Of a DNA stretch of 41,810 bases, positions 1-41,810 are shown piece after piece. The translations under genes were made by a program, and so were the position numbers. The notes below the pieces were generated by a model. The model had not been told where the DNA came from and did no database searches. It worked only from the letters and a program-made list of their open reading frames with translations. Source of the DNA: a bacterium (GTDB lineage Bacteria; Patescibacteriota; Microgenomatia; UBA1406; GWC2-37-13); NCBI GenBank assembly GCA_030647255.1, contig JAUSJK010000083.1, forward strand, positions 1 to 41,810. The letters are read 5' to 3'. The number at the start of each line of letters is the position of its first letter. Positions within the stretch are counted from its first letter, which is position 1.

Positions 1-1489
1 AGTATACCCAAGTAGAAACAGTTAGCCGATTTGTACTTGGAGCAAGACTTGCGCCTGAACCAGCATCTACATAATCATTTGTATCAGAAGAATTAAAACT
101 CCCTCCATTACCGAATTTACCGTTGGCAGTGGTGGCGCCGCTGTAGCCGATACCATTATTTCCATTTCCAGATGAGTCAAGTACCTCTCCAGCTGTCCCA
201 CTCCAGATTGATTCATCCATCTTCCAGTACCCGACGAGTCCGTCAGATAGTGCCGCTGAACTTTTGGGATTTGATCCTAGAGATGCAGACACTCCTTTGA
301 CAGAAGAGCTTCTGGCTAATCCCGCTGCGTAGTCTGCTTTTATCTGTGCCGCTGTCCGTGAGTAGTTATAGATTTTAAATTCATCAAGATAGCCATTTAG
401 ATCATATGCTCCTGCAGGAGCATATCTGTCTCCAATCCACACTGCTGTAGGTGCGCCTCCAGAGTAGTCTTCGGAGGCGCCTGAGTTTTCCAACAGTCCA
501 TCGGTATAGATGTACCATTGAGTGCCACTTCTTATAAACTGGACAAAGTGCCATTTGTTATCAGCAATATTTTTAGAGCCAGAGATAGCTCCTCCAGAAG
601 GCAGATATTCGTCTGCCCCAATTAATCCGTTCGCTAATCTAAAATAGTGGTTGGTATCTCCTGCCGCATCGTACTGTCCAAAAATACTTCCTACACCACT
701 TGTTTGTGATGTTCTAATCCAAGTTTGGACTGTGAAACTGGTTGAGCCTGATCCCAGTAGTGCAGTATTACCTATGTTTATCTCATCACTTGTGCCATCA
801 AAATATAAGCATTTTCCACTTATACACATATCTTCACTTTTCCACGTAGGTGCAGAACTTCCTGTACCGAGGCTGCCTCTATTATTCTGTCCGGAAGAAT
901 CGTAGACAGTTGAACCTACACCTTCATCAAACTTCCAGTAGGCGACAGGGCCAACAGTTTTTTCTTCTGAACCCGTAGATCCTAACGTGTAGTTTGAAGC
1001 TTGGGTGGCAAAGTCTGAAGAGTTAAATCCGTTGGGAGCATTCGCATTGCCATAGTAATAATAGATTGTCTGTTTCCCGGCGGGGAAACTGTTCAGAAAC
1101 ACATGAAGTATGGTTGAAGAGGTACCACAGCCTGAGGATATATAGTAGGGAAGTTTCTCTCCATTAAACTTCGTAAATCGTAGATCTCCGCAGTCTGCTT
1201 GAAAACGGGTGGTATCTGAGGTATCCGCAGTCACTCCGATATAGATATTTGCCTCTGCCGACGTGTTGTTTGTGACGTCTATTGATTTTCTATACGCAAA
1301 TGTATCATCGTACCAGGCCGCCTCTACACTTTTATTCGAATACTTGACGACCAAAAATACAATGGGAATGAGAATAACAAGGATGAGTGTTCCCATCATC
1401 AAGATGGGTCTTTTGACAAAAGAAGAGTACGTTGAGACGAGTATATGCTCAATCATATCTATATATGTATTCCACAGTTTGATAAGCAT
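1..1489 (-). CDS. LamG-domain / DUF2341 surface protein, C-terminus cut off by window edge
   Basis: Minus-strand reading frame open from an ATG at 1489 to the left edge, so the C-terminus is missing. The N-terminus has a short cytoplasmic segment and one hydrophobic helix (about residues 28-48), which suggests membrane anchoring. A DUF2341-like region follows (YRKSIDVTNNTSAEANIYIG, then a Tyr-rich YYYYGN stretch). After it come two concanavalin A/LamG-like repeats, each opening with a VAYWKFDEG or VGYWKMDES motif and a DSSGxxN turn. In this fold such repeats usually bind glycans or act as adhesive modules. An in-frame stop lies just upstream of the ATG at 1508-1510. No clear ribosome-binding site is visible. 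It sits downstream of two surface-protein genes on the same strand. Family calls are by motif recognition only. Confidence 0.8.
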   Translation of the reverse strand, partial: MLIKLWNTYIDMIEHILVSTYSSFVKRPILMMGTLILVILIPIVFLVVKYSNKSVEAAWYDDTFAYRKSIDVTNNTSAEANIYIGVTADTSDTTRFQADCGDLRFTKFNGEKLPYYISSGCGTSSTILHVFLNSFPAGKQTIYYYYGNANAPNGFNSSDFATQASNYTLGSTGSEEKTVGPVAYWKFDEGVGSTVYDSSGQNNRGSLGTGSSAPTWKSEDMCISGKCLYFDGTSDEINIGNTALLGSGSTSFTVQTWIRTSQTSGVGSIFGQYDAAGDTNHYFRLANGLIGADEYLPSGGAISGSKNIADNKWHFVQFIRSGTQWYIYTDGLLENSGASEDYSGGAPTAVWIGDRYAPAGAYDLNGYLDEFKIYNYSRTAAQIKADYAAGLARSSSVKGVSASLGSNPKSSAALSDGLVGYWKMDESIWSGTAGEVLDSSGNGNNGIGYSGATTANGKFGNGGSFNSSDTNDYVDAGSGASLAPSTNRLTVSTWVY

Positions 1490-1639
1490 ATGAGTAAATG
1501 AAAGTGTTCATGCCATTTCGCTGTTATTCGCCAATGAACTGAATAACAGCTATATTAGGCATAATACCTAACGAAGTCTCGCTTTACGAGACGAAGTGGT
1601 ATATAAAAAGTATAGTCAATTTTGGGAGAAAAAGGAGGG
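1490..1639. other. Intergenic spacer with small inverted repeats
   Basis: 150 bp between the LamG gene and the upstream surface gene. It holds CTGTTATTC...GAATAACAG (a 9-bp inverted repeat around 1521-1550) and a GTCTCG-CTTTA-CGAGAC hairpin around 1576-1592. Either could be a transcript-end or processing hairpin. No gene is seen. Confidence 0.4.
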
Positions 1640-2638
1640 TTATTCGTGTCTCTTCTTCAGTTCTTCTTTGAGTTTTTCGATCTCAGCTTGTTCTTCATGG
1701 AGTTCTTGCTCCAGTTTCACTTCTTTCTTGATGAATTGAGTATAGATTTTTGTCAGCAAGATGATAAGTAATGAGAGAGATAAGAGAGCGACGATAGCCA
1801 CTCTCCAGGGAAACACCCACACATATGCACTTTGTTGTAAGGGTGCATTCTTGCTTCCATAGGCGGCGGCGAGCTCCATCTTGTATCTTCCCACCATCCA
1901 TGTGTGTCCGAGCGTCACATCATATGTCCGTGCCCGTTCAGGAAAGATTTTGATCTCTGCCAACGTTTTCTGATCGACAAAATCTCCGAACGTATTCGAC
2001 AAAATGACAGATCCCAAGGGAGCGATATGAATATCTCCGTTATTGGCGACATCGAAAGAGGTCGTGATCGGGCCATACTCCATAAACTTGGGTGTTTCAA
2101 AACGGACGATGGAAAGATCTTCCTTACACTCTTTTCCTTCGGTGATAAAGTTTATCAGTCCTCCTATTTTTCGAGTCACTGAAGTGGCTGATTGATTTTG
2201 TCCAAGTCTCTTTATTTTTCCTTCGTCAGGCTGGAAGTAGACGACGGCATAATATCCACAGCTCGTCAGATCTTTGGGAGGATTGATCGTCATGGTGACA
2301 AGACCAAACTCATGTGCGGGAACTGCCAGTTCATTTTGGTCAAGCGTGATCCAGGAAGAGGCGGAGTATTTGGGTTTGAGAGGCACATCCTCGACCAGTT
2401 CTGTTGTTCCTTTTTTATCTGTCACGGTAAAATCAGCCACTTTGACCACTCCTATCTCAAGCGACTGACCCGAATTGCGGAATTGAATCTGCGCTCTTGT
2501 TTTCTCTCCAGGGGTCACTTGAATCTCCTGGACGGCCGGAACGACGGTGATGGTGGCAAAATCAAGTTCTTGTGCACGCGCATGCGTGACAAAGGCAAGG
2601 AAAAAAATAACAATACTTATCTGTACAATCTTTTTCAT
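1640..2638 (-). CDS. Membrane-anchored Ig-like surface protein (DUF916/WxL-partner-like)
   Basis: Start taken at the ATG at 2638, because this puts a normal signal peptide (MKKIVQISIVIFFLAFVTHARA) at the N-terminus; an ATG 12 nt further upstream would overlap the preceding stop. The mature part begins with an ITVVPAVQEIQVTPGEKTRA strand pattern. That pattern resembles the Ig-like domain of DUF916 (WxL-interacting) proteins, where the family role is binding cell-wall or surface partners. Near the C-terminus are one transmembrane helix (VAIVALLSLSLLIILL) and a charged coiled coil (KLEQELHEEQAEIEKLKEELKK) that would be cytoplasmic. The start lies 1 nt beyond the stop of the 500-residue secreted protein, so the two are almost certainly co-transcribed and may form one surface complex. 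The family call is tentative. Confidence 0.75.
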   Translation of the reverse strand: MKKIVQISIVIFFLAFVTHARAQELDFATITVVPAVQEIQVTPGEKTRAQIQFRNSGQSLEIGVVKVADFTVTDKKGTTELVEDVPLKPKYSASSWITLDQNELAVPAHEFGLVTMTINPPKDLTSCGYYAVVYFQPDEGKIKRLGQNQSATSVTRKIGGLINFITEGKECKEDLSIVRFETPKFMEYGPITTSFDVANNGDIHIAPLGSVILSNTFGDFVDQKTLAEIKIFPERARTYDVTLGHTWMVGRYKMELAAAYGSKNAPLQQSAYVWVFPWRVAIVALLSLSLLIILLTKIYTQFIKKEVKLEQELHEEQAEIEKLKEELKKRHE

Positions 2639-2639
2639 A

Positions 2640-4142
2640 TTAGTTTCCAAATGTCGCGGTGGCGACGTACGTGAGTTTGTTTAAATAAAATCCGGCATTT
2701 TGCTGATTTGAGATGGTGATTCGGTAGCAGACATCGGCGGCGTTTCCGTTCACAGGACCGCTGTTGCTCATAATCTGTCTTGCGGTTACAGAATCAAAAG
2801 CTCTGGCGGAAAAGGCTCTACTCGATTCTCCCCACGTAAAGGCTGCATCTGTTCCAGAAGTGTTGGCCATTGAATATCCAAGACTTGACTCGTTGCTGAG
2901 TGTCCAGTCTATTCGGGTGGCAAGCGTATTGCACGGAGTCCCTGCATTTCCACAATATTCTCCTATGGTCGTCGTTCCCAGTCCGTCAAGAGACATAGGT
3001 CCGTTTTCTATTACGGTGACAGAGTAGCCGCTTTTGGCGTTTGTACTCAAGGTAAGTGTGTGTGCCATATCATAAAAAAGGTTTGTCGATATCGATCCAA
3101 AAGGTACCGTCGTTGCCGTAGAGGTGACACTAGCCGCTCTATTACAATGTGTTGTCCCGACATTTGTTGATCCTATGGTAAAGCTAAGCGTGGTGTCGAC
3201 AGTGGCTGAGACGAGCACTCCTTCAATGGGAGCAATTTTAATATCGGCCGAGTCCATGACTATGCCCCCTGTCGGATTGAGTACTCTGATAGTTGCCGTG
3301 TATACATCTGACACTCCTCTCGTGTGACTTGATTTGATAGGGGCAGGGTTCACGATGACTGTCGAACCCAAGCCGATCGTCATGGTGACGGTGGATCCGG
3401 CAGCGAGAGTTCCCGTAAACGGACAATTGATCTGATGGTTGGCTGTACCGTTGACTGTGTTACGGGTGATGGTATTTCCCGAGGTCACCCATGTGGCAGC
3501 GCCTCCCGAGCACGTCACTGCTCCTGCGTATTGATCGAGTCTTCCGAGATCAAATCCTGATGTTGAAATGGAAGTGCCCACATCGGGAATAGAGTCGCTC
3601 GCAGATGTAGATCCGGCAGCCAAGCTTGGTCCGGGGAGAAGGAACTGTACCGTCGCCCCCGTCGCCAGATTGTATGCTTGAGGAGCGATAAATGTCACCG
3701 TATGTACGGCTGACTGGGTCGACACGACATAGTCAGTTGTTCCGACAGCCGTGGTAAGTGTTGAAGTAAGCAAAAAATTAGTACTCGACTGAGACGGAAC
3801 GGAACCGACAGTATAATTAGTATATCCATAACAGCCTTCATAGCCAAACCCGACAAAACAGACGGTATCGCGGGGAAATAAATTGAGTAAGTCTTGATCC
3901 GAGTATCTGTCAGCGTTGGGAGCACCGCTGTCTATCACTATTGACGTAGTACCGCTCGTCGCGGCCGATCCGAGCTTCCCTCTAAAAGACAGACGTGAAT
4001 TTGAGAGAAGATCTTTTGCCTGTATGAGTGTTCCGGCGTGTACCTGGTTTTCTTTTCCAAAAGGAAGGATAAATACAAATACAGACACGGCAAGAACTGC
4101 GGCAAGCACTTTAGCCAACGAAACGAATTTTAACTTATACAT
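2640..4142 (-). CDS. Large secreted surface protein
   Basis: 500 residues with a clear signal peptide (MYKLKF..., hydrophobic core around residues 9-28, cleavage probably after VHA). The rest is rich in Ser, Thr, Gly, Ala and Val with alternating beta-strand patterns, typical of exported beta-sandwich proteins. Early in the mature part is DLLSNSRLSFRGK, possibly a conserved family motif. No C-terminal transmembrane anchor or sortase signal is visible, so retention at the surface may depend on the anchored protein encoded immediately downstream. Several Cys residues are present (VCFVGFGYEGC; EYCGNAGTPCN). The promoter faces that of the PaaX-like gene. Substrate and exact function are not recognisable. 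Confidence 0.75.
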   Translation of the reverse strand: MYKLKFVSLAKVLAAVLAVSVFVFILPFGKENQVHAGTLIQAKDLLSNSRLSFRGKLGSAATSGTTSIVIDSGAPNADRYSDQDLLNLFPRDTVCFVGFGYEGCYGYTNYTVGSVPSQSSTNFLLTSTLTTAVGTTDYVVSTQSAVHTVTFIAPQAYNLATGATVQFLLPGPSLAAGSTSASDSIPDVGTSISTSGFDLGRLDQYAGAVTCSGGAATWVTSGNTITRNTVNGTANHQINCPFTGTLAAGSTVTMTIGLGSTVIVNPAPIKSSHTRGVSDVYTATIRVLNPTGGIVMDSADIKIAPIEGVLVSATVDTTLSFTIGSTNVGTTHCNRAASVTSTATTVPFGSISTNLFYDMAHTLTLSTNAKSGYSVTVIENGPMSLDGLGTTTIGEYCGNAGTPCNTLATRIDWTLSNESSLGYSMANTSGTDAAFTWGESSRAFSARAFDSVTARQIMSNSGPVNGNAADVCYRITISNQQNAGFYLNKLTYVATATFGN

Positions 4143-4160
4143 ATGACATAAAGAATAAAT

Positions 4161-4178
4161 AGAGAATAGCTATTCTCT
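4161..4178. promoter_or_regulatory. 18-bp perfect palindrome in leader of surface operon
   Basis: AGAGAATAG followed by its exact reverse complement. It lies between the predicted minus-strand start point (near 4187) and the ATG at 4142. It could be an operator, plausibly for the divergent PaaX-like regulator, or an mRNA hairpin. Confidence 0.45.
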
Positions 4179-4193
4179 TAGGTAATTACTATC

Positions 4194-4222
4194 ATTTAAT
4201 TCTATTATTTATAACTTGTCAA
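4194..4222 (-). promoter_or_regulatory. Predicted promoter of the surface-protein operon
   Basis: On the minus strand, TTGACA (4222-4217), a 17-nt spacer, then TTAAAT (4199-4194). The -35 lies in a 10-bp sequence TTGACAAGTT that is the exact inverted copy of the one used by the opposite promoter at 4277-4286. Confidence 0.5.
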
Positions 4223-4276
4223 GTGATACATAAACGTTGTGCAATTTATACATGATTATTGACGCAAATTGATCTA

Positions 4277-4305
4277 TTGACAAGTTTTTTACCGTCTGTT
4301 ACAGT
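4277..4305 (+). promoter_or_regulatory. Promoter of the PaaX-like regulator
   Basis: TTGACA (4277-4282), a 17-nt spacer, and TACAGT (4300-4305). The predicted start point, near 4312, is almost at the ATG (4315), so the transcript would be leaderless or nearly so. Confidence 0.65.
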
Positions 4306-4314
4306 GTAGCTTGT

Positions 4315-5070
4315 ATGGGAATAAAAGATAGGCGGACGAAAATATTACTTGCACTTATACTTCTTTCAGACGTTGATTTAAAAGCAGTAAATGTAGACGA
4401 ACGTGTACAAAAAGTATTCGATATTTCTTTCAATCAGAAGACTCGCGGGACTCTTTCGGGTATGGCAAAAGAGGGATTAATCGAGAAACAAAATGAAGGT
4501 CAGGTTAGAGAACAAGGGAGTGCGTATAAATTAACTGAAAAAGGATTTACAAGCTTATCTCTTCAGTTTCCTTTCTTTCGCTATTTAAGAGAGAAATGGG
4601 ACGGGAAGTGGAGAATTATTTCCTATGAAATACCCGAATCAAAGAGAGAATTGCGTGATAAACTCAGGCGGGAGATGCAAGGATGGGGGCTTGGCCCCTG
4701 GCATCGTTCCTTCTGGTTGACTCCTCATCCGATCATAGAAACATTACGGCAACTTGTGTCTCAAAAGGAAGAAGAGAAATATATTCAGGCATTTGAGGCA
4801 GACCATACGTTCGGAGAAAGAGAAGTCCTCATCGAAAAGGTCTGGGGAAAATCAAACCTGGATAAAAAATACAGGGAATTATTTAAAAGTTGGCACGATC
4901 TTCTGTCGAAAGAAGGAGATAAGGTAGATAAATTTAAAACAGTCGCCTCTTCATACGTGGAAATGTTGAAAATTGATCCCGGACTGCCTTCGGAACTGGT
5001 AGGGGAGAAGTGGATCGCTTTCGAAGCATTCAATATATTCAAAGAAATTAGGAGCATACTACTTACCTGA
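4315..5070 (+). CDS. PaaX-family-like transcriptional regulator
   Basis: 251 residues. The first 80 form a winged-helix-like region ending in a KLTEKGFTSLSL wing. The centre has WDGKWRIISYEIPESKRELR followed by LRREMQGWGLGPWHRSFWLTP, the hallmark of the Cas2-like ferredoxin domain found in PaaX regulators. PaaX proteins are repressors, classically of phenylacetate genes, but nothing here points to that pathway. The gene diverges from the surface-protein operon with mirror-image promoters, so control of that operon is a reasonable inference. The next gene is convergent, separated by a repeat element. Confidence 0.75.
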   Translation: MGIKDRRTKILLALILLSDVDLKAVNVDERVQKVFDISFNQKTRGTLSGMAKEGLIEKQNEGQVREQGSAYKLTEKGFTSLSLQFPFFRYLREKWDGKWRIISYEIPESKRELRDKLRREMQGWGLGPWHRSFWLTPHPIIETLRQLVSQKEEEKYIQAFEADHTFGEREVLIEKVWGKSNLDKKYRELFKSWHDLLSKEGDKVDKFKTVASSYVEMLKIDPGLPSELVGEKWIAFEAFNIFKEIRSILLT

Positions 5071-5101
5071 AACCTAGAACGTAGAACGTGTAACATGTAA
5101 C
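5071..5101. repeat. Heptamer-period array
   Basis: Degenerate 7-bp units (ACCTAGA, ACGTAGA, ACGTGTA, ACATGTA) immediately downstream of the PaaX-like stop and next to a two-hairpin element. Confidence 0.65.
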
Positions 5102-5116
5102 AATTTTTATTATCTC

Positions 5117-5243
5117 CGTCATCCTGGTAAGTCCTTCGACTTCGCCCAGGACGCATCCAGGATCGTAGTTAATTCATTGACAACGATTCTGGAGTCGTCG
5201 CAATTTACAGTGAGCTTGCCGAACTGCTCCTCCCCAGAATGAC
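5117..5243. repeat. Two-hairpin intergenic repeat, copy 1
   Basis: Begins CGTCATCCTGG and ends CCAGAATGAC. It contains ATCCTGG/CCAGGAT and ATTCTGG/CCAGAAT arms around the conserved centre CGTAGTTAATTCATTGACAA. It lies between convergent genes and is in the ATCCTGG-first orientation. Confidence 0.85.
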
Positions 5244-5253
5244 TATGCGCTTT

Positions 5254-6168
5254 TCAATACTCTGGCTCTCTTGTTAATTTCCCGTTTTCAATATAGAAAA
5301 CTACATCACCTATTTCATCCGTACGTAATATATTTGTCTTTATGGCTTTTAGCATATCTAAAACTTCCTGATGAGGGTGTCCATACGAATTGTTTTTGCC
5401 TACGCTTATCACTGACCAGGTAGGTTCTGCTAAAGATAGAAATGTGGAGTTTAGTCCATTTTTCGAGCCATGATGAGGTACTTTTAAAATATCATACCTA
5501 TGATTAGCCTTTTGAGATAATGCAAATAATGTTTCAGGTGTTGTATCGCCTGTGAAAAGAACATCGATTTTCCCTTCCTGGTAAGCAAAAATGAGAGAAA
5601 ACGCATTCAGATCAGAAGTCGCCGTATAAAAATTATTCCTTTCCTTTCGTGGTGATGAAAATAGAGAGTTCTCTGCTATAAATTGTCTAGTTGGCCAGTG
5701 TATCTCTATGTGAGATGAGCCAAGTGTATAGGTGGCTCCCGCATACGGGTTAACAATATGGAGAGAAGAGTTTTTAGTCAGTTTACTTTTGAGTTCCTGA
5801 AATGACTTAGAGTCATTACTTATAGGATTAAGCATAAATGTTGTGATCGTATATCTGTCAAGCATGGGAATGAATCCATAGAAATGGTCTTTCTGAGGAT
5901 GAGAGAGGAAGGCCATCTCTATCGTTCTGTCATAAAAAGGCATATATTTTCCCAAACATTCGAGTATTTTCGTATTCGGACCGGCGTCGATCACAATGTC
6001 ATACCTATTCTGAACTCTGATATAGGCGCCATCTCCCTGACCGACATCGCAGAATACAATTTTTGTCCTCGTGTCGAAAATGGATTGTATAAAAAGTCCC
6101 GTTACAATTCCTACGGCAAGGAAGATGCTTACAAAAAATAAACCTTTGGATACGGGACTATGGTTCAT
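5254..6168 (-). CDS. ComEC-type metallo-beta-lactamase domain protein
   Basis: 304 residues with one N-terminal transmembrane helix (residues 9-28). The MBL fold follows: FCDVGQGDGAYI, LSHPQKDHFYG (metal-binding H...DH), FTGDTTPE, VPHHGSKNG and NSYGHPHQEV. These match the C-terminal domain of ComEC/Rec2, which is thought to process or degrade the non-transported DNA strand during uptake. In most bacteria this domain is fused to the channel; here it is a separate gene starting 2 nt after the channel gene stops, so ComEC is encoded in two pieces. It is the last gene of the comEA-comEC operon. The ligand pattern looks intact apart from a Lys before the DH pair. Confidence 0.85.
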   Translation of the reverse strand: MNHSPVSKGLFFVSIFLAVGIVTGLFIQSIFDTRTKIVFCDVGQGDGAYIRVQNRYDIVIDAGPNTKILECLGKYMPFYDRTIEMAFLSHPQKDHFYGFIPMLDRYTITTFMLNPISNDSKSFQELKSKLTKNSSLHIVNPYAGATYTLGSSHIEIHWPTRQFIAENSLFSSPRKERNNFYTATSDLNAFSLIFAYQEGKIDVLFTGDTTPETLFALSQKANHRYDILKVPHHGSKNGLNSTFLSLAEPTWSVISVGKNNSYGHPHQEVLDMLKAIKTNILRTDEIGDVVFYIENGKLTREPEY

Positions 6169-6170
6169 AT

Positions 6171-7028
6171 TTAGAATTTAATACTGGCGTAAGGAATACG
6201 GGATAAGAGTTCGATGACCCACATCATATATGTCAGAAGCCCGTAGGCAATAGTGGCAGGAATGATACCTAAGATAAAATGAACTTTGCCTAATAAGGCC
6301 GCCAGAAAGCCTAAAATCATGAGAGGCGCAATGAGAAATGAGACAAGAATATTCGATACGGGAGAGATGAGAGATACCTGTCTAAAGTAAAAAAATATGA
6401 GAGGTACCGTAAGTACCTGGGCAGAGAGAGATGTGCGAAATTCATCCTTAATGTAGGTATATATTCTCTGTTTCGTATTTTCTTTACTCGGTGGAGGTGC
6501 TTTTTTTGAAAAAAGAATTAAGCCAAGGGTGGAAAGGTAAGAAAGTTGAAAAGACAAGCTAAATAACCATTTCGGCCAGATTAAAAAAGTTACAAATCCG
6601 GCTAAAAATAAAGCCCATAAGGGATACGCTTTCCTTCCATATATCAAAGCTACGGACGTAAGTATGCTCATGATACCTGCTCTTATGATTGGGGCCTGAG
6701 GACTGACAAATAATATAAACAAAATAATGACTAGTATATTTATCACTAGTGACATATATCTGCCAAATTGTATGGTTAATCGACTTAAAATGGCCGAAAG
6801 GAGCGTGATATTCATGCCTGAAAGAACAACAAGGTGTATAAGACCGACAGCTTTAAGATCGGCATACAGTGCCAACGATTTTTTTAAGGGTAATCCAAAC
6901 AATATCCCATTGAGAAGGGACGACTGTGGTTCGGGAAGATACCCATTGAGAACAGAGGAAAAAGTAAAAGGTGTTATCTCAAAGTGAAATGGCATTCTGT
7001 ATTTTGGAGAATACGCTTTTGCTAACAA
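6171..7028 (-). CDS. comEC: ComEC/Rec2 competence (channel) domain protein
   Basis: 285 residues, mostly transmembrane helices. The signature LKAVGLIHLVVLSGMNITLL near residue 70 is the hallmark of the ComEC competence domain, which forms the channel for single-stranded DNA across the inner membrane. The usual N-terminal DUF4131 region is absent and the MBL domain is a separate downstream gene. The ATG at 7028 overlaps the end of comEA by 50 bp. An internal ATG at 6995 (MPFHFEI) would reduce the overlap and is a credible alternative start. The translated membrane domain shows no frameshift. Confidence 0.85.
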   Translation of the reverse strand: MLAKAYSPKYRMPFHFEITPFTFSSVLNGYLPEPQSSLLNGILFGLPLKKSLALYADLKAVGLIHLVVLSGMNITLLSAILSRLTIQFGRYMSLVINILVIILFILFVSPQAPIIRAGIMSILTSVALIYGRKAYPLWALFLAGFVTFLIWPKWLFSLSFQLSYLSTLGLILFSKKAPPPSKENTKQRIYTYIKDEFRTSLSAQVLTVPLIFFYFRQVSLISPVSNILVSFLIAPLMILGFLAALLGKVHFILGIIPATIAYGLLTYMMWVIELLSRIPYASIKF

Positions 7029-7626
7029 TTTTTTTATCCAGGAGTTCCTGTATATTTTGATACGGCCGGCCGTTGATTATTTTGTCTGCTGTTACTTTGC
7101 CCACTCCCGAGAGTATATCGAGTTCCTGAGAGGATGAAGAGTTGATAGAGATCTTTTTTGAAGATTGTGGTAGAGCCATATTCCCCATAGATATTTCCGT
7201 ACTTGATGGTATGTCCGACAATGTCTGTTCTTGAATATCCGGCGAAATATCCCGATTTGAGGGGATGTATATTTTTTCCTGATCGATAAGAACTTTGGCT
7301 AAGTTAAAGTTGCGGGCGAAGTATTGGGCGTCGGCCTCTTTGGCAAGTCCTCCTGCAAGTATAAGCAACTCTTTTAATCGGGTGCCTGAGGATATTTCGT
7401 ATACGTCCGGATGAGCTACATATCCCGCAAGATCTACATATATGGTGCTATTATTTTCTTCTTGTTCTGTGTCTTGCGTCGGTGTCACGGCCTCTGTCTG
7501 CTGAGGAGACGATCGAGAATAGATCGTGAGTGAGATGATAATACAGATGACAGAGGCACCTATGAAGCAGATCTCAATGAGATATTTCTTTAGTAAAGGC
7601 CTGAATGAACTAAGATATTCATCCAT
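6979..7626 (-). CDS. comEA: ComEA-like DNA-binding competence protein
   Basis: 215 residues. One transmembrane helix (about 16-36) anchors it. A SLBB-type region (IYVDLAGYVAHPDVYEISSG ... LKELLILAGGL) lies at about residues 60-125. The C-terminus is a helix-hairpin-helix domain (INSSSSQELDILSGVGKVTA) at about 155-215, which binds double-stranded DNA in ComEA. The protein would capture DNA outside the membrane and pass it to the ComEC channel. It is the first gene of the operon, with two ComEC-piece genes after it. Domain order and length fit classical ComEA. Confidence 0.88.
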   Translation of the reverse strand: MDEYLSSFRPLLKKYLIEICFIGASVICIIISLTIYSRSSPQQTEAVTPTQDTEQEENNSTIYVDLAGYVAHPDVYEISSGTRLKELLILAGGLAKEADAQYFARNFNLAKVLIDQEKIYIPSNRDISPDIQEQTLSDIPSSTEISMGNMALPQSSKKISINSSSSQELDILSGVGKVTADKIINGRPYQNIQELLDKKIVSKSVFSKIQNAISL

Positions 7627-7687
7627 GACCTCATAATAGAAAAACTATGGCCGAAGTCAATGGATTATAAGCGACAAAATCATTCTT

Positions 7688-7815
7688 CGTCATTCTGGGG
7701 AACGAAGTGACTCCAGAATCGTAGTTACTACATTGACAACGATCCTGGCGCCGCCCAGAGGGCTCTGCCCGGCGGGATGCGTCCTGAGCAACACCGAAGG
7801 ACTTACCAGGATGAC
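7688..7815. repeat. Two-hairpin intergenic repeat, copy 2
   Basis: Begins CGTCATTCTGG and ends CCAGGATGAC, with the conserved centre ATCGTAGTTACTACATTGAC. The second arm is extended by a GC-rich insert (CGCCGCCCAGAGGGCTCTGC region). It lies between comEA and the next minus-strand gene. Confidence 0.85.
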
Positions 7816-7832
7816 TCAATAAGGAAGAAATG

Positions 7833-7864
7833 CGTTCTAGGTTCCAGGTTCTACGTTCTAGGTT
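7833..7864. repeat. Heptamer-period array
   Basis: Units GTTCTAG, GTTCCAG, GTTCTAC, GTTCTAG. It runs right up to and slightly into the 3' end of the next minus-strand gene. Confidence 0.65.
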
Positions 7865-8871
7865 TCACTCTCAGTCGATCTTACTTTCCTGAATATCAAG
7901 TACAGAATGAGAAACATGATAGCGAGTCCTATAGTCAGCTTAACTGGAAAGACGAGAAAGGATGTTGAGGCGTTGAGAATCCCAGTATTTTCGCCAAAAT
8001 TTATAGTTGTAGACAGTTTATAATTCCCAAGGAAAAAACCGGCGAGAGTTAGAGTATTGGAGGCTTTACAGAGCCTCATATTTTTATCATCCTGACAGTC
8101 AATCATTGCCGATGGAGTAGCCAAAATTGTCCGTTGTGAATGTGCGAGAATATTTTGAGGAATGAGATCGTACGTGGCGATTTCTCCAAAACTTCCCTTC
8201 ATTATTATATTCCCATAAGGTTTGATTAAATTGTTGCCGGTATTTTCTAGGGTCAAGATTATTGGGATTTTGTCACCGACGTCAAAAATAGTAAGATTAT
8301 TAAATATTTTTGGCAACGTAAAATGAGGAATTACATTAAACTTGCTAATTCTTCCTTTGACCTCTATATTGCCATCACTTGTTACCGTAATGAGTATGTT
8401 GCTTCCGATCGCAACCTTCGATCGGGGAGACGTATTTCCGTCAAGACTTGGCGGCGCTTGTGTTTCTGAAATAAACGTATAGTAATAATCACCGGCAGGG
8501 GCACCTTCGGGCACCCTCATTCTTAAAAGAAGTTGCTGAGATGTCTTAGTTCTCAAGAAAAAAGGCTTATCCAGCTGTATGTCATTATTGTCGAGTGAAA
8601 ATCTTATAGGTCCTTCAAATTCTTCTTTTATTTTGATATTTCCATTCGAGTCTTTTGGTTCAAATGGGAGTACTTTTGTAGTAATAACCGTCGGGTCTCC
8701 AAAGTTATGAAGTGTGTAGGCGATGAGAACGACTTTTCCAGGTTTGATGGCCATCTCGATGAGAGGAGGAGAGATGGAAAGATCCGCCAATTGAGCAAAG
8801 GACGAGGGAATAAACCTTCCAATGAAAACGAGAAGGAGTAGTAGGCTGATAATGATCTTACTTTTATTCAT
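7858..8871 (-). CDS. Membrane-anchored Ig-like surface protein, second copy
   Basis: 337 residues from the ATG at 8871; the ATG 21 nt upstream would add MLHVQCY, encoded by a heptamer array, and is unlikely. A signal peptide (MNKSKIIISLLLLLVFIGRF ... SSFA) is followed by LADLSISPPLIEMAIKPGKV, the same opening strand pattern as the protein at 1640-2638. A C-terminal transmembrane helix (LTIGLAIMFLILYLIF) and a short basic tail follow. It appears to be a divergent paralogue, and again the gene just upstream encodes a secreted beta-rich protein. Inferred role: anchoring or assembling that secreted partner. No enzyme motif is seen. Confidence 0.75.
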   Translation of the reverse strand: MNKSKIIISLLLLLVFIGRFIPSSFAQLADLSISPPLIEMAIKPGKVVLIAYTLHNFGDPTVITTKVLPFEPKDSNGNIKIKEEFEGPIRFSLDNNDIQLDKPFFLRTKTSQQLLLRMRVPEGAPAGDYYYTFISETQAPPSLDGNTSPRSKVAIGSNILITVTSDGNIEVKGRISKFNVIPHFTLPKIFNNLTIFDVGDKIPIILTLENTGNNLIKPYGNIIMKGSFGEIATYDLIPQNILAHSQRTILATPSAMIDCQDDKNMRLCKASNTLTLAGFFLGNYKLSTTINFGENTGILNASTSFLVFPVKLTIGLAIMFLILYLIFRKVRSTESET

Positions 8872-8892
8872 ATAGCATTGAACATGTAACAC
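8872..8892. repeat. Short heptamer-period array before a start codon
   Basis: Minus-strand units GTTACAT, GTTCAAT, GCTATAT end at the ATG of the anchored surface protein. Confidence 0.5.
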
Positions 8893-8902
8893 TTTTTTTC
8901 TC

Positions 8903-8985
8903 CGTCATCCTGGCTTGTCCAGGATCGTAGTTAATTTATTTCACTACGATTCTGGAGTCGTCGTTTCACTCCTCCCCAGAATGAC
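8903..8985. repeat. Two-hairpin intergenic repeat, copy 3 (short form)
   Basis: Begins CGTCATCCTGG and ends CCAGAATGACG. The arm loops are minimal (ATCCTGGCTTGTCCAGGAT), which makes it the shortest complete copy at about 83 bp and the best view of the core structure. Confidence 0.85.
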
Positions 8986-9005
8986 GATGTGTTTTCTAAC
9001 TTTTT

Positions 9006-9050
9006 ATACCAAATACTAAATACAAAATACTAAATACTGATGACTAATAA
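9006..9050. repeat. Heptamer-period array
   Basis: Units AATACTA, AATACAA, AATACTA, AATACTG at the 3' end of the next minus-strand gene; the array overlaps that gene's last codons. Confidence 0.65.
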
Positions 9051-9784
9051 CTCGGTGTGGCAACAAAATTGATAATTGTCTGATAGCTGCCGCCGGGTTG
9101 AACAGAAGAGATATTTGCTTTAAATGTCATCGTTGCCGTTCTGCCTGTCCCCACATTCGAGTTGCTCATAATGAGGGCCGGCGATTCGGCCGCCGATCTA
9201 TCCGGAAACCGTCGGTAATAATCCGTACTGCTGAATGTTGCCGGTATATCCAAGCCATACATGTTGTATCCAAATCCATAAGCCGAGTTGGATATCCATT
9301 GTCCGGCGGTAGTTTCATCACAGCTCGTATCACAACTGGTATCGGGTATCTGGGAACCTGTTTGTGTTTGAAGAGGCGTTTCTTCTATTCCGGTGACCTG
9401 GTATGCACCCGCGCCTCCAAATGTAACGGTAAGATTGGTTGTCGCTGTTGACGGACTATTAGGACTAAGTGCGCCTAAGTTTATATTTGTACTTGAGAGA
9501 GAAAACCGAAAAGGGATAATAGAGTGAATATACTGAAATCCGGCTTTAATAATGTATCCGGTCGAGTCGAATTGGCCAAATGCAGTTTGACCTATGGTTG
9601 TGTCTAAATTATAACTTGTCGATGTCTGACTTTTTGCTCCTAAATTGACGTTGCCAAATTCTATGCGATACTGCGTAGATTCGAGATTGTCAGCGTGTGC
9701 AATATGAGGATTTACCCATATAAGGAGAGCGAAGATAATGAGAGCGAAGGTCGATCTATAGATACAACATGAAACGTGTGACAT
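9044..9784 (-). CDS. Secreted beta-rich surface protein
   Basis: 246 residues. The N-terminus MSHVSCCIYRSTFALIIFALLIWVNPHIAHA acts as a signal peptide; its first residues are encoded by heptamer units (GTCACAC, GTTTCAT, GTTGTAT). No later Met gives a signal sequence, so this start is kept. The mature part has DNLESTQYRIEFGNVNLGAK, then STSYNLDTTIGQTAFGQF, a strand-rich pattern seen in exported proteins of this group. A second beta domain follows (FRFSLSSTNINLGALSPNSP ... LTVTFGGAGAYQVTGIEE) with a Cys pair (DTSCDTSCDE). It lies upstream of the anchored Ig-like gene, the same arrangement as at 1640-4142. Function unknown. Confidence 0.7.
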   Translation of the reverse strand: MSHVSCCIYRSTFALIIFALLIWVNPHIAHADNLESTQYRIEFGNVNLGAKSQTSTSYNLDTTIGQTAFGQFDSTGYIIKAGFQYIHSIIPFRFSLSSTNINLGALSPNSPSTATTNLTVTFGGAGAYQVTGIEETPLQTQTGSQIPDTSCDTSCDETTAGQWISNSAYGFGYNMYGLDIPATFSSTDYYRRFPDRSAAESPALIMSNSNVGTGRTATMTFKANISSVQPGGSYQTIINFVATPSY

Positions 9785-9797
9785 TATTTATTATCTC

Positions 9798-9911
9798 CGT
9801 CATCCTGGTAAGTCCTTCTACTTTGCTCAGGACGCATCCAGGATCGTTGTGAATGAATTAACTACGATTCTGGAGTCTCCCGACGTCAAACCTCGGGATC
9901 CCCAGAATGAC
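9798..9911. repeat. Two-hairpin intergenic repeat, copy 4
   Basis: Begins CGTCATCCTGG and ends CCAGAATGAC. The ATTCTGG arm carries a nested CTCCCGACG/CCTCGGGATC stem that is shared in variant form with the copies at 37464 and 39009. Confidence 0.85.
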
Positions 9912-9928
9912 AATATTCTTTTTAACTT

Positions 9929-10609
9929 CTAACTACCTTCTTCCGTCTTTCCTTCAGGGTTTTTTTCAAACTGGTCTATCATTCGCTCAAGTCTATTGGC
10001 ATGTTTTTTGATTTCTGCCAGTTCTTCGTCACCCATAAAATTTTCTGCAGCGTCTTTGATAGATTTGACATGATTTTTAATAACCAAAGCCATAAAAAGT
10101 AACGTGTTTTGATCTTGTTGCGTTACTTTTGTAGAAAGTTTTTGAATATGCGACCCCGATTGACGTATTTGTATATATTCTTGCCCCATAAAAAGAGCTA
10201 AAGGTGATATGAAGGCGATAGAAATGACCGGGATGAGAGACTCAAATGAGGCGGTTTCGGGAAGAGTAAGCAGAAACATTACAATATAACCCACCGTGAG
10301 AGTAAGAGAAATAAACGGTTCCAAAAGAAGGCTTGCTGCGAAAAGGAGAAAATAAAGCAGAAAGAAAAAATGAGATTCCGTACCTCCTGTGACGATGACG
10401 ACACTTGTCACGACAAATGTAAAGATGACAGACTCTAACAGTTTCGACTGGATACCTCGGGGAATGATAATTTTTTTGCTGACGTACAAAATAAGAAAAA
10501 GTGCCGCCGCTACCTGCAGATCATATTCTTTTAGAGGAGATTTAGAAAAAAAAAGGGAGAGAAATATAACACATATAAGAATTATGGAGTGGATGAGTTC
10601 CTTGGGCAT
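9929..10609 (-). CDS. Polytopic membrane protein resembling a sensor-kinase input module
   Basis: 226 residues. About six transmembrane helices span residues 5-145; the stretch VIVTGGTESHFFFLLYFLLF resembles membrane sensor domains of histidine kinases and GGDEF proteins. The C-terminal 65 residues form two amphipathic helices (NTLLFMALVIKNHVKSIKDA; ELAEIKKHANRLERMIDQFE) that look like a degenerate kinase dimerisation hairpin with His180. There is no ATP-binding domain, so it cannot be a complete kinase. It may be a signalling remnant or a scaffold. The gene diverges from secE. The call rests on topology and is only a suggestion. Confidence 0.6.
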   Translation of the reverse strand: MPKELIHSIILICVIFLSLFFSKSPLKEYDLQVAAALFLILYVSKKIIIPRGIQSKLLESVIFTFVVTSVVIVTGGTESHFFFLLYFLLFAASLLLEPFISLTLTVGYIVMFLLTLPETASFESLIPVISIAFISPLALFMGQEYIQIRQSGSHIQKLSTKVTQQDQNTLLFMALVIKNHVKSIKDAAENFMGDEELAEIKKHANRLERMIDQFEKNPEGKTEEGS

Positions 10610-10621
10610 AATATATTTGAG

Positions 10622-10660
10622 TATATAGTATTTCGTATTTAGTATCTAGTATTTAGTATG
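10622..10660. repeat. Heptamer-period array
   Basis: Units such as AGTATTT, AGTATCT, AGTATTT, AGTATGA on the left flank of repeat copy 5, in the divergent region upstream of secE. Confidence 0.65.
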
Positions 10661-10672
10661 AAAAAAATGCTT

Positions 10673-10788
10673 CGTCATTCTGGGGAGGAATAGTTCGACG
10701 AGCTCACTATGACGACTCCAGAATCGTAGTTACTTTGTTGACAACGATCCTGGATGCGTCTCGCTTTGCTCGACTTACCAGGATGACG
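10673..10788. repeat. Two-hairpin intergenic repeat, copy 5
   Basis: Begins CGTCATTCTGG and ends CCAGGATGACG. The first loop contains AGTTCGACGAGCTCACTATG. Heptamer arrays flank it on both sides. Confidence 0.85.
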
Positions 10789-10811
10789 TAATAAAGAGAA
10801 ATATGTGTTTT

Positions 10812-10850
10812 ATGTTACATGTTCTATGTTACACGTTTCATATTTCACAT
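10812..10850. repeat. Heptamer-period array upstream of secE
   Basis: Units GTTACAT, GTTCTAT, GTTACAC, GTTTCAT. It occupies the -60 to -21 region relative to the secE ATG, where a -35 element would sit. Confidence 0.65.
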
Positions 10851-10858
10851 CTCTATGC

Positions 10859-10864
10859 TACAAT
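10859..10864 (+). promoter_or_regulatory. -10 box for leaderless secE operon
   Basis: TACAAT, then 6 nt, then the ATG at 10871. There is no Shine-Dalgarno sequence. No good TTGACA is seen 17 nt upstream, where the heptamer array lies. Confidence 0.55.
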
Positions 10865-10870
10865 AGTTCA

Positions 10871-11071
10871 ATGAGTAAAAATGTACCTGTCAAGGCTGGT
10901 ATGGCTTCAGACATTATTGAAGAGCTGAAGAAGGTTAGCTGGCCCAGCAGGAAGGAGACGATCAGGCTCACTGTGATCGTGATTTCTATCTCCTTGATTA
11001 TTGGTCTGTACATAGGTATAATAGACATCCTATTGACGAAAGGTCTAGAATTATTAACGAAAATGAGGTAA
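10871..11071 (+). CDS. secE: Preprotein translocase subunit SecE
   Basis: 66 residues from the ATG at 10871. A longer frame from 10805 would translate the heptamer array (MFYVTCSMLHVSYF...) and is rejected. The conserved SecE motif IIEELKKVSWPSRKETIRLT precedes a single transmembrane helix (VIVISISLIIGLYIGIIDIL). SecE clamps the SecY channel of the Sec translocon. The size matches the short bacterial form. It heads the classical secE-nusG-rplK-rplA cluster, which supports the identity. A -10 box 6 nt before the ATG suggests a leaderless transcript. Confidence 0.93.
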   Translation: MSKNVPVKAGMASDIIEELKKVSWPSRKETIRLTVIVISISLIIGLYIGIIDILLTKGLELLTKMR

Positions 11072-11109
11072 TATTCTACTTGAATTTTCAGTTTTAATTT
11101 TTAATTTGC

Positions 11110-11703
11110 ATGAACGATACTGCTCAGGATAAGCCGGAAGAAGTGACGCCACCAGAACTACCAGTTGCTTCATCTTCAATGTTGGGTAAATGGTATGTGA
11201 TACACGTACAAACAGGCTACGAAGGACGTGTAAAGCAGGCGTTGGAACAAAGAATCAAGAGTCTTGGAGTCGAAGACAAGATATTTGATATTGTCGTTCC
11301 AACGAGAGAGATCATAGTGGTAAAAAAAGGAAAAAAGTCAAAAGCAACGGAAAAAGTCTTCCCTGGCTATGTGCTTATTAGGATGATTTTGGACGATAAC
11401 TCCTGGCTTGTGGTACGAACAACGGAAGGTGTGACGGGATTTGTAGGTGCAGGACTCAAACCGACTCCGATATCTGAAAAAGAGGTTCAAGCGATCATGA
11501 AGTTTGTTACCCAGGAACAACCCAAGTTTAAAACTAAATTTTCTCCGGGAGAAGCCGTCAAGATTACGGAAGGTCCTTTTGCAGACTTTTTGGGGACGAT
11601 TGAGTCAATTGATGAAAAAAGAGGCAAAGTACGAGTGCTCGTATCGATATTTGACCGTGAAACACCCGTCGAGCTAGATTTCTTACAAGTGGCAAAATTA
11701 TAA
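11110..11703 (+). CDS. nusG: Transcription termination/antitermination protein NusG
   Basis: 197 residues. An acidic, Pro-rich 25-residue lead ([20 protein letters not shown]) precedes the NGN domain ([20 protein letters not shown] ... FPGYVLIRM ... [12 protein letters not shown]) and a C-terminal KOW domain ([20 protein letters not shown] ... [17 protein letters not shown]). NusG binds RNA polymerase to aid elongation and links it to the ribosome or Rho. It lies 38 bp after secE and 4 bp before rplK, the conserved order. No Shine-Dalgarno sequence precedes the ATG; the spacer is AT-rich. Confidence 0.95.
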
Positions 11704-11707
11704 AAGT

Positions 11708-12133
11708 ATGGCTAAAAAGGTAAAAACAATAATCAAATTGAATCTTTCGGCTGGTGAGGCAACTCCGGCACCGCCTGTTGGTCCCGCATTGGGACAGCAC
11801 GGTGTGCCTATCATGGAGTTTATTAAAGAATACAATGCTAAAACTGCCAAGCTCAAAGGTCAGATAATACCGGCAGTGATCACCGTATATGAAGACAGAA
11901 GTTTCACGTTCATCACCAAACTTCCGCCTGTCTCCGCCATGATTAAGAAAGAAATTGCTCTCCAGAAAGGATCCGGCAGACCAAATACGGAAAAAGTAGG
12001 CAAGTTATCCAAAGCTCAAGTTGAGAAAATAGCCACAGAAAAGTTAAACGATCTCAATACTGATACAGTGGCGGCAGGTATGAAGATAGTCGCCGGCACG
12101 GCGAGAAGTATGGGAGTAGATGTAGAGAATTAA
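11708..12133 (+). CDS. rplK: 50S ribosomal protein L11
   Basis: 141 residues, the usual length. The opening [20 protein letters not shown] followed by [18 protein letters not shown], then [18 protein letters not shown] and the C-terminal [11 protein letters not shown] are diagnostic for L11. L11 binds the GTPase-associated region of 23S rRNA with its C-terminal domain. It is part of the secE-nusG-rplK-rplA operon, starting 4 bp after the nusG stop. No truncation or odd residues are visible. Confidence 0.97.
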
Positions 12134-12148
12134 TTTTTAACTAAATAT

Positions 12149-12940
12149 ATGGGTAAAATCAGAACGAGAACAATCGGCATGGAAGATGTAGAAGAAGAGC
12201 AAAAAAAAGAACAGAAAAAGCGTTCGATGGAGAAAAAAATGGATAAAAAGAAAAAAACCGATAAGAAACCGGAAGAGGTAGTCGTGGAAGAAACAAAAAA
12301 AGAAGCTCCTAAAAAAATTGAGAAGAAAGAAAAGAAAATAGTTGCTCATGTCCGTGGGAAAAACTACACCAAAGCCAAAAAAACTATTGATATCAAGAAG
12401 ATGTATTCTCTTCAAGAAGCTGTAGAAATCCTTAAAAAAATAAAATATGCAGGCTTCGATGAATCGGTCGAACTTCATGTAAATGTAAACGAAGAGGGAC
12501 TCAAGGGAGAGGTGGAATTTCCTTACGTGACAGGTAAAACACTTCGCATTGAAGTTGTCAGTGACAAACTCCTTGCCGATTTAGAGGAAGGCAAGATCAA
12601 TTTTGATATTCTCATCACGCATCCTTCTTTTATGCCCAAACTGGCCAAATTTGCAAAAGTACTTGGTCCGAAAGGTCTCATGCCCAATCCTAAAGCGGGT
12701 ACCATATCGCCCAACCCTGAAGAAGTGGTAAAAAAATTCCAAAAAGGGACTGTTAAATGGAAAACAGAGCTAAAAGCTCCCATTGTTCACCAGATGGTAG
12801 CCAAAATATCACATGAAAATACTGCGATTGTAACGAATGCCATCAAACTTATAGAATCCATTAGTCTGCCTCATATAAAAACGGCCTACATGAAGACCAC
12901 AATGAGTCCCTCTGTCAAAATAGATCTTGAGAAGGTATGA
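12149..12940 (+). CDS. rplA: 50S ribosomal protein L1 with charged N-terminal extension and shortened domain II
   Basis: 263 residues. About the first 70 are a Lys/Glu-rich extension (EEEQKKEQKKRSMEKKMDKK, then AHVRGKNYTKAKK) not found in standard L1. The L1 core follows: YSLQEAVEILKKIKYAGFDE, the domain II entry EVEFPYVTGKTLRIEV, and KVLGPKGLMPNPKAGTISPN, which is the rRNA-binding signature. Between LRIEVVSD and INFDILITHP the protein is about 18 residues shorter than typical bacterial L1, which has an AKxAGAD-like segment there. L1 forms the mobile stalk near the E site and usually represses its own operon. The usual next genes, rplJ and rplL, do not follow; a repeat element and an opposite-strand gene do. 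Confidence 0.93.
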   Translation: MGKIRTRTIGMEDVEEEQKKEQKKRSMEKKMDKKKKTDKKPEEVVVEETKKEAPKKIEKKEKKIVAHVRGKNYTKAKKTIDIKKMYSLQEAVEILKKIKYAGFDESVELHVNVNEEGLKGEVEFPYVTGKTLRIEVVSDKLLADLEEGKINFDILITHPSFMPKLAKFAKVLGPKGLMPNPKAGTISPNPEEVVKKFQKGTVKWKTELKAPIVHQMVAKISHENTAIVTNAIKLIESISLPHIKTAYMKTTMSPSVKIDLEKV

Positions 12941-12956
12941 TATCCTTCAGTGAGTC

Positions 12957-13074
12957 AGTCATTCTGGGGAGGAATAGTTCGACAAGCTCACTATGACGAC
13001 TCCAGAATCGTAGTTAATTAATTCACAACAATCCTGAGCAAGACCCAAAGGGTCCCCTTTGGGGCCAGGATGAC
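12957..13074. repeat. Two-hairpin intergenic repeat, copy 6
   Basis: Begins GTCATTCTGG and ends CCAGGATGAC. It lies 17 bp past the rplA stop between convergent genes. The second loop carries an AAGGGTCCCCTTTGGGGCC stem. It may act as the transcript end for the ribosomal operon, though no T-run is present. Confidence 0.85.
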
Positions 13075-13082
13075 GTCAATGA

Positions 13083-13787
13083 CTAAAGTTTAAATCTTCT
13101 CCTCGCTTCGGAGACGATTACATTTGCCGCATCTTCGATACTTGTGTATTTACCTGTTTTAATAATCAAGTCAAAATCATGTATATTGCGTGGATCTCTA
13201 TTATAGACAGATTTAATAAATTCATACCTCTCTTTGTCTGCTGTATCTATTCTCTTGATAGCTTCATTCTGAGAGATCTTTTCAAACTGCATCATCCATT
13301 CAATTCTTTGTGTACGTTCGGCAATAACACCGATCTTGAGACCTTCGGGAAAAAGGAATCGGGCACCACGTCCCACGACAATAGCATGGCCTCTGTGACC
13401 GATGGTAGAGAGTATTTTCAGGAGATGTTTATGATAACTTCCCAGACTCATGTATTTTTTGCCAAAAAAATCAGCAACGATTTCCTCGATAAGAGGAATA
13501 TTGCGCTCATCGACCTCCTTGATGAGCTCCTCATTTAAATCTGTTTCTTTGGCGATCTGAGCGACTACTTGTTCATGGTAGACTTCCCAAGGATTACCCA
13601 ATTTTTTAGCTACCAGATAGGCGACAGGTCTGCCTCCCGAACCTTTTTCACGTGCGATAGTGATAAGAGGAAGTACAGAGGGAGAAGAGTCTGAGAATCG
13701 CTTGACCGGGCGAAGAAGATTGCGGTTTATCAGGTCAAATATTTTTTTCACCTTTCCGATTATAGGACTGGAATTCCGACTTTGCAA
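13083..13787 (-). CDS. Cytidylate kinase-like family protein
   Basis: 234 residues. After a basic 40-residue lead comes LPLITIAREKGSGGRPVAYL, the P-loop opening typical of the cytidylate-kinase-like family, then VVAQIAKETDLNEELIKEVD. Next is HAIVVGRGARFLFPEGLKIG, followed by AERTQRIEWMMQ, the basic lid-like segment IDTADKERYEFIKSVYNRDP and a closing DFDLIIKTGKYTSIEDAA. These fit a nucleoside-phosphate kinase fold, although proteins of this family have no settled substrate and are distinct from canonical Cmk. The gene is convergent to the ribosomal operon and divergent from the HEPN-like gene. Confidence 0.8.
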   Translation of the reverse strand: MQSRNSSPIIGKVKKIFDLINRNLLRPVKRFSDSSPSVLPLITIAREKGSGGRPVAYLVAKKLGNPWEVYHEQVVAQIAKETDLNEELIKEVDERNIPLIEEIVADFFGKKYMSLGSYHKHLLKILSTIGHRGHAIVVGRGARFLFPEGLKIGVIAERTQRIEWMMQFEKISQNEAIKRIDTADKERYEFIKSVYNRDPRNIHDFDLIIKTGKYTSIEDAANVIVSEARRRFKL

Positions 13788-13824
13788 GGGAAGATAAGTT
13801 AGGCGTCAGGAGTTAAAAACACAT

Positions 13825-13930
13825 CGTCATTCTGGGGCGGAGAGAAGCGACGACTCCAGAATAGTAGTTAATTATTTCACAACGATACTGGATACGTCCT
13901 GAGCAACGCCGAAGGACTTACCAGGATGAC
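13825..13930. repeat. Two-hairpin intergenic repeat, copy 7
   Basis: Begins CGTCATTCTGG and ends CCAGGATGAC. It shares the left flank AGGAGTTAAAAA-(G)CACAT with the copy at 39009, so the repeated unit is longer than the hairpins. Confidence 0.85.
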
Positions 13931-13941
13931 AAAGATAAAAA

Positions 13942-13982
13942 AATGTTACATGTTACCTTGTTACATGTTCAATGTTACATGT
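13942..13982. repeat. Heptamer-period array upstream of the HEPN-like gene
   Basis: Units GTTACAT, GTTACCT, GTTACAT, GTTCAAT, GTTACAT, ending two bases before the TATAAT box. Confidence 0.65.
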
Positions 13983-13983
13983 G

Positions 13984-13989
13984 TATAAT
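13984..13989 (+). promoter_or_regulatory. -10 box for leaderless HEPN-like gene
   Basis: Perfect TATAAT, then 6 nt, then the ATG at 13996. The heptamer array fills the -35 region. Confidence 0.6.
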
Positions 13990-13995
13990 GATCAT

Positions 13996-14481
13996 ATGAA
14001 AACTCCCGATTCTTATGGCGATTTTTGGAACTATCTTTCCCAAAATCAAAAAGATCTCATTCTTGAGGGTAACTACCTGATGAATGACGTCATCAGGCAC
14101 CACAACTATACGTTCAAAGACTACTCTTTTCTGGTATTTCCCTACGCAAAAGCTTACGAGGGTTTTCTCAAACAACTTTTTAAAGATGTCAAATTTTTCT
14201 CCCATCTTGACTATATTTCAGATCATTTGCGGCTAGGTAAACTTTTATCTCCCAATCTTATTCTTAAGCTTGGAGACAGATCTCTCTATGTTCAAATAGA
14301 AAAGACAGCGGGAAAAGAAGTAGCGGAGAAAATTTGGCAGACGTGGAAAATGGGTAGAAATGAGATATTTCATTACTTTCCGCACAATCTAAAATCGATT
14401 ACGTTTGAAGAAGCGGAGACAATAGTCGATGAGATTGTGGAGACAATGGAAGAAGCATTTCAAAAACTTAAGAAGAACTAG
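13996..14481 (+). CDS. HEPN-like protein (RnlA-toxin-like fold suggested)
   Basis: 161 residues from the ATG at 13996, chosen because it lies 6 nt after a perfect TATAAT; the upstream ATG translates heptamer repeat. It is all-helical in appearance, with AYEGFLKQLFKDV in the centre and MGRNEIFHYFPHN near residues 119-131. The R121-N122-x3-H126 pattern matches the R-x4-6-H motif of HEPN ribonucleases. HEPN proteins are often RNA-cutting toxins or defence effectors. No antitoxin gene adjoins it: the next gene is a P-type ATPase after a repeat element. It could be a stand-alone housekeeping HEPN protein instead. Confidence 0.6.
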   Translation: MKTPDSYGDFWNYLSQNQKDLILEGNYLMNDVIRHHNYTFKDYSFLVFPYAKAYEGFLKQLFKDVKFFSHLDYISDHLRLGKLLSPNLILKLGDRSLYVQIEKTAGKEVAEKIWQTWKMGRNEIFHYFPHNLKSITFEEAETIVDEIVETMEEAFQKLKKN

Positions 14482-14486
14482 GAATC

Positions 14487-14611
14487 CGTCATTCTGGTAA
14501 GTCCTGAGCGAAGTCGAAGGACGCATCCAGAATCCGTATTTAATTCACAACGATTCTGGAGTCACTTCGCCAGGTGCAAGACTGTACCTGGCTTCGTTCC
14601 CCAGAATGACG
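14487..14611. repeat. Two-hairpin intergenic repeat, copy 8
   Basis: Begins CGTCATTCTGG and ends CCAGAATGACG. Both arms are of the ATTCTGG type. It includes the core CCTGAGCGAAGTCGAAGGA, the closest intergenic match to the segment found inside leuS. Confidence 0.85.
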
Positions 14612-14613
14612 AT

Positions 14614-14619
14614 TATAAT
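14614..14619 (+). promoter_or_regulatory. -10 box for the P-type ATPase gene
   Basis: TATAAT 15 nt before the ATG at 14635, just outside the repeat element. The predicted leader is about 9 nt. Confidence 0.45.
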
Positions 14620-14634
14620 AAATATTTAGATTTT

Positions 14635-17166
14635 ATGCTATCAGGACTTTCCACCGCTGAGGCTCAAGCCAAACTCCAAGAAGTTGGTTTGAATATCATT
14701 GAAGAGCAAAAAAAAAGAAACTTTTTGTTGGTATTTTTGGATCAATTCAACAACTTTCTCACCATATTGCTTCTTGTGGCGGCTCTTTTTTCTTTTTTCA
14801 TCGGTGAAAGGATAGATGGCTCACTCATACTTTCTATCGTCATTTTGAATGCACTCTTTGGTATATACCAGGAGAAAAAAGCCGATCAGGCGATTGCCGC
14901 TCTCAAAAAAATGACGGTCGTCAAAGTACGAGTCATGCGAGATGGTGCTCAGATGGAAATACAGAGTGAGTATCTTGTTCCCGGAGATATGGTGTTTATT
15001 GAAGAAGGCACCAAAATATCAGCCGACGGTGTCGTTGAGGAGGGAGTCAATCTTGAGATTAACGAAGCGGCGCTTACAGGAGAATCGTTGCCTGTTTTGA
15101 AAGTAATGCGTCATGAAGTATATATGGGTACGGTCGTAGTAAAAGGAAGAGGCTATTTCAAGGTTACATTTACAGGTATGCGGACGAAGTTTGGCAAAAT
15201 AGCTTCCGAGCTTTCAGCTATAGATGAGTCCGAGACACCTCTCCAACAAAAACTTACCTCACTTTCAAAAATTATCGGTATTGCCGGTATACTCATTTCC
15301 GTTGTAGTCTTTGTTCTTTCTCTCGCCGAAGGGTCGGGCTATTTTCCTTCATTTCTTCTGGCTATCTCACTTGCCGTTGCCGTCGTACCTGAAGGTTTAC
15401 CCGCGGTTATGACGATTACACTGGCGATGGGAGTGAAGGAGATGGCAAAGAAAGGAGCGATCGTGAGAAAATTGTCTGCAATTGAAGCGTTAGGGAGTGT
15501 CACTCTTATTGCTACGGATAAAACGGGGACTTTAACCACAAATAAAATGAGAGTCAAAGAAGTATATGTTGGCGAAAAAATATATGAGGAAAATAAACTA
15601 CCTCCTTTAACACACACTCCTTTTGCCAAACTTATTCTCAATGGTATTCTCTGTTCGACTGCTTCACTTGTCTATATCCATGATCACGGAGGCCATGATG
15701 TTTTGGGTGATCCGACAGAAGGATCGCTTCTTTATTTGGCTCAACAGGCAGGTCTTATTCCCGATATGGTCCGCAACGAATGGGAGCTCATTGATGAAAT
15801 GCCTTTTGACAGTATCACCAAACGGATGACGGTGCAGGTCAAGAAAAAAAAACACATTACCCCCGAATCAAACCTCGTTTTTAGTAAAGGAGCACCGGAG
15901 TCGATACTTGAAATGTGTCGTGCGATATTGATTGGATCCGAAGAAAAATCGATTTCTCCATCTGACGTGAAAAATATAGAGAAGGTCATAGAAGACTGGG
16001 CGAAAAAAGGATTGAGAGTTCTCGCGTTCGGATATAAGAAGTCAGAATCGGTTGAAATTGGTCATATAACAGATTTAACTTTCCTGGGTCTGGTTGCCAT
16101 CCATGATCCGCCTCGTCCCGAAGCGAAAGAAGCAATTTTGCGAGCACACGAAGCGGGTATTAAGACAATCATGATTACAGGCGATAATGAAAAAACAGCC
16201 GAAGCGATAGGGGTGTCGACAGGACTTATCGGCGAGGGTGACGAGATACTGACGGGAAAACAGGTAGACGAATATTCTGACGAAGACCTATTGGTGATTT
16301 TACCCCGAGTACGTGTTTTTGCCCGTACAACTCCTTTTCATAAATCCAGAATCGTCAAATTATATCAACGTTTAGGAGAAGTTGTGGTGGTCACAGGTGA
16401 TGGGGTAAACGATGCGATTGCGTTGAAACAAGCTGACGTAGGAGTGGCCATGGGACTTGTCGGCACAGATGTTGCCCGTGAAACGGCAGACATGGTCATC
16501 ACGGATGATAATTTTGCAACAATAGTGAATGCCGTAGAGGAGGGAAGGAATATTATCAAAAACGTACGTAATGCGACCAAATATTTACTGGCGTGTAATA
16601 TATCCGAAGCACTGGCTCTTATTGTAGCGATGTCCATGGGAATACCTCATCTTTTTTATGCCATCCAACTTTTATATATCAATCTTGTGACAGATGGTAT
16701 ACCCGCACTGGCACTTTCTTTTTCTCCCAGAGAGGAACATAGTATGAAGCGCTATCCGGAAAAGAAGCTGGAACTTCTGACAACATCGGACATTAAATAT
16801 ATAGGTATGGTAGGAATAATAGGCACAATCTTAGTTGTGGGATCTTTCTTTCTTTTCCGTACGGTGAATGCAGATGGAAGAACCGCCGCCTTTACTGTTC
16901 TCGCACTTATTCAGTCGTTTATTTTTATCGATATGTGGTTATCTCACAGGAGTATTCATACCCATCTGCATCAGCTCAAGTCTCCATTATTTTTAACTGC
17001 GTTTATAGTACCCTTTGTTTTGCAGTATGATATTGTCCGCATACCATTTTTGGCTTCTGTATTCAAGATAGGAACTGTCTCCATAGGTGAGTTTCTTCTT
17101 CTCGTCCTTATCTCTTCAACAGTCCTCATTGGAATAAAGGGGATAAAGATCGTGCTCAAGAAGTGA
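14635..17166 (+). CDS. P-type cation-transporting ATPase (calcium type, P2)
   Basis: 843 residues, a normal length. The N-terminus is a cation ATPase domain (LSGLSTAEAQAKLQEVGLNI). The actuator domain has LTGES, and the M4 segment has VPEGLPAVMTITLAMG, typical of P2A/P2 Ca2+ pumps. The phosphorylation site is DKTGTLTTNK with Asp near residue 295. The ATP-binding domain has KGAPES, and the hinge has TGDGVNDAIALKQADVGVAM. About ten transmembrane helices are expected. The protein would export Ca2+ or a related cation using ATP. It stands alone between repeat element 8 and the HigBA module. Ion specificity cannot be fixed from these motifs alone. Confidence 0.9.
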   Translation: MLSGLSTAEAQAKLQEVGLNIIEEQKKRNFLLVFLDQFNNFLTILLLVAALFSFFIGERIDGSLILSIVILNALFGIYQEKKADQAIAALKKMTVVKVRVMRDGAQMEIQSEYLVPGDMVFIEEGTKISADGVVEEGVNLEINEAALTGESLPVLKVMRHEVYMGTVVVKGRGYFKVTFTGMRTKFGKIASELSAIDESETPLQQKLTSLSKIIGIAGILISVVVFVLSLAEGSGYFPSFLLAISLAVAVVPEGLPAVMTITLAMGVKEMAKKGAIVRKLSAIEALGSVTLIATDKTGTLTTNKMRVKEVYVGEKIYEENKLPPLTHTPFAKLILNGILCSTASLVYIHDHGGHDVLGDPTEGSLLYLAQQAGLIPDMVRNEWELIDEMPFDSITKRMTVQVKKKKHITPESNLVFSKGAPESILEMCRAILIGSEEKSISPSDVKNIEKVIEDWAKKGLRVLAFGYKKSESVEIGHITDLTFLGLVAIHDPPRPEAKEAILRAHEAGIKTIMITGDNEKTAEAIGVSTGLIGEGDEILTGKQVDEYSDEDLLVILPRVRVFARTTPFHKSRIVKLYQRLGEVVVVTGDGVNDAIALKQADVGVAMGLVGTDVARETADMVITDDNFATIVNAVEEGRNIIKNVRNATKYLLACNISEALALIVAMSMGIPHLFYAIQLLYINLVTDGIPALALSFSPREEHSMKRYPEKKLELLTTSDIKYIGMVGIIGTILVVGSFFLFRTVNADGRTAAFTVLALIQSFIFIDMWLSHRSIHTHLHQLKSPLFLTAFIVPFVLQYDIVRIPFLASVFKIGTVSIGEFLLLVLISSTVLIGIKGIKIVLKK

Positions 17167-17180
17167 AACGCGAAGAGTAA

Positions 17181-17213
17181 AATCTAGAACATGTAACACG
17201 CAACATGTAACAT
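17181..17213. repeat. Heptamer-period array
   Basis: Units of the type TAGAACA, TGTAACA, CGCAACA, TGTAACA after the ATPase gene; no two-hairpin element is next to it here. Confidence 0.55.
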
Positions 17214-17275
17214 ATCTCCCTTATCTTCCCTTCTATCCTTTATTACCCTCTTATTTTTAACTTTCCTAACTCCTC

Positions 17276-17551
17276 CTATTTAGAAAGACTAATAGTCAAT
17301 TTATACCCCATAACTTCAGCGATTTTTTCCAAAAAACCCAATGATGGATTAATATTCCCAGCTTCAAATCTGGCGATTGCAGATTGTTTCGTTCCAATTT
17401 TTCGTGCAAGTTCTTTTTGAGTTATGCCTTTTTCGATACGAACAGAGATAAGTTCAGAAATAGCTTTATAACGAGGAGTTAAACGGTCATACTCTTTTTT
17501 CACACCTTTATTTTGTAAAAGCTCTGTTTTTAATTTTTTCCATTCTCTCAT
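17276..17551 (-). CDS. HigA-like antitoxin, XRE-family helix-turn-helix
   Basis: 91 residues. After a basic N-terminal helix comes a classic XRE HTH: ISVRIEKGITQKELARKIGT, then KQSAIARFEAGNINPSLGFL and EKIAEVMGYKL. Antitoxins of this type bind the partner toxin and repress their own promoter. It lies downstream of the RelE/HigB-like toxin gene, the toxin-first order typical of higBA. The 48-bp gap between them holds a separate promoter covered by a 22-bp perfect palindrome, the likely operator. Confidence 0.85.
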   Translation of the reverse strand: MREWKKLKTELLQNKGVKKEYDRLTPRYKAISELISVRIEKGITQKELARKIGTKQSAIARFEAGNINPSLGFLEKIAEVMGYKLTISLSK

Positions 17552-17579
17552 AGGTATTAATAATTTTTTAACTATGTTA

Positions 17580-17608
17580 AATATAACATATATGTTATAT
17601 TATGTCAA
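17580..17608 (-). promoter_or_regulatory. Antitoxin promoter with overlapping 22-bp palindromic operator
   Basis: On the minus strand, TTGACA (17608-17603), a 17-nt spacer, TATATT (17585-17580). The perfect palindrome AATATAACATA/TATGTTATATT (17580-17601) covers the spacer and -10. The -35 lies over the last codons of the toxin gene, so this promoter would make only antitoxin mRNA. Confidence 0.75.
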
Positions 17609-17929
17609 GGAGGTGAGTCTTTGTCTTGCGGTATCTATTTCTTTTTGAGGCGTTTTCTGTTTTTGTTTCTTAAATCCGCTGAGAAGATAAATATCTTTTC
17701 CTTTGAATCCATATAAAATTCTAATTTCTTCTTTACCTCGGACTCGAAGTTCATAAAGGTTGCTATCAAGTTTTTTTGCATGAGACATAGTAAGAAGATT
17801 TCCAAAAACTTCAAGAAGATCTATAAGGTGGATAATTTTAGCAATTGCCTGAGGTTGTTGTTTTTTGATAAATTCAGCTACTGGCCTTTCTCCTCTTATT
17901 GTCTGGTACTCGAGAATATTCCATTTCAT
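17600..17929 (-). CDS. HigB-like toxin, RelE superfamily (Gp49-like)
   Basis: 109 residues. The pattern RPVAEFIKKQQPQAIAKIIH, then LYELRVRGKEEIRILYGFKG and IYLLSGFKKQKQKTPQKEID, matches phage Gp49-like/HigB toxins of the RelE fold. These are ribosome-dependent mRNA interferases; the Arg/Lys-rich strand and the final helix are consistent. It begins 18 bp after the transketolase stop and is followed by an HTH antitoxin. With the antitoxin promoter sited at its 3' end, toxin expression probably depends on read-through or an upstream promoter not clearly visible. Confidence 0.85.
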   Translation of the reverse strand: MKWNILEYQTIRGERPVAEFIKKQQPQAIAKIIHLIDLLEVFGNLLTMSHAKKLDSNLYELRVRGKEEIRILYGFKGKDIYLLSGFKKQKQKTPQKEIDTARQRLTSLT

Positions 17930-17946
17930 ACTTCTCTTACTACTTT

Positions 17947-19929
17947 CTACTCGCTACTCACTACTGCTTTTACAATAGCTTCTGCGTCGAGCTCTTCGTA
18001 GTGAAGCAAGTCTTGTGGAGAGCCTGAGCGGGGGATTTTTTTAACGCAGAGATGTGTGAATGTCCAAGGTCTATGGTCTAAGGTCTCTGGTCTCTGGTCT
18101 AAGGTCGTAATTGCTTGTGCAACCGCCTCTCCAAGTCCGCCATACGGATAATGGTCCTCAACAACAATTATTTTTTTTGAAACGCTAGCCAGGCGCCGAA
18201 TGGTGTCCTGGTCGAGAGGTTTCACAGAGTAACAGTCAACGACAGTGATATTGATTCCTTGTTTTTGTAATTCTTTGTAGGCTTTGATACTTTCATGGAC
18301 GGTGATTCCTGCCCCTATGATGACTGCTGTGTCTTTATCACTTTGATAAAGTACTTTCGACCCTCCAATAGGAAATGATTCGTCCTCGCCGTAAATTATG
18401 GGCGTTTTTTCTCTTGTGAGTCTTAGGTATGATATTCCTTTGTGTCGATAGAGTTCTTCTACAAGTCTGGCCGCTGATACTGCGTCTGATGGATAAAGAA
18501 CTATGCTATTGAGAATGCTTCTCATCATTGAGATGTCTTCCAGTCCCATTTGGGACGAACCGTCGACACCTATTGACACACCGGCGTGAGAGCCAACAAG
18601 TTTTATGTTTGCCTCAGAGTACTGTCCCATGCGTATTTGGTCGAACGCTCGAGTGAAAAATGCAGCAAACGTCGAGATAAAAGGGGAGAAACCATATTTG
18701 GAAAATCCAACTCCGACAGACACCATATTTTGTTCGGCGATAAACATCTCGTAAAACTGTTCGGGTGCCGTTTTTTTTAATTTTTCTGCGTATGTCGAGT
18801 TGGAAGTTTCAGCGTCAAGAGAAATAATATCGGAATGCGTTTTGCCGAGTTCTGCCAAAACTTCTCCATATGCTTCTCGAGTAGCAACGAGATCATCTTT
18901 TTTATAAGTTATGTTAATCGGCGACAGATTCTGTCTCAAATTCACCCTTTTCTTCTCGCCACCTGTCGCCTCTAAGCTAAAAGTTGGTTTAGATATGTTT
19001 CCTCTCAATGTAATGTCTACTTTTCCTAATTCCTTTAAAGCTTGAGGTAAATCTTTTTCTGGGAGAGCTTTTCCGTGCCAGTTATCTTTATTTTCCAGCA
19101 TAGATACACCTTTTCCCTTCACCGTCTTTGCGATAATCATCGTCGGTTTTTCTGACGTTTGGACATTCAGACTTTCAAACGCTGTGACAATTTTACTGAT
19201 ATTGTGTCCATCTTCCAGAACTATGGTATTCCAGCCAAAACTGGCTATCCGCTTTTCATACGTCTTTATATCCCATCCCAACATCGTTTCTCCCCTTTGT
19301 CCCAGACGATTCACGTCGAGTATGCCGATGAGGTTTGAAGTTTTATAGTAAGAGGCTACTTGCAACGCTTCCCATACCTGTCCCTCCGCCATCTCCGAAT
19401 CTCCCAACAAAACAAAAACTTTAGGGAGTTTTTGTGAATGAGAATCTTTAGAAGAGAGTTCTCGTCGTTCCTCCTCGAACCGTAAATTATGGTTCGAACG
19501 GAGTGAGAACTCTCTCTCGGCTCCGAATTTGTGTCTTATTGCTAAACACATACCGAGTCCCATAGACAGTCCTTGTCCAAGACTGCCTGTGGCGACATCG
19601 ATATATTTGAACCGGGGAGTCGGGTGACCTTCAAGCACCGAATCAAACTGGCGCAATGTCAGCAGTTCTTCATGTGATATTACCCCTGCAGCCGCATAGA
19701 GAGAATAGAGGAGGGGAGACGCATGACCTTTGGAAAAAATAACTTTATCATTGGCTAAATTCTTCGGATTATCCAGATCATAATGCAAGAATCCCGCAAA
19801 GAATAATGTGGTCATGAGTTCGACGGCAGAAAGTGAAGAAGTAGGGTGTCCTGACTGTGCCGCAGTCGTTGAAGTAAGTATGTTATGCCGAACCACTTTA
19901 CACAGTTTTTGTAAGCTTTCTGTGTCCAT
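17947..19929 (-). CDS. tkt: Transketolase (single chain) carrying two repeat-derived inserts
   Basis: 660 residues from the ATG at 19929; the upstream alternative adds MLHCRD and is less likely. Thiamine-diphosphate motifs are in order: SGHPTSSLSAVELM, SKGHASPLLYSLYA, TGSLGQGLSMGLG, LLGDSEMAEGQVWEA and GILDVNRLGQ. The pyrimidine and C-terminal domains follow (IAEQNMVSVGVGFSKYG). It exchanges two-carbon units between sugar phosphates in the non-oxidative pentose phosphate pathway. Residues about 139-159 (REFSLRSNHNLRFEEERREL) come from a hairpin element at 19453-19515, between the AIRHKFGAE and LPKVFVLLGD segments that normally adjoin. Residues about 608-622 (TTLDQRPETLDHRPW) come from a heptamer array at 18066-18107. 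The frame stays open through both. Confidence 0.92.
   Translation of the reverse strand: MDTESLQKLCKVVRHNILTSTTAAQSGHPTSSLSAVELMTTLFFAGFLHYDLDNPKNLANDKVIFSKGHASPLLYSLYAAAGVISHEELLTLRQFDSVLEGHPTPRFKYIDVATGSLGQGLSMGLGMCLAIRHKFGAEREFSLRSNHNLRFEEERRELSSKDSHSQKLPKVFVLLGDSEMAEGQVWEALQVASYYKTSNLIGILDVNRLGQRGETMLGWDIKTYEKRIASFGWNTIVLEDGHNISKIVTAFESLNVQTSEKPTMIIAKTVKGKGVSMLENKDNWHGKALPEKDLPQALKELGKVDITLRGNISKPTFSLEATGGEKKRVNLRQNLSPINITYKKDDLVATREAYGEVLAELGKTHSDIISLDAETSNSTYAEKLKKTAPEQFYEMFIAEQNMVSVGVGFSKYGFSPFISTFAAFFTRAFDQIRMGQYSEANIKLVGSHAGVSIGVDGSSQMGLEDISMMRSILNSIVLYPSDAVSAARLVEELYRHKGISYLRLTREKTPIIYGEDESFPIGGSKVLYQSDKDTAVIIGAGITVHESIKAYKELQKQGINITVVDCYSVKPLDQDTIRRLASVSKKIIVVEDHYPYGGLGEAVAQAITTLDQRPETLDHRPWTFTHLCVKKIPRSGSPQDLLHYEELDAEAIVKAVVSSE
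18066..18107. repeat. Heptamer array inside the transketolase gene
   Basis: Six units: AAGGTCT, ATGGTCT, AAGGTCT, CTGGTCT, CTGGTCT, AAGGTCG. The 42-bp length keeps the frame, and 21-bp periodicity gives the repeated peptide TLDQRPE/TLDHRPW in the C-terminal domain. Confidence 0.85.
19453..19515. repeat. 63-bp hairpin element inside the transketolase gene
   Basis: Outer 11-bp inverted repeat AGAGAGTTCTC/GAGAACTCTCT and inner TCGAACC/GGTTCGA with loop GTAAATTAT. Its length is a multiple of three and it encodes 21 extra residues. Confidence 0.85.
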
Positions 19930-20063
19930 ATCCCTACAGTGTAACACAGATTTTTTATATTGACATATTTTCTACCTCACCGAGTAAAAATGTTATGTAT
20001 AATACAAACTAGCCGATTCCCTTTGGTTATATTGTTTACAATTACCGTGAAGAATTTTGTCTT

Positions 20064-20633
20064 ATGAATTCAATTCTAGCCCGTGTCTTAAATGAAATAG
20101 CCCTTCACTACAGTTTTTATTCAGACTTTCTTAAAAAAAAAGATAAGATTCTTGATATAGGTACAGGGTCCGGTTATACGGCTCAATACATAAAATCACA
20201 AAAAAAAGATATTGAAATTCATGGTCTTGATATTTTCAATTTGTTAAAGGTCGATATTCCTATCTTTATATATGATGGAAAAAAATTTCCATTTTCTGAC
20301 ATATTATACGATGACAGTTTATTGTTTTATGTCATCCATCATGTAAGAGACTATAAAAAGTTGCTTGAAGAAACAATTCGTGTCACAAAAAGAAACATTA
20401 TTGTCATAGAAGAATTTAATATGCCAGAGGCTGAATATAAGATAGAATTGGAAAAAGAGAAGAGAACGCTAAAAGCGATAGGTTTACCAACGTCATTCTA
20501 CCAGCATAATTTTAAAAAAGAAGAACTCGAAGACTTATTCTTGTCTTTTAGCTTGAAACTTAGATTAATTCAGAAACTAGATAGTCAAACTGACAAAAAA
20601 ATAGAAAAGTATCTTTACGTTTTAACAAAGTGA
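20064..20633 (+). CDS. Class I SAM-dependent methyltransferase
   Basis: 189 residues. Motif I is KILDIGTGSGYTAQYIKSQ near residues 29-47, which binds S-adenosylmethionine. HGLDIF gives the acidic post-I residue, and DDSLLFYVIHHVRDYKKLLE resembles the motif IV/V region of small-molecule methyltransferases. The later part (IIVIEEFNMPEAEYKIELEK) is consistent with a Rossmann fold of the UbiE/ArsM general type. Substrate unknown. It is divergent from the transketolase gene and convergent with the NDT-like gene. No clear Shine-Dalgarno sequence. Confidence 0.75.
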   Translation: MNSILARVLNEIALHYSFYSDFLKKKDKILDIGTGSGYTAQYIKSQKKDIEIHGLDIFNLLKVDIPIFIYDGKKFPFSDILYDDSLLFYVIHHVRDYKKLLEETIRVTKRNIIVIEEFNMPEAEYKIELEKEKRTLKAIGLPTSFYQHNFKKEELEDLFLSFSLKLRLIQKLDSQTDKKIEKYLYVLTK

Positions 20634-20642
20634 AAGACTCCT

Positions 20643-21218
20643 TCATTTGAGAGAGTTTTTTTTCATATGTTCAAGTATGAGATAACGAATGAATGTGGAC
20701 TTCGTTATTCCTTGTTCTTTAGATGCTTTATACAAATAGTTTAAAAGTGTAGGATTGATAAAAAAATTGAATCTTTTGTCTGCAAGAAGTTTGGCATTTT
20801 TTATAGATTCCAGAAGTTTATCACTAAGATTAGTTGGGCTATATTCAATTAGTTGAAATTTTTCTTCCTTAATTCCTGCTAACAAATCGGGCCGATGATC
20901 CTCAAGATAGAGTGCGATTACTGGTTTACTAAGTTCAAGAGCTTTCTGGATTAAGAAACCCATAGTTAGACTCTGTAGAGAACACTCAAATATGCATATA
21001 TCAGCATGTTTTACTCCATCGAGCAGTTTATTATAAAGTACTCCATATGCCTTAGGTCCGCTTTTTTTTAATTCTTCATAAAACTGATCATTATCTTTCT
21101 CAATAAGCTCGTTATTAATGTTCTCGTAGCCTTCATCTTTAATGAATTTGAAGATTTTATTATAGTTTTCTTCGAAGTATTCTCTGCCTCTGCGTGATGT
21201 TGAGAAAAAGACTTTCAT
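20643..21218 (-). CDS. Nucleoside 2-deoxyribosyltransferase-like domain fused to a ribbon-helix-helix segment
   Basis: 191 residues. The opening MKVFFSTSRRGREYFEENYN and the central HADICIFECSLQSLTMGFLI plus LELSKPVIALYLEDHRP follow the Rossmann-like pattern of nucleoside 2-deoxyribosyltransferases; Glu78 sits where such enzymes have a catalytic acid. Residues about 150-187 (FNFFINPTLLNYLYKASKEQ, then GITKSTFIRYLILEHMKK) look like a ribbon-helix-helix DNA-binding unit. The combination suggests a nucleotide- or nucleoside-sensing DNA-binding protein, but this is inference. It lies beside an AbrB/PIN toxin-antitoxin pair on the same strand, 73 bp downstream of it. Confidence 0.55.
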   Translation of the reverse strand: MKVFFSTSRRGREYFEENYNKIFKFIKDEGYENINNELIEKDNDQFYEELKKSGPKAYGVLYNKLLDGVKHADICIFECSLQSLTMGFLIQKALELSKPVIALYLEDHRPDLLAGIKEEKFQLIEYSPTNLSDKLLESIKNAKLLADKRFNFFINPTLLNYLYKASKEQGITKSTFIRYLILEHMKKNSLK

Positions 21219-21291
21219 GTATTTATAGGCTGATTCTAGCTTATTTTTGACTGCTTGTCAACTCGTCCATGTGGGGTCTAAGTTTGGCCTT

Positions 21292-21723
21292 TTATACGGA
21301 AAGATACGCATGTACAAAGTCTCGGGGAGAAATGATGATGAGTGGTTTTGCGAATTCTCTTACTTTTGGTTTCATAAAATCACTGACATCGAGACTAATA
21401 AGGTGGGTAGCCTTGCTTTTTATAGCAGCCGCCAAAATCGGGGCGTCTTTGGTATTAATAACTTTTTCGCAGAGGGCAATTTCTTCTCTGGTTGGTTCTT
21501 CGATGATATGAAAAGGAACTTGAAGGAGTAAAAAATTTAACCGTTGTTTCCCAATCTGATCCAGCTTGGAAGATACATTTTTCTTTAATTCGTTAATAAC
21601 GTAATCTGAGATAGAGCCTTTTATTTTACCTTTCTTACAAAATTGTAATACACGAGCAGATGAGCCTGACTTTGAATTTACTGCAGAAAAAAGAACTGAA
21701 GTATCAATAAATACGTGTTTCAT
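21292..21723 (-). CDS. PIN-domain ribonuclease toxin (VapC-like), partner of AbrB-type antitoxin
   Basis: 143 residues. The PIN fold begins MKHVFIDTSVLFSAVNSKSG (first catalytic Asp at residue 7), then SDYVINELKKNV (acidic residue), and the later TKDAPILAAAIKSKATHLIS with LDVSDF supplies the remaining acidic cluster. PIN toxins cut RNA using metal bound by these acids. It overlaps the upstream antitoxin gene by 4 bp, standard for a translationally coupled pair. Confidence 0.85.
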   Translation of the reverse strand: MKHVFIDTSVLFSAVNSKSGSSARVLQFCKKGKIKGSISDYVINELKKNVSSKLDQIGKQRLNFLLLQVPFHIIEEPTREEIALCEKVINTKDAPILAAAIKSKATHLISLDVSDFMKPKVREFAKPLIIISPRDFVHAYLSV

Positions 21724-21953
21724 GGTAATCCAGCTTCATCCCAATACTTTTCAGTTTCTTTAGCTAATTTAGGAGATAGCTTATCATCTTTTTTCCATTG
21801 TTTGATTTGTTCAGGCGTAAAAATACGATAACCCACTTCTTTGCGCGGCTCGATAACAATAGTTTTCCCCACGAGTTTAGCTTTGACTATTTCACCCTCT
21901 TCAATGCCGGCTTTTTTTCTCATAGTTTTCTTTTCTTCTCTGGCTACTTGCAT
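21720..21953 (-). CDS. AbrB/MazE-like antitoxin
   Basis: 77 residues. The core MRKKAGIEEGEIVKAKLVGK followed by TIVIEPRKEVGYRIF is the swapped-hairpin AbrB pattern; the C-terminal tail (LSPKLAKETEKYWDEAGLP) would bind the toxin. The first strand looks short, but an in-frame stop lies four codons upstream of the ATG, so a longer product is not possible from this strand. It is the first gene of the pair with the PIN toxin. Confidence 0.75.
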   Translation of the reverse strand: MQVAREEKKTMRKKAGIEEGEIVKAKLVGKTIVIEPRKEVGYRIFTPEQIKQWKKDDKLSPKLAKETEKYWDEAGLP

Positions 21954-22028
21954 ACTAAAATTCTATATTTCTAACTTTCCACATTATAGACTGAATCTTC
22001 TCCTTTCTCAACTGTCGGTTAAATACTG

Positions 22029-22034
22029 TATAAA
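22029..22034 (+). promoter_or_regulatory. -10 box for leaderless GGDEF gene
   Basis: TATAAA, then 6 nt, then the ATG at 22041. No Shine-Dalgarno sequence. Confidence 0.5.
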
Positions 22035-22040
22035 TAAACT

Positions 22041-23789
22041 ATGACTGAAAATACTCCTCATATCGAGATACCTTTGTCTCTTCAGGATGTTATGAGGCCG
22101 GAACATGTAATTCCCGCGATCTTTCTACGACAAGGAAGAGACTTACTTCTCAACTCAGAATATGAAGGTAGGGCAACTTCTTTACTTTGGCCTCTTGCAA
22201 TGACTGCCTACGATAAAGGTTTATCTCTTGATAGAAGATATCAAGATGAGAGAGAAAAAGGATTGGCTATGCGAGGGAGAAAAGAGGGTATCCGTGAATT
22301 GAAAAAAGCGATCTTTGATACGGAAGGTAATTATAATAATAGTCCTTTCGCTATTCTGAGATTTGACGTACAAGCTTTTGGCAGAGCCAATTTGCTTACT
22401 GACCCACAAGGCAATAACGCCGGTGATCTTCTGGCGAATCGTATAGCTCGTATACTAAAAGAATCTATAAAAGATACGTCTGTTATAGATATGCGCTATG
22501 GTGGCGATGAATTTGCCATTGCTATTACTAATCCTGAAGACCTCGCGAACATAGATCATATAAAGGAAGTTTTACAAGCGAAAATAGAAGCAGAGTCGGC
22601 ATATTTTGGCAAAGTAGGATTTGTGAAGGATAATGGAGACTTTAAAATGACTGTCGCGGAGGAAAAAAAGCAAATACAACTGAAACAGGGGATAGAGGAA
22701 ATACGAATACCAGATGAAAACGAAGATAGAGATATTTTTCTTCATTTTTTGCAACGAGGACAAATTCTGGGAAAAGAAGAAGTAGAAAAAGAAAAGAATT
22801 ATCTCAGAGCGCATCCTGGTATCCGAGAAGAGTTAGGGAAACCTACACCAAAAAATATTTATCCTGCTGATATAACTACTGACGAACAAAAATTATCTCA
22901 TTTGGCTCAAGTTCATCCTGAGATCAAGATGGCGGCGCAATTAATTGATTCAGTTGGTGGAAAATTGGAGAGTAGTAAGACTGCTAGACGAAACCTGAAG
23001 ACACACCTTATATCATATATAGAAGACATACTTTATGATGATTTTTTCCGTTTCAATGTCCAGACATTTGACGATCTTCTTTCCCATCTTGATCGCCAGT
23101 TACGTTCTGGAACTAAAAACGGGCTCAAAGTCATTCTTAGTGCAAATTGTAATTGGCTCAAAGATGAAAACGATAGGTCGGGCCTTTCTGCCGGTGACGC
23201 TCTTTTACAACAGATAGGTGAAAAACTTAAGTTAGTTTCTATGTCTCATCTTTTGGCCGAAGGGCAAATTGGTCGTAGGGGAGGAACTACTGTGACACTT
23301 ATTGGTGATAATCCTAATCTCAAAGAATATGAAGATAGGCTAGCTTCTCTTAAAGATACAACCTTTATTATCGATGATGTAGAAGTAACTCTTCCAATTG
23401 GAGTTTCTCACCATTCACTTGATTATGGATCAGCCTCAAATATCTCTGAGAATCACTGGGCCGGAATAGAGATCTCTGCAGCCATAGAAGAAGCGGATAA
23501 CGATATGTATAAAAGATTAGGAGAAAAAATACAAATGAATCCTGATTCTTTGACTCAAATACAAATTATGAGTCATATGAGTCTCGAGGATATCACTAAA
23601 TACTTTGCTGAACATAAAAATACTAAATGGAATGAGATTGAATATTTCAAATATCATTTTTTTAATCAAAAAAGAGGACCTTTGCGCTGTCTTAAGTTGC
23701 TTCCTCAACTGCCTGCAGGTGATTTAAAAAATGCCATTCAGTCTTTTGTCGAAAGAAGTCTTGAAGTTGAAAACAAGGATACATTATAA
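22041..23789 (+). CDS. Tandem GGDEF protein: one intact and one degenerate diguanylate cyclase-like domain
   Basis: 582 residues with no transmembrane segment, so cytoplasmic. Domain 1 (about 85-190) has FAILRFDVQAFGRAN with the metal-binding Asp, AGDLLANRIARILK, and a complete RYGGDEFAIAI at residues 152-162. A 150-residue linker of unknown fold follows. Domain 2 (about 355-500) repeats the layout (KVILSANCNWLKDENDRSGL, SAGDALLQQIGEKLK) but has GRRGGTTVTLI where the signature should be, so it is probably inactive or a binding module. Intact GGDEF domains make cyclic di-GMP. No EAL or PilZ partner is seen in the window. tyrS follows after 9 bp. Confidence 0.82.
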   Translation: MTENTPHIEIPLSLQDVMRPEHVIPAIFLRQGRDLLLNSEYEGRATSLLWPLAMTAYDKGLSLDRRYQDEREKGLAMRGRKEGIRELKKAIFDTEGNYNNSPFAILRFDVQAFGRANLLTDPQGNNAGDLLANRIARILKESIKDTSVIDMRYGGDEFAIAITNPEDLANIDHIKEVLQAKIEAESAYFGKVGFVKDNGDFKMTVAEEKKQIQLKQGIEEIRIPDENEDRDIFLHFLQRGQILGKEEVEKEKNYLRAHPGIREELGKPTPKNIYPADITTDEQKLSHLAQVHPEIKMAAQLIDSVGGKLESSKTARRNLKTHLISYIEDILYDDFFRFNVQTFDDLLSHLDRQLRSGTKNGLKVILSANCNWLKDENDRSGLSAGDALLQQIGEKLKLVSMSHLLAEGQIGRRGGTTVTLIGDNPNLKEYEDRLASLKDTTFIIDDVEVTLPIGVSHHSLDYGSASNISENHWAGIEISAAIEEADNDMYKRLGEKIQMNPDSLTQIQIMSHMSLEDITKYFAEHKNTKWNEIEYFKYHFFNQKRGPLRCLKLLPQLPAGDLKNAIQSFVERSLEVENKDTL

Positions 23790-23798
23790 TAACCCCAT

Positions 23799-25013
23799 AT
23801 GAATACATTTATCGATGAACTCAAATGGCGAGGTCTTATTTACCAGAAAACGCCGGGAATAGAAAAAGTGTTTGAAAGAGGGACAACGTTGTATCTCGGA
23901 TTCGATGCGCAGGGTGACAGTTTTCATATAGGACATCTTCTTTGGATTACTGTGCTTAAAAGAGCCCTATTGTATAAAAATAAAATCATCGTTCTTACGG
24001 GTGGGGGAACGTCCATGGTCGGAGATCCGAGTGGGAAAGAAAAAGAGCGCCCCATTTTGCCTAAAGAAACTATACAAGCTAATAAAGCAAAACTTCAGGC
24101 ACAACTGGCTAAGTTTTTGGAAGTTGATGAGGCGGGGGTACGGATGGTGGACAATGCCGAGTGGCTCGAGAAAGTAACACTGATTGATTTCTTGCGCGAA
24201 GCGGGAAAATATATTTCTATCAACTCGATGCTAGACAAAGACTCGGTGAAAAATAGACTCGGTAGAGAAGACGGGCTCTCGTTTACAGAATTTACGTATC
24301 AATTATTACAGGCATATGATTTCATGGAGTTATATCAAAAATATAAATGTGAGGTACAGGTGGGCGGATCGGACCAATGGGGGAATATGATCCAGGGGGT
24401 CGAACTTATAAGAAAAAAACTGGGCAAAGAAGCACATACTTTATCTTTTCCATTGATCGTCAATCCCAAAACTGGAAAAAAATTTGGCAAAACGGAAGAG
24501 GGGATCGCCATTTGGCTCGATCCGGCAAAAACTCATCCATTCGCTTTCTATCAATTTTTGGTGAATACCGACGACGAGTTGGCTCCGACACTGATCAAAT
24601 ATTATTCGTTCAAAACAAAAGAAGAAATAGACGGTGTGATTGCTCAGTGGGAGAAAGAGAAAGAAAAGCGATTTCTTCAAAGACAGCTCGCCTATGAACT
24701 GACGTCCATGGTCCATGGACATGATATAGCCGAAGAGTGTAAAAAAGTGGCCCAATTATTATTTGAATCGGGTTTAGGGATGATACAAAAAGAAGATCTT
24801 GATTTTGTCGCTAAAGCACTGCCATACACGTCTGTAAAAAATAAAAATGATTTCAATCTTGAACAAAGCCTTGTCGATTTGGCTCTGGTAAAGTCGAAAG
24901 GAGATGCGCGCCGATTGATGGAACAGAACGGCGCTCACTCAGAGTTTCTTTTCGAAAAGTATTTTCTTATAAAAAAAGGGAAGAGGGAGTATGGAGTGGT
25001 CGAAGTGAAATAG
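23799..25013 (+). CDS. tyrS: Tyrosyl-tRNA synthetase
   Basis: 404 residues. The class I motif appears as GDSFHIGHLLWITVLKRALL, preceded by TTLYLGFDAQ. The second active-site loop is KKFGKTEEG, the bacterial form of KMSKS. GGSDQWGNMIQGVELIRK is diagnostic for TyrRS. The C-terminus carries an S4-like RNA-binding domain (SLVDLALVKSKGDARRLMEQ). It charges tRNA-Tyr. It lies 9 bp after the GGDEF gene; a TATAAT at 23785-23790, 8 nt before the ATG, may give its own nearly leaderless transcript. Confidence 0.96.
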   Translation: MNTFIDELKWRGLIYQKTPGIEKVFERGTTLYLGFDAQGDSFHIGHLLWITVLKRALLYKNKIIVLTGGGTSMVGDPSGKEKERPILPKETIQANKAKLQAQLAKFLEVDEAGVRMVDNAEWLEKVTLIDFLREAGKYISINSMLDKDSVKNRLGREDGLSFTEFTYQLLQAYDFMELYQKYKCEVQVGGSDQWGNMIQGVELIRKKLGKEAHTLSFPLIVNPKTGKKFGKTEEGIAIWLDPAKTHPFAFYQFLVNTDDELAPTLIKYYSFKTKEEIDGVIAQWEKEKEKRFLQRQLAYELTSMVHGHDIAEECKKVAQLLFESGLGMIQKEDLDFVAKALPYTSVKNKNDFNLEQSLVDLALVKSKGDARRLMEQNGAHSEFLFEKYFLIKKGKREYGVVEVK

Positions 25014-25059
25014 GTCATTTGTCAAGAAGTAGATCCAGGTACAAGTTTTCCTACTAGAT

Positions 25060-25314
25060 TTAATCGTTTGGATATATGATCATATTCGGATAGTAGAGTA
25101 TTGAATCGGCAGCTAAAATATCTGCAATATCTCCCAATACTTCAGCATTATCTATAGATAATCTAGCAAAAAGTAATAAACTTACAGAATAGGCGTTTAA
25201 AAGAAGAGGTGAGAGTTTTTTTTCCGTAGCTTTTGCATCAATAAGGTCATTAAGGCTATGATACGGAGATATGTTCCTTCCAGGATCTTGATTTAATGAG
25301 CTCGAAAGAGACAA
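25060..25314 (-). CDS. Small hypothetical protein, non-ATG start
   Basis: At least 84 residues from a TTG at 25314 to a stop at 25060. The frame remains open upstream to a stop at 25399-25401 and adds a plausible segment (LIVTLEALVPFATGWKLGTD), so the true start may be CTG at 25383 or ATT at 25380, downstream of AAAGGAG. The sequence has hydrophobic helical stretches (LNAYSVSLLLFARLSIDNAE; VLGDIADILAADSILYYP). No family recognised. It lies in a 436-bp gap between tyrS and trpS. It may be a real small protein or a gene remnant. Confidence 0.35.
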   Translation of the reverse strand: MSLSSSLNQDPGRNISPYHSLNDLIDAKATEKKLSPLLLNAYSVSLLLFARLSIDNAEVLGDIADILAADSILYYPNMIIYPND

Positions 25315-25436
25315 GGGGTTTAAATCTGTCCCCAGTTTCCATCCCGTCGCAAATGGTACGAGAGCTTCAAGTGTTACAATCAGCCCAAATGTACTCCTTT
25401 ATGTATTGAGTTGCAACAGTAAATAGTTTTCTGTAC

Positions 25437-25442
25437 TATACT
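25437..25442 (+). promoter_or_regulatory. -10 box for leaderless trpS
   Basis: TATACT with 7 nt to the ATG at 25450. No Shine-Dalgarno sequence. TTGCAA at 25411-25416 is a weak -35 candidate with a 20-nt spacer. Confidence 0.5.
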
Positions 25443-25449
25443 TACGAAT

Positions 25450-26439
25450 ATGAAAACAATCTTCTCGGGCATACAACCTTCGGGTAATTTACATATAGGT
25501 AACTATATTGGTACTATTTCCCAATGGATGAAATTACAGCAGGAATCGAGTAATGAACTTATATTTTGTATTGTCGATCTTCATGCGATCACTGTTCCTC
25601 AAGACCCGAAAATGTTACGTCAGAAAATAGTGGAAGTAGCCGCACTTTATGTTGCTTCGGGAATTGATCCCAAAAAATCCAATATTTTTGTTCAGTCAGA
25701 AAATTCCGATCATACATATTTAACCTGGATTTTTGACTGCATGATTCCTATGGGATGGATGAATCGCATGACTCAGTTCAAGGATAAAAGCGCAAAACAA
25801 GCAGAAGGTACAACTGTCGGACTTTTCAATTATCCGGCGCTTATGGCGGCTGATATATTACTTTACGATACAACGCACGTTCCTGTCGGTGAAGATCAGA
25901 GACAGCACATAGAGCTCACTCGTGACATCGCAGAGAAATTCAATAAAATATATGGAGAGACATTCGTTCCTCCAGAACCCATGATAGATAAGCAAGCGGC
26001 CCGTATGATGAGCCTGCAAAACCCGACGTCCAAAATGAGTAAATCTGATAAAGACCAAACAGGCACAATTAACCTACTTGACTCAGCGGGTGAGATACGA
26101 AAAAAGATTCAACGGGCAGTGACAGACTCAGGATCAGAGATAGTGTATAGAGAAGATAAACCGGCAGTTTCCAATCTTCTCATCATTTATTCCAAAGTGA
26201 GTGGTAAGTCGGTTTCTGAAATTGAGTCTCAGTATCAAGGTAAAGGGTATGGGGATTTTAAAAAAGATCTGGCCGAAGCGATGGTTGAGTTTCTCACCCC
26301 GATACAAAAAAGATACAACGAATTGATGAAAAACAAAGATGAGTTGTCAAAAATTCTTGACGCCGGCGCCGAATTTGCGAGGCATAAATCTTCGAAGAAA
26401 ATTGAGATGGTCAAAAAAGTCGTCGGCCTAGGCAGATAG
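25450..26439 (+). CDS. trpS: Tryptophanyl-tRNA synthetase
   Basis: 329 residues, the usual bacterial length. It opens IFSGIQPSGNLHIGNYIGTI with the HIGN form of the class I motif. DLHAITVPQDP, MIPMGWMNRMTQFKDK, GEDQRQHIELTRDIAEKFN and SLQNPTSKMSKSDKDQTGTI (KMSKS loop) are all TrpRS signatures. It charges tRNA-Trp. It stands after the small hypothetical gene and before an RHH/PIN toxin-antitoxin pair. No inserts are seen. Confidence 0.97.
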   Translation: MKTIFSGIQPSGNLHIGNYIGTISQWMKLQQESSNELIFCIVDLHAITVPQDPKMLRQKIVEVAALYVASGIDPKKSNIFVQSENSDHTYLTWIFDCMIPMGWMNRMTQFKDKSAKQAEGTTVGLFNYPALMAADILLYDTTHVPVGEDQRQHIELTRDIAEKFNKIYGETFVPPEPMIDKQAARMMSLQNPTSKMSKSDKDQTGTINLLDSAGEIRKKIQRAVTDSGSEIVYREDKPAVSNLLIIYSKVSGKSVSEIESQYQGKGYGDFKKDLAEAMVEFLTPIQKRYNELMKNKDELSKILDAGAEFARHKSSKKIEMVKKVVGLGR

Positions 26440-26452
26440 AATATACCTCCTC

Positions 26453-26481
26453 TTGACATACATCTATCATAGATGTATATT
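26453..26481 (+). promoter_or_regulatory. Promoter with operator in the spacer, RHH/PIN module
   Basis: TTGACA (26453-26458), a 17-nt spacer, TATATT (26476-26481). A perfect inverted repeat TACATCTA-TCA-TAGATGTA (26459-26477) fills the spacer, so bound antitoxin would block polymerase. The start point is about 2 nt before the ATG. Confidence 0.8.
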
Positions 26482-26489
26482 GCAATAAT

Positions 26490-26744
26490 ATGGTACGAAC
26501 TCAAATCTATCTTCCAGAAGAGCAGTATAGAGAGTTAATTCAAATAGCCCGCAGGCAGGATAAGCCAATGGCGGAAATCATCCGGACGTATATTAAGATT
26601 GGTTTAAAAAAAGAGGAAACGGTTGATAAATCCGGAAGAGAAATAATGAAGGCTCTTTCTACGCTTAAAATAAAAGGTGGACCAAGAGATCTTTCTACCA
26701 ATTTGGACCATTATTTATATGGTGGTCCAAAGAAGAAAAAATGA
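26490..26744 (+). CDS. Ribbon-helix-helix antitoxin
   Basis: 84 residues. The N-terminus VRTQIYLPEEQYRELIQIAR followed by RQDKPMAEIIRTYIKIGLKK is a textbook RHH fold that binds DNA as a dimer. The C-terminal tail, ending YLYGGPKKKK, would wrap the toxin. The promoter carries a perfect inverted repeat suited to an RHH dimer. The stop overlaps the PIN toxin start by 4 bp. Confidence 0.85.
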   Translation: MVRTQIYLPEEQYRELIQIARRQDKPMAEIIRTYIKIGLKKEETVDKSGREIMKALSTLKIKGGPRDLSTNLDHYLYGGPKKKK

Positions 26745-27157
26745 ACAGTCAGCTAGTTTTCATAGATTCAGATGCCTTTATAGGACTGATCAAGGAAGAT
26801 GACGCTCATTACTCACAAACTCAACGTAGCTTTTCTCGGCTATATAAGGAAAAATACGAATATATAACTTCCAATTACGTCTTTTCAGAAGTTATTACCG
26901 TTTTAAGTTTAAGAGTAGGACGGGAAGGAGCAATAAAGTTTATTGATACGATTAAAACTCCATTGAGTGAATACCGGGTAGTTTGGATAAACGAAGAAAT
27001 AGAAGAAAAGGCAATAGAAATTTACAAGAAACAGACATCGAAAAACGTTAGTTTTGTTGATTGTACAAATATGGCTCTTATGGAACTTCACAATATACCT
27101 CTTATCTTTAGCTTTGATCGTATTTATAGAAAAAATGGGTATAAGATGACAAAATAG
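26741..27157 (+). CDS. PIN-domain ribonuclease toxin, partner of RHH antitoxin
   Basis: 138 residues. LVFIDSDAFIGLIKEDDAHY supplies the first acidic residues, SNYVFSEVITVLSLRVGREG the second (Glu), and VSFVDCTNMALMELHNIPLI plus FSFDRIYRKNG the last, giving the full PIN metal site. Expected to cut RNA. It starts inside the antitoxin stop region, so translation is coupled. Confidence 0.87.
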   Translation: MNSQLVFIDSDAFIGLIKEDDAHYSQTQRSFSRLYKEKYEYITSNYVFSEVITVLSLRVGREGAIKFIDTIKTPLSEYRVVWINEEIEEKAIEIYKKQTSKNVSFVDCTNMALMELHNIPLIFSFDRIYRKNGYKMTK

Positions 27158-27210
27158 GAAGAAGCTCAGTATAACGGGTTAAGAAAATGGTAGGGCTAGG
27201 GTGATAAACT

Positions 27211-27285
27211 TCATCATCGTAGTTAATTCATTCACAACGATCCTGGATGCACCCTTCGACTTCGCTCAGGATTTACCAGGATGAC
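27211..27285. repeat. Two-hairpin intergenic repeat, copy 9 (partial)
   Basis: Only the conserved centre ATCGTAGTTAATTCATTCAC and the ATCCTGG/CCAGGATGAC arm remain; the ATTCTGG arm is missing. Confidence 0.75.
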
Positions 27286-27300
27286 AAAAACCTAAAAGAG

Positions 27301-27329
27301 TTGACAATATATACATTCAAATATATACT
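27301..27329 (+). promoter_or_regulatory. Promoter of the Phd-like gene with repeated ATATAC boxes
   Basis: TTGACA (27301-27306), a 17-nt spacer, TATACT (27324-27329), with a 5-nt leader. ATATAC occurs three times between 27309 and 27338, possible sites for antitoxin binding. Confidence 0.7.
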
Positions 27330-27340
27330 TAAATATACAT

Positions 27341-27610
27341 ATGAACTATATCACAGCGACGGATTTGAGAACCAAAACAGTTGAACTTATTGCAACTCTG
27401 AAGCGAGGAGGAGAAGTTTCTCTGGTGCATCGATCAGAAGTTGTCGGTATTATTCAGCCAATACAAAACACGCCTATAGCCATAACCAATGTAAAAGATT
27501 TTGAACGATTTATTGATAGTATTAAGCCAGCTAAACTTATTCCTGAAAAAGACAGGGAGAAGGTTTATAGAAGAAATTTAATGAAAAAATATGACGAAGG
27601 TCTTTCTTGA
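27341..27610 (+). CDS. Phd/YefM-like antitoxin without an obvious toxin
   Basis: 89 residues. The opening MNYITATDLRTKTVELIATL, then KRGGEVSLVHRSEVVGIIQP, follows the Phd/YefM pattern (start strand, two helices, a VxxRGxxVAVI-like strand). The C-terminal tail (LIPEKDREKVYRRNLMKKYD) would bind a toxin. No toxin gene follows; the next 260 bp are the leader of the RRM gene. It may be an orphan that has lost its partner, or it may act on another module in the window. A strong promoter precedes it. Confidence 0.7.
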   Translation: MNYITATDLRTKTVELIATLKRGGEVSLVHRSEVVGIIQPIQNTPIAITNVKDFERFIDSIKPAKLIPEKDREKVYRRNLMKKYDEGLS

Positions 27611-27627
27611 GATAATATGTCAACTAA

Positions 27628-27656
27628 TTGACTATTCGATACTTTCTTGCTATACT
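27628..27656 (+). promoter_or_regulatory. Promoter of the RRM gene
   Basis: TTGACT (27628-27633), a 17-nt spacer, TATACT (27651-27656). The predicted start is near 27663, about 210 nt before the ATG. Confidence 0.65.
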
Positions 27657-27662
27657 TAGTCT

Positions 27663-27873
27663 ATTAATTGTTCTCGTTTACTCTTGTCTCAAGGGGATAG
27701 CGGATATTTTTTTCTTTGTGATTGATACAGTTTTTTTCAGGCACGCTTATCTTAGCTTCTTCACCAAAATAGAAAAGTTTTTTTCTTCGTGTGATCTATC
27801 TAATAAATTACATACGTCTTTTTTGATGCTAATTCGTTAATAATTTTTCATAACAAAGGCAGGTGAAATCAAA
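27663..27873 (+). promoter_or_regulatory. Long 5' leader of the RRM gene, possible RNA-based control
   Basis: About 210 nt, U-rich, without a convincing reading frame, ending in an SD-like AGGCAGGTGA 8 nt before the ATG. Such a leader is exceptional here, where most genes have almost none. By analogy with cold-shock genes it may fold to control translation; this is inference. Confidence 0.5.
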
Positions 27874-28227
27874 ATGAACAAAAAACTATATGTAGGTAAT
27901 CTTTTATACGAAACAACAGATGATGAATTAAAAGTACTTTTCGCACAAGCCGGAGGCGTGGTTTCTGCATCTGTTATCAGATTTCATGACACAGGCAGAT
28001 CGAAAGGATTTGCTTTTGTCGAAATGGATACAGAAGAAGCCGCCCAAAAAGCAATCGATATGTTCAACGGTCAAGATAACAAAGGAAGAAAGCTCGTTGT
28101 GTCAGAGGCTCGCCCTCCAGCACCACGAACCAATTCTTTTGGATCAAGACCTCCAAGAAGAAGTTTTAATCGTGACGATAATCGTGATGAAAATCGCGAT
28201 GATAATCGTGACGATAGCGGAATGTAA
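27874..28227 (+). CDS. RRM-domain RNA-binding protein
   Basis: 117 residues. One RRM: RNP2 LYVGNL at residues 5-10 and RNP1 RSKGFAFVEM at 42-51, with the full beta-alpha-beta layout to about residue 80. The tail is Arg/Asp-rich with NRDDNRDE-type repeats, similar to glycine- or arginine-rich bacterial Rbp proteins induced by cold. It would bind single-stranded RNA and may act as an RNA chaperone. It has a real Shine-Dalgarno sequence and a long leader, unlike its neighbours. A stem-loop terminator follows the stop. Confidence 0.92.
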   Translation: MNKKLYVGNLLYETTDDELKVLFAQAGGVVSASVIRFHDTGRSKGFAFVEMDTEEAAQKAIDMFNGQDNKGRKLVVSEARPPAPRTNSFGSRPPRRSFNRDDNRDENRDDNRDDSGM

Positions 28228-28235
28228 TAGTTCTC

Positions 28236-28270
28236 CCTCTCTCTTTGCAAAAAGGGAGAGGAACCTTTTT
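28236..28270 (+). terminator. Rho-independent terminator after the RRM gene
   Basis: An 11-bp stem CCTCTCTCTTT-GCAA-AAAGGGAGAGG (one G-T pair), then AACCTTTTT. It lies 9 nt past the stop codon. Confidence 0.65.
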
Positions 28271-28299
28271 CAATCTCGTTAAGAGGTGGAAAGAGGCTC

Positions 28300-28809
28300 C
28301 TAATAGTGAGTCATGACAAGATCGGACGGTTGCGCGAGCACTTTGCCGAAGATTGTTTGATCTATTCCAAAATAAGAACTTTTTCTAAAGCCCTCATCTT
28401 CTAACCCTACTTTTTTATAAAATGACACTGCCTCAGGTTGAGCGGCCACTTCCGCTTTATGACAGCCGAGGAGTTTAGCATGTTCGAGCCACTTATGAAT
28501 AAGGAGTGTACCTACACCTTTACCTCTTTGTTTTTCGGTGACTCCGAGCCAGCGACAGAGACTGACTCCGCCGTATGGTTCATCGACGATGGCAAATCCT
28601 ACAATTACAGTATCTACGCTGGCAACAAATATAGTTTTAAGATTGTGATCAAGCCAATACTCAAAGGCAGATCGAGTGTATACCTTTTCGAGAAGATATT
28701 GCTGAACGGCAGGAGTATAGCCCGGGAAATCATGGTGCAAAAGATGAGAAAATAATCCATAGAACTCATCCAGTCGATCTTGTTTCAGTTCTTTAATCTG
28801 TATTTCCAT
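28300..28809 (-). CDS. GNAT-family N-acetyltransferase
   Basis: 169 residues. The acetyl-CoA motif A appears as LCRWLGVTEKQRGKGVGTLL (Q-R-G-K-G-V-G pyrophosphate loop), preceded by the strand TVIVGFAIVDE and followed by AEVAAQPEAVSFYKKVGLED, the typical motif B ending. It would transfer an acetyl group from acetyl-CoA to an amine; the substrate is not deducible. It is convergent with the RRM gene and divergent from the CoA-biosynthesis fusion, with starts only 29 bp apart. Confidence 0.85.
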   Translation of the reverse strand: MEIQIKELKQDRLDEFYGLFSHLLHHDFPGYTPAVQQYLLEKVYTRSAFEYWLDHNLKTIFVASVDTVIVGFAIVDEPYGGVSLCRWLGVTEKQRGKGVGTLLIHKWLEHAKLLGCHKAEVAAQPEAVSFYKKVGLEDEGFRKSSYFGIDQTIFGKVLAQPSDLVMTHY

Positions 28810-28820
28810 GCACTCAATGA

Positions 28821-28826
28821 TACAAT
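28821..28826 (+). promoter_or_regulatory. -10 box of the CoA-biosynthesis fusion gene
   Basis: TACAAT abuts an ATG at 28827 that would lie upstream of the start point (about 28833), which favours the ATG at 28839. Confidence 0.45.
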
Positions 28827-28838
28827 ATGAAACTACAT

Positions 28839-29867
28839 ATGAGCTACCGATTTCATCATGGCACTGTTGCCGGCACGTTTGATCATCTGCACGCCGGGCA
28901 TAAGAAAATTATTGACACAGCTTTTAGCCAGAGCGAGATTGTCTCTGTGGGAATAGCCGATAGCTCCTTTGCTCATAAGGAATTTGTTTCGCAAATTCTG
29001 TCGTATGATGAAAGAAAAAAGGAAGTCGAGGCGTATCTTGTTCACAAAAATTATATGAAAAGAGCCCGACTTTTCAAGCTAACTGATATTTATGGCAGTG
29101 CCAAAGATGACACAACGCTACAGGCTTTATTTGTGACCCGTGAAACATATCAAAATAGTCTGAAAGTAAATCAACTGCGCAAAAAAAATGGTCTTTCCAG
29201 CCTCAAATTGATTGTCATACCTTTCATGAAAAGCCATGATAGGAAGATTATTCGCTCTACACGAATAAGAAGAGGAGAGATAGATAGGGAAGGATATCTG
29301 TTTAAAAATATATTTAAAAAAAATATTTTACATCTCCCCGAAGGAAAAAGAGAGTCGTTGAGAGTGCCCATTGGCAAAGTATTTACGGGTAAAGAAGAGA
29401 ATAAAAAGGAAGTTGCCCGCACGGTGGCTCAGTATATTCTCAGACTAAAACCAAGTTTCATCATCTCCGTCGGAGATATTGTTACACTCTTTCTTCAAGA
29501 TGAGGGTATCGTTCCCCCGATTGCGATAGTCGATTTTAAAACACAGAGAAAGTCTTTGAGTAAGGAAGAAAGAAGTCAACTGTCGGCGCCGTTTGGTGAA
29601 AGACGGGCATACAGAAATAAAGCCGGCACTATTTCGGGGAAAATGGCGAATATATTTATAACGAACGTTCATAAATACTTCAAGTTACATGTATCATCTC
29701 AGATTAAAATACAAGGCGAAGAAGATTTGTTGGCTCTTCCCGCGATTTTACTCGCCCCTCTTGGGTCAGTCGTTGTCTACGGACAGAAGGATTTGGGAGT
29801 AGTGGTCGTCGAAGTGACGGAGGAGAAAAAGGAAGAAGTAAGAAAGTTGGTTGAGAAGTTTGAATAA
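28839..29867 (+). CDS. Fusion: archaeal-type phosphopantetheine adenylyltransferase plus GTP-dependent dephospho-CoA kinase (DUF359)
   Basis: 342 residues. Domain 1 (1-155) is a nucleotidyltransferase with GTVAGTFDHLHAGHKKIIDT (HAGH at 18-21) and a late RSTRIRRGEI corresponding to the second active-site motif; it resembles the archaeal/eukaryotic PPAT group. Domain 2 (about 168-342) matches the archaeal DUF359 family: LRVPIGKVFTG, PSFIISVGDIVTLFL, PPIAIVDFKTQR and the strongly conserved EEDLLALPAILLAPLGSVVV plus YGQKDLGVVVVEVTEEKK. DUF359 proteins are GTP-dependent dephospho-CoA kinases in archaea. Together the two would catalyse the last two steps of CoA synthesis. No CoaD/CoaE-type gene is seen here. 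It lies 14 bp before leuS. High confidence for domain 2, good for domain 1. Confidence 0.85.
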   Translation: MSYRFHHGTVAGTFDHLHAGHKKIIDTAFSQSEIVSVGIADSSFAHKEFVSQILSYDERKKEVEAYLVHKNYMKRARLFKLTDIYGSAKDDTTLQALFVTRETYQNSLKVNQLRKKNGLSSLKLIVIPFMKSHDRKIIRSTRIRRGEIDREGYLFKNIFKKNILHLPEGKRESLRVPIGKVFTGKEENKKEVARTVAQYILRLKPSFIISVGDIVTLFLQDEGIVPPIAIVDFKTQRKSLSKEERSQLSAPFGERRAYRNKAGTISGKMANIFITNVHKYFKLHVSSQIKIQGEEDLLALPAILLAPLGSVVVYGQKDLGVVVVEVTEEKKEEVRKLVEKFE

Positions 29868-29875
29868 TGTATAAT
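29847..29875 (+). promoter_or_regulatory. Promoter of leaderless leuS
   Basis: TTGGTT (29847-29852), a 17-nt spacer, perfect TATAAT (29870-29875), then 6 nt to the ATG at 29882. It overlaps the stop of the upstream fusion gene. Confidence 0.65.
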
Positions 29876-29881
29876 ACTTTC

Positions 29882-32323
29882 ATGAAAAAGTATCTTCCCA
29901 AAGAAATTGAGTCGAAATGGCAAAAGACATGGGAGGAAGAGGAGTTATACAGTTTTGACGTCAATGATAAAACTTCGCGCGGTAAATATTATACGCTCGT
30001 CGAACTTCCATACCCTTCAGGCGATTTACACATCGGTCATTGGTTTTCTTTTGTTACGCCCGATATTCTTTCCCGGTTTAAAAGAATGAGTGGAAACAAC
30101 GTATTTTTTCCCCATGGATTTGACGCGTTTGGTCTTCCGGCCGAAAATGCCGCCATCAAAAGAAAAATTCACCCTCAGGACTGGACGATGAAAAATATCG
30201 AGACGATGACGAATCAGTTTAAAACGATGGGGACGATGATTGACTGGAATTATGTGACGATTACGTGCTTGCCCGAGTACTATAGATGGAATCAATGGAT
30301 ATTTTTGAAAATGTACGAAAAAGGACTCGCCTACAGAGGAAAAACGCTTTCCAACTGGTGCGAGACGGACCAGACGGTGCTTGCGAACGAAAATATTGAA
30401 AATGGTAAGTGTTGGCGATGTGGAAATGAAGTTGTCCAAAAAGAAGTCGCACAATGGTTTCTTAAGATTACAGAGTACGCGGATAGACTAATCTGGCCCG
30501 AGAACCCAGGGGCTAGCCCTGAGCGGAGCCGAAGGGTGGATTGGCCGATGTCCGTGAGAGTGGGACAGAATAATTGGATAGGAAAAAAAGCGGGAATAAA
30601 TATTACCTATAAAATAAAAGGCACGAACGAAACTATTACGTGTTTTACAACTCGACCTGATACAAACTTTGGTGCCACATTTATTGTTCTGGCTCCCGAA
30701 CAGACATTTGTAAAAAGTATTCTCAATAAAAACTCAGAAGTAAAAGCATATGTAGAAAAGGCAGAAAAGAAGTCGGAGTTAGATCGCATGGCTGAAGGAA
30801 GAAAAAAGACAGGAGTGTTTACAGGATATTATGCCATTAATAATCTTAACGGACGTGAGATGTCAATCTGGGTTTCTGATTTTGTCCTCGCCGGATTTGG
30901 GACGGGGGCGGTAGTCGGAGTACCAGGGCATGACCTACGGGATTTTGAATTTGCCACACAATTTGGTATCGACATTATCCGGGTAGTCGTGGGAAAAGAC
31001 GGAGATACTTCAGCTATAACTGATAAAAAGCAAGTCCAAGAAAAAGAAGGAACAATGATCAACTCCGATTTCTTGAATGATCTTGATATCCATGAGGCAA
31101 CAAAAAAAGTGATGGAGTATATAGAAAAAAAAGGTTGGGGGAAAAAGACGGTGACGTATCATATCCGTGATTGGTCCATTTCACGACAGAGATATTGGGG
31201 GACACCTGTACCCATGATTCATTGTCAAAAGTGTGGTATTGTACCCGTTCCTGAAAAAGATCTGCCTATAGAGTTGCCCTACGAAGTAGACTTTACTCCC
31301 AAAGGCAAACCGCCACTTGCTTCGAATGAAGAGTGGGTAAAAACAACCTGTCCAAAATGTTCTGGACCCGCGACACGCGATGCTGAGACTCTGGATACAT
31401 TTTTTGACTCTTCATGGTATTTTTATCGTTATGTTAATCCTGGATATACTAATGGACCATTTGATACACAAAAAGTAAAGAAATTACTGCCTGTCGATAT
31501 TTATTTCGGCGGAGCAGAGCATACGTTAGGTCACACGTTGTACGCCCGTTTCTTCACGAAGTTTTTCAAAGACCTTGGGCTGATCGACTTTGAAGAATTT
31601 GCCTCCAAACGTATTCAACATGGAGTGGTTCTAGGACCCGATGGGAATCGTATGAGTAAGTCAAAGGGCAACGTCGTCAATCCCGACGACATGGTCTCTC
31701 AGTACGGAGCAGACGTGGTGCGTATGTACCTTTGTTTTATGATGCCGTATGAAGCGATCGGTCCGTGGTCGACGGAAGCGATTGAAGGCATGTACCGGTT
31801 CATCAACCGCGTCTGGTATCTATATCAAAATATAGATAAAAGTATAAAACCAGATAAAAAAGACCTCTTTTTTATGCACAAAACTATTAAAAAAGTTGAA
31901 CAGGATATACCGGAAGTCAAGACAAACACGGCTATTGCCGGCATGATGGAGTGGTTGAATTACTTATCCCGGAAAGAAAAAATAAGCGAAGAAGAATATA
32001 AAACATTCCTTACTATACTGGCACCTTTTGCTCCCCATATGACGGAGGAACTCTGGAGAAGCGAGATGAAAGAAAAAGAATCGATCCATCTTCAGCCGTG
32101 GCCACAGGTAGAAGAAAAGTATTTGACAGAAGATGAGGTAAATATCCCCGTACAAGTAAATGGAAAAGTGAGAGGAGTAATAACGGTTTCATCTGCCGAT
32201 TTATCACAAGACACGGTCGTGAAAAAAGCAACTGAAGATGAAAAAGTGAAAAAATATCTAGAAGGCAAAGACTTCAAAGTCGTCTATGTGCAAGGAAAAA
32301 TATTAAACTTGATTGTAAAATAA
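29882..32323 (+). CDS. leuS: Leucyl-tRNA synthetase with repeat-derived insert
   Basis: 813 residues from the ATG at 29882, chosen by the TATAAT 6 nt upstream and the normal N-terminus MKKYLPKEIESKWQKTWEEE. Motifs: YPSGDLHIGH at 44-53, Zn-type Cys pairs (CWRCGN; CQKC, CPKC), CP1 editing domain TTRPDTNFGATF and GTGAVVGVPGHDLRDFEFA, and RMSKSKGNVVNPDDM (KMSKS loop). C-terminal PVQVNGKVRG is typical. At about residues 208-220 the segment ENPGASPERSRRVDW is extra relative to the usual family alignment. It is encoded by DNA matching the loop of the two-hairpin repeats, so it is probably a repeat insertion before the editing domain. The frame is intact. Confidence 0.96.
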   Translation: MKKYLPKEIESKWQKTWEEEELYSFDVNDKTSRGKYYTLVELPYPSGDLHIGHWFSFVTPDILSRFKRMSGNNVFFPHGFDAFGLPAENAAIKRKIHPQDWTMKNIETMTNQFKTMGTMIDWNYVTITCLPEYYRWNQWIFLKMYEKGLAYRGKTLSNWCETDQTVLANENIENGKCWRCGNEVVQKEVAQWFLKITEYADRLIWPENPGASPERSRRVDWPMSVRVGQNNWIGKKAGINITYKIKGTNETITCFTTRPDTNFGATFIVLAPEQTFVKSILNKNSEVKAYVEKAEKKSELDRMAEGRKKTGVFTGYYAINNLNGREMSIWVSDFVLAGFGTGAVVGVPGHDLRDFEFATQFGIDIIRVVVGKDGDTSAITDKKQVQEKEGTMINSDFLNDLDIHEATKKVMEYIEKKGWGKKTVTYHIRDWSISRQRYWGTPVPMIHCQKCGIVPVPEKDLPIELPYEVDFTPKGKPPLASNEEWVKTTCPKCSGPATRDAETLDTFFDSSWYFYRYVNPGYTNGPFDTQKVKKLLPVDIYFGGAEHTLGHTLYARFFTKFFKDLGLIDFEEFASKRIQHGVVLGPDGNRMSKSKGNVVNPDDMVSQYGADVVRMYLCFMMPYEAIGPWSTEAIEGMYRFINRVWYLYQNIDKSIKPDKKDLFFMHKTIKKVEQDIPEVKTNTAIAGMMEWLNYLSRKEKISEEEYKTFLTILAPFAPHMTEELWRSEMKEKESIHLQPWPQVEEKYLTEDEVNIPVQVNGKVRGVITVSSADLSQDTVVKKATEDEKVKKYLEGKDFKVVYVQGKILNLIVK
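30502..30541. repeat. Repeat-derived segment inside leuS
   Basis: Contains CCTGAGCGGAGCCGAAGG, a close match to CCTGAGCGAAGTCGAAGG in intergenic copy 8, flanked by an AGGGGCTAGCCCT stem. It encodes NPGASPERSRRV. Confidence 0.8.
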
Positions 32324-32386
32324 TTGGACTGTTACTTTAATCCAACCAACCTTCGAGGTTAGTCAGCCTGATAGGAAAGTCTAGTT

Positions 32387-33010
32387 TTACTTCTCTACGA
32401 CTTTACAATCTTCATCAATGTCGAGAAGAATAAGCTCATCGTTATCTTGTTTTTCATGGGGCATAATTTCTCCAATGGTAGCGTATGTTAAGTATTCTAC
32501 GATATATCTGTTAAAAATAGAGTGTCCAATGAGAAGTACTTTACTTTTGTAAGGCAATTTCTTCATTTCTTCGCCAAAACTTATTACTCTTTTTCCTACT
32601 GACTCCATTGTTTCTTCCTGCGGAAATTTGCCGGTCAACAAAGATTTATTAGTACCTCTAAAGTATAGATGGTGTGACAATCTACCTGGAAGAATAAGTC
32701 CTAGTTCTCGTTCGATGTCCTCTTTATTCTTGCCAATAAGGTCTGTGTGGTATCTTTCGTTCAATCTATTATCTATTTTTACGTTCGGCATATTTTTATA
32801 TTGAGGAAAGATAAGTGCGAGTGTTTCGATAGTGCGAAGAGTGTTACTGGAAAAAATAATGTCGAGCGCCATATTGTTTTCAATAAAATGTTTCTTCCAG
32901 CGTAAAGCCTGTTCTTTCCCTTTTTGAGTTAAATGACTTGAGTCAGGAGCTTGAATCCGTTTTTCCAGATTCCAATTAGTCTCCCCATGGCGGATAAGAT
33001 AGACTTTCAT
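32387..33010 (-). CDS. Histidine phosphatase family protein (phosphoglycerate mutase-like)
   Basis: 207 residues. The catalytic motif is MKVYLIRHGETNWNLEKRIQ with RHGE at 7-10; the second His is in VLLIGHSIFNRYI. Arg and Glu of the phosphate pocket are suggested by SSNTLRTIETLALIF and RLNERYHTDLIG. The fold covers phosphoglycerate mutases, cobalamin phosphatases and others, so the substrate is unknown. Its start overlaps the PIN toxin stop by 4 bp, making it the third gene of an overlapping HTH-PIN-phosphatase operon. Confidence 0.85.
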   Translation of the reverse strand: MKVYLIRHGETNWNLEKRIQAPDSSHLTQKGKEQALRWKKHFIENNMALDIIFSSNTLRTIETLALIFPQYKNMPNVKIDNRLNERYHTDLIGKNKEDIERELGLILPGRLSHHLYFRGTNKSLLTGKFPQEETMESVGKRVISFGEEMKKLPYKSKVLLIGHSIFNRYIVEYLTYATIGEIMPHEKQDNDELILLDIDEDCKVVEK

Positions 33011-33423
33011 AAGCTACGGACATACTGAAGAAATAATGCTGGAGTGAGAATAACAATCTTGAAATCTTCTTTTATTTTATTCCTATTATAATCTTTGAGA
33101 TTGTAAGTTATTAAAAAGTGACTTTTTGAGGAGACTGCCCCGGCTACAATATGAGAATCGTCCTCATCAAACACATAGGTCTTAAAATCTCTTTTGATCG
33201 TTGGTACAGAATCGGAAAGTTTTATAGTTTTACAGTTCTTTGTCACAGAGTCAATATTATTTTTACCAATAGAAAGCCTCTTAGCTACTATGTGGATTTC
33301 TTTAATAGATATGGTGGAAATGTATTTTTCAACTTTTTTTTCTGATAAAAGAATATGGGCTGCTCCTTTTGAGGAAATAGTAGAAGATATAACTACGTCA
33401 GTGTCAAAAAAAACTTTGATCAT
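33007..33423 (-). CDS. PIN-domain protein, partner of HTH_17-type antitoxin
   Basis: 138 residues. IKVFFDTDVVISSTISSKGA gives the first Asp residues (7, 9), STISIKEIHIVAKRLS the Glu, and DEDDSHIVAGAVSSKSHFLI plus TYNLKDYN the last acids, a complete PIN site. Expected ribonuclease activity. It overlaps the upstream HTH gene by 4 bp and the downstream phosphatase by 4 bp, implying tight coupling of all three. Confidence 0.82.
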   Translation of the reverse strand: MIKVFFDTDVVISSTISSKGAAHILLSEKKVEKYISTISIKEIHIVAKRLSIGKNNIDSVTKNCKTIKLSDSVPTIKRDFKTYVFDEDDSHIVAGAVSSKSHFLITYNLKDYNRNKIKEDFKIVILTPALFLQYVRSL

Positions 33424-33686
33424 GCATTTTTTCTTACTTTTTTGACTTCCTGGTGGATCTTATTGATAGTTTGTAAATCTTCCTGTTGGGCTTGATATAG
33501 ATCAAGATCAAGACCGCTAAATACAAATGAAAGAGAAGCTGGAGGAACTCTATATACTTTGCCTATTTTCTTGGCGATAATTTCCCCTTTTTTGATAAGC
33601 TCGTAGACAGTGTTTCTGGAAAGCTGTAAAATAGAGGCTACCTCGTCTGGTGTGTATGTTTTTGGATACGAAACTTGATTAAACAT
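33420..33686 (-). CDS. Excisionase/MerR-like HTH (HTH_17) antitoxin
   Basis: 88 residues. YTPDEVASILQLSRNTVYEL and IKKGEIIAKKIGKVYRVPPA form the excisionase-type winged HTH. The tail (QAQQEDLQTINKIHQEVKKV) is a helix likely to contact the PIN protein. Proteins of this type paired with PIN toxins act as antitoxin and autorepressor. The promoter is strong, with the ATG 6 nt from the -10. Confidence 0.82.
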   Translation of the reverse strand: MFNQVSYPKTYTPDEVASILQLSRNTVYELIKKGEIIAKKIGKVYRVPPASLSFVFSGLDLDLYQAQQEDLQTINKIHQEVKKVRKNA

Positions 33687-33692
33687 AACTAG

Positions 33693-33721
33693 ATAGTACT
33701 AAACATGATTGGATTTGTCAA
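33693..33721 (-). promoter_or_regulatory. Promoter of the HTH-PIN-phosphatase operon, leaderless
   Basis: On the minus strand, TTGACA (33721-33716), a 17-nt spacer, TACTAT (33698-33693), then 6 nt to the ATG at 33686. AATCATGTTTA and ATGTTTAATCA lie on either side and may be operator half-sites. Confidence 0.7.
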
Positions 33722-33847
33722 CTTCTTATGCAAGGAGAAATGAATGATAGAGTAGATATGTCTCATTTTGAAGATGTGGTTAGCGAAAGTAATTAGAGAT
33801 ATACTCATAAGTAGAAGAAATTTAGCTCTGAGAATAATAAGAATCTA

Positions 33848-34630
33848 CTATTCAATTAATTTTAATACTCTTGTCAATGTTCTCCAGATAATATAACAAT
33901 CCAAATTAAGACTCGCGCGATTGGCATAAAACATATCCAGATGATATCTTGTCTCGTCGTTTTTTAATGATGAGCCAAGAGTTTGATTCGTTCCTGACAG
34001 TCCTAGTGGACCTTCTGAATATCTTTGTTCCCATGTGATATATCTGGTTTTAGACCAAGCACGTCTCAAATGTTCAAGACCATAATCGGCTGAAGGTCTA
34101 ATCCCGTTAAGTGAAAGTTGTCCCAGTATTACCTGAAAGAGTTGAGGCAATTCTTCCAGTTGATACTCTCGCATGAACTTTCCTAGTGTAGTGCATCGAG
34201 GATCTTCTTGAGGGGCTTTGCCTTTGGCAAAAAGCATATAATTTGCTCCTGAGTCTTTGCCTTCACGCATGGTTCGTATTTTTAGGATGTGCATATCGTC
34301 TCCTGCAGGACTAACTCTTTTTCCCATATAAAACATGGATCCTCCATCTTCAAGCTTTTTGGCAGTTGCCAAGATAGCAATAGGGACAAAGCCTACAATA
34401 CTTGATGGCACGGCTACCGCAAGATCAAATGCTCTTTTCCATGGACTATGTAAGTAGGCTGCACCTTCTAAGGAACATATTTTATGTAACGATTGAGCAA
34501 TTCGTGTGTTTTCTCGGCGAAAGTATCGATCGATTCTCGAAACGACATTTTGTACTCTATCGTTCGATTGACGTAGTGAAGAATTTACAGATTGAGTTGA
34601 AGAAAAATTATTGTACCGTTCAGTTGACAT
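33848..34630 (-). CDS. Bacterial sugar transferase (polyprenyl-phosphate sugar-1-phosphate transferase)
   Basis: 260 residues from the ATG at 34630; a TTG 15 nt upstream is less likely. One hydrophobic hairpin or helix (residues about 70-88) precedes the catalytic domain. That domain includes KRVSPAGDDMHILKIRTMRE, GKFMREYQLEELPQLFQVIL and GQLSLNGIRPS, the signature of the WcaJ/PglC family, which loads a sugar phosphate onto a lipid carrier to start polysaccharide or glycan synthesis. The first 60 residues are low complexity (Ser/Asn/Arg). It diverges from rnhB. The two GT-C-like genes downstream on the other strand could act on the same glycans. Confidence 0.85.
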   Translation of the reverse strand: MSTERYNNFSSTQSVNSSLRQSNDRVQNVVSRIDRYFRRENTRIAQSLHKICSLEGAAYLHSPWKRAFDLAVAVPSSIVGFVPIAILATAKKLEDGGSMFYMGKRVSPAGDDMHILKIRTMREGKDSGANYMLFAKGKAPQEDPRCTTLGKFMREYQLEELPQLFQVILGQLSLNGIRPSADYGLEHLRRAWSKTRYITWEQRYSEGPLGLSGTNQTLGSSLKNDETRYHLDMFYANRASLNLDCYIIWRTLTRVLKLIE

Positions 34631-34839
34631 ATAAGATATAACCAATGAACGCTTCTAATGGCATATCTCGTAAGCCACCCATATAAACGATCCTTACAGA
34701 ACTTACCGTTGATAGTCGGCGATCTTGGTCTGGAAGATGAGATGTCATATAACTGCATATAATATCATAAAATTAGCAATCTTACTATAAGCTTTGTGGC
34801 TTCATAAGTAGTCAAACAGAATGCTATTTTCTTTATATA

Positions 34840-35487
34840 ATGAAACTTATGTTTCCTGATTTTTCCTTCGAAAAACTATTTTGGGATAAAAAGTGCTTGG
34901 TAATCGGAGTGGACGAGGTCGGGAGGGGAGCCTTGGCAGGACCGATCTATGCGGGGGCAATTTGTTTTTATCCTGAGGAAGCGGAAAAGATACAAAAATT
35001 AAAGATTAAGGACTGTAAAGCATTGTCTCCAGTGCAAAGAATTCAGACATCTAAAACGATATACGAATATACTTCTGCATTTTGTATCTCATCGATTAGT
35101 ACGGACGTCATAAATAAAAAAGGTATCTCATATGCTAATAGGGAAGCACTCAAGTTGGCCGTGAGAGGTCTTTTGGATAAAATAAAGCCGAAAGAAAAGA
35201 AGATCATCGTACTTGTCGATGGATATCCCGTGCCTGATTTGGAAACATTAGGTGTCACTCAAGTGTCTATTCTTCAAGGAGACTCGAAAAGTATCTCCAT
35301 CGCCTCAGCCTCTGTCATTGCGAAGGTTGCCCGCGATACATACATGATTACTCTTCACGAAGAGTTTCCAATGTATGCTTGGAAAGAAAATAAAGGATAT
35401 GGAACAAAGAGGCACCTAGAAGGTCTTAAAAAACATAAGAGCTGCAAGTATCATCGTACTCTTTTCATCCGTAAAGCCCTTTCGTAA
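34840..35487 (+). CDS. rnhB: Ribonuclease HII
   Basis: 215 residues. The metal-binding motif VIGVDEVGRGALAGPIYAGA has the Asp-Glu pair; IKDCKALSPVQRIQTSKTIY, VLVDGYPVPD (third Asp) and QGDSKSISIASASVIAKVAR (fourth acidic residue) complete the site. The C-terminal ENKGYGTKRHLEGLKKH segment is also standard. It removes ribonucleotides from DNA and RNA in RNA-DNA hybrids. No close operon partner. Confidence 0.95.
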   Translation: MKLMFPDFSFEKLFWDKKCLVIGVDEVGRGALAGPIYAGAICFYPEEAEKIQKLKIKDCKALSPVQRIQTSKTIYEYTSAFCISSISTDVINKKGISYANREALKLAVRGLLDKIKPKEKKIIVLVDGYPVPDLETLGVTQVSILQGDSKSISIASASVIAKVARDTYMITLHEEFPMYAWKENKGYGTKRHLEGLKKHKSCKYHRTLFIRKALS

Positions 35488-35814
35488 GTATATGAAAATG
35501 GATACATTCTCTCTAGACTGTCCTGATAATCTACGCCACCCCCGAGGTGTACATGACTCCATTACGCCATTATAATGGAATGAATATAGAGATCTCTATA
35601 TTAGGCTATTTTTTCTCATATAGATTTTCTCAATGCATACATACTTATGTAAAAAATGCTTCGATTATTCGAATAATCGAAGCATCAAAGAAAGGCTTTT
35701 TTTTAGTTCATAATCTGTATGAAGAATGGTATAATAATCAGATTCGAGAATGTGTTATCGCTTCTGAGTACTAGTGGGCCTGCCCGCTCAGTTCTGAACG
35801 AAGTGATGAACAGC
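35488..35814. other. Palindrome-rich intergenic region without a convincing gene
   Basis: About 330 bp between rnhB and the tRNA region. It contains three perfect palindromes: CCATTATAATGG (near 35567), AATATAGAGA plus its complement (35583-35602) and the 30-bp one at 35656-35685, the last followed by a T-run. The one open frame overlapping it (35547-35774) has no recognisable features. Confidence 0.5.
35656..35685. terminator. 30-bp perfect palindrome followed by T-run
   Basis: ATGCTTCGATTATTC followed directly by its reverse complement, then after 11 nt GGC and a run of T at 35697-35704. It could be a terminator for rnhB or a protein-binding palindrome. Confidence 0.4.
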
Positions 35815-35940
35815 GGGTCCGTAGCTCAATGGTACCCGCCCGCCTCGCAAGCGAGCGTCAAAGCTTGACGAGAGCGTTGCGGGCAGGCCTGCCCGCCATG
35901 CTAGTCGCAAGGCGTTGCAGGCGGGGAGCAGCAGGTATGG
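35774..35940. repeat. GC-rich hairpin cluster around a tRNA fragment
   Basis: Strikingly GC-rich against AT-rich surroundings. It includes CTCGC-AA-GCGAG, CGTCAA-AGC-TTGACG and the 18-bp perfect palindrome GCGGGCAGGCCTGCCCGC (35879-35896). It resembles a mobile palindromic repeat cluster. Confidence 0.7.
35815..35834 (+). pseudogene. 5' fragment of tRNA-Lys
   Basis: GGGTCCGTAGCTCAATGGTA is identical to the first 20 nt of the complete tRNA-Lys 170 bp downstream. The match stops there and GC-rich hairpin DNA follows. It cannot fold as a tRNA. Confidence 0.75.
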
Positions 35941-35984
35941 TTTTATACGCACGTTCATAGATAATCTTAAAAAAATAGAACATA

Positions 35985-36056
35985 GGGTCCGTAGCTCAAT
36001 GGTAGAGCAGCAGCCTTTTAAGCTGTTGGTTGAGAGTTCGAGTCTCTCCGGACTCA
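35985..36056 (+). tRNA. tRNA-Lys(TTT)
   Basis: The acceptor stem GGGTCCG pairs with CGGACTC (one G-T). The D arm has GCTC-AATGGTA-GAGC, the anticodon loop is CTTTTAA with anticodon TTT, and the T arm has GAGTTCGAGTCTC. Discriminator A; the 3' CCA is not encoded. It lies 5 nt before a membrane glycosyltransferase gene, so the two may share a transcript. Confidence 0.93.
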
Positions 36057-36061
36057 CATAG

Positions 36062-37456
36062 ATGAAGAAAATTTCCTCAGATACATTTTTACTTCTTATT
36101 CTCCTCATCTTCATAATCAAAGGGATTTTCTTTATTTTTCTTGTCCCTCCTTGGGAGGCGCCTGATGAGCCGGGGCATGTGGCCTATGTGGAATATCTAT
36201 ATAAATTTAAAAATCTACCTTCAGCATTGAAACCTTTGATATCGTTGAGTATCAATAGATCGTTTGAAGAGAATAAGAAAATATTAAAAAACATACGGAC
36301 AAAAAAATTAAATACTATAGAAAAAAAAGACTTGTGGAATAGGTCTGACAGACGACTTGATCCGGCTCCAGTCAACCTTGCGTCTCATCCACCGTTATAT
36401 TATATATATCTTCTTCCTTTTTATATCATATCTCTTCCATTTTCGAGCTATCTCACTCTTGTATTCTTAAGGTTCGCCTCTGTTATCTTAGGTCTATGGT
36501 CTCTATTTATCACCTTTTCTTTAGGAAAAAAACTATTCAAAAAAAATATCAACTTAAGTTATCTGCTGGTATTTCTCGTCAGTTTTCAACCTATGTTTTC
36601 ATTTACGCACGCGGTGGTCAATAGCGATGCGTTCGTGATATTTGCATTTCTCTATTTTTTAAACAATGCTTTGGAGATTGTAAAGAAAAAGAAAGTGTTT
36701 CATAAAGATCTATTTACTTTAACTCTGGTTGCTGGTTTTGGACCCCTGATGAAACCCCAGTTAGTGATACTTTTTATCGTATTTGGATTAGTTCTTAGAT
36801 GGGTCAAAGTCTCTAGAAAGAAGTTTTTCGCCTTTTTTTCCCTTCCTCTAGTTCCTACCATCATCTGGTTTTTCTACAAGTATTTGATGGAGGGAGGAAG
36901 GTTTATATCTTATTCAGTTCAAGTTACAGGAGATACTGCAAGACCAATCTGGATGTATCCGGTGGAATTTATTTTGCAAAAACAACCCGCCGGCATATTT
37001 ATGAGCTTTTGGGGATTTTTCGGCTGGCTTAATGTGCCTATGCCCAAGTGGATCTATCTTCTTTTCCTGGCGGTTATTGTGTGCGGAGTGGGAGGGTGGT
37101 TTACAAGAGTAAAAAAAATACGTTCGCAAAAAATATCGAAAGAAAACATTCTATTATTTTCAGCGTGTTTTTTGTACGTTCTATCCATAGTCGTCTTTGA
37201 TATCCAAGTCTTCGCTCTCGCACACCATTTCGTTATTCACGGCCGTTATCTCGCTCCCATATTACCTTTTCTACTGGTATTTATTGTTCAAGGAATAAGT
37301 TTCTATTCTCAACAATTATTTCGAAATATATTATTGACTTTAACTATAGCTACTTTTATTCTCTCGTCAGTTGTGATGTATATGACTTTATCTCACTATT
37401 ATTACGGTATAAACTTCGTTGACCCCTTTTATCTTCTTAAATTTTATAAACTTTAA
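36062..37456 (+). CDS. Polytopic membrane glycosyltransferase-like protein (DUF2142-like, GT-C fold)
   Basis: 464 residues with 10 or more transmembrane helices. The first external loop has VPPWEAPDEPGHVAYVEYLY, an acidic motif placed as in GT-C enzymes and DUF2142 proteins, then PAPVNLASHPPLYYIYLLPF. A late HFVIHGRYLAPILPFLLVF is also typical. GT-C proteins move sugars from lipid carriers outside the membrane. The ATG lies 5 nt after the tRNA-Lys end with no Shine-Dalgarno sequence, so the mRNA may begin after tRNA processing. Donor and acceptor unknown. Confidence 0.8.
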   Translation: MKKISSDTFLLLILLIFIIKGIFFIFLVPPWEAPDEPGHVAYVEYLYKFKNLPSALKPLISLSINRSFEENKKILKNIRTKKLNTIEKKDLWNRSDRRLDPAPVNLASHPPLYYIYLLPFYIISLPFSSYLTLVFLRFASVILGLWSLFITFSLGKKLFKKNINLSYLLVFLVSFQPMFSFTHAVVNSDAFVIFAFLYFLNNALEIVKKKKVFHKDLFTLTLVAGFGPLMKPQLVILFIVFGLVLRWVKVSRKKFFAFFSLPLVPTIIWFFYKYLMEGGRFISYSVQVTGDTARPIWMYPVEFILQKQPAGIFMSFWGFFGWLNVPMPKWIYLLFLAVIVCGVGGWFTRVKKIRSQKISKENILLFSACFLYVLSIVVFDIQVFALAHHFVIHGRYLAPILPFLLVFIVQGISFYSQQLFRNILLTLTIATFILSSVVMYMTLSHYYYGINFVDPFYLLKFYKL

Positions 37457-37463
37457 CTCAATA

Positions 37464-37598
37464 GGTCATCCTGGCCTGCCTGCCGGCAGGCAGGTAAGTC
37501 CTTCGGCGTTGCTCAGGACGCATCCAGGATCGTAGTTAATTCGTTGACAACGATTCTGGAGTCTCCCGAGGACAAACCTCGGGATCCCCAGAATGACG
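37464..37598. repeat. Two-hairpin intergenic repeat, copy 10
   Basis: Begins GGTCATCCTGG and ends CCAGAATGACG. The first arm carries a nested 20-bp perfect palindrome (CCTGCCTGCC plus complement, 37475-37494), and the second a CTCCCGAGG/CCTCGGGA stem. Confidence 0.85.
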
Positions 37599-37653
37599 AT
37601 GTTAGTGATGAAGAGTTTTTTTATTTTCGGACGCTATTTTTTCCAAATTTTGA

Positions 37654-37659
37654 TATACT
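37654..37659 (+). promoter_or_regulatory. -10 box of the M16 peptidase gene
   Basis: TATACT 15 nt before the ATG at 37675. Confidence 0.4.
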
Positions 37660-37674
37660 TTCGATTGATCTATT

Positions 37675-38964
37675 ATGCAAACACATATTCACACATTGCC
37701 CAATGGTCTACGAGTCGTTCTCGTTGATACGAATTCATTTCCTACTCTGACGACGCTTCTTCTCGTTGGATCGGGATCCCGTTATGAAAATGAAAAAAAC
37801 AATGGCATTGCGCATTTTCTGGAGCACATGTTTTTCAAAGGATCAAAAAAGTACCAGAATTCGTTCATGATTTCGTCAACTCTTGAAGGATTGGGAGCAA
37901 TTTCGAACGCGTTTACTTCCAAAGACCATACTGGTTACTGGATAAAATCAACGAACGAGCACTTTGAAAAAGTAGTCGATGTGTTGTCCGATATGCTTCT
38001 TGAACCTTTTCTCCTTCAGGAAGAGATTGACCGTGAAAAAGGGGTCATCGTCGAAGAGCTCAATATGTACGAAGATACACCTGCTCGAAGAGTGGGGGAG
38101 ATTTTTGAAAATCTTCTTTACAAAGGGAATCCTTTAGGTTTCGATATAGGCGGAACGAAAGATACGGTTGTCTCGTTCAATCGAAATACGTTCGTTGACT
38201 ATATGAATCAGCTTTATTTTCCTTCAAACGCTGTGCTTGTCGTTGCCGGAGGATTTGGTAGAATTCAAAATTCAAAATTTAAAATTCAAAATTATCTTGA
38301 TGTAATAACTGCAAAATTTGGATCTTGGAAAGGAAAGAAGGACATTAGTTTGGAAAAAATGGTTGAGAATCAAAAAGAAACCCAAGTTATTGTAAAGCAT
38401 AAAAAATCAGAGCAAGCACACGTGTGTATAGGATTTAGGACATTTTCTTACTATGATACCCGTAAATATATTCTTTCACTTCTCACGACCGTATTAGGAG
38501 GTGGAATGTCATCGAGACTATTTATGGAAGTGAGAGAAAAGAGAGGACTCTGCTACTACATATCAAGCGGACGTGAAAATTATTCTGATGTGGGCAGTAT
38601 TGTGACTCAGGCAGGCGTACCCATCGTGTCGGATAAAGTCAATGAAACAATCGCCATCACATTACAGGAACACAAAAAGATGACTCAAGGAGAAGTCACA
38701 GAAGAAGAGCTGACGAGAGCAAAAGAACTGATTAAGGGTCGTGTCCTTTTATCCATGGAAGATTCTCAGAACGTGGCCAGTTTTTACGGAGTGAAGAAGC
38801 TACTTCAGGATAAAATCGAGACCCCCAAGGAAATTATTGAAAAATTAGAAAAAGTTACGGCCGATCAGGTAACAGACCTTGCGAAAGAGATATTTGTTCA
38901 AGAAGGATTGAATGTAGCGCTCGTTGGACCGTTTGAGAAATCGGACATTAAAGTTAGTTTTTAA
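37675..38964 (+). CDS. M16-family zinc peptidase with heptamer-derived insert
   Basis: 429 residues. Zinc site IAHFLEHMFFKG (H47-x-x-E50-H51) and the third ligand Glu127 in VIVEELNMYEDTP. The second homologous half has GGGMSSRLFMEVREKRGLCY, the usual RGLxY substrate-binding motif. It degrades peptides or processes proteins in the cytoplasm or envelope. Residues about 197-207 (RIQNSKFKIQN) are encoded by a heptamer array at 38262-38294, placed in a loop after VVAGGFG. Single-chain length is as in bacterial PqqL/YmxG-type enzymes, which usually dimerise or contain two halves. Confidence 0.92.
   Translation: MQTHIHTLPNGLRVVLVDTNSFPTLTTLLLVGSGSRYENEKNNGIAHFLEHMFFKGSKKYQNSFMISSTLEGLGAISNAFTSKDHTGYWIKSTNEHFEKVVDVLSDMLLEPFLLQEEIDREKGVIVEELNMYEDTPARRVGEIFENLLYKGNPLGFDIGGTKDTVVSFNRNTFVDYMNQLYFPSNAVLVVAGGFGRIQNSKFKIQNYLDVITAKFGSWKGKKDISLEKMVENQKETQVIVKHKKSEQAHVCIGFRTFSYYDTRKYILSLLTTVLGGGMSSRLFMEVREKRGLCYYISSGRENYSDVGSIVTQAGVPIVSDKVNETIAITLQEHKKMTQGEVTEEELTRAKELIKGRVLLSMEDSQNVASFYGVKKLLQDKIETPKEIIEKLEKVTADQVTDLAKEIFVQEGLNVALVGPFEKSDIKVSF
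38262..38294. repeat. Heptamer array inside the M16 peptidase gene
   Basis: Units AATTCAA, AATTCAA, AATTTAA, AATTCAA, AATTAT. It encodes IQNSKFKIQN in frame. Confidence 0.85.
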
Positions 38965-39008
38965 AGTCGAAAGTTTATAAAGAAAAAGTTAGGAGTTAAA
39001 AAGCACAT

Positions 39009-39126
39009 CGTCATTCTGGAGTCTCCCGAGGTTTGACGTCGGGAGACTCCAGAATCGTAGTTAATTATATTTAACAACGATCCTGGATGCGTCCTGAGCA
39101 AAGCCGAAGGACTTACCAGGATGACG
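39009..39126. repeat. Two-hairpin intergenic repeat, copy 11
   Basis: Begins CGTCATTCTGG and ends CCAGGATGACG. The first arm holds CTCCCGAGG...CGGGAG and the second GTCCTGAGC/GCCGAAGGAC. The flank AGGAGTTAAAAAGCACAT is shared with copy 7. Confidence 0.85.
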
Positions 39127-39140
39127 AAATAAGAAAGAAA

Positions 39141-39172
39141 TGTGTTCTAGGTTCTACGTTCTAGGTTTTATC
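39141..39172. repeat. Heptamer-period array upstream of the prepilin peptidase gene
   Basis: Units GTTCTAG, GTTCTAC, GTTCTAG, GTTTTAT, ending about 16 nt before the -10 box. Confidence 0.65.
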
Positions 39173-39187
39173 TTTTGTGACATCCGT

Positions 39188-39193
39188 TATACT
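39188..39193 (+). promoter_or_regulatory. -10 box for leaderless prepilin peptidase gene
   Basis: TATACT, then 6 nt, then the ATG at 39200. Confidence 0.55.
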
Positions 39194-39199
39194 TACTAC

Positions 39200-40024
39200 A
39201 TGTTCCTCATTTTTTTGTTCATCTTAGGACTTGTCATTGGTTCTTTCTTGAATGTACTAATTGATCGTTTACCCAATGAAGAGTCGATCAACGGTCGTTC
39301 TCACTGCGATTACTGTAAAAAAACACTTTCAGCAGGAGATTTAATTCCGGTCGTGTCGTATGTGTGGCTCAAAGGGAAGTGTCGGTATTGCAAAAAGAAG
39401 CTTTCGATTCAATATCCGCTTATTGAGATATTCACTGGAATAGTCTTTATTTTAATATGGCATTTTGTAGGGTCTTCTGTCATTCTGGGGAATGTAGTGA
39501 CTCCAGAATCTAGACTCTGGACAAGTCAGAGTGACATTCTAAAAATCTGCTACTTAGGTATTATCTCCACCCTCATTGTCATATTTTTTGCTGACGTAAA
39601 ATATCATATTATCCCTGACTCAATGCAGATTGCTTTCTTTGTCTTTTCTCTTTTATTTATATTTGTAGGGAACGGTTTGAAACCGTTCCCTACGCTTACC
39701 GACCATCTTATCTCTGGACTTATAACCTTAGCTCCAATCCTTTTCATATTTCTTATAACACGGGGGAGAGGAATGGGCTTTGGGGATGTAAAACTGGCAT
39801 TTATTATCGGATTTTTTCTTGGACTCTGGCCTGGACTTATGGCTCTTTATATCGCATTCATACTTGGGGCGGTTTGGGGTGTGGCCATGATACTTTTTAA
39901 AAGACGCGGTCTGAAAAGCAAGATTGCTTTTGGACCATTCTTAGTACTGGGAATTGTGTGTATGCTTGTGTGGGGAGATGGTATCATGTCGTTGGCCAAG
40001 AATTATTATCCATTTCTTAACTAG
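39200..40024 (+). CDS. pilD: Type IV prepilin peptidase with two palindrome-derived inserts
   Basis: 274 residues from the ATG at 39200 (6 nt after TATACT); the upstream alternative from 39140 translates heptamer repeat. N-terminal GLVIGSFLNVLIDRLP and two Cys pairs (36/39 and 61/64) mark the methyltransferase domain. Catalytic aspartates are in FADVKYHIIPD (132) and GFGDVKLAF (about 196). It cleaves and N-methylates type IV pilins, and fits with the com genes as part of the DNA-uptake machinery. Residues about 94-112 (VILGNVVTPESRLWTSQSD) are a degenerate two-hairpin element in frame. Residues about 156-165 (VGNGLKPFPT) come from a 29-bp palindrome. Both inserts lie between membrane helices, so the enzyme may still work. 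Confidence 0.93.
   Translation: MFLIFLFILGLVIGSFLNVLIDRLPNEESINGRSHCDYCKKTLSAGDLIPVVSYVWLKGKCRYCKKKLSIQYPLIEIFTGIVFILIWHFVGSSVILGNVVTPESRLWTSQSDILKICYLGIISTLIVIFFADVKYHIIPDSMQIAFFVFSLLFIFVGNGLKPFPTLTDHLISGLITLAPILFIFLITRGRGMGFGDVKLAFIIGFFLGLWPGLMALYIAFILGAVWGVAMILFKRRGLKSKIAFGPFLVLGIVCMLVWGDGIMSLAKNYYPFLN
39478..39535. repeat. Degenerate two-hairpin element inside the prepilin peptidase gene
   Basis: GTCATTCTGG...CCAGAATC plus CTCTGGACAAGTCAGAGTGAC, matching the short-form copy 3 (ATCCTGGCTTGTCCAGGAT) on the opposite strand. The central spacer is lost. Confidence 0.8.
39665..39693. repeat. 29-bp palindrome inside the prepilin peptidase gene
   Basis: A 14-bp inverted repeat GTAGGGAACGGTTT with one central base. 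It is in frame and encodes VGNGLKPFPT. Confidence 0.85.
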
Positions 40025-40033
40025 AATATTTTC

Positions 40034-40137
40034 CGTCATTCTGGGGAATCTCGCAAAGCGAGATGACTCCAGAATCGTTGTCAATTAAATACGGATTCTG
40101 GATGCGCTTCATAAATCATCGCTTACCAGAATGACGA
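40034..40137. repeat. Two-hairpin intergenic repeat, copy 12
   Basis: Begins CGTCATTCTGG and ends CCAGAATGACG. The first loop holds ATCTCGC-AAA-GCGAGAT. Both arms are of the ATTCTGG type, as in copy 8. Confidence 0.85.
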
Positions 40138-40146
40138 TGTCGCTGT

Positions 40147-40152
40147 TATAAT
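40147..40152 (+). promoter_or_regulatory. -10 box of the last membrane glycosyltransferase gene
   Basis: TATAAT 10 nt before the ATG at 40163, giving a leader of about 4 nt. Confidence 0.5.
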
Positions 40153-40162
40153 CGTTCACAGA

Positions 40163-41656
40163 ATGAATAAACGAAGACTACTAATTATATTCATATCTCT
40201 CTTTATTTTGTTCCGTATTCTTCTTCCTGTTCGCTCGGGACAGTTTTCTCAAGACGAGGCTCTTTTCGCTCTCAGAGCGAATCAAATACTTCACTGCGTG
40301 CCTCATCCGGAACAAATGTTCGTAGGGGAGGGAGATAAAAATATATTCATCCAACAGATTCCTCCATGTGGGAAACTTCCTCTCAAGGGTTTATTCGGGG
40401 GACTGGGTGTTTCTCACGGGCCATACCCGACGTATTGGCTGACTTTACTTTATTTTCTGACCTCATTTCATTTTTCACTCGTATTTTTATTTGCCAGTAT
40501 TTGCTTTATAGGCGCATCCTATTTAATTGCTCAAAGTATGCGGTTAAAATCATCATCTTTTCTCTGGCGATCAATTTTTTTACTCTCCTTGACATCTCCT
40601 TTGATGGTTTCTTTTACGAACGTGGCACTTTTAGATACTTCTTGGCTTATCGTTCTTTCTGCACTTTGTATTTATATATCGATGCAGATGTGGAAAAAAG
40701 AATGGCTACGCTATCTGTTCCTTGGATGTCTCAACGGTCTGGCGATAGGGAGCCATATTCAGTCTTTGCCTTTTATCATCGGTTTTTCTGTCTGGTTATA
40801 TTTGAAAACAAAAAAGAAGAAGTGGATGATTCCTTTTCTTCTAGGATTTATACTTCTAGGCGGACCGTATCTTTTGATGCTTCTTCTGTCGGTGAATAAA
40901 ATACTTGCCTACTCTCACCCTTTTCTCAAATCCAACGCGTGGTTTGACATCTTTTTGAATATAGGAGTGTTTACTCGTTTTATTGGAGCTCATCCATTTT
41001 TTATTGTCAATAAGTCGAATGTTATTCTTTCGAGAATTGAACTTAGTTTGGCAGTGATAAGTATCTTTACACAGGTGACGTTATTTATAGGAGTAGTCTA
41101 CCTGTATGTGAGAAAAAGAAAATTAGAACAAGCAATTCATCCTTTATATAGCCTCTCTTTTTATATTATTCTTGCATACGCTCCAATTGTCTTATTGAGC
41201 GGAATTGGTCGGGCAGTCCACGAGACGATGATCATATGGTGGTCCGGACCGGTATTGGCTTCATTTGTGATGTATTATTTTTCCAAAAAGTGGAGAGAGA
41301 TCATTTTAAGCCTGTTTGTTATCTTTCAGTTATTGATTGTAGGCATCGAATATCTTCCTCGTTTGCATTATGGTACGAGCGTGTACGATATGCATGAGTC
41401 AAGTTACTGGATCTATGAAAATGTAGTTAAAAAAATATGTCTTTCTACCAATCGTCAAAGTATATTAGTTTCACTGGATAAAACTCTTCCTTACAGAGAA
41501 CGGTTATCCCTAATACTTCCGTCGATGATAGCCATACGCTATCCGGACTGCGTATCTCGTGTACGTTTCACGTACGAGAAAAAAGCGGATATGGCAATAA
41601 GGCCTGATGAGAAAGGGAGGAGGTTGGAAGTAGTAGTAAGAAAGAGCACAAATTAA
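40163..41656 (+). CDS. Polytopic membrane glycosyltransferase-like protein (GT39/ArnT-like, GT-C fold)
   Basis: 497 residues with about 10-12 transmembrane helices. The first external loop has GQFSQDEALFALRANQI, the Asp-Glu pair expected for GT-C mannosyl/arabinosyl-type transferases. LLDTSWLIVLSALCIYISMQ and LGCLNGLAIGSHIQSLPFII resemble the PMT_2 core. The C-terminus is a short soluble domain (YWIYENVVKKICLSTNRQSI ...). It would transfer a sugar from a polyprenyl carrier to protein, lipid or glycan on the outer face. It follows repeat copy 12. Donor and acceptor unknown. Confidence 0.78.
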   Translation: MNKRRLLIIFISLFILFRILLPVRSGQFSQDEALFALRANQILHCVPHPEQMFVGEGDKNIFIQQIPPCGKLPLKGLFGGLGVSHGPYPTYWLTLLYFLTSFHFSLVFLFASICFIGASYLIAQSMRLKSSSFLWRSIFLLSLTSPLMVSFTNVALLDTSWLIVLSALCIYISMQMWKKEWLRYLFLGCLNGLAIGSHIQSLPFIIGFSVWLYLKTKKKKWMIPFLLGFILLGGPYLLMLLLSVNKILAYSHPFLKSNAWFDIFLNIGVFTRFIGAHPFFIVNKSNVILSRIELSLAVISIFTQVTLFIGVVYLYVRKRKLEQAIHPLYSLSFYIILAYAPIVLLSGIGRAVHETMIIWWSGPVLASFVMYYFSKKWREIILSLFVIFQLLIVGIEYLPRLHYGTSVYDMHESSYWIYENVVKKICLSTNRQSILVSLDKTLPYRERLSLILPSMIAIRYPDCVSRVRFTYEKKADMAIRPDEKGRRLEVVVRKSTN

Positions 41657-41689
41657 CCTAATTATTCTAATTTCTAATTGACCTAAATG

Positions 41690-41790
41690 AGAGAATATCA
41701 GAGTATCAAGAAAATCAAGATAAAGAATATCTGATGATCAGATTATCTGATATTCTTCATCTGTTATTCTGATAATCTTGATACCCTAGA
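41690..41790. repeat. Heptamer-like array forming a quasi-palindrome
   Basis: Units such as TTATCTG, ATATTCT, TCATCTG, TTATTCT, with outer GTATCAAG/CTTGATAC and an inner GAATATCTGATGATCAGA-type imperfect palindrome. No gene is seen from 41657 to the window end. Confidence 0.55.
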
Positions 41791-41810
41791 TCAATTAGAG
41801 TACTTAGAAA

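Follow-up and report, generated by a model that had tools for sequence, protein, structure and literature searches.

What kind of surface system is encoded where two secreted proteins are each followed by their own membrane-anchored neighbour? The question bears on host-cell attachment in the Patescibacteria, most of which are uncultured. The locus lies in the MAG of an ultrasmall, Roizmanbacteria-like bacterium (Microgenomates, Patescibacteria/CPR; 93.6% complete), and the window analysed here is a stretch of 41,810 nucleotides from that genome. A first-pass annotation, made from the DNA letters, had described two parallel cassettes, each with a secreted gene and then an anchored gene, and had likened them to the WxL proteins and DUF916 partners of Firmicutes. 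The four open reading frames were found where that annotation placed them, all on the same strand and in the same order in both cassettes (Table 1). We refer to the secreted proteins as T and Q, and to their respective partners as P and R. R begins 1 nt past the Q stop codon, and the 172-nt gap between T and P is occupied by a palindromic repeat.

Table 1. Features of the locus and its neighbourhood, in window coordinates.
Feature	Position	Strand	Description	Basis
H	9929..10609	-	226-aa multi-TM protein with helical tail; directly upstream of T	
T	9784-9044	-	246-aa pilin-like secreted protein	
P	8871-7858	-	337 aa, membrane-anchored partner of T	
Competence block	5254..7626	-	between the cassettes	Pfam/NCBIfam
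ComEA	7626-6979	-		Pfam/NCBIfam
ComEC N-terminal part	7028-6171	-		Pfam/NCBIfam
ComEC metallo-hydrolase part	6168-5254	-		Pfam/NCBIfam
X	4315..5070	+	PaaX-like regulator or Cas2-like-domain protein	PF20803, E 7e-22
Q	4142-2640	-	500-aa two-part secreted protein	
R	2638-1640	-	332 aa, membrane-anchored partner of Q	
DUF2341 + LamG secreted protein	2..1489	-	downstream of R; open at contig end	Pfam

The partner P comprises a signal peptide, two Ig-like domains (residues ~29-165 and ~170-308) and a C-terminal TM helix (310-336), and its AF2 model has a pLDDT of 90.4. R has a signal peptide, two Ig-like domains (assigned from the homology to P), a TM helix and a charged coiled-coil-like tail. An hhalign comparison shows P and R to be homologues from end to end (probability 99.85, E 1e-30) and aligns SPPLIEM with VPAVQEI, the strands already noticed at first pass. 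The C-terminal hydrophobic helix, predicted at the same stage, is present in all 33 P homologues and all 27 R homologues. The best PDB match to the P model is WxLIP (9i25/9i1y; Foldseek E 4e-9, VIA-align Z 13.1), with 226 residues aligned at an rmsd of 7.3 across both domains, and the model contains the two tandem β-sandwich domains and C-terminal TM helix by which WxLIP proteins are recognised. Next come RbmA and many pilus chaperones of the CsuC/CfaA/Caf1M/FimC type, the chaperones with Z 10-11. The proposed DUF916 profile search gave matches to PF06030 (WxLIP_PGBD) in 17 of the 27 R homologues (best E 2.9e-7), and one homologue from the same family passes the cut-off (31.0 vs 27.3 bits); the window R falls below it at 16.6 bits, and Pfam gave no match for P. 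A profile search of the PDB with R found EfmWxLIP1 weakly (E 0.048), and the equivalent search with P found nothing credible. Pfam scans detected no DUF3324/HBD domain in P, R or their homologues, and no PapD-like conserved basic pair is seen among the near-invariant residues of the partner alignments, a comparison based on alignment rather than structural superposition. P and R are distant WxLIP/DUF916 relatives, for which NCBIfam holds no model and Pfam mostly no family name.

T consists of a signal peptide (~1-24), a low-confidence N-terminal stretch (~25-90) and a C-terminal pilin domain (~91-246), the last modelled by AF2 with a pLDDT of ~95. Q combines a signal peptide and a β-rich N-terminal region with a Pam-type C-terminal pilin domain (residues 343-498), and one C-terminal domain is common to both proteins (hhalign 99.4). 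The NCBIfam PamT model (NF058579) matches residues 15-246 of T with 58.7 bits, below the cut-off of 240; Pam_pilin_C (NF058581) gives 32.6 bits for Q and 24.7 bits for T, both below its cut-off of 55, and matches 15 of 26 Q homologues. T is a relative of PamT that the curated rule places outside the family. NF058580 was considered as a further Pam model and rejected, being a lipase. Chaperone-usher pilins (FimG, CsuA/B and FimA) predominate among the best PDB matches to the T model, with Z 6-7.8, and the last strand of the model aligns with the C-terminal end of FimG and CsuA/B, at low Z values (6-7.5); Foldseek gave no match reaching E 1e-3 for this model, and PDB sequence-profile searches with T and Q returned nothing credible. 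A weak fold match to the TasA fibre (8aur, prob 0.96) was also seen. The WxL chain of 9i25 is not among the best 50 matches listed for the T model, which is uninformative either way. In T and Q homologues the pilin domain forms the end of the protein, and sortase-assembled pili were ruled out because none of 34 T or 26 Q homologues has a C-terminal hydrophobic segment. Giant ORFs, the longest of 4565 aa, also contain the pilin_C domain, in an adhesin-like layout.

The P gene is present in 60 of 72 family-level genomes. T is directly followed by a partner in 53 of 60 loci and Q in 31 of 32; T and P lie apart in a few (L123, L133, L139, L145). Among 287 sampled genomes of the phylum, 111 have a detected partner, and 72 of the 149 listed partner matches lie downstream of a co-directional pilin_C domain and start no more than 300 bp from it, compared with 0 in two control placements. 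At the genome level, co-occurrence of partner and pilin_C across the 287 genomes goes beyond chance (Fisher p = 6e-30). No pilin_C domain was detected in 43 of the 111 partner-bearing genomes, which may reflect model sensitivity or other clients of the partners. The first-pass annotation had offered structurally unrelated anchored proteins, with no co-occurrence elsewhere, as the result that would count against it; the anchored proteins are homologous and accompany their secreted partners in other genomes, so this outcome did not occur. Its suggestion of a surface-display system of this lineage fits.

Pairing is dedicated, P following T and R following Q, and in a tree the P-type and R-type partners form separate groups (support 100/100 and 93/83). 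The two types are ancient paralogues that have each kept their own pilin. The four genes stand in tandem in sister lineages, and 12 loci carry T-P-Q-R without com genes inside. In 24 loci a com block lies between the T-P and Q-R pairs; in the source family, the separating block is ComEA/ComEC/PaaX-like. The ancestral arrangement was probably a single T-P-Q-R unit. The two cassettes described at first pass are real pairs, although they probably derive from one unit split by the com block, which was rejected as part of that unit by its position outside it in sister lineages. In other CPR lineages, several pilins in a row are followed by one partner (L094, L095, L098), and loci above the PamT cut-off also have a P/R-like partner beside their pilins.

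The locus can be compared with several known systems. With Pam (NF058579, NF058581, NF058578) it shares a nearly full-length match of T to PamT and the matches of T and Q to the pilin C model, all sub-cut-off; it differs in that a separate partner accompanies each of its two pilins, and a WxLIP-like partner is not among the NCBIfam models matched. PamR (NF058578, RbmA-like) matched none of the scanned window cassette proteins, and no paper on the Pam system turned up in the literature searched. Firmicutes WxL-WxLIP (DUF916-DUF3324) pairs likewise place a protein of two Ig-like domains and a C-terminal TM helix beside the gene of a secreted client, and they provide both the best fold match of P and the PF06030 match in relatives; the client here is instead pilin-type, DUF3324 is not matched and the phylum is different. 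In AF2 models of WxLIP-WxL, a WxLIP strand fills a gap in WxL, completing its sandwich (PMC10599100), and the PDB title of 9i25 describes WxLIP bound to long WxL. Chaperone-usher systems (PapD/FimC/CsuC-Fim/Csu) resemble the locus in the two-Ig-domain layout of the partner and in a client domain that recalls Fim/Csu/Cfa pilins with the same end point, whereas the partner here is larger and membrane-anchored. No homology to chaperones or pilins in the PDB was detectable by sequence profile. Such fibre kits in other bacteria use an outer-membrane pore, the usher; a search of the source genome, 93.6% complete, gave no usher (PF00577; E. coli control positive). Usher-less fibres built by strand complementation are known in monoderm and archaeal cells, from TasA/TapA of Bacillus subtilis and from archaeal threads (PMC10151520, PMC9715654). 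TasA provides the weak fold match of T, and TapA is an Ig-fold protein lacking the two-domain anchored architecture, with no sequence link found.

On balance, we think it somewhat more likely than not that each cassette encodes a secreted pilin-type subunit and a dedicated membrane-anchored chaperone or anchor, which together build or anchor an usher-less fibre. Subunit and partner would both be exported by Sec, and the two Ig-like partner domains would be held at the cell membrane by the C-terminal helix, where they would bind the C-terminal pilin domain of their own subunit. From its resemblance to pilin folds, that domain is probably an incomplete Ig sandwich. A β strand of the partner would complete it, so the subunit would be held at the membrane until passed to the N-terminal strand of the next subunit, or would be displayed there. 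A surface fibre could in this way be built or anchored with neither outer membrane nor usher. A shaft or base subunit is suggested for T by its short N-terminal arm and pilin domain, and a larger or tip-type subunit for Q by its extra N-terminal domain. The analysis shows secretion signals, the membrane helix, partner and pilin-domain homology, fold similarity and tight phylum-wide pairing; T-P and Q-R binding, strand complementation or exchange, polymerisation and a role in host-cell adhesion are inferences.

Pilin-family homology, the pilin-like and partner folds, the published strand-completing models of WxLIP-WxL, dedicated pairing, pilins ending without a membrane segment, the adhesin-like layout of the giant pilin_C ORFs and an usher-less genome all favour fibre assembly. 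Against it stand the modest Z values of the pilin fold, the sub-cut-off Pam scores of T and Q, the missing PapD-like basic pair, the partner genomes without pilin_C and the few loci where T and P are apart. It is possible, though rather unlikely, that the partner is instead a WxLIP-like surface receptor to which the secreted proteins stay bound for good, at the membrane or cell wall, with their pilin-like domain serving only as an anchoring module and no polymer formed. Published work describes WxLIP as anchoring and stabilising WxL (PMC10599100), the domain also sits in giant ORFs, and the one-to-one match of partners to secreted proteins points to stoichiometric more than catalytic action; static retention accords less well with the ~65-residue arm before the pilin domain of T, as expected of a polymerising subunit, with the rows of pilins served by one partner in other CPR lineages, and with the name chosen by the NCBIfam curators, which is that of a pilus system.

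The T-P pair adjoins ComEA-ComEC-hydrolase genes in most family-level loci, as would be expected if pilins and partners formed a competence pseudopilus or an accessory to ComEA/ComEC. We consider a role in DNA uptake very unlikely, given the tandem loci free of internal com genes, the Pam-type loci elsewhere (L092-L099) with no com genes matched nearby, and the dissimilarity of T, P, Q and R to type IV pilins or type IV assembly machinery; the competence block is probably a neighbour outside the pilin-partner system. A true Firmicutes-type WxL/WxLIP surface cluster acquired by the lineage would explain the partner fold and partial sequence match, and because WxLIP is the best PDB match of the partner, the DUF916 comparison made at first pass was a good one for the anchored proteins. 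It did not hold for the secreted proteins: PF13731 (WxL) has no match in Q homologues or the source genome (Lactococcus control positive), which ruled out a WxL client. With DUF3324 also unmatched and the partner groups running deep across the CPR, unlike those of a recent import, acquisition of such a cluster is largely refuted already and has become extremely improbable.

Returning to fibre assembly, a broader proposal, which we hold tentatively and with less than even confidence, is that CPR fibres form by an usher-less donor-strand pathway in which an anchored WxLIP-type protein acts both as PapD-like chaperone and as assembly base. If true, WxL-WxLIP, CPR pili and chaperone-usher pili would be variants of one principle, a chaperone plus an incomplete sandwich. 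The partner family adjoins pilin genes across the phylum, yet has no NCBIfam name; should it be an assembly or anchoring factor, it would tie pilus biogenesis to WxL-WxLIP, a system that is still poorly understood, and offer a defined gene and complex for the study of CPR fibres.

Some neighbours are also conserved. H keeps its position in most relatives, as well as in further families of this class, and is a possible regulator or accessory; it has no family match. The place of X, a neighbour on the opposite strand, is conserved within the family. In most relatives the gene next after R encodes S, a conserved anchored protein of ~310 aa, for which a search of the source genome was negative. 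Its place is occupied here by the DUF2341 + LamG gene, whose product is possibly an adhesin belonging to the T-P-Q-R unit.

In the window, which is the entire 41,810-base contig from a 1.2-Mb patescibacterial MAG, the genes for two secreted pilin-like proteins (T and Q) are each followed by the gene for a membrane-anchored partner (P and R, respectively), with a single nucleotide between the stop of Q and the start of R. Named relatives of the T gene belong to Candidatus Roizmanbacteria, Woesebacteria, Collierbacteria, Shapirobacteria and other Microgenomates. ComEC is split into two genes here, and we see this split again in relatives.

Features of the pilin/partner locus and other elements. 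Positions are in the window except those beginning with L (loci of relatives) or G (genome and contig of other patescibacteria).
Feature	Position	Strand	Remark
H	9929-10609	-	conserved, with several TM segments; immediately upstream of T
T	9784-9044	-	secreted, pilin-like
P	8871-7858	-	anchored partner, after T
ComEA	after P	-	
ComEC, membrane part	6171-7028	-	separate gene
ComEC, metallo-hydrolase part	5254-6168	-	separate gene
PaaX-like gene	between com genes and Q	+	
Q	4142-2640	-	secreted, C-terminal pilin domain
R	2638-1640	-	anchored partner, after Q
DUF2341+LamG ORF	2-1489	-	runs off contig; occupies place of S
S	L034:2718-3725, L066:750-1685, others		downstream of R
Palindromic repeat copies	5100-5240, 7666-7818, 8893-9002, 9797-9917, 10651-10797, 12958-13036, 13815-13943, 14479-14570, 27204-27294, 37483-37603, 38987-39143, 40012-40106		
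Duplicated tRNA-like start	35808 and 35978 (within 35808-36004)		
Pilin C domain within ORFs of 3800-4600 aa	G318:C4:29481-29918, G175:C9:77295-77747, G311:C1:80362-80796		

Against the NCBIfam models of the CPR pilus system Pam, T matched PamT over nearly the whole protein (58.7 bits, E 6e-16) and scored 24.7 bits with the model of the pilin C domain. The last 155 residues of Q matched that domain model too (32.6 bits), as did 15 of 26 Q homologues. As every window score lies under the curated cut-offs, we regard T and Q as Pam relatives, not filed members. They have the pilin C domain in common (hhalign 99.4, E 2e-21), combined with an arm in T and with an additional N-terminal domain in Q. 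The confident region of the AF2 model of T spans residues 91-246, and the majority of its best 50 PDB matches listed are chaperone-usher pilins (including FimG, CsuA/B, CsuE, CfaE, FimA and PapA; rmsd about 3) at Z 6-7.5, a range also reached by common folds. The model also matches the TasA fibre, p53 and glycosidase domains, and Foldseek alone gave no match below E 1e-3; the pilin-fold reading is made more credible by the separate NCBIfam pilin annotation.

P and R form one family, aligned over their full length (hhalign 99.85, E 1e-30). The first-pass annotation had likened the arrangement to that of Firmicutes WxL proteins with their DUF916 partners, and for the anchored proteins the comparison is supported by profile matches of R homologues and by the predicted structure of P. 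PF06030 (WxLIP_PGBD, formerly DUF916) is matched by 17 of 27 R homologues, one of which exceeds the gathering score, and by none of the P homologues. In the P model (pLDDT 90), a pair of beta-sandwich domains is followed by a C-terminal helix; its top PDB matches are two Enterococcus faecium WxLIP entries (Z 13.1 and 12.8; Foldseek E 4e-9 and 3e-8), followed by RbmA at Z 12 and, below it, by pilus chaperones (CsuC, Caf1M, FimC and others, Z 10-11). No DUF3324 match was seen for the partners, and NCBIfam scans gave them no credible name. Judged by model and profile, P and R resemble WxLIP.

The same annotation had named co-occurrence across related genomes as a check, and the cassettes do recur there. 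P is present in 60 of 72 genomes of the family, where the recurring gene order is H-T-P-ComEA-ComEC-hydrolase-X-Q-R (X being the PaaX-like gene). Among 64 named loci, whose counts are not independent because the loci were picked via T and overlap with those that gave the family gene order, a partner directly follows T in 53 of the 60 with room to see the next gene, and directly follows Q in 31 of 32; the com block separates the pairs in 24 loci, and 12 have a T-P-Q-R tandem. In a phylum-wide sample of 287 genomes, at least 111 have a match to the R profile, at least 73 one to the pilin C model and at least 68 both (Fisher p 6e-30, a value that ignores shared ancestry and is not a tally of independent events). 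Among the matches listed, at least 72 of 149 partners start within 300 bp 3' of a same-strand pilin C match; none was seen directly 5' of such a match, and none beside a match on the opposite strand. At loci that pass or come close to the PamT cut-off, an R-like partner separates the pilins from a second anchored protein, identified as PamR at locus L094. A partner gene also lies directly downstream of the giant pilin C ORF at least in G175 and G311.

In a tree of 43 partners, P-type (100/100) and R-type (93/83) groups each span several families of the class, those of other lineages being placed with the R-type side. By this phylogeny, the two types are old paralogues. Together with the gene orders, the groups indicate that P-type and R-type partners remain paired with their respective pilins, behaviour that fits a specific chaperone or anchor.

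Pilin and partner probably operate by capture and completion. Pilin domains lacking one strand would be exported by Sec, captured at the membrane by the partner and completed by a beta strand; the subunit would then be passed to the arm of the next (fibre) or kept at the membrane (display). A precedent is found in published AF2 models of WxLIP-WxL, in which a WxLIP strand completes the WxL sandwich (PMC10599100). Beyond the observed pairing, topology, homology and fold, we infer binding, strand exchange and polymerisation. No usher was detected in the genome, in keeping with a cell envelope that lacks an outer membrane. In other genomes, ORFs of 1000-4500 aa carry the pilin domain and in this resemble very large adhesins.

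Both names, Pam for pilins of CPR bacteria and WxLIP for the Firmicutes proteins, are already established. What may be new is their link, i.e. two dedicated WxLIP-like anchors, each with its own pilin, and the spread of this partner family across Patescibacteria. The annotation libraries lack this link, and no description of it turned up in the literature searched, whose reach was limited, so other papers may describe it.

Several further elements accompany the locus. H has no family match; its TGGTESHFFFLL segment and its helical tail look like those of a PilS-type histidine kinase sensor that lacks a catalytic domain. In 21 relatives, the region downstream of R encodes S, a conserved secreted protein of about 310 aa that is anchored at its C terminus and belongs to no known family; no S was found in the genome of the window. 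The window contains about a dozen copies of a palindromic intergenic repeat of roughly 100-150 nt (CGTCATTCTGGGGA...ACTCCAGAATCGTAGTTAATT...CAACGATCCTGGA...CCAGGATGAC). Several of them lie within the pilin/partner locus, between its genes, and the repeat looks like a non-autonomous mobile element. At L063, in another genome, a stretch similar to the translated repeat lies upstream of P. Finally, the tRNA-like start GGGTCCGTAGCTCAATGGTA is duplicated, and since tRNA-Lys is called for the second copy only, the first copy possibly represents a tRNA remnant.

Follow-up and report, generated by a model that had tools for sequence, protein, structure and literature searches.

A PPAT–DUF359 fusion in a class of CPR bacteria, predicted to be an archaeal-type bifunctional CoA synthase in place of CoaD and CoaE

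A single reading frame that joins an archaeal-type phosphopantetheine adenylyltransferase (PPAT) to a DUF359 domain, the family of the archaeal dephospho-CoA kinase (DPCK), is confirmed in a CPR bacterium of the class Microgenomatia, and the known catalytic motifs are intact in both halves. The gene lies on a contig of 41,810 nucleotides (JAUSJK010000083.1, contig C85), analysed over its full length and hereafter called the window. The draft genome comprises 1.217 Mb in 90 contigs and is 93.6% complete, so that single gene absences could be gaps. What the analysis shows directly are the domains and their motifs, how the gene is distributed, that no alternative enzymes are detectable, and the tree pattern; from these we infer both activities, the use of GTP, salvage and transfer. 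Very probably, the protein is a bifunctional archaeal-type CoA synthase that replaces CoaD and CoaE, was acquired long ago and has been inherited mainly vertically, and it probably serves the salvage of late precursors. Its N-terminal domain would transfer AMP from ATP onto 4'-phosphopantetheine to give dephospho-CoA and PPi, and the C-terminal DUF359 domain would convert dephospho-CoA and GTP to CoA and GDP. By analogy with Thermococcus, GTP is probably the phosphate donor.

The fusion gene is complete (28827..29867, + strand). It starts at 28827 or 28839, ends with the stop codon TAA at 29865-29867, and carries both domains in one frame; read from 28839 to 29867, the uninterrupted frame yields 342 aa (P0001), or 346 aa if the ATG at 28827 is used. 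The domain scores of the protein are far from chance. In the N-terminal half, the PPAT domain (28854..29306, +; residues 6-156) scored 135.7 bits against the NCBIfam model of archaeal-type PPAT, NF001985 (PRK00777), which has a cut-off of 104, and the protein is a member of that family; with the bacterial CoaD model TIGR01510 (NCBIfam, cut-off 103.3) it reached only 18.3 bits and thus falls outside that family. The more general CTP_transf_like model of Pfam matched residues 11-145 (56.0 bits, cut-off 21). The nearest PDB entry by sequence was the Archaeoglobus fulgidus PPAT 3do8 (8.6e-22), which shares with this half the fold and the HxGH and STRIRRGE motifs, whereas archaeal PPAT is a standalone protein in Halobacteriota and is fused here. 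The HxGH nucleotidyltransferase motif is present as HAGH (residues 18-21; 28890..28901, +), with H18, G20 and H21 invariant in an alignment of 39 fusions, and the ISSTRIR-type PPAT motif as RSTRIRRGE (residues 139-147; 29253..29279, +), with S140, R144 and G146 kept in at least 90% of them. The N-terminal half, which a preliminary description had called PPAT-like, is a putative archaeal-type phosphopantetheine adenylyltransferase.

The C-terminal half (29328..29864, +; residues 164-342) carries the DUF359/archaeal dephospho-CoA kinase domain. The Pfam model PF04019 (DUF359) matched residues 215-342 over its whole length (profile 1-126 of 126) with 106.2 bits against a cut-off of 25, and the motifs SVGD, VDFKTQR and EEDLLALPAILLAPLGSV, on which the DUF359 assignment had first been made, were all three found in the protein exactly as quoted. 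The matches to the NCBIfam models NF041125 and NF002248 start at residue 164. For NF041125, the equivalog model of the Thermococcales GTP-dependent DPCK, the score was 84.8 bits against a cut-off of 300, as expected for a distant member, and the fusion is therefore not filed under it. Among PDB entries searched by sequence, the archaeal GTP-dependent DPCK 8jvc was matched at 8.4e-18, and no match to the P-loop domain of bacterial and eukaryotic CoaE (PF01121, Pfam) was found in the fusion protein. Alignment to 8jvc equated Asp213 of SVGD (29475..29477, +) with the catalytic Asp48 of the T. kodakarensis DPCK, Asp232 of VDFKTQR (29532..29534, +) with the catalytic Asp67, and Asp296 of GEEDL (29724..29726, +) with the conserved Asp125. 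All three aspartates are invariant in the alignment of 39 fusions, as are H18 and H21 in the PPAT half. Asp48, Asp67 and Asp125 are the residues that were mutated in T. kodakarensis, where D48A and D67A dramatically cut growth (PMC6650551).

An AlphaFold2 model of the fusion, built with the alignment of 39 fusions, had a mean pLDDT of 94.3 and a pTM of 0.90, values that agree with two domains that are each well folded and hold a defined position relative to each other. When the model was compared with the PDB by Foldseek, archaeal DPCK (8jvc/8jvg) ranked first, with TMt of 0.82-0.88 and E down to 2.5e-15, and archaeal PPAT (3do8) second, with TMt of 0.79-0.83 and above bacterial CoaD. Identity to the characterised archaeal enzymes in the structural alignments was about 28-33%. 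TK1697 and the archaeal DPCK structures 8jvc/8jvf/8jvg have the same fold as the C-terminal half (TMt 0.82-0.88) and share its three conserved aspartates, but TK1697 is a standalone archaeal protein (PMC6650551), and here the domain is joined to PPAT in a bacterium.

A study of 2019 identified the archaeal DPCK through gene fusions: in many uncultured archaea, PPAT is joined to arCOG04076, a family found in nearly all archaea, and TK1697 of T. kodakarensis was shown to have GTP-dependent DPCK activity (PMC6650551). PSI-BLAST retrieved arCOG04076 members only in that study. DUF359 was also singled out as the one member of the pan-archaeal core that was still uncharacterised, and domain fusions were taken to point to a role in CoA synthesis (PMC6393860). 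Archaeal-type enzymes in CPR bacteria are a known theme (PMC7304191, PMC5370408). In the open literature, with subscription papers and preprints outside the scope of the search, no report of DUF359 or DPCK in CPR bacteria was found, and database annotations may exist. The fusions of uncultured archaea (e.g. AIF21550.1, PMC6650551) hold the same two families in one protein, whereas the host here is a bacterium; the likeness is drawn at the level of domain families. The eukaryotic CoA synthase (PPAT-DPCK) likewise performs the last two steps with one protein and has PPAT ahead of the kinase, but its kinase is of the P-loop CoaE type and unrelated to DUF359 (PMC6650551). The kinase half of the present protein is DUF359, which sets it apart from that family and agrees with the unrelatedness of the two kinases noted at the outset.

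The fusion is not peculiar to one genome, and its inheritance appears largely vertical. DUF359 was present in 53 of the 147 genomes of the class, the same two-domain frame recurring in these 53, and in 11 of the 12 genomes sampled from the family of the window. Outside the class, it was found in one genome (G007, whose own class consists of two genomes only) among about 350 sampled Patescibacteria, and bacterial control genomes gave no DUF359 match. At every CPR locus examined, PPAT or its C-terminal end precedes DUF359 in the same frame; at three of these loci, in G438, G380 and G430, a contig end truncates the gene, and a separate pair of PPAT and DPCK was found in no CPR genome examined. 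A seemingly standalone DUF359 in G430 was rejected, as the contig ends inside the gene, the fragment begins with the end of PPAT, and the N-terminal part lies on another contig. The fusion also occurs in the single-contig genomes G167, G199, G469 and G487, each of about 1 Mb. In Halobacteriota, DUF359 was detected in 104 of 120 genomes, nearly always as a standalone frame of about 165-250 aa accompanied by a separate archaeal-type PPAT. A scan of viral sequences for relatives returned short nucleotidyltransferase matches only; phage records held no relatives, and plasmid records haloarchaeal PPAT only.

Other fusions for the same steps were found in CPR bacteria. In the sister family f3, a single frame of 376-397 aa encodes both bacterial CoaD and CoaE (L057-L060, in G208, G344, G378 and G047), and a fifth CoaD-CoaE fusion occurs in another class (G281, L161:988-2145). 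The two that were scanned scored above the curated cut-offs for both TIGR01510 (155-156 bits) and TIGR00152 (90-100 bits). These proteins resemble the PPAT–DUF359 fusion in covering the same two steps in the same order in one frame, but they are composed of bacterial CoaD and CoaE, and their kinase half is not homologous to DUF359. In G490, a further member of f3, the archaeal-type fusion takes the place of CoaD-CoaE. A longer form of the archaeal-type fusion also exists: G451 encodes a three-domain protein of 486 aa in which NMN adenylyltransferase (NMNAT) is followed by PPAT and DPCK (L038:397-1854). Apparently G430 does so too, its gene being split over two contig ends (L152:2-901, -, and L153:1426-2034, -), and in G423 an NMNAT-like gene lies directly upstream and overlaps the fusion (L110:865-1407 and 1404-2519). 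No description of NMNAT and CoA synthesis joined in one chain was found.

The history of the gene was examined with trees in which Halobacteriota was the sole archaeal phylum included and the root was assumed. In the PPAT tree, from which NMNAT-like extra domains were left out because their presence led to distortion by long branches, 52 CPR fusions and 32 Halobacteriota sequences formed the two sides of one branch (100/97). The same split was recovered with 100/99 support in the concatenated tree and also in a quick tree of the DPCK half that carries no support values, and placement of the halves within ordinary bacterial families was not seen. Within the class, families f11 and f7 each formed one group in the concatenated tree, and f168 was broken only by an unassigned Gottesmanbacteria sequence. 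The family labels required 7 changes on this tree, compared with 35.9 in shuffles, with the deep CPR forks lacking resolution. The pattern fits one old acquisition followed by mainly vertical descent with many losses.

Inter-domain transfer and fusion had been proposed in the preliminary description. The archaeal type of both halves favours the transfer, and the gene would have reached the CPR class at an early time, with archaea or a lineage resembling them as the source, and then been passed on mainly vertically and lost many times. As to the fusion, because PPAT–DUF359 has already been reported in uncultured archaea (PMC6650551), joining within bacteria is no more likely than the transfer of a ready-fused gene, and the gene perhaps entered in the fused state. 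Construction inside bacteria is a possibility of lesser weight; here the ancestor of the CPR class would have taken up two separate archaeal genes and joined them independently of the archaeal fusions, with the same function as a result. It would suit the almost always standalone DUF359 of Halobacteriota and the readiness with which CPR bacteria fuse such genes, as in the CoaD-CoaE proteins of f3 and G281 and the NMNAT-PPAT-DPCK protein of G451, but donors with a ready-made fusion exist among many uncultured archaea (PMC6650551), and no CPR genome examined retains the two genes as a separate pair.

The replacement of CoaD and CoaE by the fusion is predicted from the other enzymes of the pathway. 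In the genome of the window, no match with E <= 1e-3 was found to CoaE, bacterial CoaD, CoaBC (PF04127) or type III pantothenate kinase (PanK). The fusion keeps its catalytic residues, and neither coaD nor coaE is detectable in the genome, in line with the original reading of one protein for both steps. Strong CoaE matches in the class were limited to four genomes, all of family f3 and none with DUF359, so that the 53 DUF359 genomes and the 4 strong-CoaE genomes overlap in none. In the phylum sample the overlap between 12 DUF359 and 22 strong-CoaE genomes was also zero, which with a chance probability of 0.48 is not significant alone. Weak CoaE matches in the DUF359-positive genomes G469, G474 and G490 were rejected, as the frame in G469 scored as uridine kinase and the others as P-loop kinase domains of a general kind. 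CoaBC was detected in 17 genomes of the class, 16 of which have DUF359; the Fisher test gave p = 1.9e-7 uncorrected for kinship, a value that is too optimistic because 11 of the 16 genomes come from one family.

In the organism studied here, CoaBC and type III PanK were not detectable, and 4'-phosphopantetheine or a later precursor would therefore have to come from outside or be recycled. The organism probably draws 4'-phosphopantetheine or a precursor of it from a host or by recycling. This suggestion is weakened by the incompleteness of the genome and by the scope of the search, which on the upstream side took in CoaBC and type III PanK (PF03309) only; type III PanK was found in none of the 147 genomes of the class, though 17 have CoaBC. 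The sixteen sampled relatives that combine DUF359 with CoaBC have kept the latter.

It is unlikely that one half is inactive or has changed its substrate, so that the protein would act, for example, as PPAT only or on another nucleotide or cofactor. The low identity of about 28-33% to characterised archaeal enzymes leaves some room for such a change, and the literature searched yielded no assay of a bacterial member; against it, 39 divergent fusions show little or no variation at the active sites of either half, no other CoaD or CoaE is detectable in the genome, and nearly all genomes with CoaBC, the maker of the substrate, have the fusion. Still less probable is an ancient vertical trait that was lost from most bacteria and involved no inter-domain transfer. 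The gene tree within the class does mostly follow bacterial families, but the single occurrence among about 350 Patescibacteria sampled outside it, the bacterial controls without a match and the otherwise nearly pan-archaeal family (PMC6650551, PMC6393860) speak against this reading.

The two-domain architecture is already known from archaea; of more interest are its fixation in a bacterial class, its alternation with CoaD-CoaE and the three-domain relatives. A DUF359 kinase, described as archaeal, apparently serves a class of bacteria as its only enzyme for the last step, which shows that even an essential part of central metabolism, supposed to be specific to one domain of life, can be exchanged between domains. 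That sister CPR families have two unrelated fusions for the same steps suggests a pressure to join the last two steps of CoA synthesis in tiny genomes. A likely annotation gap is also corrected, in that a search by CoaD and CoaE alone would lead to the conclusion that these CPR bacteria cannot complete CoA. We give even chances to a wider scenario in which the CPR class exchanged its last CoA steps for an archaeal GTP-dependent two-domain synthase while relatives made CoaD-CoaE, many members complete CoA from a late precursor that they import, and some extended the enzyme to three domains with NMN adenylyltransferase, joining NAD and CoA synthesis in one chain.

The surroundings of the gene are bacterial, as had been assumed for the host genome: contig frames resemble bacterial-type tyrS, trpS, leuS, nusG, rplK and rplA, as read from their translations, and the G+C content is even. 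The gene leuS (29867..32323, +) follows directly, its ATG overlapping the stop codon of the fusion (TAATG), and it lies beside or near the fusion in most of the genomes sampled from the same family, nine of them besides the present one (G423, G410, G478, G469, G400, G430, G451, G436 and G444). A binning or assembly artefact, that is, an archaeal contig or a chimera in a bacterial bin, might be suspected in a 90-contig draft with a gene of an otherwise archaeal family, but it is refuted for practical purposes by these bacterial-type neighbours, the even G+C, the recurrence beside leuS in independent genomes and the presence of the fusion in the four single-contig genomes. Named relatives with related loci are Patescibacteria, namely Levybacteria (L003) and Gottesmanbacteria (L004), both of which belong to Microgenomates/Microgenomatia; the Gottesmanbacteria contig L004 carries a fusion that matches the one in G429, a genome of the window's class. 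On the other side, a divergent gene (28300..28809, -) encodes a GNAT acetyltransferase (PF00583, 49.8 bits), which probably uses acetyl-CoA and also adjoins the fusion in three relatives. Just upstream of the fusion, at 27874-28227 of the window, the translation shows a short RNA-recognition-motif-like protein with a Gly/Arg/Asp-rich tail. Small genes for ribbon-helix-helix or DNA-binding-like proteins and PIN-type toxin-like proteins, paired or single, were likewise recognized from their translations at 26490-27157, 21292-21723 and 33007-33686.
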